From assembly GCF_035083965.1 (NCBI RefSeq), contig NC_089732.1, positions 1,718,883 through 1,782,882 on the forward strand: DNA of 64,000 nt, read 5' to 3'. Each line of letters begins with the position of its first letter. Positions within the stretch are counted from its first letter, which is position 1. The notes below the pieces were generated by a model. That model was given only the letters and a program-made list of their open reading frames with translations. It ran no database searches and was not told the DNA's origin. The stretch comes from Branchiostoma lanceolatum (taxonomy: Eukaryota > Chordata > Leptocardii > Amphioxiformes > Branchiostomatidae). Both the position numbers and the translations under genes were made by a program. This document shows, in pieces, positions 1-64,000 of this stretch.

Positions 1-1010
1 ATTGTGTTTGCAGCCAGCCTGTACTTGTGAACATCCCCATGATCATGTCTCTGTAGTTTTATTAATTTAGAGTCTGCATCAAAGTTAATTTGTACCGGTA
101 GATTCTCGATTTTGCAAAAACAAAACTGATCTAGAAGATAGACATGAAAACAGAGTCTGAGGGACCCTGAGTCTTTAGCTAAGTGGTTTACAGTCACTGT
201 GTCAGTTTTTTTTAAATTTCTGTCAGGCAGACATGTTGTTTTGCTTGAAAATATCCAAGAAGCAAGCAAGTAAACTGGCTTACAGTTTATAGCAGTACCT
301 TGTTTTTATATTTGTTCACAGAAAACCTAATGAGTATTGAAACCACAGGATGTATATGGCACTGGCATGAGTTGTAATAAAAGCAAGTCATTAACAATAC
401 ATAAATAAAAACATTTACGATCATATTTGATCAACAACACTCATGGCTCCTAGTCTTTATTGTGTTGAAACTGAATATATACATTATATACAGACTGACC
501 AGATTTGGATTTAACCTCTCAGTTATGTAATTAGTGATTAACGTTCAGTCTTAATCATGATCACCCGAGTATGATGAAGATGAAGGAAGGTTCACCCGCA
601 AGGTTGGCCGGTGGGCAGAGAATTTTGTCACTTCAACGAAAAGGAGGGGTGTATTGTATTTGACTTGTCTGCATGTTTGTGAGTGTGCTCAGGTATGTGT
701 GTGCTCGTCTGTGTGTGTGTGTGTATACGTGTGTATGTGTATGTGAGAGAATGTCTGGCTCTAAGTTTAACAAAATTCAAAATAATGAACTGTGGGAACT
801 CTGGGATTATGTTTAAGTTGTGATAGTTTTTCAGTGACAAAGTTTATAGTAGCTGTTGTTCTCCCCCCCCCCCCCCAGTTCATTCTCACTTCCTTTTAAA
901 TGTGTCTGATTTAAATTGAATTGTATGTTTAACTTGGTTTGTTCTTCGTCTGCAATTACGATTCTTATATTGCAATATCATGCAAGACAAGGTTGTTTCT
1001 GTTTATCCAG
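1..1010. other. Non-coding flank with simple repeats
   Basis: I see no supported exon here. The stretch is AT-rich and carries a TG/GT-rich microsatellite at about 670-760 and a poly-C run at about 864-877. It is probably an intron or upstream sequence of the plus-strand gene whose exons start at 1011. Confidence 0.5.
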
Positions 1011-1501
1011 GCATCTGAGATTCCCAGACTTACAGAAGAGCTGGCCCCCAGACAGACTCAGCGGCAGGTGGGTTTGTTGATTTGTTAGTCTTTCTATGCA
1101 CCTACCGGGGTATTGAAATGTACCACTCAATGTTGACAGACAATCAAGGAAACAAATCAGCACGGTCCATCTTTTATGCTGCATCCAATTCAGTTAATCT
1201 AGATTAGAGGAATTTTCTGTACATATAATGCTTGGTTTCAAAATAAATGCCATGATGATAGAAAAGTATAATGCTTTTGTAAATGACAATCTTTTTACCA
1301 GTTAAGTTTCTTTCTAATATAAGTCAGGATGCCAATAAGGCCCAGACCTTCAATATGCAGCCCATCTTTGATTCTCACATCGAAACATATTTCAGGAGTC
1401 TGCAAGAGAGAAAGAATATTGAAGGTATCTGCAGAGGCATAAATGTCATTGACAAAGAGGACTACATTCTGCTCCCACCAGATGGATCTGAAGATGACTG
1501 A
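1011..1501 (+). CDS. Last two exons of an unrecognised protein-coding gene
   Basis: Two exons join in frame. Exon 1011-1067 follows a strong acceptor (TTTATCCAG) and ends CAG|GTGGGT in phase 0. Exon 1328-1501 starts after TAAGTCAG and ends in TGA. Together they encode a 76-residue C-terminus, hydrophilic and acidic at the end (...LLPPDGSEDD). A canonical AATAAA lies about 175 bases downstream, so this looks like a genuine 3' end. The rest of the gene lies upstream of the window. I do not recognise the family. It could share its upstream exons with the second terminal exon pair at 2884-3708, but the phases do not allow a direct splice from 1067 to 2884. Confidence 0.55.
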
Positions 1502-1674
1502 CATCTTTGAAGGTCAGAATTGTTCTACAATGTGGACAGAATTCCACCTAGTTCATATTTTCATAACTTAATTGAATTTAATGATACAACAAGCTGTGAG
1601 CATCAACTTTCCTCATTATATCAACAAAAGGAAAGCCTCTTTCACTTATAATGCTTGATATATTATAACTGTCA

Positions 1675-1680
1675 AATAAA
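1675..1680 (+). terminator. Polyadenylation signal AATAAA
   Basis: A perfect AATAAA follows the TGA at 1499-1501 by about 175 bases and is trailed by a TG-rich stretch (TGTATGATTGTGATCCTTGTG), as expected for a cleavage/polyadenylation site of the plus-strand gene. Confidence 0.6.
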
Positions 1681-1930
1681 AGCTGTATGATTGTGATCCT
1701 TGTGTCTGAGCATTGTATTTAAAAATTATTTACTATGTATTCATTCATAGCTTGCATTATTCACTAGAATTGCAATTGAAGTATTCCTTTTATGCCTTTG
1801 TTATTATATGCCCACAATGTTAATCTAGTTGTAATGTTTCTTATATACATGTATAGCTTATGGTACGCATTCAAGGTAAATGAAGATGCTAATTTAGAAT
1901 TTCCTGATTAGCTATAAGTGAGATTCAAAT

Positions 1931-2812
1931 TCATGTGCATTTACTGCTGATATGGTCAATGTCCCATTCAATTTTTCTTATCGTTGGATGACTTTGGTCC
2001 TGAGGGTAAACCTGCCTTGCCATTGCCAAGGCTTCTTGGCAGAGACTGAGTGCTTTCTTGTAATCTTCAAGTAAGAACCCGGTTTTTCCAATGTTCTGGA
2101 GCGAGATGGCAATGTTAGGATGTGCTGTTGTCTGACCATAGATACATCTGAACATTTTCAGTACCTGTTCATGGTAGGAGATTGCTTTCCTATAATCACC
2201 CATGTCGAGCCAGGCTTCTCCCAGGTTGTTGAGTGAGGTGGCAATGCCACGATGTGCAGTATTATGACTATAGACACTCCTTCGCATCTTCAGTACCTGT
2301 TCATAGTAGCTGATAGCTTTCTTATGATCACCCACGTAAAGCCAATCCGATCCCAAGTTGTTAAGTGAACTGGCAATGTCGGTATGTGCTGTAGTCTGAC
2401 CATAGATTCTCCTGCGCATCCGCAGTGCCTGTTCATGGTAGCTTATTGCTTTCCTGTGTTCACTCAAGTAATTACAGACTGATCCCAGGTTCTTAAGTAA
2501 GGTGGCGATGAGAGGATGTGGTGTACTCCGACCATAGATTTTCCTGTACATTGGCAGTGCCTGTTGAAGGTAGCTATTCGCTTTCTTGTGATCGCCTAGG
2601 TGGCTCCAGGTTGTTCCAATGTTGTTGATTGAGGTGGCAATGTCAGGATGTGCTTTGCTGTCACCATAGACCCTTCTGTACATCTGCAGTGCCTGTTCAT
2701 GGTAGCTGATAGCTTTCCTATAGTTACCAAGGTGGTGCCAGGCTGACCCCATGTTGTTGAGTGAGTTGGCAATTTGGGGATGTGCTGTGCTCTGTCCACA
2801 GATACTTCTTTA
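1931..2812 (-). pseudogene. Orphan 3' fragment of the NTase-TPR gene family
   Basis: An open minus-strand frame holds about six to seven kinesin-light-chain-type TPRs of about 42 residues (pattern [32 protein letters not shown]). It ends in the same kind of C-terminal tail (PQDQSHPTIRK...ISSKCT) as the two full genes at 6382 and 14744. The TPR frame extends upstream of the first ATG to about 2812, where it meets a stop and homology breaks off abruptly. The N-terminal helical and nucleotidyltransferase exons are absent. The frame has no internal stop, so the duplication is either fairly recent or under some constraint. It sits between plus-strand exons of another gene. A truncated duplicate is the simplest reading; a short TPR-only protein is possible. 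Confidence 0.6.
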
Positions 2813-2883
2813 GTAGTCTTCAAGATTTTCTTTCTAACCTTCATCAACGTATTTTCTTTAACTGTTCTTGTTTTTCCTTACAG

Positions 2884-3708
2884 TCTGAAGGAGAAGCTAC
2901 CTAATGCGTTTGACGACACCTATCTGTACTGTGAGGTGGCGCACCTGTTGTCTGAGTACACCTTCTGGCTACCTGCCCGCCGCTTCATCCAGGAGCTCTT
3001 CCAAGACACCGCCTTTTCTGAGGTATGTGTGTGGACCTCTGTGAATCTTTGGCATGTTTTTCGGTGTAATAATAAATCGAGCCTGCATGTAGCTGAAAAA
3101 ACTTAACTTGTTGTGGCACATTTTTTTGTTCTTATTGTCAAATATGCAATTCTTGGTATATGGCATGTGTCCTAAATGCCCCTATCCCTTGTGCTGAATG
3201 GCCTTCTACATTGTAGATATACTGTTGTCCCTGTCCCTGGTGCTGAATGCCCTTGTAGATAAACTGTTGTCCCTGTCCCTGAATGCCCTTCTAGTTATAC
3301 TGTTGTCCCTGTCTCTGAATGACATTCTAGACCTACAGTTGTCCCTGGTGCTGAATAGCATTATAGATATACTGATGTCCCTGGTGCTGAATGCCTGGCC
3401 TTCTAGCTATACTGTTGCCCCTGTCCCTGGTGCTGAATGCCATTCTAGATACACTGTTGCCCCTGGTCCCTAGTGTTGGATGGCATTCTAAATAAACTGT
3501 TGTGTTAGGAACCCCTGCAGCAGTATACTATTAATCAAATAATGGATACTAACAACTTAGTCTGCTACTACACTGTAACTGCAATATGTGTTGACTTACA
3601 TGTGTTTGTTTTTCATCCGTGCAGGTTTATGAGGAGGCCCGTGATCTACTGGGCATGACGACGGACACGGCGGTACACGAGACTGTACGGAGAGAGACGG
3701 AGGCGTGA
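2884..3708 (+). CDS. Terminal exon pair of an unrecognised gene
   Basis: Exon 2884-3022 follows TTTTTCCTTACAG and ends GAG|GTATGTGT. Exon 3625-3708 follows a CAG acceptor and ends in TGA. Joined in phase 0 they encode about 73 residues, helical and rich in aromatic and acidic positions (motifs YLYCEVAHLLSEYTFW and ARRFIQELFQDTAF, then EEARDLLG). The first exon needs a preceding exon ending in phase 2, which I cannot see nearby because the orphan TPR fragment occupies the space upstream. The pair may be an alternative 3' end of the gene ending at 1501 or the remnant of a separate gene. The helix pattern is faintly reminiscent of RGS-type helical bundles, but I do not assign it. Confidence 0.5.
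3200..3495. repeat. Degenerate minisatellite, TGTCCCTGGTGCTGAATG core
   Basis: About seven imperfect units of 30-45 bases share a core TGTCCCTGGTGCTGAATGCC followed by TTCTAGATATAC. It lies in the intron between the two exons at 2884 and 3625. The same core forms a second, cleaner minisatellite at about 32995-33245. Confidence 0.75.
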
Positions 3709-4869
3709 TCCCAGAGCTCTTCTTAAACTTACCAGGCAATACTTTACCCCTTAGGGCAACACCACATTGGTTCTCAGATGTTTTAACCTTTAGCACACTG
3801 AGGTAGCTGTTTGGCACCCAATTCGCTATTGGTTACAGAGTTAGGCAGCAGGGAGAGGGTTAAACTTACAAGGCAATACTTTACTCCTTAAGGCAACACC
3901 AGTTCATTTCCTTGTTTTTTTTTTACATTTTGAATTGAATATTTGACAAAACAACAAGATGAAAATTGAGGGCTGGGATGAAAACTTGAAGCTGACCATG
4001 GTCAGGGCCTGAAAGTTTGTTTACTATCCTCCAGTTCAGATTTATTTCTTTATAAGTCTGACAACCAATAAGATGAACTGATGTTGCCTAAAGCTCACAC
4101 ACACTAAAACTCATGCAGAAGCAATGGACAGCCAAAGCTTATGAGATGTTTCGTTCATTCCATGTTTAACATTCGTAACTGTATGTGTTTAGAACTGGCT
4201 TGAATCAGACCCTGACTTGCTCAATTGAATGAAGTAATGCTGTCATTCAATGACTTATGATATGTTAATACCACAGATGGAATATGATTATGAGGGTCTC
4301 TCCCCAAAAAGGGAGAGAGACTTTCAAGAGCTAGTCTAGTTAAGAAGTGTTTTAAGTCCAAACCAACAAACTCCCAAAGACTCTTTTGAAATGAAATAAG
4401 AGGGGAAAACTGGTAAAAAAAACAGCAGTTATCTCTGCACACAGATAAAATAGCCATGTGTCTGAGACAACTCTGACATTAAGCAACTTCTCATGAGGAA
4501 ATGTAAGGTATGTGTTTTACTATGCCATTGGTTTTAGGACCAGAATGCTGTGCATTTGAACCAAGCACATGTGTACTAAAGAGTTGAGTTCACTCTCAAA
4601 CCTGTTAGAGTCAAGCCTTGTTGAAAGAAGCCAATCAGATATTTTGTTTTTAATCACTTTTCTATTACTTGTACCATGGTTTGAGTAACAGGAAATTGTT
4701 ATGCTGTTGTATGACAATGTTCAAAGGCTAGATGATAATGTTCTGAATATGTAAAGAACCATTTCCAACCTTGTATTGATAATGATCTTCTGGAACAAGG
4801 TTTCGCAACTTATCCTTATTGACCGTAGAGCGTCAAATGCTGACCAAAAGATAAAGAATCTTGAGAAGA

Positions 4870-5400
4870 AATTGAACGTTACTCGTGTTGTACTTCAGAC
4901 TCTCCCAATGTTTGTCTAGCCGTGTTTTGAACTCGTTGACTGTCATAGAATCTACTACACTGTGGTAGGGCATTCCAGTCACTAACTACTCTAACACTGA
5001 AGGACTGACTCCTGAGCCTACCCCTTGCTAAGGGAACCTCGAGCTTATAGCAGTGCCCTCTAGTTGTCCCTTCTGTGCATCTAGTAAAGAGAGACTCAAG
5101 CTGAATCCCTTCACATCCTTTTGCCAGCTTAAACAGCTGAATCATATCACTTTTGTATCTTTGTGGTTTAACAGCATAACTCTTAACACTACCATATACA
5201 GAGAACAACAAGCTTGATAAAGTAAAGGTTAAGACTTGTAAGCATGGTAGCTGCCCTATCATGTACTTGACACCACTCCAGATGAGTTAGGAGATGGAGT
5301 TTACATGTAACTCAGGCCTTATCTGGTTCCTTCGACAAATGAGTCGAATTGGAAGAGTTGCATTTCTTGATGGTTTCATCAAGAATACAAATACCGCCTG
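4870..5400 (-). mobile_element. Decayed 3' end of a CR1/L2-like non-LTR retrotransposon
   Basis: The minus-strand frame at 4879-5262 encodes the typical end of a LINE reverse-transcriptase ORF: a YKSDMIQLFKL segment, then TTRGHCYKL, a basic stretch, and SFSVRVVSDWNALP. Just after WNALP a one-base shift moves the expected continuation (...SVVDSMTVNEFKTRLDKHW) into another frame, so the copy is broken. The upstream part is unreadable and the polymerase core is missing. Confidence 0.65.
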
Positions 5401-5764
5401 AGCTTACTCACATATGATATATATTTGCAAGTCCCGGAATGTACAGTTCTTATAGTGTGTGGATAAACTCCTCTTCTGTTGGAAGTCTTGGAGTTTGTCC
5501 GAGTTGTAGTGTGAATAATTCCTGCTTCTCCAGCAAGAAAGTCCTGTTTTCTTCCCTCAATAGGAAGCCTGAATTCTTCCTACTTTTCCAGCAAGAAGCC
5601 CTAAATGTTCTCAAAACAGAACAGGCTTCTCAAACAGAGAAGCATGTTCTGATTTTCTATGTGCTGGGGTCCCTTGAGCCTAACCAATCGCATGACCTAG
5701 TTTTAGTGGGAACTTGCATGTTTCTTATCAACATTAAAAGGTGGTTGCTTTAAAAACATTGGCA

Positions 5765-6195
5765 TTTACAGTAGTCCTCTTTATGAGGCCGTAAGGGGCA
5801 ATGGGTTGTCATCCACTGTGTCTAGGACACGGTATTGGAAGACGGAGCTTAGTCCTCTCCTTCCATCACATTTTAACTCTGCAAACAAAGTCAGGTACCC
5901 ATTTCCACCTGAGTGAAGTAAGGAAAGTTAGTGCCTTTCCCAAAAGTTTTCGGTGACATGACAGGATTCGAAAGCAGTACCTCTGGGTTCTGGGCCAAAT
6001 ACTAGTCTCTACCAGACTAACCACGCCGGCTATAGGGAGAATATTTGCCAGGAGGGTTTGGCCTCCACAGGGTTCCATTTGCATGGGATATGTTAATCTT
6101 ACCGTGGACTGACTCTCCTGGCCAATTATTCCCTTTTTTGCCGACTTCTACGATCCGTACCCCCGTAGGAAGGCCTGGTGGAGGCTAGCCAAACA
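5765..6195. repeat. Dispersed repeat
   Basis: The section at about 5990-6195 (GTCTCTACCAGACTAACC... to ...AGGAAGGCCTGGTGGAGGC) recurs in the same orientation at about 59735-59936. The section at about 5770-5880 (GAGGCCGTA...TTGTCATCCACTGTGTCT) recurs at about 34755-34880. I see no coding potential; it is probably a non-autonomous mobile element. Confidence 0.65.
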
Positions 6196-6381
6196 CAGAT
6201 CTTATGCCACACGACTCCACAGGCATCAACTATATTTTTGTCAGAATTTACAACTGTACAACAGGATTATATGTTAGGGGCATGCTTTTGTTTAGGTATG
6301 CTGACATTGTTATTCTAACTGATTGTAGTACTTGAAAAAGTTATTAAAAATGTTTTTTTTTTATATTGAGGAGATTCTAAT

Positions 6382-9300
6382 TCATTTGCAGCTACTGATG
6401 ATCTGGGCAATGTTCCTTTCAGTTCCTTTTATCAATGGATGACTTTTGTCCTGTGGGAATATCTGCCTTGCAATAGCTAAGGCTTCTTGCCAGAGACTGA
6501 GTGCTGTCCTGTGGTCATCAAGATGGTACCAGGCTGTCCCCAGGTTGTTGAGTGAACTTACAATGTGAGGATGTGCTTTACTCTTACCATGGATACACCT
6601 TAACATCTGCAGTGCCTGCTCATGGTATCTGATTGCTTTCCTACAATCACCCGCATTACACCAGGCTGTCCCCAGATTGATAAGTAAGGTGGCAATGGCA
6701 GGATGTGGTGTACTCTGACCATAGATACTCTTTTTCATCTGCAGTGCCTGTTCATAGTAGCTGATTGCTTTCCCACAATCATCCATATTACGCCAGGATA
6801 CCCCCAGGTAATCCAGTGAGGTTGCAATGTCAGGATGTGCTGTACTCTGACCATAGATACTCTTCTGCATCTGCAGTGCCTGTTCTTGGTAGCCGATTGC
6901 TTTCCTGTATTTACCCAGATGATGCCAGGCTACCCCCAGGCGGTTCAGTGATTTGGCAATGTCAGGATGTTCTGTAGCCTGACCATGGATACTCCTGCAC
7001 ATCTGCAGTGCCTGTTCGTAGTAGCTGATTGCTTTCCTGTAATCACCCAGGTCACTCCAGGCTGCCCCTAGGCACTTCAGGGAGGTCGTAATTTCAGGAT
7101 GTGGTGTACTCTTACCATAGAGAATCCTGCCCATCTGCAGTGCCTGTTCGTAGTAGCTGATCGCTCTCCTGAAATCACTCAGCTCACTCCAGGCTCCTCC
7201 CAGGTTGATGAGTGAGATGGCAATTTCAGGATGTGTTGTACTCTGACCATAGATGCTCCTGCGCATTTGCAGTGCCTGTTCATGGTAGCTGATCGCCCTG
7301 CTGTACTCACCCAGATGGGTCCATTCAGACCCCAAGTTGTTAAGTGAGGTGGCAATGTAACGATGTGCTGTACTCTGACCATAGATACTTCTGTACATCT
7401 GTAGTGCCTGTTCCATGTAGCTGATTGCTCTCTTGTGTTCACCCAGATGGCCCCATACTCCCCCCAAGGTGTTGAGTGAGGTGGCAGTGTCAGGATGTGG
7501 CGTTATCTTACCATAGAGATTCCTGTATATTTGTAATGCCTGTTCACAGTACTTGATAGCTTCCCTGTAATCGCCCAGTTTACTGCAGGCTAACCCCAGG
7601 TTGTTAAGTGCTCCTGCAATGACAGGATGTGCTGCACTTTGACCATAGATTCTCTTGTACATCTGCAGCGCCTGTTCATAGTAGCTAAATGCTCTCCTGT
7701 AATCACCTAGTTCATACCATTCTCCCCCCAGGTTGTTGATTGATGCTGCAATATCAGGCTGTACTGAAGTCTGACCATAGATACTCCTGTGCATCTGCAG
7801 TGACCGTTCATAGTAGCTGATAGCTTCCCTGTAATTACCCAGGTGACTGCAGGCTAACCCCAGGTTGTTGAGTGAGGTGGCAATGACATGATGTGCTATA
7901 CCATAGATACTCTGTTCCATCTGCAGTGCCTGTTCATAGTAGCTGATTGCTTTTCTGTAATCACCCAGCTTGTGCCAGGCCCACCCCAGGTGGCTGAGTG
8001 AGGAGGCAATGTTTTTATTTGATGTGCCCTGACCATAGATACTCTTGTGCATCTGCAGTGCCTGTTCAAGGTAGCTGACTGCTTTTGTGTAATCACCCAG
8101 CTCACTCCAGACTGCCCCTAGGTTGTTGAGTGAGTCGGCAATGTCAGGATGTGCTGCATCCTGACTATGGACACTTCTGAGCATCTTCAGTGCCTTTTCT
8201 TGGTAGCTAATACTTTTCCCATGATCACCTGCCATGTGATAAGCCAATGAAATGCCATTTAGCAGCGTCATATTATATCTATTGTCAGTACCATCAGCTT
8301 TCGTCAAGGCCTCGTAATAGCAGCTGATAGCCTGCTCATATTTGTACAAACCACAGTACATCACTCCTCGTACCATTGGGGAATCTTCGTAGAAATCAGG
8401 GAATGGATAAAGAACAGACTTCTTGTCAGACAATTCCTTCAGAATAATTTTCAGCGGAACTGCTGTATAATAATATCTGAAAAGCTGTTGCTCATTCTGT
8501 AGATGGAAAACTGGTATTAATGCACTTGTTTGTAATTCAACATTGGTCTTTTTCGATGATTTCTGTCTATGCAGTGCTCTTTCCATTGAGCCCAAAGCTG
8601 ACAAGTTTTCCTTCTGTCCACCATTTGCAATGTAGGTTCTGAGCCTGAGTTCTGCTGAGATGCTGGTAAGCACTGTCAGGTGGTGTGCATTGTTGGGGCT
8701 GATCACTTGTTGGTTTTTCATTTCTTCAATTGTTTTCCAAACTGTAGTAGGCATAATGTGTGAAAACAATGCCAAGTAGTCCACTGCTACAGCTGGAAAG
8801 CGATAAATTTCTTTCTTAACATCAATCAGCCTTGCTGTAACTGTTTGCTCACTACTATAGGTTTTCATATCCTCCTTCATTGTCTCCTGTGCCAGTTGTT
8901 GAGCCAGTTTCCCTCTTTCAGCTTGCAGTATCTTCCCTGTGATGTCCATGTATGTGTCAATCAAATCCTGGTCCCCTGTTATCAGGCATGGGTTTCTCAG
9001 GATAGTGGCAAGGTGATATCCTTCCTTCAGGTGCAGTGTGACATCATTTTGTAGTTTGGAAACCATGTTTTCTGGGGTGCAAATGAGTTCACTGAGTGGT
9101 TTGTCCAATGTTCCCTGCCTGCCCAGTGGAGTCTTGCTTGCCTTTGGCATGGAGCCATCAAATGCAAACCCACGAGTTGTAACAGAGTCATAGAACCAGT
9201 CATCCCCAGAGTAGAAGTCATTGAGGGATTTTATTCCCAGTGCTGGGAGAATGGTTTCTCCCAGGTTGACTACTTTGAGGTGTAGATAGTGGGTGAGGTT

Positions 9301-11810
9301 GCGGAAATACCCAAGACATTCCTTACTTTCTTTTTCTACCAAGATTGCAAACTCCAGGTCTGAGTATGGAGTTACCAGTCCTGTAGCCTGTGAACCCAAA
9401 CCTATCAGGGCATACTTACAGGGAGGGGGACCCATTAACCCAATACACTCTTCTACAAGCAGGCTGATGAACTCCTTTCTTTGTTGTGCAATGTTCTCAA
9501 ACAAGTGCCTGACAGCCTGAGCTCGTTTTGCCTCTATCTCTATGACACATGGGTCGTCCTCATCATGTACATAGGGATCCAGCTGCTGGTCAATGGTTTC
9601 CATCTCCAGTTTGATCTGGTCCCGCATCTCCTTTAACTGTTTCTTATGTTTTTCTGTGTTGTCTAGGCTTACCTGGTAATTGACTTCTAAGACACATTTA
9701 AGAAATGAACCCCCTACTTCTTTAATAGCTGTTGCTAAGTTACCATTGAGGACTTGATCCTCTGACCTGGCTATTGCTGCATTGTATAGTGCTGCAGCTT
9801 TGACAAAGTCTCCCCCGTCTCCTGTCTGCTGACCTCGCTTACTGTAGACATCCCCCAACTTGCACAGGGGCTCCACCTCTCTCTGGTACTGCTGGGCTGT
9901 GGGGTCTAGGAAGGAAGAGCTTAGTGTTTGACAAATTTTTGGTACTCTAAATGATAAGCTATTGTGGGCTAGGTTTTTGCCTTCTGAAATTGTATCTTAA
10001 GTTTGTTACATTTTGTATCTTAGGAGTACATGACTTGTATATCATATTCAGCGAATTTCCAGGATAAACTTTGCGATTCCATTTGCTGTACACTCTGTAC
10101 ATGTTTGTTACTTTAAAAAGTACCAACATGTACATAGCATGTCTCGTACATTTTTGTATTGCCGTACTGCAGTCTGAATCATTTTAATGATGTCCCTATC
10201 TAAATAATCTGAGCATTGCATAATGCTCATCTGATAATTAGTTTCTCCCTTACCTCTCACATGTACCGTCTTGAGTGCAGCTGCAAAGTGCTGCTCTGCT
10301 GAGTCCAGGTCTGCCCTGGCAAGGGAGGAGTCACCCTCCTTAAGGCGGTCTTTGTACAGTCTTGAAATGAAAAACAACAATTTTTGGTGTTGCTTAATAT
10401 AGACTAATTATAAATAATCCATTGACATGAGTATAACTTAAGATACAGAATATCAGGTCAGCAAAGAACAACAGAGCAGTGCCGTCTGATTCTGTCGATT
10501 TGCTGTAAAACCAACAAAATGGTGCACCAAGTTGGAATTATTTTGTTATTAGCAGAATTAGATTACCAGTTAATAGAGTCAGCTCATTTTTATGTCAACA
10601 ATGTAAAGCTAATAATATAGTGTTCCCACCTGTCTGGATGGAGATGATGGTCCTGAATGATGTCAGTTCCCGGAGTGATCATGACGTCCCCACACTGTTG
10701 CTCCATGTCTGGTCTTCTTTCTCTTTCTCTTGGTTTATTTGGTGATGGTTTCTGCAGTATTTAAGCCATATTCATCCACATTATTTTGCTATGTATATAC
10801 AGATAACGTTGGATAATAAACACATGAATATAAAATACTAGTATGTAAATGCACTTTACATGTATGTACACATAGTCTTTAAGTTAGTAGTACAAGTAGA
10901 AGCAGCATGATATTTGGCCATTGCAGCTTTTACATAACCCCAAATACTAGAACTGATTAAATGTTTCTAAAAAATATTGTATGTATATATTAGCCATATT
11001 GTTTCACAATACAGTTGATAGAGAGAGAGAGAGAAAGTAGCAAAAGAGAAAGCAGAAAAGATAATACATAATACATGATTGTTTTATATAGAGAGAACTA
11101 CATTCTACTACCTTTTTCACCGCTTCCCTGATCTTGTCCATGTATCTGATGCGATGTTCCAGTGTCAGTTTTGTCTCAGGATCCCCACATGTTGTCAGGG
11201 CCTTGTTGTACATGGCGGCTGCCTTGGGGAACTGGGACACATCAGAGGTTTTCTTGCCTTCCTCAAGGTAGAGATCTCCAAGTGATTTTAGAATCTCAAG
11301 TTCCAAGAACATATCGCTGTTACTGACTGCCTTCACTAACATTTCTGTGTAAGTCTCCTCAATAGAATGCCATTTTCTAACACCTCTGTCCAGTTTGTCA
11401 CAGATTTCTGCCACCCTTACGGCATTACTGTCAGCAGTACCCCAGTAGTCTGGTGACAACCATAGGAAGTGTGGAGTGTACCCCTGCAGCAGTTGTCTGG
11501 AGAGTTTCTCCATGTAGCCGATACGATGTTCCAGTGTCTGTCCCATGTCTGGATCTGTGCAACGCAGTAGGGCAGCAGCATACAGGGCAGCAGCCTTGTC
11601 AATCTCTGCTGAATCTTTACTGAGCTTGGCTTTCTGAAGATGCAGGTCACCAAGACTTTTCAGGACTTCCACCTCCATAAGGTGATCCTTTCCAAGAATG
11701 GTTTCTCTCAGTGCCTGTCCATAGCCAAATTCTTGTCCATGTTGACTCTTGAGGCCCAGCTCCAAGTTCTGTAGCTTGTTTACTAGGCTGGTCATATTGA
11801 TGTCAGACAT
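6382..11810 (-). CDS. Nucleotidyltransferase-like TPR protein, copy A
   Basis: Four exons join in frame: 11810-11112, 10751-10630, 10360-10254 and 9905-6382, giving 4,452 bases or 1,483 residues. Exon 1 encodes two related helical modules (KSLGDLHLQ..., [13 protein letters not shown]); a third copy of the module opens exon 4. Next comes a nucleotidyltransferase-like core around residues 470-500. It contains GLGS, then [11 protein letters not shown] with acids D492 and E494, resembling the DUF294/PII-uridylyltransferase pattern (GS, then SDxD/E). After a roughly 350-residue helical region, about 13 TPRs of 42 residues fill residues 860-1460. TPRs of this kind bind partner proteins, so a soluble intracellular enzyme or scaffold is likely. 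The substrate is unknown. The downstream neighbour on this strand is an orphan fragment of the same family, and copy B lies upstream. Confidence 0.8.
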
Positions 11811-14250
11811 TATCCCCTTTTTTATTATCCCAATGATTTGCCTTTAATAAAAGAGAAAACACATTTTAGGTGACTGATATGTTCCTTTATGATATGATTG
11901 TATGCACGAGTGCACATTTTTGCTTTCCCCTAAGAAAGCCAACTGTTGTTTTGGGTGTGTCATGCCTTATAACACTGTGCGCCAACAGTCTTTTGTAGGC
12001 ACCTATTTGCATGGCTTGAATATACAATATGCCCCAATGGAACTGAATAGCCACTAACTTACATTATGAATGGCACTGCAGGATTTTCCATTGCATCATG
12101 CCTAGTCAAAAGTCTTTTGTGTGTAGTGAAAGGTCACTGTCACTATTTATACGGTGCATGGGGCTTTCCATGCCTACGTTGACAACATTCTGTGTACCTG
12201 TGCAGCAGTCTTAAGTGTACCACTGTTACCTGATATGATGTTTACATCAAGGTTGCTGGGCTCAGTGAATGTCCAACACACTTGAACACGGGGTCGTATT
12301 CACATTGTAAGAGCCAACTTAGAAAGAACATCTCAGAGTCTTCATATTCATGTCTGAATAAATTTTGTTAACATGTGGTCTTTGCTAGGTCTGTTGTGTA
12401 CTTAAAATTGTAATGCATGACAATACTACATCAAATTTTATAGTTAAGCATTAGGCATGCCTGAGCCATTTGTTTCAGTAGACTAGCAGCCGCAGGTCAT
12501 GTTTCAGAAACCCCTGTAGCATGGTAACCTGTCAGGAATAGAAGTCTTGTTAATGTCTAAATCTCACCTGGATGTCTGAGACGTGTCTAAATCTCACCTG
12601 GATGTCTGAGACTTGTCTAAATCTCACCTAAATGTCTGAGACTTGCCTAAATCTCACCTAAATGTCTGAAACATTTCTAAATCTCACCTGGATGTCTGAG
12701 ACTCCACAGCTGTGAACCTGCCTGGGTAGGGACTTGTCTGTTTCTCCCTGTGCTGGCAAGAGTTCTGGGTTTTACTTCTGAATTTTACTGTGCCGCTCCT
12801 GGGACTTTCCACTGAGTCATGCCTAAAGTAATAATGTCAACAGTCTTTTGTGTACCTGGGTAAATAGCAACCTTGGACTGAAAGGCCCTTTATTACCTGG
12901 TGTGTTTACACTACGGCTCACTTGGTCTCTGTGAATGTTAGGCATACATATTAGGCCATGGGGAACATGCACAGTTTAACGGCCCGGTCAAAAAGAGAAC
13001 AGCTATATATTACCTGTCCCCATGTTTCATGTCTGAATAGTTCCTGTTAATAATTCTGACATTTGCTGGGTCTATTTTATACTTAAAAGTTTGTAATGCA
13101 TGGATTGTTATTTTTTACAAGAATTTGACAATATCATAGAGTTATTTATTTATCATTATTAAATTTTCAAACACCTGGATGGCTCTGCTGAGCTCTGTGA
13201 AGTTGTTTTTAAGGGGGTCCAGTCTAAAGAAACACACGTAAGATTCAACATTCTTTGATTGAAGTATACACAAAGAATACAAGTAAATTTCAACAGATTG
13301 TAACATATTAAGTAACACATGACAGGGTTTTGAAAAGTTAGTTAAGCACTTATGTCTAGGAATGCCTGTTCCATTGTTAACATGTTATAGTAGACACTTA
13401 AGCAGCCACAGGTCATGTTTAGCGAACCCTTTGAGTCTTGTAAAACCTATCAGGAATCAATGTCTTATTAAGTTATTGCCTCCATAAATGGTGATTATAT
13501 TTTAGGCAGTGTTTGCATGCCTGTCTCTTTGTCACCAAGATAGGAACTGTCAGATGGATGGATTGGTTTCATATTTGGTTGTGCCACAAAAATGGAACTG
13601 ATTAGATCTTTGGCCCTCTGGCATTTTTTTTGTACTGCAGTGGAACTTTTGGTTTTGATATATTGATATGTAAACCTTACCTTGATGGCTGAGGTTCCAC
13701 ACCTTGTCGAGATTTGCCTGTTTCTCCCCGTATATATATATATTATATAGTAGTGAGATCTCTGACTTAGGTGGCCTTGTGTTGTTGTTGGGATTTTCCA
13801 TTGAGTCACACCTCAGCCTGCTGTCCTTTTTATAGCTTAGTAAATACCAAGCTATTGATTACCCTGCATTGTACATGTTTTCACCTCTGGAGCTGCAATA
13901 CCTTTATATTCTGACAGGTGGCATCAAGCCTGCAGGTGTTTGCAGTACGGCAGTACCCTATGTCATAAGCTAAGAATTGTATTTTCTAAGTTTGTACCAT
14001 CTAATTTGTTTCTTTGTTCTTTTTCAGGAAGTATAATCCGCTGTATGAGGAGACTTGAGGAGTTGACGCAAAAAAATATGCCACACTGAGAAGGCCATCG
14101 GGAACACCGAGCTAGTTTGATGACGGTAAATTTTCTGTATACTAGTAGATATGATTATACCGTTACATTGACGTGGCTTGGAAGATGTATCGTGCACAAG
14201 ATGATGTGCAAGTGACGTCACAGGAAATGTTTCTAAAATGTGAGTTGTGA
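11811..14250 (-). repeat. Duplicated 5' flank of copy A
   Basis: The non-coding sequence upstream of copy A matches that upstream of copy B (about 20666-22250) almost from the start codon. For instance TTTATTATCCCAATGAT and AGAGAAAACACATTTTAGGTGACTGAT occur in both. Both flanks contain a GTCTAAATCTCACCTGGATGTCTGAG minisatellite and end near a shared GAGGAGACT stretch. The duplicated block therefore includes promoter and possible 5' non-coding exons. I cannot place a start of transcription. Confidence 0.7.
12553..12706. repeat. 30 bp minisatellite upstream of copy A
   Basis: About five tandem units of 30 bases, consensus GTCTAAATCTCACCTGGATGTCTGAGACTT with a few substitutions. A longer array of the same unit sits at the equivalent place upstream of copy B. 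Confidence 0.85.
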
Positions 14251-14743
14251 AGCCCTGGATGAAAGGAAACTAGTCGAGTAAACATTACACTGATCTTGAT
14301 TTTACTTATTTAATAAGAAATTTCTGTTTCTTTAAGCTTTTTCTAATGTTAACACCTACACATGACAAAAACAGTAATCCTTATAGTCCTCATCATCTGC
14401 ACTACTTTTATCATACCGAATATATCAATGTTATATTCTTCAGAATAAGCCAGGAAAAGCTGTGAACATGAAATTTATTTGCAATATACCTGTTGATAAT
14501 TTTGTTCTCCTCATCATTGCAACACGTGTCATATCCCTTTTTAACAATGTTTGAATAAAAGCTAAAAAAACAGATGGCATTTAAAACTGTCACTGATCAT
14601 AAAGAACAAGACTATACTGCTATGGGAATGAAGCAGTGTTTTCTTCCTGCTTTTCTTCAGGTATGATGACATTGTTAGAGTCTACATAATACATGATTGT
14701 GTGAGATAATGAATTAAATCTTGAATATTGAGGAGATTCTAAT

Positions 14744-17700
14744 TTATTTGAGGCTACTGATGATCCAGGCAATGTTTCTTTCAATTGCTTTTATCGATGG
14801 ATGACTTTTGTCCTGAGGGTAAACCTGTCTTGCCATAACCAGGGCTTCTTGGCAGAGACTGAGTGCTCTGCTATGATCACCAAGGTAGCACAATGTCAAC
14901 CCCAGGCCGGTCAGTGATTTGGCAATGTGAGGATGTGCTGTACTCTGACCATGGATCATCCTGTACATCTGTAGTGCCTGTTCATAGTATGTAATTGCTG
15001 CCTTGTAATCACCAAGGTTACACCAAGCTTCCCCTAGATTGGTGAGTAATGCAGCAATGTAAGGATGGGCTGAATTCATACCATAGATACTCCTGTACAT
15101 CTGCAATGCCTGTTCATGGTGGCTGATAGCTTTCCTGTAATAACCCAGGTTATCACAAGCTGTTCCCAGGTTGTTGAGTAAGATGGCAATGTTTGGATGT
15201 GGTGTACTCTGACCATGGATATTCCAGCGCATCTGCAGTGCCTGTTCATAGTAGCTGATTGCTTTTCTGTAATCACCCAGGTCGAACCAGGCTGTCCCCA
15301 GGTTGTTGAGTGAGTTGGAAATGTGAGGATGTGGTGTGCTCTGTCCATAGATACTCCAGTTCATCTGCAGTGCCTGTTCATGGTAGCTGATAGCTTTCCT
15401 ATTATTACCCAGGTCACTCCAGGTTGACCCAATGTTGTTAAGTGACAGGGCAATGGCAGGATGCGCTGTACTCTGACCATATATACTCCTGCGCATCTCC
15501 AGAGCCTGTCCTTGGTAAGTGATAGCTTTCCTGTAATCACCCAGGTTATACCAGGCTACCCCCAGATTGTTGAGTGAGGTGGCAATTTCAGGATGTGCTG
15601 TATTCTGACCATAGATGCTCCTTCTCATCTGTAGTACCAGTTCATGGTAACTGATAGCTTTCCTATAATCACCCAGGTTACCCCAGGTTTCCCCTAGCTT
15701 GTTGAGCGTGAAGGCAATGTCAGAATGTGCAGTACTCTTACCATGGATGCTCCTGTACATCTGCAGTGCCTGTTCATAGTAGCAGATTGCTTTCCTGTCA
15801 TCACCTAGACCACTCCAGGCTGACCCCAGGTTGTGGAGTGTGGCAGCAATGTCAATATGTGGTGTACTCTGACCATAGATAAGCCTGCACATCTGTAGTG
15901 CCTGCTCATTGTAGCTGGTAGCTTCCCTATAATCACCCTGGTGTTGCAAGGCCTTCCCCTTGTTGTGGAGTGTCCTGACAATGTCGGGATGTGCTGTACT
16001 CTTACCATGAATACTCCTAAACATCTGCAGTGCCTGTTCAGAATGGCTGACTGCTTTTCTGTAATCACCCAGGTTAAGACACAATCCTCCCAACCTGTCC
16101 AGTGAGGTGGCAATGTCAGGATGTGCTGTACTTTTACCATAGAAGGTCCTGTATATCTGCAGTGCCTGTTCCTGTTGGCTGATTGCTTTTCTGTGTTCAC
16201 CCAGGAGGTTCCAGACTATCCCCAGGTTGTCAAGTGACTGGGCAATGGCAAGATGTGTTGTATTCTCACCATAGATACGCTTGCGCATCTCCAGTGCCTG
16301 TTCATGGTAGCTGATTGCTTTCCTGTAATCATCCAGGTCTCTCCAGGCACTCCCCAGGTTGTTTAGTGTTGTGGCAATTTCAGGATGTGCGGTACACTGA
16401 CCATAGATACACCTGAATATCTGCAGTGACTGTTCATAGTAGCTGATTGCTTTCCTGCAATCACCTAGGTCACTCCAGACTGACCCCAGGTTGTTGAGTG
16501 AGATTGCAATGGCAGGATGTGCTGTACTCTGACCATAACTAATCGTGTACATCTTAAGTGCCTGTTCATGGAAGCTAGTAGCTTTCTTGTAATACCCAAG
16601 GTCCCTCCAGGATGTCCCAAGATTGTTTAGTGTTGTGGCGGTCACAGGATGTGCAGTGTTCTTACCATAGATACTCTTGTCCATCTGTAGTGCCTGTTCA
16701 TGGTAGGTGATTGCTGTCCTGTGATCGCCCAGATCATGCCAGGCTTCCCCCAGGTTGGTGAGTGAGCTGGCAATGTCATGATGTGGTGTAGTCTGTCCAT
16801 AGATACCCCTCTCCATCTGCAGTGCCTGTTCATAGTAGCTGATTGCTTTTCTTTGATTGCCCAGCTTGTGCCAGGCTATCCCCAGGTTGTTAAGTACTAT
16901 TGCAAGTTTTGGATGTGCTGTACTCTGGCCATAGATACCTCTACACATCTGCAGTGCCTGTTCATTGTAATTGATTCCATTTCTGTGATCACCTGTCCCC
17001 TGATAAGCAATTGCAATATCAATCAATAGCAGCAATTTCTCTATTTCAGTGTCATCAGCTTTCTTCTGAGCCTCCTGATAGCAGCTGATAGCCTGCTCAT
17101 ATTTACATAACTCGGCGTACATCACTCCTTTTACTCTTGGGGAATTGTCATAGAAATCAAAGGTTAGGTTAAGAAGTGATTCTTTTGTAGACCATTCTTT
17201 CAGAACACTTTTCAGAGGAACTACTGTGTAATAGTATCGGAAAAGCTGTTGGTCATTTGGTAGATGGAAAACCGGTGCTATAATTGCACTTCTGTGTGGG
17301 GATGAATCCTTTCCATGCAATGTTGTTTCCATTGAGGCCAAAGCCGACAGGTTTTCCTTCTGTCCCCCATTTGCAATGTAGGTTCTGAGCCTGAGTTCTG
17401 CTGAGATGCTAGTAAGCACTGTCAAGTCATGTGCAATGTTGGGGCTAATCACTTCTTGGTTTTCCATGTCCTCTATTGTTTTCCAAACTGTAGTAGGCAT
17501 AATGTACACATGTGAAGACAGTGCAATATAGTCCACTGCTACAGATGGGAAGCGATAAATTTCTTTCTTAACATCAATCAGCTTTGCTGTAACTGCTTGC
17601 ATATTACTGTTACAGTAGGTTTTTATATCTTCCTTCATTGTCTCCTGTGCCAGTTGTTCGGCCATTTTCCCTCCATCAGCTTGTAGTATATTTGCTGTGA

Positions 17701-20665
17701 TGGCCTTGTATGTTCCCATCAAATCCTGGTCTCCCGCTATCAGGCATGGGTTTCTCAAAATAGTGGCAAGGTGATATCCTTCCTTCAGGTAAAATGTGGC
17801 ATCATTCTGTAGTTTTGAAACCATGTTTTCAGGGGTGCAGATGAGTTCACTTGTTGGTTCATTCAAAGTTCCCTGTCTGCCCAGTGGAGTCTTGCTTGCC
17901 TTTGGCATGGAACCATCAAATGCAAACCCACGAGGTGTAACAGAGTCATAGTACCAGTCATCAAGTGGATTCTCTGAGTAGAATTCGTTGAGAGATTTTA
18001 TTCCCAATGCTGGGAGAATAGTTTCTCCCAGGTTGACCACCTTGAGGTGTAGATAGTGGGTCAGGTTGCGGAAATATACCAGAAATTCTTCACTTTCTTC
18101 TTCTACCAAGATGGCAAACTCCAGGTCTGAGTATGGAGTTACCAGTCCTGTGGCCTGTGAACCCAAACCTATCAGGGCATACTTACAGGGAGGGGGACCC
18201 ATTAACCCAATACACTCTTCTACAAGCAGGCTGATGAACTCCTTCCTTTGTTGTGCAATGTTCTCGAACAACTGTCTGACAGCCTGAGCTCGTTTTGCCT
18301 CTATCTCTCTGACACATGGGTCGTCCTCATCATGTACGTAGGGATTCAGCTGCTGGTCAATGGTTTCCATCTCCAGCTTGATCTGGTCTCGCATCTCCTT
18401 CAGCTTCTTCTTGTGCTTTTCTGTGTTGTCTTGGCTCACATTGTGATGAATATTTAAGACACAAATAAGAAATGACATGTCTACTTCTCTAATAGTTTTT
18501 GCTATGTTACCATTGAGGGCTTTGTTCTTTGACCTGGCTATTGCTGCATTGTAGAGTGCTGCTGCTTTGACAAAGTCTCCCCCGTCTCCTGTCTGCTGAC
18601 CTCGCTTACTGTAGACATCCCCCACCTTGCACAGGGGCTCCACCTCTCTCTGGTACTGCTGGGCTGTGGGGTCTGGGAGAAAGAATTTGTTGTTTGGCAA
18701 ATAACCTTAAGTCTATCTTTTGGTACTGGATACAACTACTGTAGGTATCCTATCTAAAAGAAATATTGCAGACACTTTATCCACGCATATTGTTTGATAC
18801 ACAGTAATATCATTGTCAACATGATCCTGAATTGTGGTCTTGCAATAAGCAATCAGGCTTTCATTTACTCATTAGAATTATTCTAGGCAAATTACGGAAC
18901 TTAAAAGCACCATACGGTACTACATGGCTGTCTGTTATATAAACCAATTCTAAGCATATCATCTACTTCTTAGCATAATGTTCACCTCACTTGGTTTCTC
19001 TTACCTTTTACATGTACCGTCTTGAGTGCTGCTGCAAAGTGCTGCTCTGCTGAGTCCAGGTCTGCCCTTGCAAGGGAGGATTCACCTTCCTTAAGGCTGT
19101 CATTGTACTGCCTTTGAATGAAACGCAATGGTTTAGGGTATTGTAGGTAGACATGCATTGGCACACTTGAACATTATCATTCTAAAATAGTGAATATCAC
19201 ATTAGTGACACTGTTATCAAGCAAGCCAATGAAACCACATATTTCTACTTGAATTATCACAACAAAATTACACCAAGGCTGACTCATATTGCAGTTATTG
19301 TTCTATCTGCAGAAATCAGGTCACTTATGGATTTAGATTTTTCTCATTTCAAGGTTCTCATAAATGAAGTTCCTAGTAACGTTTCCCCACCTTGTTATGT
19401 CTAGATGTTGGTCCTGAATGATGTCAGTTTTTGTGGTGTTCCTTGACTGGGACTCCATGCATGGTCTTCTTTTTCTTTGTTTCTTTATTGTTGGTTTCTG
19501 CATAATTCAAGACCGATTGTCAACATCTGTATTTATCTAATTGTTCATGGTTGTGTGTGTGTGTGTGTGTGTTTATAGCTTGAGCATGTTTATGCTTGCT
19601 TTTGTGTGCATGTTCTTGCATAATGCTTGTAAGTGCATGCGTGTGCGTGCGTGCGGGTGTATGTGTGTGTGTACATGTATTACAGTGTATTTGTGTTCGT
19701 TTGTGTGTATGTGTTTGTGAGTGTGTATACAAGACTGTGTGTATATGACTTTTGGATCAATGTGCATTTCGTATGTGTGTGCAAGTGTGCATAATGTGCA
19801 CATGTGCGAGTGTGAGTGTACAGTGATGATATATCATATCCATGTCTAATTTGCATTTAGTGTGGTACCATGTGATGTTGGGCTTTAGAGTAGTTTAACA
19901 CATTATAAATTGCCTAAGCTGACTAGAATACATCACAATTGCTAAATAAAACTACTGGTAACCTTTTCCAACTCTTCCCTGATCCTCTCCATGTATCTGA
20001 TGCGATGTTCTAGAGTTGGTTTTGTCCCCGGATCCCCACATCTTGTCAGGGCTTTGTTGTACATCGCAGCTGCCTTGGAGAACTGGGATACATCAGAGGT
20101 TTTCTTGCCTTTCTCAAGATAGAGGTCCCCAAGTGACTTTAGAACTGCAAGCTCCAAGAACAAGTCACTTTTCCTTATAGCTGTCACTAATGTCTCTGTG
20201 TAAGTCTGTTCAACAGAGTTCCAGGGTTTACCGACTCTCTTGTCTAGTTTTGCACAAATCTCTGCCACCCTTAAGACATTACTGTCAGCAGTACCCCAGT
20301 AGTCTGGTGACAACCACCGGAAGTGTGGAGTGTACCCCTGCAGCAGTTGTCTGGAGAGTTTCTCCATGTAGCCGATACGATGTTCCAGTGTTTGTCCCAT
20401 CTCTGGATCTGTGCAGCGCAGTAGGGCAGCAGCATACAGGGCAGCAGCCTTGTCAAACTCTGCTGAGTCTTTACCCAGCTTGCCCTTTTGAAGATGCAGG
20501 TCTCCAAGACTTTTCAGGACTTCCACTTCCATAGAGTTCCTTGGAAATAATTGCTTCTCGCAGTGCTTGTCCATACCTGACTTCTTTGCCATGTTGACTG
20601 TTGCAGGATAACTCCAAGTTCTGTAGCATGTTAAAGGCCAGGCTGCTCATATTGATGTCAGTCAT
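14744..20665 (-). CDS. Nucleotidyltransferase-like TPR protein, copy B
   Basis: Exons 20665-19963, 19497-19391, 19111-19005 and 18672-14744 match copy A in order, phase and domain content. The protein has N-terminal KSLGDL/KAAALY modules, a GLGS...[11 protein letters not shown] nucleotidyltransferase-like core, then 16-17 TPRs of 42 residues, ending in [15 protein letters not shown]. Exon 1 carries an indel relative to copy A near 20535 (about two bases missing), so the start homologous to copy A (ATG at 20665) runs out of frame. An ATG at 20532 ([12 protein letters not shown]) restores the conserved frame and gives 1,570 residues; one at 20592 gives 1,590. Either the protein starts downstream or the gene is newly damaged. 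The 3.9 kb TPR exon has no stop, which favours function. Confidence 0.75.
19550..19825. repeat. TG-rich microsatellite
   Basis: A run of GTGTGTGTGT and interrupted TGTG/TGCG units in the intron between exons 1 and 2 of copy B. ORFs of histidine/threonine-rich composition on the minus strand are artefacts of it. Confidence 0.85.
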
Positions 20666-22250
20666 TCTCCCTTTTTTATTATCCCAATGATCAGCCTTTG
20701 ATAAAAGAGAAAACACATTTTAGGTGACTGATACATGTATGTTCCTCTATATGACATGATTGTATGTTCCAGTGCACATTTTTGCTTCCCCCTAAGCAAG
20801 CCAGCTGTTGTTTTGGTCTGTTGCTTCAACTGAGTCTTTTGTATGCTCCTTTTCGTATGACTTGGATTGTACAAAAATGTACAATATGCCCCCATGGAGC
20901 TCTAAGGCAACTTACATTATGGCACTCTTTGACAACATTCTGTGTACTCGTTCAGCAGTCTTTAGTGTACCACTTGTTACCGGATATGATGTTTACATCA
21001 AGGTTACTGGGCTTCGTAAATGTCCTGGCACACTAATGTGGAAATATTCACACTGTAAAAACCAACTTAGAAAGAAAATCTCTTCATATTTCATGTCTAA
21101 ATAATTTTTTTTGACATGTGGTCTTTGCTATATATATAGGTCTGTTGTTTTCTTTCAAACTTGTAATGCATAACAATACTACAACAACATTTATTTAGTT
21201 AAGCGTTAGGCATGCCTGAGCTCTTTATAACAATTCTGCTCCACTCGACTAAGCGCAGCCACAGGTTTCAGTAAGCCCAAACCTGCCCGGAATAGAAGTA
21301 TTGTTTTGTCTAAATGTCACCTGTATGTCTGAGATGTGTCTAAATATCACATGTAGGTCTGAGACGTGTCTAAATATCACCTGTATGTCTGAGATGTGTC
21401 TAAATATCACATGTAGGTCTGAGACGTGTCTAAATATCACCTGTATGTCTGAGACTCACCTGGATATCTGAGACGTGTCTAAATATCACCTGTATGTCTG
21501 AGACTCACCTGGATGTCTGGGACGTGTCTTAATCTCACCTGGATGTCTGAGAATCCACAGCTGTGAACCTGCCTGGGTAGAGACAATGCCTGGGTAGAGA
21601 CTCTGACAAAACTCCCTGCTTCACTTCTGGGTTTTTCCCTTTGACTCAGATGGGACTTTCCACTACGTCATGCCTTAAACATTGTGTGTAAACAGTCTTT
21701 TGTGTGAACAAACTATGCCCCAGGGCACAGTAAAGGCCTTATTTGTTTATGCCACGGTTCACTGGATTCACTCATGCTGTAGGGAAACATGCACACACCG
21801 TACCACTACGGGGACTTTTCCATGCATGGAGTCATGTCTACGTCAACAGTCTTTGTATGGGTTTAGTCAATTATTTACTTAAATGTTTACACAATGGTCC
21901 TGGGCCCTGTGACAGTCAGCAGGTAGGGTGCATGCAAAATGCACCTGGACACAAAGAAATCTTAGTTTTCGGAACAATTCATGATCAGTACATCTGTGCA
22001 ATGATCCAATGATGGACTTTCCACTGTCAATAATTAATATTGATTAATGCTTTTGTCAGCTGCTTTACTTTTTTCACATGCGTGACTGCAGTGCCATTGT
22101 ATTCTACAGGGTGGCATGCATCATGCTATGTGCTTTACTTGCAGACTACCCTTTGTATTTTGACGTCATTCCCAAAGAAGTTTTAACTACTGCATGAGGA
22201 GACTCCATTAGTTGATAGGATTATTGTGCCACGCTGCTAACTAAAGGTAA
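20666..22250 (-). repeat. Duplicated 5' flank of copy B
   Basis: Homologous to 11811-14250 upstream of copy A, including the minisatellite and the distal GAGGAGACT motif, but about 0.9 kb shorter. It marks the upstream limit of the tandem duplication unit of roughly 8 kb. Confidence 0.7.
21305..21552. repeat. 30 bp minisatellite upstream of copy B
   Basis: About eight tandem units of GTCTAAATATCACCTGTATGTCTGAGACGT, with two alternating variants (ATGTAGGTCTGAGACG and CTGTATGTCTGAGATG). It is an expanded relative of the array at 12553-12706. The minus-strand ORF through it, which repeats a short phrase, is not a gene. Confidence 0.85.
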
Positions 22251-23428
22251 AGCTGAATTACCAATAAATGGAAAAAAAAACACCAGAACTATATATATCA
22301 TTACTTTCGTAGCAAAAGAGCTATCTACCACCCCAAAATTGTGACCATGGTAATAATTGTCCTACCTTTGACCTTAGCATAACTGGCATAACTAGAACAT
22401 GAGATATAAAAACCGGAAGCTCCACTGGAGTTCCTAGGGAAGCCGCTTGGGGACCCAAAATCTAATCGTTTCCATTTTTGTCATACCCTAGCAACGCATA
22501 ACATTCATGTAAAGTTTTGACAATTTCAAATCTTTCATGTCATCACAGGTGGAGATTGAATTTTATTTTCATATCATTTATTCTTTATTAAGCTACTCAG
22601 AGCCATTATGTACTAAAGGTGACTAAACGCAGTCATGGATGAGGGTATCATCCAACATGGAACGGCCTATCAACAAATATGAATAACAATATGAATATGT
22701 CTTCCTACGCCTTGCATCAAATGTTTCAGTTGTATGGTGAACAAACATTTTACGGCAGAGGCATATATATTTATAAGTAATGCGATTTCAAAGCAGTTAT
22801 TGTGCATGGGCTACACAACATTTGGATAGAATACACAGGGAGTTCCAGAGTTGGGCACCGAACATTGGAGAACACTTTAAGCAAAACACAAGCAATGGAG
22901 CGAAAAAGTAAATTTTGCGATGACTGTATCTAGTCAAACAAAAACTCAGTCATTGTAATTTAACATAGCATTTGAATGAATAGTGAGCCAAACAAAAGGA
23001 GATAACAAATTACATTTTGTATAACTTTACGTCAAATTTACATGTTTTAATCGTCAGTACCATTGTTGATGCTGCTTTGAAGACAACCCACGCACTTTGA
23101 TATAAAGTTTACATGATGTCAAACATTGCAGTGTGTCTTTTTATAATACAGCCCAACTGTGTAAAAAAATTGAATGAATGTTTATGGTCATGGCCCTGTT
23201 GATAAGCTTAAGTGATCTTATCTAAGGATTATTCAACATGCTTTGTATTACATAGTATTAGATAGTATGTGAGGAATGAGACTATATATTATAGACCTCC
23301 ATTTGCCATGCACTTGCATTTACAGGTGTGGCTTTAAAACATATTCATGGTGGAGTTATTGCATTCCGATGACATCATACACCCTATCAGGATTATCTTC
23401 TCATGACAAGAATTTCCAGGGCCCTGGT
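22251..23428. other. Intergenic region, nothing recognised
   Basis: AT-rich sequence between the head of the minus-strand NTase-TPR pair and the plus-strand receptor gene. I see no exon, RNA gene or clear repeat. It should contain promoters of the divergently oriented genes. Confidence 0.5.
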
Positions 23429-23436
23429 TATATAAG
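23429..23436 (+). promoter_or_regulatory. TATA box of the chimeric receptor gene
   Basis: TATATAAG lies about 130 bases upstream of the initiator ATG at 23562, flanked by G-rich sequence (CCTGGT before, AGCG after). A transcription start around 23460 would give a 5' UTR of about 100 bases. The sequence supports a classical TATA promoter; the exact start is inference. Confidence 0.55.
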
Positions 23437-23561
23437 AGCGTTTTCATTGCTTAGCGTTAACTTCCGTTTCTAGATACGTAAGTCGTAGAACGCTCGGGTT
23501 TTTGCTCTGCAACGAAGCTTCAGTAATTCCTGTGGAGGTTGAGAACCACAGACCCAGCCAG

Positions 23562-26500
23562 ATGAAGGGACTTCTCGCTGTCGCTCTGTTCTTCTGCGGC
23601 CTGCCTTTTGTCAACGGTAGGAAATTATTATACATGCAATAATGTTTCTATAGATACTTTGATACTGATATAAATACATGTCATGTATATGTTATGGAGT
23701 TGGGTCATTTGTTGTAACGGCAGCCAGCATATGTTTGATCCTGAGAACACTGTGTCAGAGGTCTTGGGTTCGAAGCCTGTCATGTCATGCCCTTGGGAAC
23801 GCCACTTTACTACACGACTTACATCTCTCCACCCAGGTGTAAAAATGGGTACCTGACTTTTGTTGGGGAGGTAAAAGGAGAGGGTTTGGATCATGACCCA
23901 CTGCCCCTACGGCCTCAAAAAGCCTATGGGACTACATGTACCTACCTTTTATACATAATTAGGGTGTTATTAAGATTGCAATCTGAGTCGCCATTTCTAT
24001 CAGGATCTCTGCCAGTATATTATCGGCAGTTCTGGTTTCATGCAAGACCTTCAAGTTTGTGTAAATATACCTTTAGCACTAATAGCTTATTACTCCATTG
24101 AATATGTGAGTCAACAATAGAGCATGTTGTAGCGTGCTGAAGACACCTGTTACAACAATAGCACTGCAACAAACGTGCCGTCCGGGGTTTAAGAGAATTT
24201 AGTAAGGAAATTTGAAATATTTTTGACTGATGCAACACCAACATCACAATGCGCAAGGATTATCAATAGGTGGTAATTTCTTCTGTTCGCTCCAGTCATT
24301 GTTATACTTATTATTGAGTGGGCCGACTAATACTCTCTCTTCGCAGTCAAGGGCTGAATTGTGAGGAGCTTTTAATTTATACAACTAGCGGGGATATTTC
24401 TATCAGGATCTCTGCCAGTACAATATCGGCAGTTCTGGTTTCATGCAAGACCTTCAAGTTTGTGTTGATATACCTTTAGCACTTAGCTTATTACTCCATG
24501 AATAGATGTGAGTCAACAATAGAGCATGTTGTCGCATGCTGGAGACACCTGTTACAACAATAGCACTGCAACAAACGTGCTGTCCGGGGCTTAAGATAAA
24601 GTAATGAAATTTGAAACATCAACATCACTAAAATGCCCAAGGCGTATCAACAGGATAATTTCTGCTGTTAGCACCAGTCATTGTAATAATCATTATTGAG
24701 TGGGCCGACTATTCTCTCTTTGCAGTCAAGGGCTGAATTGCGAGGAGCTTACAATTGGCGGGGATAGATCGCATTAGGGTCTGCAGCGGCTACCTCTCGG
24801 CCCTAAGCTGACCTTGATAAGACAATTGCCCCATGTTCGGCCTTAGGACTGTACACAAAACATTTTACAAGCCTGATCCACCAGAATTCTTGGGTTGCTG
24901 AGAAGGGAGAAAAAAAGAAATTGGTCAAATTTGGGTGAACCTGCTACCACAACCGGCTAACTTCTAATAATGATAGTAAATCATTCAACCCTTTTTTCTT
25001 AAATTTTGCTATTTTTCAGCAACAAATTGAGAAGTCTGGTGGAGGCTACCATGTTGCCATGGTAATGCTACTGCGATGTAAATGTAAAATGCGTCATGGA
25101 TTATTCAAACATTAAGGACCCCGTTCCACCACACGTGTTTCAATCGACCTCTTTGAAACTCAGATGTGAATCAGCCATGACCATGAACCTAAAGCTTGTG
25201 TAAACATACCTTCCTTTTCTCACTGTTTGTTGATCTTGTGGTCGTGCAATGTGCCAATGAAATGTGGACAAACAAAACAATGACTGGCTTCTTTTCTAAC
25301 TAAACAGGTGAAGCCATCTCTCCGTGTAGTTTTGTTTGCATAGTTGTACTGGGCGTATCCACTTGTGTTTACCCTCTCAGTCATGCACAATGCCTTTTAA
25401 ATAATCTGTTTAAGCCTGTTTGGTATTATGTCATTTATTTGAATCAACAAACAGTAGGCCCAGTGACTTAAGCTTGCTTCTTTCCGAACTGTACAAATGA
25501 AGCCCTCTCTCTATGTAGTTCAATTGTGTATTGGGCGTATCCATTGGTGTTTATCCCTCTCAATCATGCACAGTCTGCCTTTGAAATAATCTGATGAAAC
25601 CTCTTTGGGTCCATTTTTTCACATTTATCACGTTGAAAGCTTTTGAAGCTATTTCTGTTTTCATCTAAAATGTATCTAATAGATTAAAGGCACTACATTG
25701 TTCGTCAACGACATTGCAAGGCATTTTTATGCTTGACTTGACAATGTCGTTGACGAATAATGTAGTGCCTTTAATCTATTAGATACGTTTTACAGATGTA
25801 GATAAATGTGAATAAATGACTGTGAATTTGATACGGAAATGATGCAATAATTACATTCTACCCAAAAATATTTTATCATATATGTTTAATACCTTAAAAT
25901 TCATTTTGTATTTCCTCGTATCTGTTAGTATATTAGGATTTATGATACAAGTTTTTCTAACGTTAACTTTGTTTAGTTTTGAGTTATGTACAATTTATGA
26001 TATGATTCCTATTGTTAAGTTTCAAAGGGAGGCCCATGAAAAACCACCTAAGCTTCTGGCCTCCCCCGCATATTTTCTTTGCCCTGTATTTCTTTGTTTT
26101 GAATTACTTGTGTATGCACTTGTATCATAAATCCTAATAGATTAATAGATACGAGGAAATACAAAATGAATTTTAAGGTATTAAACATATATGATAAAAG
26201 ATTTTTGGGTAGAATGTAATTGCATCATTTCCGTGTCAAGTTCACATATTCTAAACATATCTTATAGATTAAAGTACCTAAGAACATTCTTTGTCGACGA
26301 CATCGTCAAATCGAGCATAAAAACGCCACGATCACATTCACTCTGTTGAAATGCAATGTTTATTGTTTCACATATGCAAATTTTTCAATAAACAATAAAA
26401 ACGATCTCTTTTTGACTGCAGGCCTGGGGTGTCCCGATGGCTACTCGTACCTGGCACATGCCCGCCGGTGTTACCGCGCCTACGACCGTGAGAACACCTA

Positions 26501-29500
26501 CGACCAGGCTTTGGCGGCCTGCCAAGAAAACGGCAGCACTCTTGCCATGCCTCGCGACGGAACCACCAACGACTTTCTCGTCGCTTTGAAGAATGCCGCA
26601 AACGCGGAGAAGCATTTCTACATCGGGCTGGACCGCCAGGACGGATCGTGGAATTACGTAGATGGAGGAGAGCTGGGTTACACCGACTGGGGTGACGGGG
26701 AGCCGAGTAATCTAGGTGGATATTGGAGATTTCTTTTTACACAACAAGTAATGTTTCACCTGCTAACGTTTCCGTGTCTATCAGACAGGTCCTTCTTCAG
26801 AGCTTCTGACAGGAGTACTTCAATCTAGAAGTAGCTGAAGTAGGTGGCACTTTTGCGGCAGGAACACAGTCCAAAACATGGCTAAGTTTACATGATTCAA
26901 CAGTGTATATCCCCCCTCATCCCGGTTCATCACTGGTGTTGCTGTATGACATTTGTGATTGTGATCTCGCTGCAAAAGTTCACCACGTAAGCAGGCGAGA
27001 CATTACAATAACTGGGTTTTTAAAATATATTTTTTTATTGTCAAAAGCTACTGTACTAACAATATATTACACAGACTCTCGAGGCAGCGCAGCTGATATT
27101 AGAGAATCAACATTTATAGACAGACCATACGTGTAGGCAATGGTTGTGTAAAAAGAAATTTCCAATATCCTATGTTCTACCGACCTGATGAAATTATTTT
27201 CGGTAATTTAGGTGGAAACGAGAAGTGCGCTGAGTACTTCCCTGGGAACTTTGACACAGTCTCAAAGAGAAACAAATGGAACGACCAGTACTGCTGGATT
27301 CCCGGCGGGTTCATCTGCGAAACTGGTAGGTTACAGATATTGATGTTAGAGGGTGCGTTAAGATACTATTTATCCATGTCAAAATTTCCTCTTAAATAGA
27401 TGATCATAACCTTGAATTTACGTCTACAATGCTGTAATATTATAGCAAGAAAAAACATTGTTTTGGCCATACAACATCATCCTTAAGTTTATAATAAAAA
27501 TATGTGTCTTTAAAAGAATGTCAATTTCTTTGTCACTTGGGGCAACCAGGAAAAGGCTTGATAAAAAAGCATAGATGCTTTGTAGGATATATTTCAACCG
27601 GAAAACATGCTTATTCGGCCTGTGGCGAAGATTACCAGGCTACCATCACTGGCTGTTTCCAGAACAAGGCTGATAAGGCTGTCACAGTGGTAACCAACAG
27701 ATGTTTTCACCACAATATAGTCAAACCCTCCACCAGAGGCTCTAAATATTTCTTTGTCACCAACAGGCCCACGCCCGTACACCGATCGAAATGGAACCCA
27801 GTACAACGTGTTTGCGGAGAGCATGACGTACAACGCTGCTGCTCTGACCTGCGCGGCAGACGGCGGCCATCTCGCCGATGTGACGTCACAGGAGCTGCAG
27901 GACTTCCTGGTTGCCATGATTGAGGAGGTCGGTGCCGGTGGAGATTACTGGATCGGGCTTCGGAACGTGCCAGTGAGTGTTACATCAGATAAAAATGTAC
28001 TTTTTGTCTTCACTTGAAAGTTCATCTGTGTCTTAGCTTGGTTAAAAAGTCATTCTGAATCAAAGCAGATCTCCAAGCATATCTATTAGTGGCAAGGCAG
28101 TATCAAAAGGGCCAACCAGTATCAAAAGCCCCCGGAGGCTTTCGATACTCAGGCTGGCTCTTTTGATTGGGAGACTGAAATTTAAAAGGGAAACCTAATA
28201 TAAGCCTACTCCTCACTGTAGATTGTTTTTACTATGATCTAATGTCAATATAACACTGTTTTCTGTTTTGATGTTAACGTAGTTGAGAAATGATTACCTT
28301 CCAACATTCAGGTGTTGCAAAATTGTGTATCTGCTTTACATTGTACAGGGAGGGTGGACATGGTCCGATGGAACAGCGGTCAGCGGTTGTGGTTTCACCA
28401 ACTGGGCACCGGGAGAGCCGGACAGTGCGGATGACAAGTGCGGTCAACTCTGGCGGGCTGGAGGATTCAAATGGGACGACGCCAGCTGTGATGAACAGCA
28501 TTCCTTCATCTGTCAAATTGGTACTTTGTCATGATTTGATTTTTGAAACTTCTTTGTAGCAGCAGTACTACTTCAGTCTGTAAATGCAGAAATGTTTGCG
28601 GTAGTTTTATCTTCGTGGTTTTTGCAGCAACCGTTTCACCGCAAACTTAAAACCACCGCAAAAACTTTCTTCCAAATGGTGTTCTCCAAATCCCACCATG
28701 ATTGTTGAAAACACCTCAGCACAGTGTTGTGATTTTTGTGTATTACTAAATGGAGTTTAAGGAAAGTGTTTATTCTATGAATTAGTCAATGTATGATGAC
28801 ATTGTTGCTGATTGTACTTTACCAGGTCCCGGTGAAGAAGACGCCTGTGGACCTCCCCAAGGTAATACATCACATAACACATTGTCATGATAGGCACTAG
28901 GTAGCCTGTGTTTATGCAATCTCTCGCTGACTGGGGTTAATGACCGCCGGGCCGACCGCTAGGAGTGTGATTTAGTCAGGTTAAGTTACAAGTTAAGGAT
29001 ATGACTCGTGGCTAAATTATTTCTGTTTCAAAAATACATGTACGTTCATCAAGTAGCCGTGATGTTCGACCGACCACAAAGTTTAACACACATTATGTTC
29101 GTACAACTTCCTTCCTTCAATATAACGCAAGGTTGACGATTTTTTTTTTTACCAGTTTGGCTGACACAGGATCCGTCATGGGTTGTGGACTCCTCTGGCA
29201 CATCGTTGGTGACATATGATGCCGCAAAAGCCTTGGATGGGGACACTGGGACCTACTGGAACCCTCAAGGTACCGACATCATCATCATCATCAAAATGGT
29301 TTTATTATTTAATAAAAATCATTGCAGCCAAAGGTTGAATTGTGCCTTTTGTACAGTGCGCTTGCTTTTCACATAAGACATTATACAAATCATTTAAAAA
29401 TAGTAACTGTTACAGTGGTGTTAAGAAATACATCGGCATTAAATTAGCTTGATTTTTGCTAGCTTATATTAAAAATAATTTCATCCAGTTCATGCCGTGG

Positions 29501-32500
29501 TATTCAGGAGACAACAACTGGTACATCGTCCTGGACCTCAAAGCGCCCCAAGCTCTGACCGGAATCGCAATCAACAACTACGGAGACACCGACCATGACA
29601 GTGCAGCCTTCACGTTGCAAAAGTCACAGGTTGGAATTAACCTTCTTTTGAAGACTACGTCAAGACATCATGCATTGTCTTAACCTCATTAACATATCTA
29701 TTAAGAGTTTTGGTATAAAACCTGGTGTTCTCAGTCCTATCCTTAGTCACTGACGAAAGACAGAGGAATGCTGTCTGAAACGTCTGTTTCAAACTTTTAT
29801 CCAGTTGCTTGTTTTAAACTATTCTTGACGTATCGCAGGTAGGGAGTCCGTACAACTGGGAGGACGTTGTGTCCGTCGACAACGTCCAAGGAGGGACGGA
29901 CCGGCGCCAGGAGTTTGGTGGGTTCCAGGGAACAGCGCGGTACTGGAGGTTCCTGGTCACTCGGACCCACTCGGGCACGCAGCCATGGCTCACGGAACTG
30001 AACTTCAAGGGAATATCTGCAAGTAAGTATAGTAGATGAATTACAATGATATTTGGTATGTCGGTAGGTGTCGCTTTTGGGCCCCCTGGTATGTGACCTT
30101 GGTACTGCAGCAGAACTTCCGTTTTTTCCATCTTTTGACCTGGATGTGCTATGGTCTTGATTTTTTTTGTGGCAGAATATAGCTTGTGATGTAAGGAAGC
30201 AGTGGTGTAGGTTTGGGCCCCCTAGCAGCTTACTATGGAACTACAGGGGTGTTGTTGTCACAATCAAAACTTAAGGTGCTTTCCTGTAGGTTGGGTCAGT
30301 ATTGAAAAATGAATTTTAAATCATGAAATTTACGAACTGTTTTTCCCAACACAGGGTGTCCCTGTGGTGTAGTGGTCTGCGCTTCTGTTACTCACCACAT
30401 CATGGTGTGGGAGGATTTTAACTTTTAACGTTTCCCAACACAGCAATCCGCTGCCCCCTGGGGTACTTCCGGTGTGGACTGGGACAGATTGCCTGCGTCC
30501 TGGCGTGGAAACGGTGTGACGGGCGGACGGACTGTTCAGACGGGAGCGACGAGGAGGGTTGTGGTAAGTCTAGAAACAGTTGTCTCACTTTTAACTCACT
30601 GCACTTTAAGCAGCAGCTGTACGTAAATTAAAACTTGTCTTCTTCCCACTGTTGGTGACTCCAAGACACTGTACTTTTTTTCGGTAATGCAAGGAGACTA
30701 ATAAGTATATTGCTCTTACAAACTTAAATTTGTATAATGATTTATTTCAAGTAGATGTCAGATTTTATGGTGTCACGTTGCATGCATGTACAGTGCCAGT
30801 GTCGCAATGCATGTTAAAGGCAACCTAAGCAATATTAGGGCGCTGAAAGTCACATATTCAAAATCAATTTTTTTCTGATTTCTATCCATAGTAAGTTTAG
30901 ATAACACTATCCCATCGCATATCGACCATCATGGAGCAAAAATGTGATGTCGTTGGGTGGTGGGAACTCATCGAAAATCTGAGCACTTGGAGGCCAGCCA
31001 TCATTTCAAATCTTCCGACCATGCACGATTCTGACCAATAAGTCCCGAACGCTTCCGAAGAAATAATCATGTGGTCATGGCTCAATTTCTTGGGCATTGT
31101 GACGTCACGCGGCCGGAAGTTACCGAAAATTGTCGACAGAAAACGGTTACGGCTGGATTTGGGGTTGATTTTTTGGGGGACCCAATAAATGAAATACTCC
31201 TTTTGTGCTTTGCGTCTGTGCTATCTTTAAACGCCTAAAGTATGAAATAATGATGCAGATGTGCTAATATAGGAAAGTAAATGTAAATTTCAACCTCACC
31301 AAACAGAATTGTTTTCCCCAGAATATTTCAAGTTTTACCCCCTGAAATCGCTTACATGATGTAGGGCACCTTTAAAAGCACGTGAAACGACTCTACGACG
31401 AATGCAACCATCCATCTTCTTACAATTTTCCAGAGTGCCTGCCGATTCCTGGGGATTTCAACCTCGGTGACAGACTTGCGATGCTGCCAAATCCGCTGGG
31501 CCAGACGACATTCGGGGAGGTGCAGAATTCCTCCGTGGCAGAACTGTTCAACAGTTTGTACACCAACCCAGAGACAGTCCACCCTGAGTTCAGAGAGTTT
31601 GCCTCTACGGTCATCTTCCCGCGGTGCAATGTCTCCGGTGAGAGCAACACCGACTGTCCTTCGTCCGGAAATGCACCTGACGCAACTTCATGCATGTGAG
31701 TAAAAACATGGTGTTTGGTGTGGCATTTAATGACAACTCTTTGGTGGAAACGATTTTCCCATGGGAATTTACGTAATTCCACTGTTTTTTTAAAGATACA
31801 CTCAGTTTTAATGACGTTGAGGCCCAAGACTGCACGCTAGAATTGTATTTAAGCTGAAAAAGGCTGACAAGCGTGCAAGCTAAAAAAATATGAAAACATG
31901 TTGTAAAGACTGTTCTCCCATAATTGGCTGGTACTAAATCTACTACAGAAATGTAGTTATTAACTGCATAACATTTCTAGGAGGAAACAACTGTTGCCGT
32001 GCCGTTCGTGGTGTGAGGAAGTCCTCAACGCGGCTGATGACGGGATAAAGAACCTGCTGCCTGGATGTGACCTGTTCCCTCCGCCACAACACGGCTGCTG
32101 GAACCCTGAACCGGAGACACAGGACTACGAAGGTAATGAGGAAGTCTTGACTTTCCACTGGAAATAGCATTTGAGAATATAATTCAAATGATTGTTAAAC
32201 TTTCTTCCAACACTAAGGTTTAAATTTTCAACGACTGTTGCCTTCTTCAGAATCATTAATAACTCTCGTGAGTTAATGTTCGTTGATTGGTCATTATTAA
32301 TTCTGAAGAAGGCGACAGTGGCTGTCGAAAATTTGATACCTTTAAGTTAGTGTTGGAAGAATGTTTGGCATTGTATTACAATTACTTGCAACACAGATGA
32401 GCTTCCATGAGCAATAAGATTTTTATTCTTGTTACTTGAAGTGTACCATATCTACTTGCATCTTTCACAAACCAGACCAAGTATAAGTTACATTATTGTG

Positions 32501-35500
32501 TTTCAATATAAAACATTATGTGGTTGGGGACAAGTAATTTCTCTGCTGGTTGTGACAGCTTCTTCCAGTGCATCTTATAGCCTGGTGCACATGATGGAGG
32601 TTTTCAGCATATCAATCACATTCAGAAAATGCATTCAGGGAAACACATGTTGTACATGTTATGCAATCAGCTGCTAATAAACGGACATTTCTCTTCCCCA
32701 GTTTGCTACCATGGCAGTGGCATGAACTACCGTGGCACAGGAAGCACAACCATATCCGGGGCAGACTGTCTGCAGTGGTCCGTTGCACAAGGTGGTTTCT
32801 ACACAGCCGAGTACCCCTTGGCTAATCTGGTCAACAACTTCTGCCGCAACCCGACCGGGCTCGAGCGACCGTTTTGCGTGACAGAAGATGGCAGCCAGGA
32901 GGAATGTGACCTCATTCCATGCAGTAAGTTGTCAAAGATAAAAGATGCCCTCTGATCTTAAGTAGGTATCTTTTTCATTAAAAACGAAATGGACATCATG
33001 TCCCTGGTGCTGAATGACATTCACACTGACACTGCTGTCCCTGGTGCTGAATGACATTCACACTGACACTGCTGTCCCTGGTGCTGAATGACATTCACAC
33101 TGACACTGCTGTCCCTGGTGCTGAATGACATTCACACTGACACTGCTGTCCCTGGTGCTGAATGACATTCACACTGACACTGCTGTCCCTGGTGCTGAAT
33201 GACATTCACACTGACACTGCTGTCCCTGGTGCTGAATGACATACACAAGGAAGATATCATCTTTGATCCCACATAGAGCTCATTCATTTCAATTTTTGAT
33301 TGTAATGTCTGCCATCAATTTTCTCAAAGATACAGAATCTGATTCATTTATTCAAACTTATCTTTTCTTTGCATGATCTTCATGGCAACAACACTTAACT
33401 GTGAGAAGTACAATGTATAGGTGGCAAGCTGGCCTTGTGTTTAGGGTTGTTGACTTTGAGTCTAAAGGTTCTGGGTTCGAATCTCTGGCAGGTACATATA
33501 TTGTGCCCTTGGGAAAGGCACTTAACAACTGATTCCTTACTCGATTGAGGTGAAATTGAGTACCTAGCTTTGGTTAGGTACGTCCTCTCAGATGGGACGT
33601 TAAGCTAGTGGCCCCACGTTTGAGGCGAGCCACATCTTGAGCATGCTCAAGATCACACTTATGGAAAAGAGCAAGGGTCCATCCCAACAGTCTTATGTCC
33701 AAACACCACACACCAGCTGGAAATGTACCATTATTACATATCATTGAATTCATGATACTGATGATAATGATATTATCATGATGATGATGATAACTTGTCT
33801 TTGATAACTTGTTACGCCTAGATACCAACCTTGGCTGCTTGGACATGATACTGATGGTAATGATATTATTATTATGATGATGATAACTTGTCTTTGATAA
33901 CTTGTTCCGCCCAGATACCGACCATGGCTGCTTGGACATGGGTATTAATGATAATGATATTATCATGATGATGATAACTTGTCTTTGATAACTTGTTACA
34001 CCTAGATACCAACCTTGGCTGCTTGAACGTGGGTACTGATGATAATGATATTATCATGATAATGATGATAACTTGCTTTGACAACTTGTTACGCCCAGAT
34101 ACAGACCTTGGCTGCTTGGACATGGGTGTTAATGATAATGATATTATCATGATGATGATTGTCTTTGATAACTTGTTACACCTACGTAGATACCGACCTT
34201 GGCTGCTTGGACATGGGTCCTCCAAACTACGGCAAGAGAAGCCCCGGCAAGAAGTTCTACTACGTGGGAGAAAGGATCGCATTCACCTGCAACGAAGGGT
34301 ACAAGCTTCAATCCGGGTATCCCAGGGAGGTGAGGTGCATCGAAGGAGGCACCTGGCAACATGAAAAGCCTACTTGTACAGGTGATGGTTATCATTCTTT
34401 ACAGGTTTGCGTAGTAAAACCTTTGTTGGATCCGTTGGCATGTGTCGAGGTTGACATCTTGAATCGTGACGTTACAGGGTCGGCATACCGTTTTATTGGG
34501 AGAGGTGTTTTTTGGGTCGCTAGTGTTCTCTCCACTTTTAACAAATCGGGGAAACAAATGGACACACAACTATCACACATAAAAAGAAAAAAAATTCAGT
34601 ACCAATTCATATTCATAAAGATGACCTGTAATCGCTAAACTAACAGCAAGCCTGAAGTAAATGTAGCACAGATACTTAATTCTAGTTATCCTTGCTGCTG
34701 GACCCTGAGTTGGCCTATAGTTTTTTTTACATTTCAGGCACTAGAAAGGCAAGGTAGTCCCATAGCCTTTTTGAGGCCGTAGCTTCTGTGGGTTGTTATC
34801 CACTGTGTCTTGGGCAGTGGTATATACTAAGGAATGCGGATCCCATCCCTCTACTTCCATCGCCTTTTACCCAAAGCCCTGGGGAACTCGGTCCAACTGT
34901 TCAAACTTAACCAGCAATTTATCTATTTTCATGATGTTTTATTCAGATATGATGTTTCTTTGTTTTCATGATGTTTTTTCAGACGTGATATGGACACAAA
35001 ATAAGATGACAATCAGTCAGAAATATATATAGCAGCTGCTTCTATTGATATTGATTAATTGTCTTCTTGACAATGGTCAATGACATGCACTTGTCCCTTC
35101 TTTAGTCAATCTTGGAGGAAGGCTGGAGAAGGAGGTTCTCGAGGCGTACAGCGCTGATCTGGCACCTGAGACTGAGGAAAACCTCCTCATCGGCTTCACG
35201 GGTTCTGTGGAACAGATCGTTGACTTGGTAAGTCAATTTATAGACATTAGAAACTCCTCCAATGATTATAAAATACCATTGTCATCCCATACTACTACAC
35301 CATATTGTATAAGATAGATTGATTAGCCTAATAGAATGTTATCTTATAATGTACCAGTGGATGCCATACTTTGTACCTTGTTGTGCAATAAAGTTATTAT
35401 TATCATACCCGTGCCGCGATGACTTTCGATACGGATGTTTGGACCGGTCCATACTTTATGGTACGGCCAGGGCTTCCCTAGTTTGAATCGACGATTTGGA

Positions 35501-38500
35501 CTCGCTTCGAGTGCGCCGGTTGTGCCGCTGTCGAAAATTGGAAAACCAGATTCGGACGTTTTGATCGATGTTGTTACACTTTTTTTGTTCAAGGACACAA
35601 AACTCTCTCAACTTCTGTCCCATTTTGCATTGGAATGTGCGTTTCTTCTGGTGGGTGTGACATGAAAAAATACAACACGGTGATAAGATACAATGGGCGA
35701 TGCTGAACACACCGTGTTGTATTCTATATACCGTTATTTTTTGAGACTTAGTTTCACTGTAGGTGGGAAAAGGAGGACGTAAACTTGCAGAGTTATGTTT
35801 TTGTGATAGAGAAGTTCCCGCGAAAGCTAAACCATCAGCAAAAGTTTGAAGATTTATAATTTCATCTGCTTACCCATTTGAAATCCTTTTTTGGTTTCAA
35901 GAATTAGATAACTCACTTATTAAAAGTACACGACTTGATCAATTCCTAAATTTTTATTTCAGGATGAAAAGAAGGAGCAGCTAGTTGCGTCTGTGGTGAT
36001 CAATCTCGTAAGTTTTCACTGAGTTATGACAACTTTAGGACAACATATGTTTGGCAAATAGGCTGTTCACATCGGTTACTAGAATATTCTTCAATCAGTG
36101 ACTTAAGAAAGGTGACAAAATATGTACCTCCAATTTTTCGACGTCCACTGTACGTCTTGATCACGGAGTGACCTTGTCTCGCGAGAGCACAAGACTAGGT
36201 CGAGACTTGTGTAGATCTTCCTGCCTCCCCCTCCTCCTTGCGGAGCAGATGTAAGTAAGACTTGGGCAGCCCCCAGCCTTCGTTAAGTCACTGATTGAAG
36301 AATATTCTTAGTAACTGTAATCACACCTGACTGATGAATCTCTTCAACAATGTCTTCACATCATTTTGTCTTCTAGAGGTTTTTTGGGCTGTTCCATTGT
36401 TTGGCTGCCACAAGTAGATTTTATGGATGACGTCCTATTTTTGCCCAATTTTGAAAAAAGAAAGAAACAAGAAATTTTGATCCTTTCTGGTGATGCCTTG
36501 ATCAGTCTGGTTGCCTTGAGAATGAATTTGTAGCGATACTTGAATAATTAGCTACCACACTAGTATCACTCTGTGCACTTCTTAAATTCAGGAATAAAAG
36601 ATTTTTTGTGATACGTTTTGGTCGCTTTGATTTTTGTTACAACGTAAATGATCTCTATTTCGAAAAGGCAGGCATCCGTTTTTTCACTTTCTTGCATATC
36701 AGATTTGGATTCAGCAGGTTATGTCATACGTATACGTAGTATATACTTGCTGTCGTCTTATTTTCATTTGCGGCGCATCGAAATGTCCTTTTTCCCCAGA
36801 CTTGGCAGGACAGTCGGCTGAAGTGGGATCCAAAGTACTACGATGGTATCGAGGCATTCAGCATCCTCGGCAGTAGTGTTTGGACCCCAGCAATGACCCT
36901 CAAGAGAAAGTACGTCGTCTTTTCTTTACCCAGTCTAATTAAAGGCAACCGAAGCAACATTACGGCCCAAAAATCGGATTTTGAAAGTCTATTTAATATT
37001 TAGTCATTTCTATAGTACACGATTGGTTCAAACGACACTATCACAATGTATAGCGACGTCCATGATGCAAAAATACGACATCGTTGTGATGTGAGAACTA
37101 ACTGAGAAACTGGGGTTTTTGTAGGCTCGTGAAACTAAGGGGATAATCATAAGGCACGTTTTTGCACGGTTTTAAAATGCTCAAAGTATGAAGTTATTAC
37201 GGAAGTATGCTAAACAGTATTATTAAATGTCACAAGCAAAAAGATTTAACGATTTTTTTATTTCCATTTTTGGCCCTAATATTGCTTAGGTTGTCTTTAA
37301 GGTTGGTTACTAGCTATACAAACAAACAAAAGGGGACAATAGAGTATGATGACAGCCCACTTTTTTAATAAACACTGAAGGGCGGTGATGATAATGAAAT
37401 ATTACTCTATGAGGAGACAACGTTTTTCATGACAAATTTGTCAGAAAGCAGTCGACCTTGCATCAGTCTAAGACAGCTTTGTTGTTAACTTCACAGTGCC
37501 GATACCGAGTACGATGGCCTGGAAAAAGGAGTACCGGTCCGGGTCAACAGCAATGGTACCGTAACCTGGAGGGTAGAGACCCTGACCACCACCGTGTGCA
37601 ATGCAGACCCCTTCTACTTCCCTGCAGACGCCATGGATTGCGAAATTTGCTTCTCTGCAGCCATAGCAACCGACCAAACCATTCGTAAGGCTTTGCAAAC
37701 ATTCATGAAAGTATATTGATATCAGTAAGTTTGTTTTACAAGCTTTAGGGCAGTTCAGTGATGATTTCATTTCTGAACTCAAAAAAAGGTTCTCCAGGTT
37801 TTACAGGTGCTCAGGTAGAGTAAGTTGAGATAAAAAAATTGCACGTACAAACCATTTTCGATGTTTCTATTGGCCAGTATCCTCCAATGCTGTATGTCTT
37901 TCATAAATAATTCAATCTGTTCCAAACATAACATGTTAGATGTCTGGTATATACTGTTCTTAGTGCCATTAGAGGATATTCTCGCCTCTGAACATCTGCC
38001 GATGATAATTTTTTGTTTTGATATGTTGAACACAGAATGCGGAGAAGACAACTCTACAGAAGACGAGACCAACAGTCCCTGCGACGTCTGGTCTACCACA
38101 CGACAGGAGGGCGAGTGGTATCAGGTAGCATAATTATGTAATACGATCACAACTTGAATGATACGTGTTCCTGTGAAGACCTGCTTTGAACAATTGTCTT
38201 CTTCTTTGTGAAGTGGTTTGAGTCACCTTTACAATAAAATCTACACCTATGTTCACTTCTTGTATTCTAATCAGATATCTTTTCATTAACCGCCACTGTT
38301 TAAGCCTGATAAAAACGTGAGTGATACACGCTTATGTGTATTGGAAAGGGTCGCAGTCCTTAGGACGGGACGTTAAGCCATGGTCTGTTGTTCATTGTGC
38401 TTGTCGAAAAGAGCTAGGGGAATTTCCCCGGTACAATGAATCTGTAAATACTGTACATAGCGTCTCTGTCTTCTCTGTCACGACCAGTGGAAGAGTAGCA

Positions 38501-41457
38501 TATCTGTTCATTGACTTTATTTGAGCTAAACTGTTTCAAAATCACTTTCCTTTTATCATATCAGAAGGACAGGATCTTCGCAAGAGACGACAAGGAGGCG
38601 TGCTTCGCTGTCCATCTGGAGAGGATCCCCCTGTTCCACATCGCCACGACTGTCGGGCCCTGCGTCATCCTGGTGGTGCTGATGATCATCACCTTCATCA
38701 TGCCCATAGACAGGGGAGACCGGATCTCGTTCGGAGTGACCATTCAGCTCTCCATGGTCGTGTCTCTCGTGTTTGTCACGGAGGTACTTCCTGTCAAGGG
38801 GGCGCTGCCGTTTTTCGGTAAGTAAAGATAGATAAAGTCGTGTTGTTTCTATGAACTGTTTTTCAAATATCAGTGAATAGTCCCCTAAGGTTAGTAAGTC
38901 AATGGTTAACAACAGAAAGCACAACCAATGTTTACCACCTGCCGGCATTTTGGCGGACCGTCTGTGACCTTCTTCAGGGCAATACTTATGGCAGAACCAG
39001 TCAGCAAAACCAGTCAGTATTGCCCTGAGGAAGGTGACACACGGTCCGCCAAAATGCCGGCAGGTGAACAACATTAGCTGTACATGTGTGAACAGAAAGC
39101 TTTATTGACCACTGTTTTTCAAATAGATTGAGAACAAGCAGTTTTTGATTCTTTTGATTCAACTGCCTTGGCATTCTAGTAACTGTTTACCATGGATGAT
39201 TTTACAGCCACACTGATTGTTGTGTGCATGGCACTGATGGGACTCTTCCTCTTCTTCACCATGGGCATCATCAAGCTCCACGACAAGGAGGGGAGCCTGC
39301 CTCCGTCTGCGAAGACTTTCTTTCTCCGCTATATGGCAAAGTATGTGCTGTTCGTAACTGTTACAATAACTTGAATTAGACTTCATAGATACGTTACATA
39401 ATAATACTCTTAAGTTGGAGCATACACAAAGTTTATTATATGATTAGACCAAATGGCAATTGAGATACATTTTGAAGATTATTCACATTGAGAACACAGT
39501 ATGTGTTGCAGCACAGTTAGATACTATTAGATAACACTATTAGGTAGATGTGAACTGCATGTAAAATCTAACCATGGTCAGATAACTGACCAATAGAGCC
39601 AATGGACATTACCTGGGAAGTCCAAATGTGATCTCGTGAGAGTTATAGATCTTGCGAGTTTACCTTCGAAAGTGATTGTTCATTGTTGATCCTGAAGAAG
39701 GCGACAGTGGTCGTTGAAAATTTGATCCGTGCATTCCTTTGTGTTGGAAGAAATTTTAGTATTGTACTGAAAACTCCTTTATCATTGTCATTGTTAAGGA
39801 TGCTGCTGTTGGGAGACCTCACAAAGAAGAAGCGTCCGACCAACAACACCGCCATCGAGCTGGCCAGCTTCCGATTCAACGAGAACACAAAGCCGTTCTC
39901 TGGAGAAGACCCCGCTGATGCGTACGAGACCGCCGGCCCTTACTCCTTCGAGCCTCCTACAGCCGAAACCAACTTCGCCTTCGATGCGGAAGACGCGATG
40001 ACGTTCTCCGGAGAAAACGCCGCTGATGCCTCCGGGACCACCGCGTACGAGTCCTTCGAGACTCCTACACGTCCGGTCGAGGCCATTGCCAAGAAGATGA
40101 TCGTCTTCGAAGGCAGTCCAGGTGCGGGATCAAACCCGGGGCTTCTAGTTCCAGAGGCAAGATTGCTAATCACTGCGATCTTGCCTCTGGAGTCTGGAAC
40201 TAGAAGCCCCGGGTTCGATCCCAACATGCATGCTACCGGATAGGGTCGCAGTCATTAGGACAGGACGTTAAGCTGTGGTCCACTGTTCATTGTGCTTGTC
40301 GAAAAAAGCTAGGGGAATTTCCCCGGTACAATAAACCTGTAAATACTGTACATAACGTCTGTCTTCCTGTCTTGACCAGTGGAAGATTAGCTCATTGAGC
40401 TCATTTGAGCTCAGCTGGTTTGAGATCACTTTCCTTTCCTTTCCAGGGCCTTCCGATGTCTCCAAGACAACTGCCCAGCCAACTGCAGCCCTGGAGGCCA
40501 GCCTGCTGATGATGGTGTCCAGTGTGAAGGAGCTGACAACTGTCATGAAGACCGAAGTGGGGGAGCTCGCCAAGGCAGTAAACAACCAGGTACAGGCTGC
40601 TGTATTGATTGATTGGTTTGTTGGTTGGTTGGTTGGTTGGTTAGTTGATAGATTGACTGACTGACTGACTGACTGACTGACTGACTGACTGACTGACTGA
40701 CTGACTGACTGACTGACTGACTGACTGACTCATTGATTGGTTCATTGATTGGTTCATTGATTGGTTCATTCATTTCCTTTTTCTATGAAACATTACACAT
40801 TGATACAGGCTTAAGATATACACAAAATCAAATACAAACATATATATAGCTAAACTAACTGCACCGTAAACCATAGCTGTTGTGAACAATCAAATTTCTG
40901 TAGTGCTAGTAGCTGCAATGTCAACAAACGTTTGATAATTCAGTTATTGGAGGAGAGTACTGTAAATGCATCTAAGTTCGCGTGGTTTTTATTTCGCGCT
41001 AAGGTGAAAATGGAGTGTTCGCGGTGGTTTGCAGATTGCGGCAGCACTATAGTCACATACTGCTACATTATTGTACAAAAATGTTGGCGGTGGTTTTAAG
41101 TTCGCGGTGAAATGGTCGCCGCAAAAACCACGAACATAAAACCACCGCGAACATTTCTGCGTTTACGGTAATCTGTTTAAGAAAGTTTAACATATCCTCC
41201 TTTGCCTTGATTCAACAAACAACCAGACACAGGAGCTGAAGGTCGAGCTCTCCGATGTCCTGAAGACCGAGATGGGGAAACTCTCCAAGGCAGTTAACAA
41301 CCAGACAGAGGAGCTGGCCAAGCTGATGAAGAAGGAGGAGGATCCGGAGGTGTCCGATTACACCCTTCTGGCCAAGGTGCTGGACAGGCTGTGTCTTGTC
41401 CTGTACGTCATCAGTATCATTGTGGCCGTGCCCACCACCATGTATCTGGGCAAGTAA
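23562..41457 (+). CDS. Chimeric lectin/F5-8C/LDLa/Frizzled/kringle/sushi Cys-loop ion channel
   Basis: Twenty-four exons join without a frame break (3,882 bases, 1,293 residues): 23562-23616, 26422-26715, 27212-27325, 27767-27972, 28349-28520, 28826-28861, 29156-29269, 29508-29629, 29839-30022, 30444-30563, 31434-31695, 31981-32132, 32702-32923, 34190-34381, 35106-35227, 35963-36007, 36800-36909, 37497-37684, 38036-38124, 38565-38817, 39208-39340, 39799-40121, 40447-40589, 41227-41457. Order: signal peptide 1-19, C-type lectin 20-154 and 155-280, F5/8C 293-432, LDLa 433-472 ([11 protein letters not shown]), Frizzled CRD 473-610, kringle 611-684, sushi 685-748, channel ligand-binding domain 749-951 (Cys-loop with 13 residues between cysteines, FPxD inside), M1 956-978, M2 987-1008, M3 1019-1040, long loop, M4 1269-1288. 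It is probably a pentameric plasma-membrane cation channel with a very large ectodomain. The ligand is unknown. Confidence 0.88.
23692..23944 (+). mobile_element. tRNA-related SINE in intron 1
   Basis: Contains a B-box-like GGTTCGAAGCC and the tail GCCCTTGGGAA...CACTTTA...CACCCAGGTGTAAAAATGGGTACCTG, which also occurs at about 50897-51031 (reverse). A SINE is the best reading. Confidence 0.55.
23993..24766. repeat. Tandem duplication of about 400 bp in intron 1
   Basis: The block starting TTTCTATCAGGATCTCTGCCAG at 23993 recurs at 24397 and runs to the shared end GTCAAGGGCTGAATTG. The copies are about 90% alike by eye, with small deletions. No coding potential is seen. Confidence 0.8.
25275..25615. 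repeat. Second tandem duplication in intron 1
   Basis: Two diverged copies offset by about 190 bases: GTGAAGCCATCTCTCCGTGTAG near 25310 and ATGAAGCCCTCTCTCTATGTAG near 25500, each followed by GGGCGTATCCA and TCATGCACA. Confidence 0.65.
25618..26325. mobile_element. Nested inverted-repeat (MITE-like) element
   Basis: A hairpin with 44-base arms (25673-25716 and 25742-25786, one mismatch; core AAAGGCACTACATT) is followed by a long palindrome. Its arms of about 115 bases lie at 25833-25951 and 26118-26240 around a loop of about 165 bases. A diverged copy of the outer motif (AGATTAAAG...GTCGACGACATCGTCAA) closes the structure near 26265-26320. This looks like a non-autonomous element, possibly with one inserted in another. 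It sits directly upstream of lectin exon 2. Confidence 0.7.
28577..28668. mobile_element. Short foldback element in intron 5
   Basis: Starts TGTAAATGCAGAAATGTTTGCGG and folds onto CCGCAAACTTAAAACCACCGCAAA. The same family occurs at 40958-41171 and 51375-51794. Confidence 0.55.
30362..30422 (+). mobile_element. tRNA-like SINE head fragment in intron 9
   Basis: TGTGGTGTAGTGGTCTGCGC matches a pol III A-box (TRGYNNARNNGG). No B-box or body follows, and exon 10 begins 22 bases later. Confidence 0.35.
30814..31377. mobile_element. MITE-like element in intron 10
   Basis: The left end TTAAAGGCAACCTAAGCAATATTAGGG and right end GTAGGGCACCTTTAA are imperfect inverted repeats. The left end and internal sequence match the element at 36939-37300. 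It lies directly before the Frizzled-domain exon. Confidence 0.65.
32194..32364. mobile_element. Hairpin MITE in intron 12
   Basis: Arms of about 70 bases at 32194-32261 and 32292-32364 pair (CTTCCAACACTAAGGT... with ...AAGTTAGTGTTGGAAG; CCTTCTTCAGAAT with ATTCTGAAGAAGG). A single-arm relative lies at about 39685-39765. Confidence 0.75.
32995..33245. repeat. 37 bp minisatellite in intron 13
   Basis: Nearly identical tandem units of 37 bases, about six and a half copies, containing TGTCCCTGGTGCTGAATGAC and ATTCACACTGACACTGC. The near-perfect identity implies recent expansion or homogenisation. Confidence 0.92.
33421..33690 (+). mobile_element. tRNA-related SINE in intron 13
   Basis: The head contains GGTTCTGGGTTCGAATCTC (B-box), followed by GTGCCCTTGGGAAAGGCAC, shared with other copies, and TCAGATGGGACGTTAAGCTA. 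Confidence 0.6.
33770..34189 (+). repeat. Ladder of duplicated splice acceptors before the sushi exon
   Basis: A 91-93 base unit is repeated four times immediately upstream of the sushi exon. Each unit carries ATGATATTATCATGATGATGAT, then CTTTGATAACTTGTTACNCC(T/C)AG and the first 26-27 bases of the sushi exon (ATACCNACCTTGGCTGCTTGG). Decoy exon starts are at 33822, 33915, 34006 and 34099; the real exon starts at 34190. Three decoys are followed by a GT that would define an in-frame 27-base microexon. Confidence 0.8.
35340..35402 (+). mobile_element. LINE 3'-tail fragment in intron 15
   Basis: TGCCATACTTTGTACCTTGTTGTGCAATAAAGTTATTATTAT is a typical tail ending in a short microsatellite. A related tail is at about 43975-44020. 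Confidence 0.5.
36076..36314. mobile_element. MITE with 31 bp terminal inverted repeats in intron 16
   Basis: TTACTAGAATATTCTTCAATC and GTGACTTAA at the left (36076-36106) pair with TTAAGTCACTGATTGAAGAA at the right (36283-36314). The interior has no coding potential. Confidence 0.8.
36939..37300. mobile_element. Complete MITE in intron 17
   Basis: Imperfect inverted ends TTAAAGGCAACCGAAGCAAC and GCTTAGGTTGTCTTTAA enclose about 300 bases related to the element at 30814-31377. Confidence 0.75.
38340..38550 (+). mobile_element. tRNA-derived SINE body ending at the M1-M2 exon acceptor
   Basis: The body runs GGAAAGGGTCGCAGTCCTTAG, ACGTTAAGCCATGGTC, AGCTAGGGGAATTTCCCCGG, CGACCAGTGGAAGA, to ATCACTTTCCTTTT. 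Other copies are at 40140-40445, 49920-50229 (reverse) and 53888-54113. Its pyrimidine-rich tail is followed after about 13 bases by the CAG acceptor of the exon at 38565. Confidence 0.8.
38935..39066. mobile_element. Hairpin MITE between M2 and M3 exons
   Basis: Arms of about 53 bases: CACCTGCCGGCATTTTGGCG at 38935 pairs with CGCCAAAATGCCGGCAGGTG ending at 39066, continuing through CTTCAGGGCAATACT/AGTATTGCCCTGAGG. The loop is about 25 bases. Confidence 0.85.
40126..40445 (+). mobile_element. SINE with inverted head forming almost all of intron 22
   Basis: An inverted repeat (40126-40164 against 40175-40222) built from the SINE head (AACCCGGGGCTTCTAGTTCC; GGTTCGATCCC B-box) leads into the SINE body and its tail TCACTTTCCTTTCCTTTCC. 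That tail is immediately the polypyrimidine tract of the acceptor for the exon at 40447. The intron is 40122-40446. Confidence 0.8.
40605..40775. repeat. Simple repeats GGTT and GACT in intron 23
   Basis: GGTTGGTTGGTT, then about 19 copies of the tetranucleotide GACT at about 40650-40730, then ATTGATTGGTTC repeats. Confidence 0.95.
40958..41171. mobile_element. MITE in intron 23
   Basis: The ends GTACTGTAAATGCA and TGCGTTTACGGTA are inverted. The interior is built of GTTCGCGGTGGTTT and AAACCACCGCGAAC repeats. Same family as 28577 and 51375. Confidence 0.75.
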
Positions 41458-42335
41458 AGATCTAGTTTGCATTCGGATCTGGTTTGGATTCGGATCTGGC
41501 TTGGATTCGGATCTGATTTGGATTCGGATCTGGTTTGGATTCTGATCTGGTTTGGATTCTGATCTGGTTAGACACAGTAAACCCACCCAGACAAACTGCA
41601 ACAGCTTTCAAGTTAATAAGTAGTTATCCTATAGGTGGAACGTACATAACATTCATCTGAGTTCTAGAAGATTGCTCATAGTCTAAAAATCTGGATCTAG
41701 CTTGACGTGTGTAAAGTAAATAACAGTTGTGTTTTTTTTCTTTTCAGTTTATTTACTTATTCATTCATTTAACAGGGACAACATATTGCCTATCAAAGAT
41801 GTTTCAATGTGTACTGATGATGATGATGGGTCAAAGACCCTTAATATGATAAGATAAGGCAAGATATAACAGTCGTGTTTTTGCATGTTTAATTCATTTT
41901 ATTTACTTAATTTATTGATTCATCTAAGCAGGAAAGGAATAGCGACTAGGATGTTTTCAATTGGTCCTGGACTGATGTAACAATTATGTTTTTTGTTCAG
42001 TTTCAGATCACTTACTTATTTATCAGTTCATTTATTAATTCATTAATTTAAGGTGTTTTCAATGTGTACTAGGTGGAAGACGCTAAACATAGATACAAGG
42101 AGATGAGATGCTTGCATCAACCAATGATTTCATCTGGTAATAGAAATACCACTTTGATGTACCTGAGCAGGCTCACGTTTTAGCATTTACATGTATCTAG
42201 TTTAAGAGTCGTAGGGCCTTGTAATGTGTATTAAATTGGATTGAATAATCATTTGTTTTTGTGTAAGAGTCTTATACACAATGTGTACATTTTGAAGGGT
42301 CAAATCATCAATAAAAGGAAAACCAAGGAATTATA
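41458..42335 (+). terminator. 3' UTR and polyadenylation signal of the chimeric channel gene
   Basis: After the TAA at 41455-41457 come five copies of an 18-base repeat (GGATTCGGATCTGGTTT, 41470-41570) and several blocks of the pattern TTTATTTACTT...ATTCATT (41750-42055). An AATAAA lies at 42310-42315. The extent of the UTR is inference. Confidence 0.5.
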
Positions 42336-43202
42336 TTTTTTGTGTCCTTCACAAAATCATTGCCTCATTTAGTATTCTTTTAACCAACATCTACACATGA
42401 TAAAAGTTATAAATAGACAAACTTTGAACCAAAGAGCTATTTGGATATTTACTGCATCAGAGAGCACTTGTCCTGAGTTGTCCACTTTGTTTCCTACTCT
42501 CTAAACGATTAAAAAGGAATATGCACTCAATGTTTCTCCATTCCTTGGGTTTTGCAACTGTCTAATAGCACCGTCTAGCGGAACAAATCTGTGATGCAGT
42601 TACAGTACAATCCCCTATGGGAGTTTGCGTGTAATCGTTGAAAGCGCCTTCTGGCGGATGTAGAAATAATCGTCACGTCACAGATGGTTATGTTGAGGTC
42701 AGTTTTCCGAACATGGTAAAGACTATCACTTCGGGGACAATCTAATGTATGATGAGGTCTGTGGTATACTATACGTATGTTTTATCACTCGAGTACTTCC
42801 ACGCATGGTTTGTATGATTATTCTATCGACTAAAGGCGCTCATTTATATCTGAAGAGTATGGATGGCCCGGTGTCTTTCAAGCTTTTATTAAAGCGAGCC
42901 GTTAAGCGAAGCTGCAAGGCCCTGTAAGCTATCGGCAGAGAGAGGGAGAGAGAGGGAGAGAAGAAGAGCATTCCTGAGCTGAAGCACCTCCTCTATTCAC
43001 TGGGCGGAGCTTTATTAACACCGTGTCACGGTCAGGTGCAACCTGTTTTGTGGTGGAGGATCATCTCCGTTACCTGCAGTACCGTAAATCTTCACTGGTC
43101 GGCGCTTTATGAGTACCGTCTAGCCACTAGCACTGTCAGGTGCAGCCTGTATACTAGTATTTTGGTGCCTGGAAACGACTTGAAGGTACAGAGTGGTGGT
43201 AA
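42336..43202. other. Intergenic, nothing recognised
   Basis: No exon is supported. Two related stretches (GTCACGGTCAGGTGCAACCTG near 43025 and CACTGTCAGGTGCAGCCTG near 43131) suggest a small local duplication. Confidence 0.4.
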
Positions 43203-43242
43203 GAATAAGCAAGGAGGTTATATATAACCTCCTTGGAATAAG
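43203..43242. mobile_element. 26 bp perfect palindrome with 7 bp target-site duplication
   Basis: The perfect palindrome CAAGGAGGTTATA/TATAACCTCCTTG (43210-43235) is flanked on both sides by GAATAAG (43203-43209 and 43236-43242). A near-identical insertion is at 48770-48811. Confidence 0.8.
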
Positions 43243-43748
43243 GTAGCAATATATAGAAAGAAAACAATGGTTTCAAGAGCCGTTATTGCACCAAAAGACG
43301 TGTTGTTGCGAACTTGTATTAGAATAGAAATGTAAGTGTAATAGAAAGACTGTGTCGTGGTGTGAAGTAACTGAGAGTTGCAGACATATCGTTTATTGGT
43401 ATCTAGAACTTCTAAAACATTTAACAGGAAGTAAACGTGTTAAGTCATCCGCTCCGTAGCGATGGAGTTGTCGGTGTCGGAAACAGTTAACGTTACCCTT
43501 TCAGACCGTCTGCCTTAGCAGTTTGGCTGATATACCGTGACTATATGTGAGTATTAGGTGTCATCTGTGATCAGGTCAAAGGTTAAAAAAATTGCCAGGT
43601 GAGTTGACAAACTTGATGAGCTCCCTGTTTTCAAGGTGTTACGGACGGAATGACTGAATTCAGCTGCTGCTTTTCTGTGAACGCGTTGAGACTCAGGTAT
43701 GTACTCAGAATGTGGACAGTTTAGAGTTATGCGATACTGCAGTAGTCA

Positions 43749-43880
43749 TAGCCGCGGCGACTGTTGGAGGGCTTCTTTTGCTTGCAGTCTAGTACATTTT
43801 GCCCTATCAATAGAGGTAATGTATAATACTGCAAGCGCAAAAGAAGCTCTCCAACACTGGTAACAGTCGTCGCGGCTAAA
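43749..43880. mobile_element. Foldback element
   Basis: Arms of about 40-50 bases pair: AGCCGCGGCGACTGTTGGAG and GGCTTCTTTTGCTTGCAGT on the left with ACTGCAAGCGCAAAAGAAGC and GTCGTCGCGGCT on the right. No coding potential. Confidence 0.75.
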
Positions 43881-43974
43881 GTAGTCATATAAAAAAACAT
43901 TCTAAACCCATATTATACACTCTTGTATTAGGTAGATTAGCCCTTAGATATATACAGAACTGTAGTTATGTTCC

Positions 43975-45090
43975 AGCCATACTTTGTACCTTGTACAATT
44001 GTTGCGCAATAAAGTTATATCAAAATGTTTATTGTGGAAAATTTACTGGCATGCTTAGTTTGTTTGATATATATGAATATAATGTGGTTTTGGCTTGTTT
44101 AACGCCAGGGTTGCATACAAGATGTTGATTATACCACCTGTGTGACAGACGACATCAACATAATTTACCCAAATGGCCTTTTTGGTGGCTGAACCACAAG
44201 TGAAAGATGCATGCTGTGGAAGTAGTGTAACTTTGAATACGTAACGGACTATCATGAGAGTGGGAAGTAAGTGTGTTGTTGCCAATTTGTTCACAAAATA
44301 GAAAACCGTTCATAACAATTGTTGATATGCCAATTAAAGAAAGTCTCACGTATAAAACACAAAATAGCTTTGGCTTCCGATAAGGAAATTATGTATGTAC
44401 TTTATGTCTTAAAGATTACCACAGTTTCGTGAAGAAATTTGTATTCATGTTCTTTATTTTATTGTAATTTTAGTTATCCATTTTGATGTTATTGTCAGAA
44501 ACCTTGCAATGATTTGTATACAGCTGTAAACGAGCGGACGATGTGTGTTGTACAAATGTCTAACCCTCCTTGCCTTAACGAATGTAAACGTTAAACTTTG
44601 TATTTCTAGAATTATAGGGCGAAGACTTTTATGTAGCTTTGGGCATATGAGTATGTTACATATGACTTGTAGTACAGAGAATTGTACATTTCAATGTACG
44701 TGCTTTTGATATTTGTATTTCTTTGTCAGAATTGTAGTGGTAGCATGTATATCAAAACAATGTTCAGTAGATATGTTTTCTTGATCTGTTGTCTTTTCTT
44801 CTTGTCCATGTGTGATTTATTGAATAAAGAATACTTTTTAATTATCTGTTTCTCCGTTTCGCTTGTCATTTTATTCTCACATCAGATACGAGGCTTGTCA
44901 ACAATTGATTTGACATATATATGACTTGGCCAATACCCATAGTTTAGGAGGTTAGCAATTGGTATATTCAGATTAATAACACTCACCTGTGTAACAGGTG
45001 TTCATGAACATAATTTACCCAAATGGGCTTTTTAATGTCCAGACCACTAACGAAAGATGCTTGCTCTTAAGGTACTGTAAAGATTTGCGG
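43975..45090. repeat. Repeat-rich intergenic stretch
   Basis: It starts with a LINE-like tail (GCCATACTTTGTACCTTGTAC...CAATAAAGTTAT). A stretch of about 110 bases near 44120-44240 (ACCTGTGTGACAG...TAATTTACCCAAATGG...GAAAGATGC) recurs at about 44975-45070. The small ORFs here lack any recognisable feature. Confidence 0.5.
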
Positions 45091-46650
45091 GGGTGTAGGT
45101 GGGGTTGGGGCACCAAAGGTCGCGAATAACGAAATTAAGATATTAATAACGATATTAAGAATTTGCATACAATATTAAACCTTGTATTGAGGGCAGGGCT
45201 AGAAGAGTCTGGGAAATAGTGGGAAAATGAACTTGTAATGACTAATTTTTGTAATATTTGTATAATTCTGGCATCATGAAACATCGTGTTACGTGACGTC
45301 TTGCGACACAGCCTGGCGTGGCCAGACCGGCCTTAAGGGCACCGCTGAGGGCCCTAGTTTTTTGAGCCACTAAGTTCCAAGACAGAGAACTAGTGGTCTC
45401 CTAAACCATAGGACAGCTCAGCTCAGCCGTCCAAGGCTCGCACATGCCAGCCCACTTGGGCTGACATCTTCCCCCGAAAAAGGAGGCTGCCGTTCCATAA
45501 CATGGATCGACATACCTTCAAATCATTCTTGTCTAAAGCCCAGAGTAGCTTCGTGCAACTTTTACTTGTGGTCCAAGAACTGAGAGGAAGGACTGATTTC
45601 TGCTCATTCGTTATTCATAACTGAACCTCCTTATAATAAACAGTGGTCCCATTCGTACTTTGATATCTACTGTTGTCTTTTACCTGTATTTCGCTTTTTA
45701 TGAAGGAGATTTTGCTTGTTTTGGAGCCGACGATGACAATTTATGATAATATGGCACCTTGGTGACTTTGTGACGTCAGCTATGCCCACCTGTTAGTTTC
45801 AGGAGAATTAATGAATTTTTAACCTTATTTGGGTTGGGAATGTTGATTTTCCTAAATCTTCACAGGGCATACTCAAACCATAATCGTGTCTCCCTGTGTT
45901 AAGTCTTATTCTAAATTAGTAAGTCTTAAGTAGGATAAGATAAACCTGTTTCTTTAGCTCAAGTAAAGCACAGTCTCTGTATCTGTTTTTGCATCGTTCA
46001 ATCGGCATAACCGCACCTTCAAAAACAGTCGCTCTCTGTGCGCTCCCAGGGCGACGTTGGCGCGCTCTCGGCGCTCGCTCCGCGCTCTGGCCAATATGAG
46101 GTCGCGGAGAGAACGCAGCGAGAGCGCCGTCCAAGTGGTAACTAATAATATATATGCAAGTTACGGTACGTTCATAATCACACTTTACTTCTTGATCATA
46201 ACACACACACAACGCGCTAGTGATTCACACTGGAACAAACAAGCCACTAATGTTCTTCAAGAAATAAAACATTTATTATGCAAACGGAAAATTGTGTCGT
46301 CTTTTTGATTGTAAACCTTTCCAGCGACACACAATACCATGTAATTGTCAAAGGAACAAGGAAGATATGACTGACCGAAATCAAGTTTCCAAACTTTTGT
46401 GTAAGGCTTATTTCTCTGCACAACAACAGCAGCATGAAACAAATAATACATAGTATCATAACATTATTAGAATTTACAACACTGAGGTATCAAAACTATT
46501 ATTTCAACCAAGGACATTATATAATATTAGTTGTTTCAGCACACTTTAAATTCAACATATATAAGGCACAGTATCATACAACTGATATGTGTACACATAT
46601 TCAAGCAGCTGATTTCATGCAAATACATAGACAAAATATTTATCAACATC
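45091..46650. other. Intergenic, no supported gene
   Basis: A GC-rich imperfect foldback lies at about 46040-46135 (GGCGCTCGCTCCGCGCTC against GAACGCAGCGAGAGCGCC). The rest is AT-rich. A TTTATT near 46271 could be a minus-strand polyadenylation signal for NADK2, but that would imply a very long 3' UTR. Confidence 0.35.
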
Positions 46651-46658
46651 ATAGCCAA

Positions 46659-46776
46659 GATGACAGTTACTCAAGCAACTGGACAGATTTTAAAAACAGT
46701 CAGATGTTTAACGCAGCATCCGCAACATTTCGTCTGACCATTTGCAAATCTATCCAGTTGCTTGAGTAACTGTTAC
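46659..46776. mobile_element. MITE with about 27 bp inverted ends
   Basis: ACAGTTACTCAAGCAACTGG near 46660 pairs with CCAGTTGCTTGAGTAACTGT ending near 46773; AGAT/ATCT extends the stem. The loop is about 70 bases. Confidence 0.8.
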
Positions 46777-47209
46777 CTTGTGTATCTCATAACCTGGATG
46801 TCTAAACTTCATTGATATATCAACATAATATCACTATGTTGCACTCATGTAACGTCTCAAAACGACATCATTTCACTGAAAACATCATGTCCTGTTTAAT
46901 ATATTGCATCATGAATAAATCATATATACCTGTTGTACATCTGTAATAGAATGATTTCACTTAACAGAACTTTGAATCTTGAGCAAACGTAGGCTTCAAG
47001 TTGTAAAAACCATACAGAAAATACAAGAATGAACAACATGTAGTAAATTGAAGCAAACTGAGGAAACAAAACAACATAAGATAGATTGTGAATAGTACAA
47101 AATAAAATGATAAGGAACTGAGTTATGACTGAAATACAGCCTTAGGTGTAAATACACAAAATATCCTTCTTTTTCGTATTTTTTGTATACCCTAAAAAAC
47201 AGTGAATTT

Positions 47210-48184
47210 GGAGAAGCCTTTGCATGTTTAACATCCATCAATCAACTAACTTGATCAAACTACATGTACCTGTGTTCACCAGTGGAGAAACTAACTTTCT
47301 GGGAGCCAAATTGACTCAAGATACAATAACTGTTGACAACATCATCAGTAAGCTATTAACTATGTTGAGATACATTTTCCATTTGGCATGTTTTGCGATA
47401 TTTAGTCCATCAAAATTATGGCTCATATCCTCTTAAATGTCCACATCTGGTTGCATAATTGAGCAAATGAGTCTTTACTTTACCAAACACAGTGAATCAA
47501 GACAGGCCTTTGTGGCTTTTTAGTGTCTAACCCATCAGAAGTCCACACAGATGTCCTTTGAATTAACTTTTCTTGTTGTCATGGGATCTTCGAAGTCAAT
47601 TTTGAGAAGCCATTGCAAGTTTTATCATGTTCAGTCCAAACGGTGCCTCTGTCATTGGGATGACACTGTGTAGGTTGAGAAGGTAGAAACGTCAAAAATA
47701 GTTACTCAAGGAGGTGGAGGTTTTCCCTTATGTTGTCAATCTATATGTTAGTTTGAAGGGCATGCCTTGGAGGATTTCACGATATGCCATCGTTCCTTTG
47801 TTGAACTACTTCGTTGTACTTGTGTCATCAACAATATGATCTTCAAAACTTCACTGTAAAATCGGAGAAGCTTTTGTCAGTTTTCTAATGTTCAGTCCAA
47901 GATCACCATTCAGAGAGCATCCTCAGGAGGCCATCCCTGTGTTTTTACACTTCTCGTGTCTTTGGCAGATGGGATCTTCAAGACATAAGAAGCTGTGAAA
48001 ATAACAAAATCAGGAAGCGTCTGCAAGTTTTGTCATGTTCAGTCCAAAATCACGGTTTGAAGAGCATCCCTTGGAGGAATTTGAAATACACCATCATTCT
48101 TTCTTTGAAGGAAGAGCTTGTGTCATCGTCAAATGTGATTATATAAGTAGTGAAATCGGAGAAGCATTAGGCATTTTGTTGAGT
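47210..48184 (-). repeat. Serial decayed copies of the NADK2 terminal exon end
   Basis: Directly downstream of the NADK2 stop, the exon's 3' part recurs about every 147 bases in decaying form. On the plus strand GTTCAGTCCAAAATCAC starts near 48183 (real) and again near 48037, 47891 (GTTCAGTCCAAGATCAC) and 47631 (GTTCAGTCCAAACGG). A partial copy (TTTGAAGGGCATGCCTTGGA) lies near 47753, with fainter echoes near 47385 and 47220. Copies near the gene keep the GGAGGATTT/GCCATC landmarks. They would fall in the 3' UTR. Confidence 0.7.
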
Positions 48185-51100
48185 TCAGTCCAAAATCACA
48201 GTTCGAAGGGCGTCCTCCGGGAGGATTTCGAGAGACGCCATCGCTCCGTCGTTGAACTGGAAGGAGAATCCCCCGTCCACTGCCAGACAGGCGTCCCAGC
48301 AGCGCGATCGGACCGTGATTCTGAAATAAAGAAAAATATCCAGCTGAAGCCATATCAATTAATTTCCTTGCTTCTTGGACATTTTCAGGTGAAATTTTTT
48401 TTTTTTTTAATTTATTCTATCTATTAGAATTGCAACAAGGCAATACAATGGGCAACCCAAGCAGCATTGCTTATATCGGGTGCCATCTAACGTGAATCAG
48501 TTCAACATTCACCTGTGAATTAGACTTAAGGTTACATATTCACTCAGGATACTAACATTAAAAGAGGTAGAAATATAGCAGGGGGGGAGCAACTTGACCA
48601 ATCAGGCAAAGAACAAACAATTTTTGATCTGAAATGATGAAAATGTTTTAGAATCCTTTTTAAACATGTTTTCTTCAGTTATGTTGCAATAAAAAAAGTG
48701 ATAGAAACAGATCGACCAAACCTAGGTCTCCTTTATGTTGACACACTGCATAATTGTAATCTTTGTTCAGTTTATCCAAGGAGGTTTTATATAAAACTTC
48801 CTTGGTTTATCAATCCCTATGTATGGACCCTGATTTTGTAGGGCCAAAATTAGAATCAAAAATTAATTTTCCTAGGCCTAAATGTTTGTATAAGGAATAA
48901 TCCTATGACACAAACCTTTTAGCGAACCCTCTTGGGTTCTTGACTGAGAAAACTCCGTTAATGATCGGGTCTCGTACCGTGTACGTCATCTTAGGTTCGC
49001 TAGCGTCAAACATCAGGGAGTTGTTGTATCTTCTCATCACTGGAGGAAGAACAAATTTTAAGGTTCAGTAAGGTAAGAAAACAAACACAAGTTTTAGCTT
49101 AGTACGTCAATTGTGAAACACTAGATTGAGAGCCACCCTAGTTTGCTGGTGCTCCCATTTCCCCACCAACTAGGAAAATCCCTGTAAACTAACTAGGATG
49201 ACAGGCTAGGGAATACAAACTGCTGCTCAAAATATCAAGTAAAGTTACAGATTGGACTGGAAGCAAGCCACACAAATTCAATATGTTGCTTCTTTGATTT
49301 TTTAAATGTGCTGAACTGGAAAAACACAATGAAAAAAATCTGTGGAACAGGTTTGATGCTTTGGTGCTGTTAGAAACGTTTCTAAGAGTTTGTAAGTACA
49401 GTAACTCAACATTTGACTACCATTATTAGCTTGGTACCATTACATGGCAAAAAAGTCCATACCATACCAACAGAAAAACTAGTGCCTTTGCATATCTTTA
49501 ACTGGAAGTAACTTTGACTGATGAACATACAAATGTAGCAGGAAAAGGTCATAAACCACACAGCCATGCCCACAGAAATCTTGGGTTTACAGGCAAATAG
49601 CCAAACACAGGAAACAGAAGATGCACCACAACAACAGCAAAACAAGTGCAGAATCCAGCAGAACACAGAAACAAACACTCTTCCACAAAATCAACACGTT
49701 GCAACAAAAAACAAGAAAAACAAACAGGTAACAGCAAACAACAAGGACAGATTTTGTAACTTTCCCACCAGTCTTCTTACCTCTGTCAGCAACTACCAGT
49801 CCATGGAAGCAACCAGAGAAAAATTCATTGATAACAGTTTTAAGTTTGCAAACTAACATACATACTAAGATGCAGACATTGCTAAAACATACATATTACC
49901 TCCATGGCATTAAGTAGGGTAAGGAAAAAGGAAAGGAAAGTGATCTCGAACCAGTTTAGCTCAAATGAACTCAATGCACAGATGAGCTATTCTTCCACTG
50001 GTCGTGACAGAGAAGACAGACGCTATGTACAGTATTTACAGGTTCATTGTACCGGGGAAATTTCCCTAGCTCTTTTCGACAAGCACAATGAACAGTGGAC
50101 CACGGCCTAACGTTCTGTCCTAGGACTGCAACCCTTTCCAGTAGCGTGCATGTTGGGTAAGAGACACAGGATCGAACCCGGGGCTTCTAGCGAGGCAGGA
50201 TCTCTAACCACTGAACTACGCACACTACAAGGATCTACAAGGTAAATACAAAGTAGCTTTGCTTCTTAAAGTCAGAATCTATGATGTCTACATCACCTAA
50301 GAAGCAGTAATAGTTAAAACAACAACAGACAACAACAACCACAACAAGCATATAGCACAAAGCACACTATGTACAGAACACCAAGAGCACACGGTCCACA
50401 CCAATTTAATTTGTAGGTTCTCAGATTTTTTTTATATGCTTAACTGGAAAAACAACATGAATGACCAGCTACGACTCTTGGACCAACCCAGACGATTCGT
50501 AACCATGGAAACAGAACAGCGTGATTTCTCACCTCTAGTGATGACATCCGAATCTATCGAGACTCGAGAATTGGTTTCTTCATTGACTGCAAGAGAAAAT
50601 CAACTGTGAGGACGAATCACCAAAGTTTGGTTAGTTTACATACATGTTTAACATTACAGTACTACTGAACATAAATCAATGTTTTAGTAGTCCACTGTAT
50701 TCCGCTGCTGGAGTAGTCTGGACACTCTGCAGCTGCAATCAATGTTTTGGGGTACACACACCCAAAGTTGGAGCTATGCACCTAATGTTTTTTTTGTTTT
50801 TTTTACTTCGGTTTATGACAGACAAGGACGACGTGGCATTGCACTCAAGTTTTTATAACTTATAATATCAACAGTGTCACGTACAGATAACAACATACCC
50901 ATTTTTTTAATCACCTGGGCAAAGTGAGGAAAGTCGTGTAAAGTGCCTTTCCCAAGGGCACAACATCGGCGGCGTCAGGGGGATTCGAACTCAAGACCTC
51001 TCGAACACCCTGCCCTTACGCCACACGACACCTAATGTTGGCCTGTGAGTGCACCAGTGCATCTATATACATGTATTTGTGAAACGTAATAGTAATTTAT

Positions 51101-54100
51101 CTGATTGTACAGTTTTGTTGAAGTCCTATGCAGCTTGTACTTACTGTACAATTTGACTGTTTTGTTCCTGCGAAAGGCTGCTTACTGGCTATGTAAACTC
51201 ACCTATCCTGAGGATCTCTCTAGTGCTCTGGTAGGTCAGCTGGTTGATATGGAGGGACCTGTGAATAAAATTACATCAGTATCAGTCAGTGGTGTATCAG
51301 CAAGCAAAAATATTAAAGATTAATGTGTTTCATATTTGGATAAATTTAGGTCTGCCCATTGGACGCTGAGTAGGATTACTGTAAATGCAGAAATGTTTGT
51401 GGTGGTTTTAAGTTCTCAGTTTTCGTGGTGACCATTTCAAGCATTTTTGTCCAATACTGTATCAGTATGCGACTATAGCACTGCCACAAACTTAAAAACA
51501 CTGCGGATACCCGGAAGAATGATGATGATGAAGAAGTGTATGTATTTTCGTAAGATTCATTTGTAGTAAGTTTTTTGTAAACACTTAGTTTTATTACTTG
51601 TAATTTTATGGTTCCATGTATAGAAGCGATTGTTATGTACAAAAACATGCAATTCAGCCTACTGGCTGCGAAATGTTTTTAAAATGCTGTTGTGCAAAAA
51701 TAAACCATTCATTCATTCATTCATTCATTCAACACTCAATTTTTGCCTTAGTGTGAAATAAAAACCACACAAACTTCAATGCATTTACAGTACTTTCTAA
51801 AAGGAGTAAAAGAGGCTGTTGACCATCCCTCAACCAAGACGGGGGCTGATACTGACTCGTTGCTAATGTCACACTTCTGTTGTGGTCCCGTGACATAGGC
51901 TTTGGTTCATTGTAAACTCGAGAAGGATTAGAGGACCGACCGATAGCTTGTTGTTATTTTGTGTACGAAAATATCATATAAAATCTTTACATAAGCATCA
52001 ATCTAGTTTAGGTTAGACTGTAACCCACCATGATGATGACCCTGTCCCAGTACACACGGTCAGTCCTGAGCTTTTCTGTTTCTCCCAGCGACGTCCATCA
52101 ACCGACAACTCGTAGTACGACGTCCTGAAACAACACAACAACAGGACAATGTTAGCACATTGTACATGTTAGCAGATTCAAGTACTTATCTGTACTTACT
52201 AATCTATACTATATAAGTCACAAGTTTTTATTTGAAGTCTCCTACTTTTTTTAGTGTTTTCCACATGTACAGTCAGCAGTGTAAGAACATTCCTTAGCAG
52301 AGTTAAGAAGTAAAAATGTTTTCTTTGATAGTCTACAATACAAAAGTCACACCTGTATCCGTGACCACCTCTGCATAAACTTTGATAGAGACTACCTGAC
52401 TACTCTGGTCACCTTTCTCATTGATTAAGAACTCTGTCTTTAGTGTCCACCTGTATATACATATGGAGTGACCACCTGTCTATAGTCCATAGTCACATCA
52501 CTTGTCTATAGAAACCACCTGTCTTCTGTGACCCTATTTTTCAAGGCCAGTACATGTAGTCACTACAGACAAGTTTGACTGCATTTTCTGTGATTACATT
52601 TAACATCACCTTTAACATGATCTTTGACATGACATATGACACGACCCCTGTCTACAGTGACCATTTTCTACAAGGCCATTGAGTGGTAACTACAGACAGG
52701 TTTGACTGTTTTTCTGTGATAACCTTTGACACGACCTTTGACATGACCTGTGACATGTCCTTTTACACAACCCCGTACCTGGAGGCCCTGGTCTCCCCGA
52801 TGAAGATTTCGTTCAGCGCGCGAATGGGCAGCACGGTCGTCTCTGTGGCGTCCAACGGTCGCTCCGATGGATTCAACAGTCGCTCATCGTCAGACTCACT
52901 CTGGTATCTGATCACACAAAGGAAAAACATCAAAACCTACGAAAAGTTGTGATAACTAATGTCACTGTCCCACATAGCCGACCATGGCCTTCCAACCTTC
53001 TCCAGACCATGGTTGGCAGTTAGTCGCGAGCTAGCAAGGTCATCTATGGTTGGGAGTTGGTAGGCAGGATTAAAAGTCATTTGTTTTCAAGATGCTTGCT
53101 TAAGTCAAGCCTTTCCAGTCTCCAGTCATGATGGCTCCCCATACATATTTCAAGATAAAGAAACAAAACTTACACCAATTCGTTAAAGCTATAGAGCCAG
53201 TACCTACCTATTTTCAAGGTGAAGAAATAAAATTAAGACACCCCCCCCCCACACACACACGTACCTGTAGTCTCTGTGAGGTCCAAGGTGATCGTGAGCT
53301 CCCAGTTCAAGGTCGTCCAGGTCCACGGGGTCGATGAGGCTGACCTGGTACCCCTCCAGGGTGATGCGAATCCTGTTCCTCCATCTCCATCTATAACAAA
53401 TAAACATGAGTGTATGAATTAAACAAACAAGCCCAAATAATGTCCAGGACCAAATATACAAAAATATGAAGTTCTGCTGCAGTACCGAGGTCTCAAATCA
53501 GGGGGCCCAGAATGGAATTTGACCTTTGACACCAACCAACATACAAAACATCTTTGCAATCCATCCACAGGTTCTTAAGATATTGCACCAGATATGCACA
53601 TGCACACACAGACAAGCAGGCTCTTTGAAAGGATTCAAATCCACCTTAACAGATGGAGAGGCCTATTGAAAAAGGATCACACTAAAATCCCATATCTTCA
53701 TATCCTTTGAAGTAAAAGCAAATGTATCTTTACTTTCCGTTTGTAAGGATGTGTTTCAGCACTTCATAGCATGATATCCATCCATACTTAGCTACTGGGT
53801 CCATATCAAAGAACCCTTATACTATTTTCTCGGTGGTGGACAGGGCAGTGAATAATGGATAGGGCAACCTCATGAAGCGTGCATATTCCAGTGGTTAGCA
53901 ACGCTCACCCAACATGCTCGCTACTGGAAAGGGTCACAGTCTGTGGTCTATGGTTCATTGTACTTATAAAAATAAGCTAGGGGAAGAATTTCCATGTTAC
54001 AATGAACCTATAGATACTGTACATGATGTGTGTCTTTTCTGTCACGACCAGTGGAAGAATAACTCTTTAGCTAAACTGGATCAAGATCACTTTCACTTTC

Positions 54101-56039
54101 ACCTTCAGTGGGGAGAGGAAATATGAAACCAGGCTGGTAATTTGATCCGCCCTATGTCTCACCTGAACTTCCCAGCCAACAGTCTGTCCAGCGCACGTGA
54201 GAATTTCCCAGAGAACTCCTTGGGTAAACACAGGAACCCCTCGGACCTGGAGGGGTCAGTGTTCACCCCTATTAATGGTTTCTTCCTGGTCAGGATGTGA
54301 CTGGCAGCCATCAGGAACGTACCATCACCTGCCACAACAGGGGATAACAGGATGTTAGTGATGAAGAAAACAGCAGAAACAACTTACAAAGTATAGATCT
54401 GATGGACAACTAAAGACAAGAACTATTAAGCTAGTGGATCTACCTCTGGAGGGCACTCAAGCCCGTCCCCACTTGTCATCTTTGCAGTGTGATTTGCATA
54501 CTTGTAATCTGCAATTTTAAAGGAAGCTGATAGGGGAACTATCTTGTAATGGCAGAGGCAAATGCTCCTAGACTGGGATCTAGGTAGACTAGCATTTCCA
54601 AAACTTTAATCATGCCTTTTCTTAGCCTAGACCTACTTATACATGTGGATTTTTATGATTTTGTATGTGACTGTTATAGACACAAAATCATAAAAATCCT
54701 TATAACATTCATTTTAGAAAGAAACAAAAGTTGATAAATGAAAACAAAACAACCTTGACAGTGGTAACCATAGTAACCACATGACCTTTACCTCCAGCAG
54801 ACATGATGACATCAGCCCAGTTGACCTTCTCTGGGGTGTACTCGTGTTTCTGTACGACCTTGACCTCCACACCGTGGCTTCTAAAGGCAGAGAAGATTCA
54901 CACAATCATACTGTGTCTTCCTTTAGCTTGACGTCTGGGTAATCAGCCACTAATAACTTATCCTTAAGGTTGAAAGTCTGTCTGTGTTGGTATCATTCAT
55001 TTATCATGGTAATCATTTTCAAGCAAAGTTGATGAGTACAAAAATTGGACTTGCACGAATCCTTGACTGTCTGACTCCAGTCTTTGTCAAGGAAAGAGCA
55101 ATCCACCCGTAACAGAGATGGGGGGCGCTATAAACTTTCTGCAACTTAAGATCCACTCCTCACTGAGCAAGTCTTCTATGTACATAACATGATGTCACAC
55201 TCACAGGTGGATTGCTCAAGAGATTGGATATAAGATAAGCGACCATAAGCCCTGACCTGAGTGCCTCTGTGACTGACTCCAGGTTCCTGGTGTGGATTTT
55301 GTGTCGTTTCATCAGACCTTCATAGTTGGAACCTCGGGCTGCTAACTGGAAGGGATGGAGTTATGCAAAGGTAAGACAACAAGGCAATAAGAGATGGCAG
55401 ACTTCACCGCCTATCCCACACTGCTTTGTAACCCTTCCAGTCACTCCTAAAAATAGATTGCTGCACTGCATGGGTACATATGTATACACACACACACACA
55501 AACACCCCCCCCCCCCCACACACACACACAAACACACACCAAACACAGAGAGAGAGAGAGAGATACATATATGAGAATATTCAGACACATTAACACACGT
55601 TTGTTGTGTTATTAGCTTATATTTTGTCCAGATAATTTTCCTCTAAGCGCATTTCACAAGCCATTTCTAGTATGCTCTGTGTCCCAAACAAACAAACGCC
55701 ACAACACGTGGGAATAATTTGCTGACGGCAGCGTAAACAAAGTCGCCATCAAGTGACCCGCCCCCTCACCCACATTCCAAGTCAAATACTTCTTAAAATC
55801 ATCACAACGCCTTTCTTAAACCCTTCTTAAGACTATAACTTCTGCCTTACCCGTCTCCTTAGCTCGTCCTCAGACAGGTACGGCTGTTTGTGTTTCTCGA
55901 ACTCATAACGTGACATCTTGCTGACGACAAGAACTTTTTCCGGTCGGAAAACCGGAGGGTCGTTTGGCGCATTTTGGGAGCAAAACGTCCTTTCAAACAT
56001 CTTATTTCTGTACATACGGCGAAGAAATAATCGTGCCAT
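48185..56039 (-). CDS. NADK2: NAD kinase 2, mitochondrial
   Basis: Eleven exons join in frame: 56039-55851, 55345-55257, 54880-54792, 54328-54163, 53390-53265, 52907-52779, 52124-52029, 51258-51203, 50586-50533, 49039-48916, 48320-48185 (1,254 bases, 417 residues; vertebrate NADK2 is slightly longer). The enzyme phosphorylates NAD to NADP in the mitochondrial matrix. The N-terminus is arginine-rich (MARLFLRRMYRNK), as for a targeting peptide. The family's SRYEFEKHK segment follows, then the GGDGT nucleotide-binding motif at residues 122-126, GVNTDPSRSEG, LPIRALNEIFIGE, SSGLTVCTGTGSS, and the end RSRCWDACLAVDGGFSFQFNDGA. All splice sites are GT/AG. The start is the ATG at 56039, in a matching context for family length. 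Intact and confidently assigned. Confidence 0.95.
48770..48811. mobile_element. Second palindromic mini-insertion with 7 bp target-site duplication
   Basis: CAAGGAGGTTTTAT/ATAAAACTTCCTTG (48777-48804, one mismatch) is flanked by GTTTATC on both sides (48770-48776 and 48805-48811). It has the same terminal sequence as 43210-43235. It lies in the last intron of NADK2. Confidence 0.8.
49920..50229 (-). mobile_element. Full-length tRNA-derived SINE in a NADK2 intron
   Basis: Read on the minus strand it starts with a tRNA-like head containing an A-box (TAGTTCAGTGGTTAGAG) and a B-box (GGGTTCGATCC). The body shared with the copies at 38340, 40126 and 53888 follows, and it ends in the CTTTCCTTTCC tail. 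It is the most complete copy in the window and defines the family at about 310 bp. Confidence 0.85.
50897..51031 (-). mobile_element. tRNA-related SINE, second family
   Basis: The minus strand reads GTGGCGTAAGGGCAGGGTG, GAGTTCGAATCCCCC (B-box), GTGCCCTTGGGAAAGGCACTTTACACG and CACCTGGGCA-like sequence, as at 23692 and 33421. Confidence 0.65.
51375..51794. mobile_element. MITE interrupted by another insertion
   Basis: The ends TTACTGTAAATGCAGAAATG and ATGCATTTACAGTA are inverted and belong to the 40958 family. The interior holds a stretch ending in CAATAAACC-like sequence and an (ATTC)n run (about 51708-51732), as expected of a retroposon tail. Confidence 0.65.
52530..52770. repeat. Local tandem duplication in a NADK2 intron
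   Basis: CAAGGCCAGTACATGTAGTCACTACAGACAAGTTTGACTG and CAAGGCCATTGAGTGGTAACTACAGACAGGTTTGACTG begin two copies offset by about 135 bases, each followed by TTTGACATGACCT-type runs. Confidence 0.65.
53888..54113 (+). mobile_element. tRNA-derived SINE, 5'-truncated, in a NADK2 intron
   Basis: Begins within the tRNA-like head (CAGTGGTTAGCAACGC) and continues CTACTGGAAAGGGTCACAG, AAGCTAGGGG, CGACCAGTGGAAGAAT, to ATCACTTTCACTTTCACC. Confidence 0.75.
55483..55563. repeat. CA, poly-C and GA microsatellites
   Basis: ACACACACAC, a 15-base C run, further CA repeats and AGAGAGAG in the first NADK2 intron. They produce artefact ORFs on both strands. Confidence 0.95.
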
Positions 56040-56534
56040 GTCCTTGAAATCGGTGTAGGGTGACGTAGGGTGAGAATATGGGACGAAACGCTATAAAAAA
56101 TCGCCGAAAACACAAGTTTGCGAACCCGTGGCCGCCATGTTTTTTCACGTGATGATTGCGGGATAGTCCATTTGAACAGAATGGGGAAGATTTGAATTCC
56201 AAATTTGTTTTAAAGTAGAAAAAGCGTTCGATCTGGATACCAAGCAATCTTTCAAATTCAACAATCGGTTTTGAAAATTCTACCTCAAATTATGATTCTT
56301 TGCGAAACTTCAGAAAATAAATGTGCAAAAATGTGAATGGCTCACCCCTTTTCGTCCAAAATGAAGGCGAAAAGTAACGTTGGGTAACCTAAATTCGCGG
56401 GGTACTTAATTCGGGATTTTTCGAAAACGGGGTATTTAGGGATATGTGCTAGATGCAACATAAGTAATACCGCTAGAAATGAAAACCTGCCAGACTTACG
56501 TATTCAGAACACTGTCTGAAAAGCTTCGATAAGC
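56040..56534. promoter_or_regulatory. Probable NADK2 promoter region
   Basis: About 500 bases upstream of the NADK2 ATG, with no TATA box that I can assign. The layout would allow a bidirectional promoter if the plus-strand ORF at 56535 is real. This is position-based inference only. Confidence 0.35.
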
Positions 56535-56861
56535 ATGGATTATAAGGCGACGAGGTCAAAAACTCTCCGTCCCTTATTGGAACAGTCTGAGGACTTCGTG
56601 GGAGACTTAAACAACATGGTTGTCGGCTGGTTTATAAGAAAAATGTCACATCCGATTCCTGCTCAACACAATTATTTACAAGACAACTTATTACAATCTC
56701 TTTTGCTAACCTGCAACTGGATTCTAAGTGTGATCAATCATCAAAACTCCTCTCTGTTGCTACAACCTACGGCACGTGTATTTTCCCGCCGCCATATTGT
56801 TAACCAGAATCCTGTTGTCAAGCAGACGACAAAGGTTTGTGAGGAACACTTTTTTGTCTAA
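56535..56861 (+). CDS. Uncharacterised small ORF divergent from NADK2
   Basis: A 108-codon ORF starts about 500 bases from NADK2 in divergent orientation. The first 27 residues (beginning MDYKATRSKTLRPLL) have ordinary protein-like composition, and the rest is less convincing. I recognise no family and see no strong donor site. It could be a first exon of a gene continuing to the right, or chance. Confidence 0.25.
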   Translation: MDYKATRSKTLRPLLEQSEDFVGDLNNMVVGWFIRKMSHPIPAQHNYLQDNLLQSLLLTCNWILSVINHQNSSLLLQPTARVFSRRHIVNQNPVVKQTTKVCEEHFFV

Positions 56862-58480
56862 ATGCTGCGTGTGATAGTGGACTGAGGAATATATTTTCCT
56901 CAAAGTTTGCTCCTAACACAACAAGGAACACATGAACATAGTAGTATTACCATTGCTACGGCATCCAGCTAACTTCCCATGAATAATGTAACGTTACACG
57001 TTGCCCGATGATGACGATGGGCCGACTTTGAGTGAAGTTCTACCGACTCAACACACGGGTTGTACCCGAACTGGCCTGATGTGTGCGGTACGGCCGTTTT
57101 TTCGTGTATTTTTTTACTTGGACACGTCTATATCCATAGCACTCTCCTCAAGCCAAGGATGGAACGAATAGCTGCTGTATAAAATGTGATTAGCGGTAAG
57201 ATATTCAAGACGAATCTTCTCTCCCGAATTAATGTGCCCCCCTGTCCGACAGCACCGTAATTGTGCGTGCGGCGGACGGTAGTTTCAAGTTGAAATGTTA
57301 TGGTGTCAGCACGACTAGAGACAAAATCTACCATATATATGATTAGTGCAAAGATAGTACATGATACTGACAGAATTATAGAAAAAAAGGATGGTTTATT
57401 GTTCTGCTAGATTGATTTCAGTCAACCATTATCGGAAAAATCCCGAATTTATGTTACCCAACGTTAAGTCACACACAAACTTTGCACTGACTAAGCTTTC
57501 TCCAAACTGTTGTACGACTTTTTCAAGCTCATGCATCCTTTAAAGTGATATCAAAAATAACCTTAAATATTCATGATTTGTCTATCACATTTCTAGCTAT
57601 TGTGGAAGAGTCTTATAAAGTTGTCAAATTTGTTTACTTTCAATTGTTTACGTTCTGACGCCTTCCAAAACGGATGTGCTGCGACTTATTACGTAGGTTT
57701 GTTTGAATTGTTTGAACCGTGGAGGTGGGGGACTTCAGAAGAAATGGATCAAACCTCGTGGGCGGATCAGAAAAGAGCAGGAAAAGTTATAAAGGAAGTT
57801 GCAAGCTTAAAAGTTTATGAAAAAGTCGGAAGTACTGTATACTGTCAAAAGTCTGTCTGAGAAATTTGGGTCACAGAGGGAAGTAACTGTAACATTGAGT
57901 GGGCGAAACTACGTACTCGTTTTCTGCAGATGACGCATTTTTACTTCCACGTTAATCTATCTTATTATAAAAGGAAGGCATAAACTTTTCCTGTCTGTTT
58001 CTGTTACTGCTATCGTTTCCCCATGGTTACTTCGTAGTCGAAATCAAGGCGAGAGAACGTCCGAAGTTCTGAGAAAAGTTACGAATGAAAAAGACTCCCA
58101 GTCACTGCTCTGAATCATCATGTTTTAAGCTGTATCCCCAACAAAGAATCCGTAATTTTATCCAATTAGTCAACCAGTGTATTCGCCAGTATTTTCCAGT
58201 CGCCGTATATAACCATTATAAGCATTGCGATGGCGACCTCATCATGGTTGAGCCACGGTTAGTCGTGAACAAGGTCAGTTGTGATCGGGCCGGATGGTCG
58301 GCAAGGTTGCCTTATCTATGGTCTTAAAAAGTCGTCTGAGCCGATCATAAGTTTTTGAAAAATCAAAGTTGGGAAAGTCATATTCTGTTTCCTTGATTTG
58401 ATTATATAATAAGGAGTTCCACTTTATTTTTTTCTGTAGTGTAAATTTTGAAACGGTCTCAATATCACGATTTCAGGTTG
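56862..58480. other. Intergenic, nothing recognised
   Basis: Small ORFs at 57600-57860 and 58085-58327 have no domain, repeat or splice pattern I can support. Confidence 0.4.
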
Positions 58481-58489
58481 GTATTTCTG

Positions 58490-58955
58490 TCATATACACA
58501 ACGATATATAAGTCTTAACAAATGCGACATCGTATATGATTACAGATTTGTAAACACTTACGGCAAATATTTGCGGTGATGGACGAAAAAAAACGATATA
58601 TAGATTCTGAGAATGCCAGTCTATGTACCAGACATCGCGGGGGTACTATGTCTAACCTCAAGCTTAATGAAAAGACCCCTAGCCGGCCTTCTTATAACGC
58701 CTAAATTTAACAAGTTCAAATTTTGAAACATCCAAACATCTCGATATTGGACCAGGGTATTGCCGTTGTTCTTGTGTAGAAGAATTTCCTTTGCTTACAA
58801 AGGAGGCAAAAAATTTGCAAACAAACTGCAACAAATATTTGTGGTGAGTGTAAAAAAAGGGTACAGATTCTAAGAATACCAGTGTATGTACAAAACTTCG
58901 CCGGGGCTTCGCAGAATGTGTACCCGGAGTTTCTGGGACATCTCACCAGCAAATA
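58490..58955. repeat. Diverged tandem duplication
   Basis: GCAAATATTTGCGGTGATGGACG...CAGATTCTGAGAATGCCAGT near 58565-58620 is echoed by ACAAATATTTGTGGTGAGTG...CAGATTCTAAGAATACCAGT near 58828-58885, offset by about 265 bases. Confidence 0.6.
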
Positions 58956-59734
58956 ATCGGAATAGTTCCTGACGGCATCATTAAGTGGATAATCCGGCTC
59001 GCTTCTGGGTTTCTGTTTTCTTCCATGTTAGACTGAACAACGCTACACTCCTTGTATAATGGCAAAAGGTCAGTGGCCGCTAGAACACCACATACGTCGT
59101 GTGTACTTGCCCGACTAAAATCTCAAAACGTCAGGACTATAACAGGCTTCGAAATTCATGAAAATTATCATATCTCTACATCAATGTAGTATGTCAAATG
59201 TATGTTTGTTTTATTTGTGACTCCAGGAAGATTAGCTACTCCATTATGATAGCTAATGGAGTGAATAAAGTATCCAAAGTAATACAGCGTACTATAAAAC
59301 AACGGTTGCCTTGAATTTGCAGATTTATTACTTTTTCAAATTTCATGGATTGTACTGTTTGCTTATTCTGCAAGCACGAATTGTTAAAATTGCAGATTTT
59401 TAGGATCATTCCAAACCTGGAGTCGCCAGCCTTATAATGTAAGCGAAGCGATATTTTGGGACAAGATCGACTTTAAGACTTAAAGAATAAATGAAACGAT
59501 TTCAGTTTTTGGATCTTTCAATCCAAAATCCTCTTTACTGTAGGTACCTTTCCATCAGTCCCGCCACAAGTTGAAGTGATTTCAACCCCAAACCCATGGC
59601 CACACATTTGGCTCCAGCTGGCACCACTGCAAATAGTGTGAGCTTATTTCTGTCCCAAGGGAAAGTGGTGTAAGCTTCCTCAATTACAGGTTGCCAGTAG
59701 GCTTTAAAAAGCTACGCATGCACTGCTGGTAGTC

Positions 59735-59936
59735 TCTACTAGACTAGCTACGCCGGCTACAGGGAAAATATTTGCCAGGGGAGTTTGGCCACCAGAGGGT
59801 TTCATTTGCAGGCGCATTTCATTTCCGAGGGGGAATGTTAAGATTCCCGTGGACTGACTCTCCTGGCCAATTATTGAACTTTTTATGCCGAATTCTACGA
59901 TGCGTACCCCCGTAGGAAGGCCTGGTGGAGGCTACA
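59735..59936. repeat. Dispersed repeat, second copy
   Basis: Matches about 5990-6195 in the same orientation from GTCTCTACTAGACTAGC to AGGAAGGCCTGGTGGAGGC, with a 25-base insertion in the middle. Confidence 0.8.
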
Positions 59937-60534
59937 CCACTGGCCTTCTAGCAGTCGACCGCTCGAAATCACATTACGCAGTGTGCCTTACCCATCAGCG
60001 TTTCACAAATTAAAGGCCAAGTACACGACACCAGTTTCTTTGTTCGGGATTTGGGCGCGTAATCTGCACACTTACTTAATGTGCTGAGAACAAGAATCAA
60101 ATAAACGGACAGGAATTGAACCAAATGTGTTGCCATGGTTACTGTAATCTCTCCAATCTATTTAGTTCTATCTAATATCTGGTGTGGCCTCGGTCGTCAA
60201 GAACGTATACAGGTGGTGGATAGGTTTAGTCTACCAAATTAGGGGTTCAAACCAAGCGATTTCTAAGAAATCGACCGAGAAGCTTACAATGATAATCTTT
60301 GTCGTACCAAATGGGAACTTGAGGTTCTGTTGCAAATGAAAATATTGAAGAAAGAAAAATGTCCACTATTTTGTAAAACTTCAAATTTATATTGATGCTT
60401 GTGTACTTTGAACCTATATTTCCTCACGACTTAATATCAATGTATTCACTCTTTCTATCTATCAATCTCACACTCACCATAGCTTAAGAACTCTTGCGTG
60501 TCCTTTGTTTTTTCGCTTCCCAATTCATCCCACT

Positions 60535-60744
60535 CTATCTTTCTTTCTTTCTTTATTTCGCTCTCTCTCTCTTCTTCTCTCTTTCTCTTTCCCACTCCTC
60601 CCTCCCTCCCTCTCTCGCTCCCTCCCTCTCCCGTGCTCTCTCACTTTCTTTCGCTCTACCTCTCCCACTCTCTGCATATCTCTTTCTTTACCCCCTCTTC
60701 CTCTTTCCCTCTCCCCCTCTCTCTCTCCCTCTCTCTCCCTCCCT

Positions 60745-60786
<42 letters not shown>

Positions 60787-60800
60787 TTTCCTCTTATCAT
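60535..60800. repeat. Pyrimidine (CT-rich) microsatellite
   Basis: A 260-base strand-asymmetric tract of TTTC, CTCC and a pure (CT)n run near 60748-60782. The three overlapping Ser/Leu/Phe-rich ORFs and the Arg/Glu-rich ORF opposite are artefacts. Confidence 0.95.
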
Positions 60801-61800
60801 TTCCCTATTTCTCAGCCTGTGTATAAATGCACGTACATTGGCAACACACGGCGGTAAGCAAGTTTGCAACAAAGGTAGAAAATCCCTCCAGTTGAATGGG
60901 ATCAGGACAGGAAATACTCTGATTTGTCCTCAACTTGTCTCTTTACGTGACCTCTGCCCCTCTTTAGAATGTTCTCTTTAACACTGCAACCCGCAGGCAT
61001 TTCCGTTCGGCTTTTGTCGCCAGGCGTTCGGCAACCTTCGGTTAACCTCGGCTAGCCTCGTGGGGCGCCAGCCGACCACCCACGAAACGGTAATGTCACG
61101 TTTTCCACAATGTGACGACGATCCTAACCTTTGTAGCAAAGTGTTGTCATGGCAACACAATGGGAACTGGAAGCTTTCCAGGGGTCATTCGAGGACACTG
61201 TCCTTTATACAGCAAATAGGTTCTTATCGGCACGTAGTTTTAACGATGATGAACGACAGAAAATTACAGAAAATAAAATGAAAAGTAAACGGATAGACTA
61301 TGTGCCCCTTGTGTGTTGTTAAATTTTGGGTAATGTTTTGCATACATGTACACAGTTTCAATTTACTTTTCAATTAAGACAAGACAAGATTTCAGCATTT
61401 TGTGTCTCAATATTTTTATGATCCGTTGAGAGTCTAGAAATTCTCCGTGACACCTGAACGTCCTTTAGATTTTAGATTTGTTCATTTGCGAACAGAACGT
61501 GTTTTTCCTTGTCGATGGCACCTTGTGTTTTAACGGAAGTTTTCTAACTTAAACACATCATTATCTGGTCCACATTCTCCTTCTTTCTTCAAGCAAGGAC
61601 ATTATATATAACGGCCGGTACTTTTCTTCAATACATTTCAGAAAATCCGGAGCAATGAACGCGCTTGAACTGTCAAGGTCGCTTTACATATCTCTAGTAC
61701 CACTTGAAGGAGCACACGTTTCTTATAATCTTCCGGTCCTTACCAGTCTTAAGAGTCTTACTCCGCACCTGGCACTGGTCCACGTTTCAGCCGGAAAAAC
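60801..61800. other. Intergenic, nothing recognised
   Basis: No supported exon or RNA gene. Short ORFs at 61060-61281 and 61655-61948 lack recognisable features; the latter runs into the tandem repeat that follows. Confidence 0.4.
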
Positions 61801-61807
61801 AGCCCTC

Positions 61808-62315
61808 CGACCGATCTATAGAAAGTTTCTACTTTTCCTTGGCATGAGTTTGATCTACAAGGTTTTCCCGTGGGATTTTTCTATATCAGATTTGCTAGTT
61901 CAGGTGTGCTTGAAACTTGAAAGGGTTTTATTTCTTCAACTTCGTTAAAAAAGATGTACTTGTAATGAAGGGAAAGTTATCCTACAGATGTATAGAAAGT
62001 TTCTATTTTTCCTTGGCAAGAGTTTGATCGACAAAGTGTCTCCCGTGGGAATTTTTGATATCAGTTTTGCTAGTTCAGGTGTAGGTGTTTTGAAATTAAA
62101 AGGGTTTTATTTCTTCAACTTTATTAATGATACTTGTAGTGAAGGGAAAAGTCATTTAAGGATAAGGCCCCGACAGATCTATTGAACGTTTCTACTTTTC
62201 CTTGGCAAGAGTTTAATCCACAAAGTTTTGCCATGGGAATTTTTTATATCAGTTTTGCTATTTCAGGTGTGGGTGCTTTGAAATTGAAAGGGTTTTATTT
62301 CAACTTCATTAAAGA
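61808..62315. repeat. Three-copy tandem repeat, 175-190 bp period
   Basis: GAAAGTTTCTACTTTTCCTTGGCA...CCGTGGGATTTTT...TTGCTAGTTCAGGTGT...AAAGGGTTTTATTTCTTCAACTT occurs at about 61821, 61995 and 62184 with increasing small changes. Confidence 0.85.
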
Positions 62316-62498
62316 AGTAAGAGTCATTTGAGGATAGACCTTAAATGCCCTTTTAAACCACCCTGTTCGTTGATTTCTTTCTAGCGTGTTTAAATCAAAG
62401 AAACTGTTGAGTAAACGACAGCACAATATAGTTATATTGCCATTGTTATGATCATATCATGTTAAACATGATTTTATTTGCTTTTGTGTGTCTACAGT

Positions 62499-62791
62499 TG
62501 CAGAAGACCTTAGAACAGTCTCCGTATTGTTGCTGTGTCAATAAAGTTCTAGATCTTTCTTACCATCTTTTGGATGGTGGAGACAAAAGTTTTGAGAGCA
62601 GACTACTTGCGTATGATGGGGCTTCACGCACATTTGTGAAGCAAAAATGCCTCCTTGCACTAATCTCTGATCTCCAAGCAGATGGACAACTGTTAAGTTC
62701 TTCTGACTGTCACTGTCAGAAATTTCAACTTTTGTCACAGAGGCCAAACGGTCAGGACAAAAATTTCACCCAACATCTGCTTGGAGATTAA
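62499..62791 (+). CDS. Possible terminal exon of an unknown gene
   Basis: An acceptor-like TGTGTGTCTACAG at about 62486-62498 opens a frame of about 97 codons (LQKTLEQSPYCCCVNK...) to a TAA. The composition is protein-like, but I see no partner exon or family. Low confidence. Confidence 0.2.
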
Positions 62792-63775
62792 GTTTTGACT
62801 CCCCCTTTATCCATAGAACGTCTTGCGTGATGTGTTTATGTCTTCAACCGTCCATCTCAGAAATGTATCCGCGCTCTTTGGCGTCTGTATACGTTTCTTA
62901 AGTACAGATCACAAGCAATCTTGTATCGACTTAGTGAAACTCAAGACGCTTAAGGGGCCCTCAGGCGACCCCGTGTGGTCTTAAAGATTGTAAGGGTCAC
63001 GGGCAGCTCTACCCAAGGTCACCGTGTCAGAAACAAGTTTATATTTCCGTATCATACAGAACACGGTTTAAAACGTCACCGTATCTGACAGATCTATGTC
63101 GAAGATAAAAGATACCATGCACCCGCCCCCCCCCCCCATCCCCTTCTAAAATTTAGATTATATAGGTTTTGACGATAGTGATTTTTTTCTCTCGAATATT
63201 TATCTTGAAGGTGGAATTTCGTGTGAATAATACTAGAGCAGTGCATTCGCAATGTCTTGCAATGAAAAAAAGACCTACAGTAACAAACTGTTCATGTTAT
63301 CATAGCTATTTCTTTATCGCTTTCTTTCTTTTTGGTATATACAACGTCTTTCGTATGTATTATCATGTACTATAGCAAACTTACACAGCTATGTCAGAAA
63401 TGTATAACTGTTACATTCAAGTTCAACTTGATAAGATCAACATGAATTCTTGGTGGCGGCGGTATTTTTGGTGGTTGAAATGTTTCGAATAACTTGATTC
63501 TACATCTGTCTAGTGACAACAAGTTACGCAGCAGAAATCGCGAATGTCCTGCGCAAATCTCGCCTCTAATGACGTCAAACTTTGCAACAAACAGTCGAGA
63601 AGAATCTTATTTATTTTGCTTCCCTCTAGCCGTGGTATTTTTGGCTTATTTTCATTGCTACAAACATGTTAATGACATCGGTTTCCGAGAAACGGACAGA
63701 AGAGACGAGGACGGTTCCCACGAAAATGTCGACTGGATAATTAGCCACATCATTAGAGATTCTTTTATCATCTAA
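62792..63775. other. Intergenic, nothing recognised
   Basis: A poly-C run lies near 63126-63139. The ORFs at 63169-63375 and 63494-63775 lack any recognisable feature. Confidence 0.4.
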
Positions 63776-63829
63776 AGACCACTAGAAAGGTCTAGAAAGG
63801 TCAAAGTAACTGTTTGCTGTTGTACAAGT

Positions 63830-64000
63830 GCGGTGACCTTTCCAATCGAACCCGTCGAGGTCAGAGACAAAACCGCGCCAACGCGAAGCTAGGAAGAAGA
63901 CTTCACTTCGTTAGATACATAGCTAGTAAGGATGACCTTTCCAATCGAACCATCGAGGTCAAAGACAAAACCGCGCCGAAGTTACGAAGAGGACTTCTCT
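63830..64000. repeat. Tandem duplication cut by the window end
   Basis: TGACCTTTCCAATCGAAC then GTCGAGGTCAGAGACAAAAC and CGCGCC at about 63834 recur at about 63932, offset by about 98 bases. Confidence 0.8.

Follow-up and report, generated by a model that had tools for sequence, protein, structure and literature searches.

A plus-strand locus at 23562..41457 of the window (the whole 64-kb stretch of amphioxus DNA that was analysed) rather likely holds one gene for one large, nicotinic-type subunit of a pentameric channel, the ectodomain of which would tether or cluster the channel. As read from the sequence, the predicted chain would carry a signal peptide, seven extracellular modules (one of them only probable), a ligand-binding domain with its Cys-loop, the membrane helices M1-M4 and a cytoplasmic loop. 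That a single transcript would join the ectodomain and channel exons is a prediction in which we have good confidence.

Gene model, splice sites and surrounding sequence

The exons were read by hand, and the chain was checked by script for frame and splice sites. Results showed that 24 exons give a single open frame of 1293 codons followed by TAA, with no internal stop and with GT-AG borders at all 23 introns. This is the unbroken 24-exon frame that an earlier note on this DNA had claimed, and the exon starts placed there at 32702, 34190 and 35106 proved exact in the chain. Exon 1 (23562..23616) holds the ATG and a signal peptide (hydropathy 3.03) and ends in a phase-1 donor scoring 7.5 (6.4 leave-one-out). 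A pattern scan located a putative TATA-box-like element, TATATAAG, at 23429..23436 (+), 133 nt upstream of the ATG. It is one of seven TATATAA[AG] matches on the plus strand of the window and the sole one between 22.9 and 43 kb, while the looser TATA[AT]A[AG] pattern gave 37 plus-strand matches in the window, 7 of them in that interval. Behind the stop, an AATAAA at 42310..42315 (+) is the only one in 41458-43000 and is preceded by an ATTAAA at 42230.

Acceptors were scored with a matrix built from the model's own sites. The exon 8 acceptor at 29508 is a fitted choice that restores the frame, with a weak leave-one-out score of 1.2; the candidate at 29489 was rejected, as the frame is lost there. 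Other weak acceptors are those of exon 24 (-0.1), exon 22 (1.3), exon 21 (2.0), exon 12 (2.4) and exon 14 (2.5), and exon 15 scored 4.9 on the same matrix. The surroundings of exon 14 are repetitive. Intron 13 contains a 37-bp minisatellite (window 32999-33247, 6.7 copies, 99% matches), and a 93-bp tandem repeat of five copies (84% matches, window 33756-34218) ends inside exon 14. Every 93-bp copy contains the exon 14 acceptor region and ~29 bases from the start of the coding sequence of this exon, which places decoy acceptors upstream; the copy chosen for the model has four added bases (CCTACGTAGATACC vs CCTAGATACC).

Searches for tRNAs and against Rfam gave no match, and no relative was found in viral contigs scanned with the whole protein by six peptide patterns, which detect close relatives only. 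Elsewhere in the window, the minus strand at 1931-20646 carries two long, similar reading frames of 1204 and 1320 codons, rich in TPR repeats, alongside a shorter TPR-rich frame at 1931-2809 (-). The frame at 14744-18706 (-) also matches a DUF294 nucleotidyltransferase (E 8e-5, 23 bits, cut-off 21). Together these TPR-rich frames look like a local gene-family expansion. A short frame at 55833-56090 (-) has weak similarity to mitochondrial NAD kinase 2 (PDB 7n29, E 0.0027) and no Pfam match at E 0.1; it is perhaps one exon of an NADK2 gene.

Extracellular modules and their intron phases

In a Pfam search of the whole protein at E 0.001, all eight listed rows were above their curated cut-offs. 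Two C-type lectin domains come first, encoded by exons 2-3 (26422-26715, 27212-27325) and exons 4-5 (27767-27972, 28349-28520; aa 172-279); each is a 1-1 phase unit, and Lectin_C matches in two stretches (1.7e-40). Exon 6 (28826..28861) adds a 1-1 phase linker of 12 aa with one Cys. An F5/8 type C (discoidin) domain follows in exons 7-9 (29156-29269, 29508-29629, 29839-30022; aa 311-418), where F5_F8_type_C (4.7e-12) and F5_F8_type_C_2 (1.7e-10) overlap and represent one domain. Exon 10 (30444..30563) encodes an LDL receptor class A domain (Ldl_recept_a, 4.2e-9, aa 435-472) with six Cys and a DCSDGSDE motif, exon 13 (32702..32923) a kringle (3.2e-15, aa 612-684) with six Cys, and exon 14 (34190..34381) a sushi/CCP domain (4.1e-9, aa 690-747) with four Cys. 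All of these lie on the plus strand, as do exons 11-12 (31434-31695, 31981-32132), which probably encode a Frizzled-like cysteine-rich domain. From lectin 1 to sushi, the modules contain 6, 5 (+1 in the linker), 0, 6, 8, 6 and 4 Cys, and there are 42 Cys in total between residues 20 and 955. Nine of ten open reading frames picked in the introns in a search for hidden modules had no match at E 0.1; the tenth was the sushi exon itself, with an additional sub-cut-off zinc-finger match (E 0.046).

The Frizzled-type assignment is the part of the earlier count of seven modules that we retain as probable only, the other six being firm by Pfam matches above cut-off. No Frizzled row was obtained for the whole protein at E 0.001, exons 11-12 searched alone matched Pfam Fz at E 4.2e-4 with 21.3 bits vs a cut-off of 32.1, and phmmer of this part against PDB gave no relative at E 1; the domain is therefore named Fz-like. 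Canonical Frizzled CRDs hold 10 Cys, as compared with 8 here. An Fz domain followed by a kringle is also the order in ROR receptors. A ROR origin of this part was dropped because the kringle is nearer to those of plasminogen, HGF and apo(a), the closest PDB kringles, and the Fz part has no PDB match. Single-kringle PDB matches were apo(a) (3.3e-15), plasminogen K4 (1.3e-13) and ROR2 (1.1e-11), and the plasminogen value of 9.1e-53 is a sum over five kringles.

For the lectin pair, the best PDB matches were DEC-205 (lymphocyte antigen 75) and the PLA2 receptor, followed by mannose receptors, with scores that are summed over several lectin domains. Domain 1 retains EP and WND, and domain 2 EP and WDD, at the positions that we take, from the familiar motif, to be the calcium/sugar site of C-type lectins. 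A link to polycystins was considered and rejected: the NCBIfam PCC match (4.4e-10) is restricted to residues 162-283, mainly lectin domain 2, and reaches 36.6 bits, far under the cut-off of 1861.4.

All nine introns at module boundaries are in phase 1, as compared with 5 of the other 14 (hypergeometric P 0.0024, for boundaries that we chose ourselves and that include both sides of the linker exon). Because every module boundary falls at a phase-1 intron, we read the pattern as a mark of exon shuffling downstream of the exon for the signal peptide. In the simplest history, a nicotinic-type subunit gene would have taken up phase 1-1 modules in the phase-1 intron that follows this exon. As the modules are phase-symmetrical, splicing could include or omit such a cassette and leave the frame intact. 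The pattern also agrees with published features of lancelet genomes, in which, according to an excerpt of PMC4284660, exon shuffling is very high and biased to 1-1 phase exons. Such extreme shuffling makes a fusion plausible in this lineage and its surprise somewhat lower. Lectin_C, F5/8C and kringle are listed among the hub domains of deuterostome-specific combinations in the part of PMC2394772 that we used.

A 14-nt direct repeat (93%) brackets intron 2 (window 26707-27216) and includes both splice sites, GTAATCTAG/GTGGA and GTAATTTAG/GTGGA. The intron carries a MITE-like element that begins two bases past the exon and has inverted ends of 28 nt (26718-26745, 27143-27170). By its sequence it looks like a recently gained intron, and the intron of lectin domain 2 is at another place than intron 2 in lectin domain 1.

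The channel part

Most of the Cys-loop ligand-binding domain is encoded by exons 15-19 (35106-35227, 35963-36007, 36800-36909, 37497-37684, 38036-38124; all +), as seen from Neur_chan_LBD (5.1e-31, aa 754-944) and from matches to AChR chains in PDB. Exon 20 (38565..38817) adds the end of this domain with M1 and M2 (Pfam, PDB alignment and hydropathy), exon 21 (39208..39340) M3, and exons 22-24 (39799-40121, 40447-40589, 41227-41457) the M3-M4 loop, M4 and the stop. Neur_chan_memb covers aa 963-1283 (8.4e-18), and both Pfam domains are above cut-off on one chain. The Cys-loop is intact (C875...FYFPAD...C889), with the required 13-residue spacing of the Cys and the loop proline. The complete Cys-loop receptor that had been described behind the modules is thus present in each of its parts, from the ligand-binding domain through the Cys-loop and M1-M4 to the M3-M4 loop. 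Signal peptide and membrane spans were called from hydropathy alone. Its seven windows (three overlap at M2) correspond to the signal peptide and M1-M4 only; there is therefore no extra span between ectodomain and channel.

At E 0.001, 201 distinct PDB sequences matched the channel. Among the best 60 of the 201, Torpedo AChR beta ranked first (3.6e-35) and 5-HT3A appeared from 4e-29. Going by match rank, the channel is nicotinic-type, nearer to AChR than to other Cys-loop classes. NCBIfam LIC matched at E 2.2e-44, but with 151.9 bits vs a cut-off of 280.2. Early in the ligand-binding domain, exons 16 and 17 measure 45 and 110 nt, the sizes of exons 3 and 4 in vertebrate nicotinic genes. Introns 1-3 are common to all vertebrate nAChR genes (PMC6354393, in excerpt).

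Cation-selective Cys-loop channels are characterised by acidic residues at -1' and 20', a basic 0' and Leu at 9' of M2. All of these were found in the alignment to Torpedo beta, where GEK is replaced by GDR, the 9' Leu is retained and 20' is acidic, and the known M2 rules thus predict a cation-selective pore. The agonist-site columns of loops A, B and D hold K, A and V in alignments with PDB AChR chains. These columns, presumably those of Tyr93, Trp149 and Trp55, were placed by the customary numbering; the alignments show beta subunits, and for alpha subunits the generally known residues were taken. No CC pair of the loop-C type occurs in the whole protein. Accordingly, neither the aromatic agonist box nor the vicinal Cys of alpha-type nicotinic subunits was found, and the protein is a possible non-alpha subunit of a heteromer. 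We read it as a putative orphan cation-channel subunit. Four of the six Cys in the ligand-binding domain are extra (892, 905, 919 and 946) and might pair in two additional disulfides. At its end, next to M4, the M3-M4 loop carries a duplicated helix-like stretch, at the position of the MA helix that is described for cation-type receptors in an excerpt of PMC10744633.

One gene or two, and the role of the ectodomain

The proposed fusion of modules and channel held up in frame, phase and splice sites, and two features of the junction point the same way. Exon 15 opens with the first residues of the mature ligand-binding domain and offers no in-frame start: read backwards from it, the frame stays open as far as 35084 and contains no ATG before the next stop codon is reached. 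The channel part has its first Met at residue 836 and must therefore receive its signal peptide from an exon further upstream. Moreover, neither AATAAA nor ATTAAA occurs between the halves (34382-35105). Phase agreement at exons 14/15 is weak evidence, since it is expected by chance in ~1/3 of cases, and in more where phase 1 is common. The phase pattern would fit a separate mosaic gene equally well: a phase-1 join would arise without fusion from mosaic modules of 1-1 phase next to a nicotinic gene, in which the signal-peptide exon is followed by a phase-1 intron. The locus could then comprise two neighbours. The first would encode a secreted mosaic lectin, from exons 1-14 and an end that the model does not include, and the second an ordinary subunit of nicotinic type, the promoter and signal exon of which would lie between exons 13 and 15. 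Candidates for that signal exon do exist. By a filter of our own, 32 of 792 ATG-to-phase-1-donor candidates on the plus strand pass as signal exons, and in 32924-35105 six of 29 pass, five of them being the same peptide; yet all six fall within the tandem repeats of 37 and 93 bp. At 35026, 80 nt ahead of exon 15, the looser TATA pattern matches (TATATAG), but no in-frame ATG for that exon comes after it. Read-through of exon 14, whose acceptor is among the weak ones, would end at a stop at 34638, upstream of a weak AGTAAA at 34656; AATAAA and ATTAAA are absent from the gap to exon 15, as noted. GC3 of the halves (0.66 vs 0.72) does not discriminate between the two readings. Gene predictions are known to merge adjacent genes in error (PMC3927609, in excerpt). 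With these points combined, we disfavour two genes and regard that arrangement as unlikely.

A single locus might also yield two products, exon 1 being spliced either to the cassette or straight to exon 15, with an ordinary-looking subunit as the main product and the long form minor or tissue-specific. Exon 1 joins exon 15 in frame and reads as an ordinary subunit, and every module is phase-symmetrical, but the skipping splice would span 11.5 kb; we consider this decidedly improbable. A pseudogene or an assembly artefact uniting unrelated exons is scarcely credible: the arrangement is known from a single genomic record, but against an artefact stand 24 intact exons in one frame, canonical splice sites and a 64-kb window with zero N bases. 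As for how the long chain would work, the ectodomain might be a ligand sensor, in which the lectin and discoidin modules would bind a glycan or lipid and relay this to the ligand-binding domain, opening the pore. The missing agonist-site aromatics (by customary numbering) and the EP/WND and EP/WDD residues at the lectin calcium/sugar sites (by the familiar motif) would suit such a sensor. Against it, no coupling element is visible, with few residues between the sushi domain (to 747) and the ligand-binding domain (from 754), and we judge it quite unlikely.

Under the one-subunit reading, which we prefer, the protein would join a homo- or heteropentamer and form a cation-type pore. It would not be gated by acetylcholine at its own faces, because the agonist-site aromatics are lost. 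Lectin, discoidin, LDLa and sushi domains are binding modules in known proteins, and the ~730-residue arm may bind glycans, lipid or matrix and partner proteins. Once bound, the arm would place or cluster the channel at a cell contact or surface, or set its sensitivity there. The earlier idea that the modules gate or localise the channel through glycan, lipid or protein binding is a reasonable one, and we favour a putative role in localisation and clustering over gating. If one subunit is assumed, tethering or clustering has a somewhat better than even chance, direct gating by an ectodomain ligand is an unlikely alternative to it, and what is left falls to a decoy or structural role. A broader proposal would see here a Cys-loop cation channel that has abandoned its transmitter site and acquired a shuffled pattern-recognition or adhesion ectodomain, so that microbial or matrix glycans, lipids or partners directly open or cluster it, with exchangeable phase-symmetrical module sets on the same pore. 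We hold this to be doubtful.

Nicotinic AChR subunits share with the amphioxus protein the ligand-binding domain, the Cys-loop, M1-M4, a GDR/GEK-type pore start and the 45- and 110-nt exons early in the ligand-binding domain. Unlike them, the amphioxus protein has ~730 aa of modules before that domain and is without the aromatics of loops A, B and D and the Cys pair of loop C. The polycystin-1 family likewise combines C-type lectin and LDLa modules, in the ectodomain, with a membrane protein related to channels, but its membrane domain is unrelated and includes no Cys-loop receptor. In the LEV-9/LEV-10 and agrin-LRP4-MuSK systems, acetylcholine receptors are clustered from the extracellular side by sushi, LDLa and Frizzled-type modules; these are on separate proteins there, whereas in amphioxus they would be on the channel itself. 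Among pentameric channels, bacterial DeCLIC likewise has a large additional N-terminal extracellular domain, which appears to accelerate gating (PMC12664993, in excerpt). That domain consists of two jelly-roll lobes, in contrast to the seven shuffled animal modules described here. Orphan or acetylcholine-insensitive nicotinic-like receptors exist in invertebrates, and the octopus and squid chemotactile receptors and Alpo4 are likewise nicotinic-like and orphan or unresponsive to acetylcholine. The excerpt of PMC10338036 from which this is taken mentions no added ectodomain modules for them and reports an aromatic cage in Alpo4 that the amphioxus protein does not keep.

In animal Cys-loop subunits, to our knowledge, the signal peptide is followed immediately by the ligand-binding domain. 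The openly licensed (CC0/BY/BY-SA) PMC literature gave, in titles and abstract starts among the matches listed, no Cys-loop subunit that bears an ectodomain of this kind, and the earlier statement that none is described is uncontradicted within that scope. One paper, PMC4529745, contains all three domain names, but its excerpt places them in a tabulation of domains of the secretome. According to an excerpt of PMC4795631, links of pLGIC architecture with other domains had been seen only at genome level; terminal sequence was removed there ahead of analysis, so an inventory of this kind would miss a case like the amphioxus gene. A predicted protein of the same layout may already sit in a lancelet gene database without comment. 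If mRNA confirms the join, the channel layout appears to be new relative to the literature searched, among the matches listed.

If the prediction is true, exon shuffling is capable of redirecting a fast ion channel towards surface recognition. The kinds of modules that cluster acetylcholine receptors from separate proteins would then be united on one chain. The protein would also provide a natural test, in animals, of an N-terminal accessory domain modulating the gating of a pLGIC, for which the sole partly characterised case named in the excerpt of PMC12664993 is bacterial.
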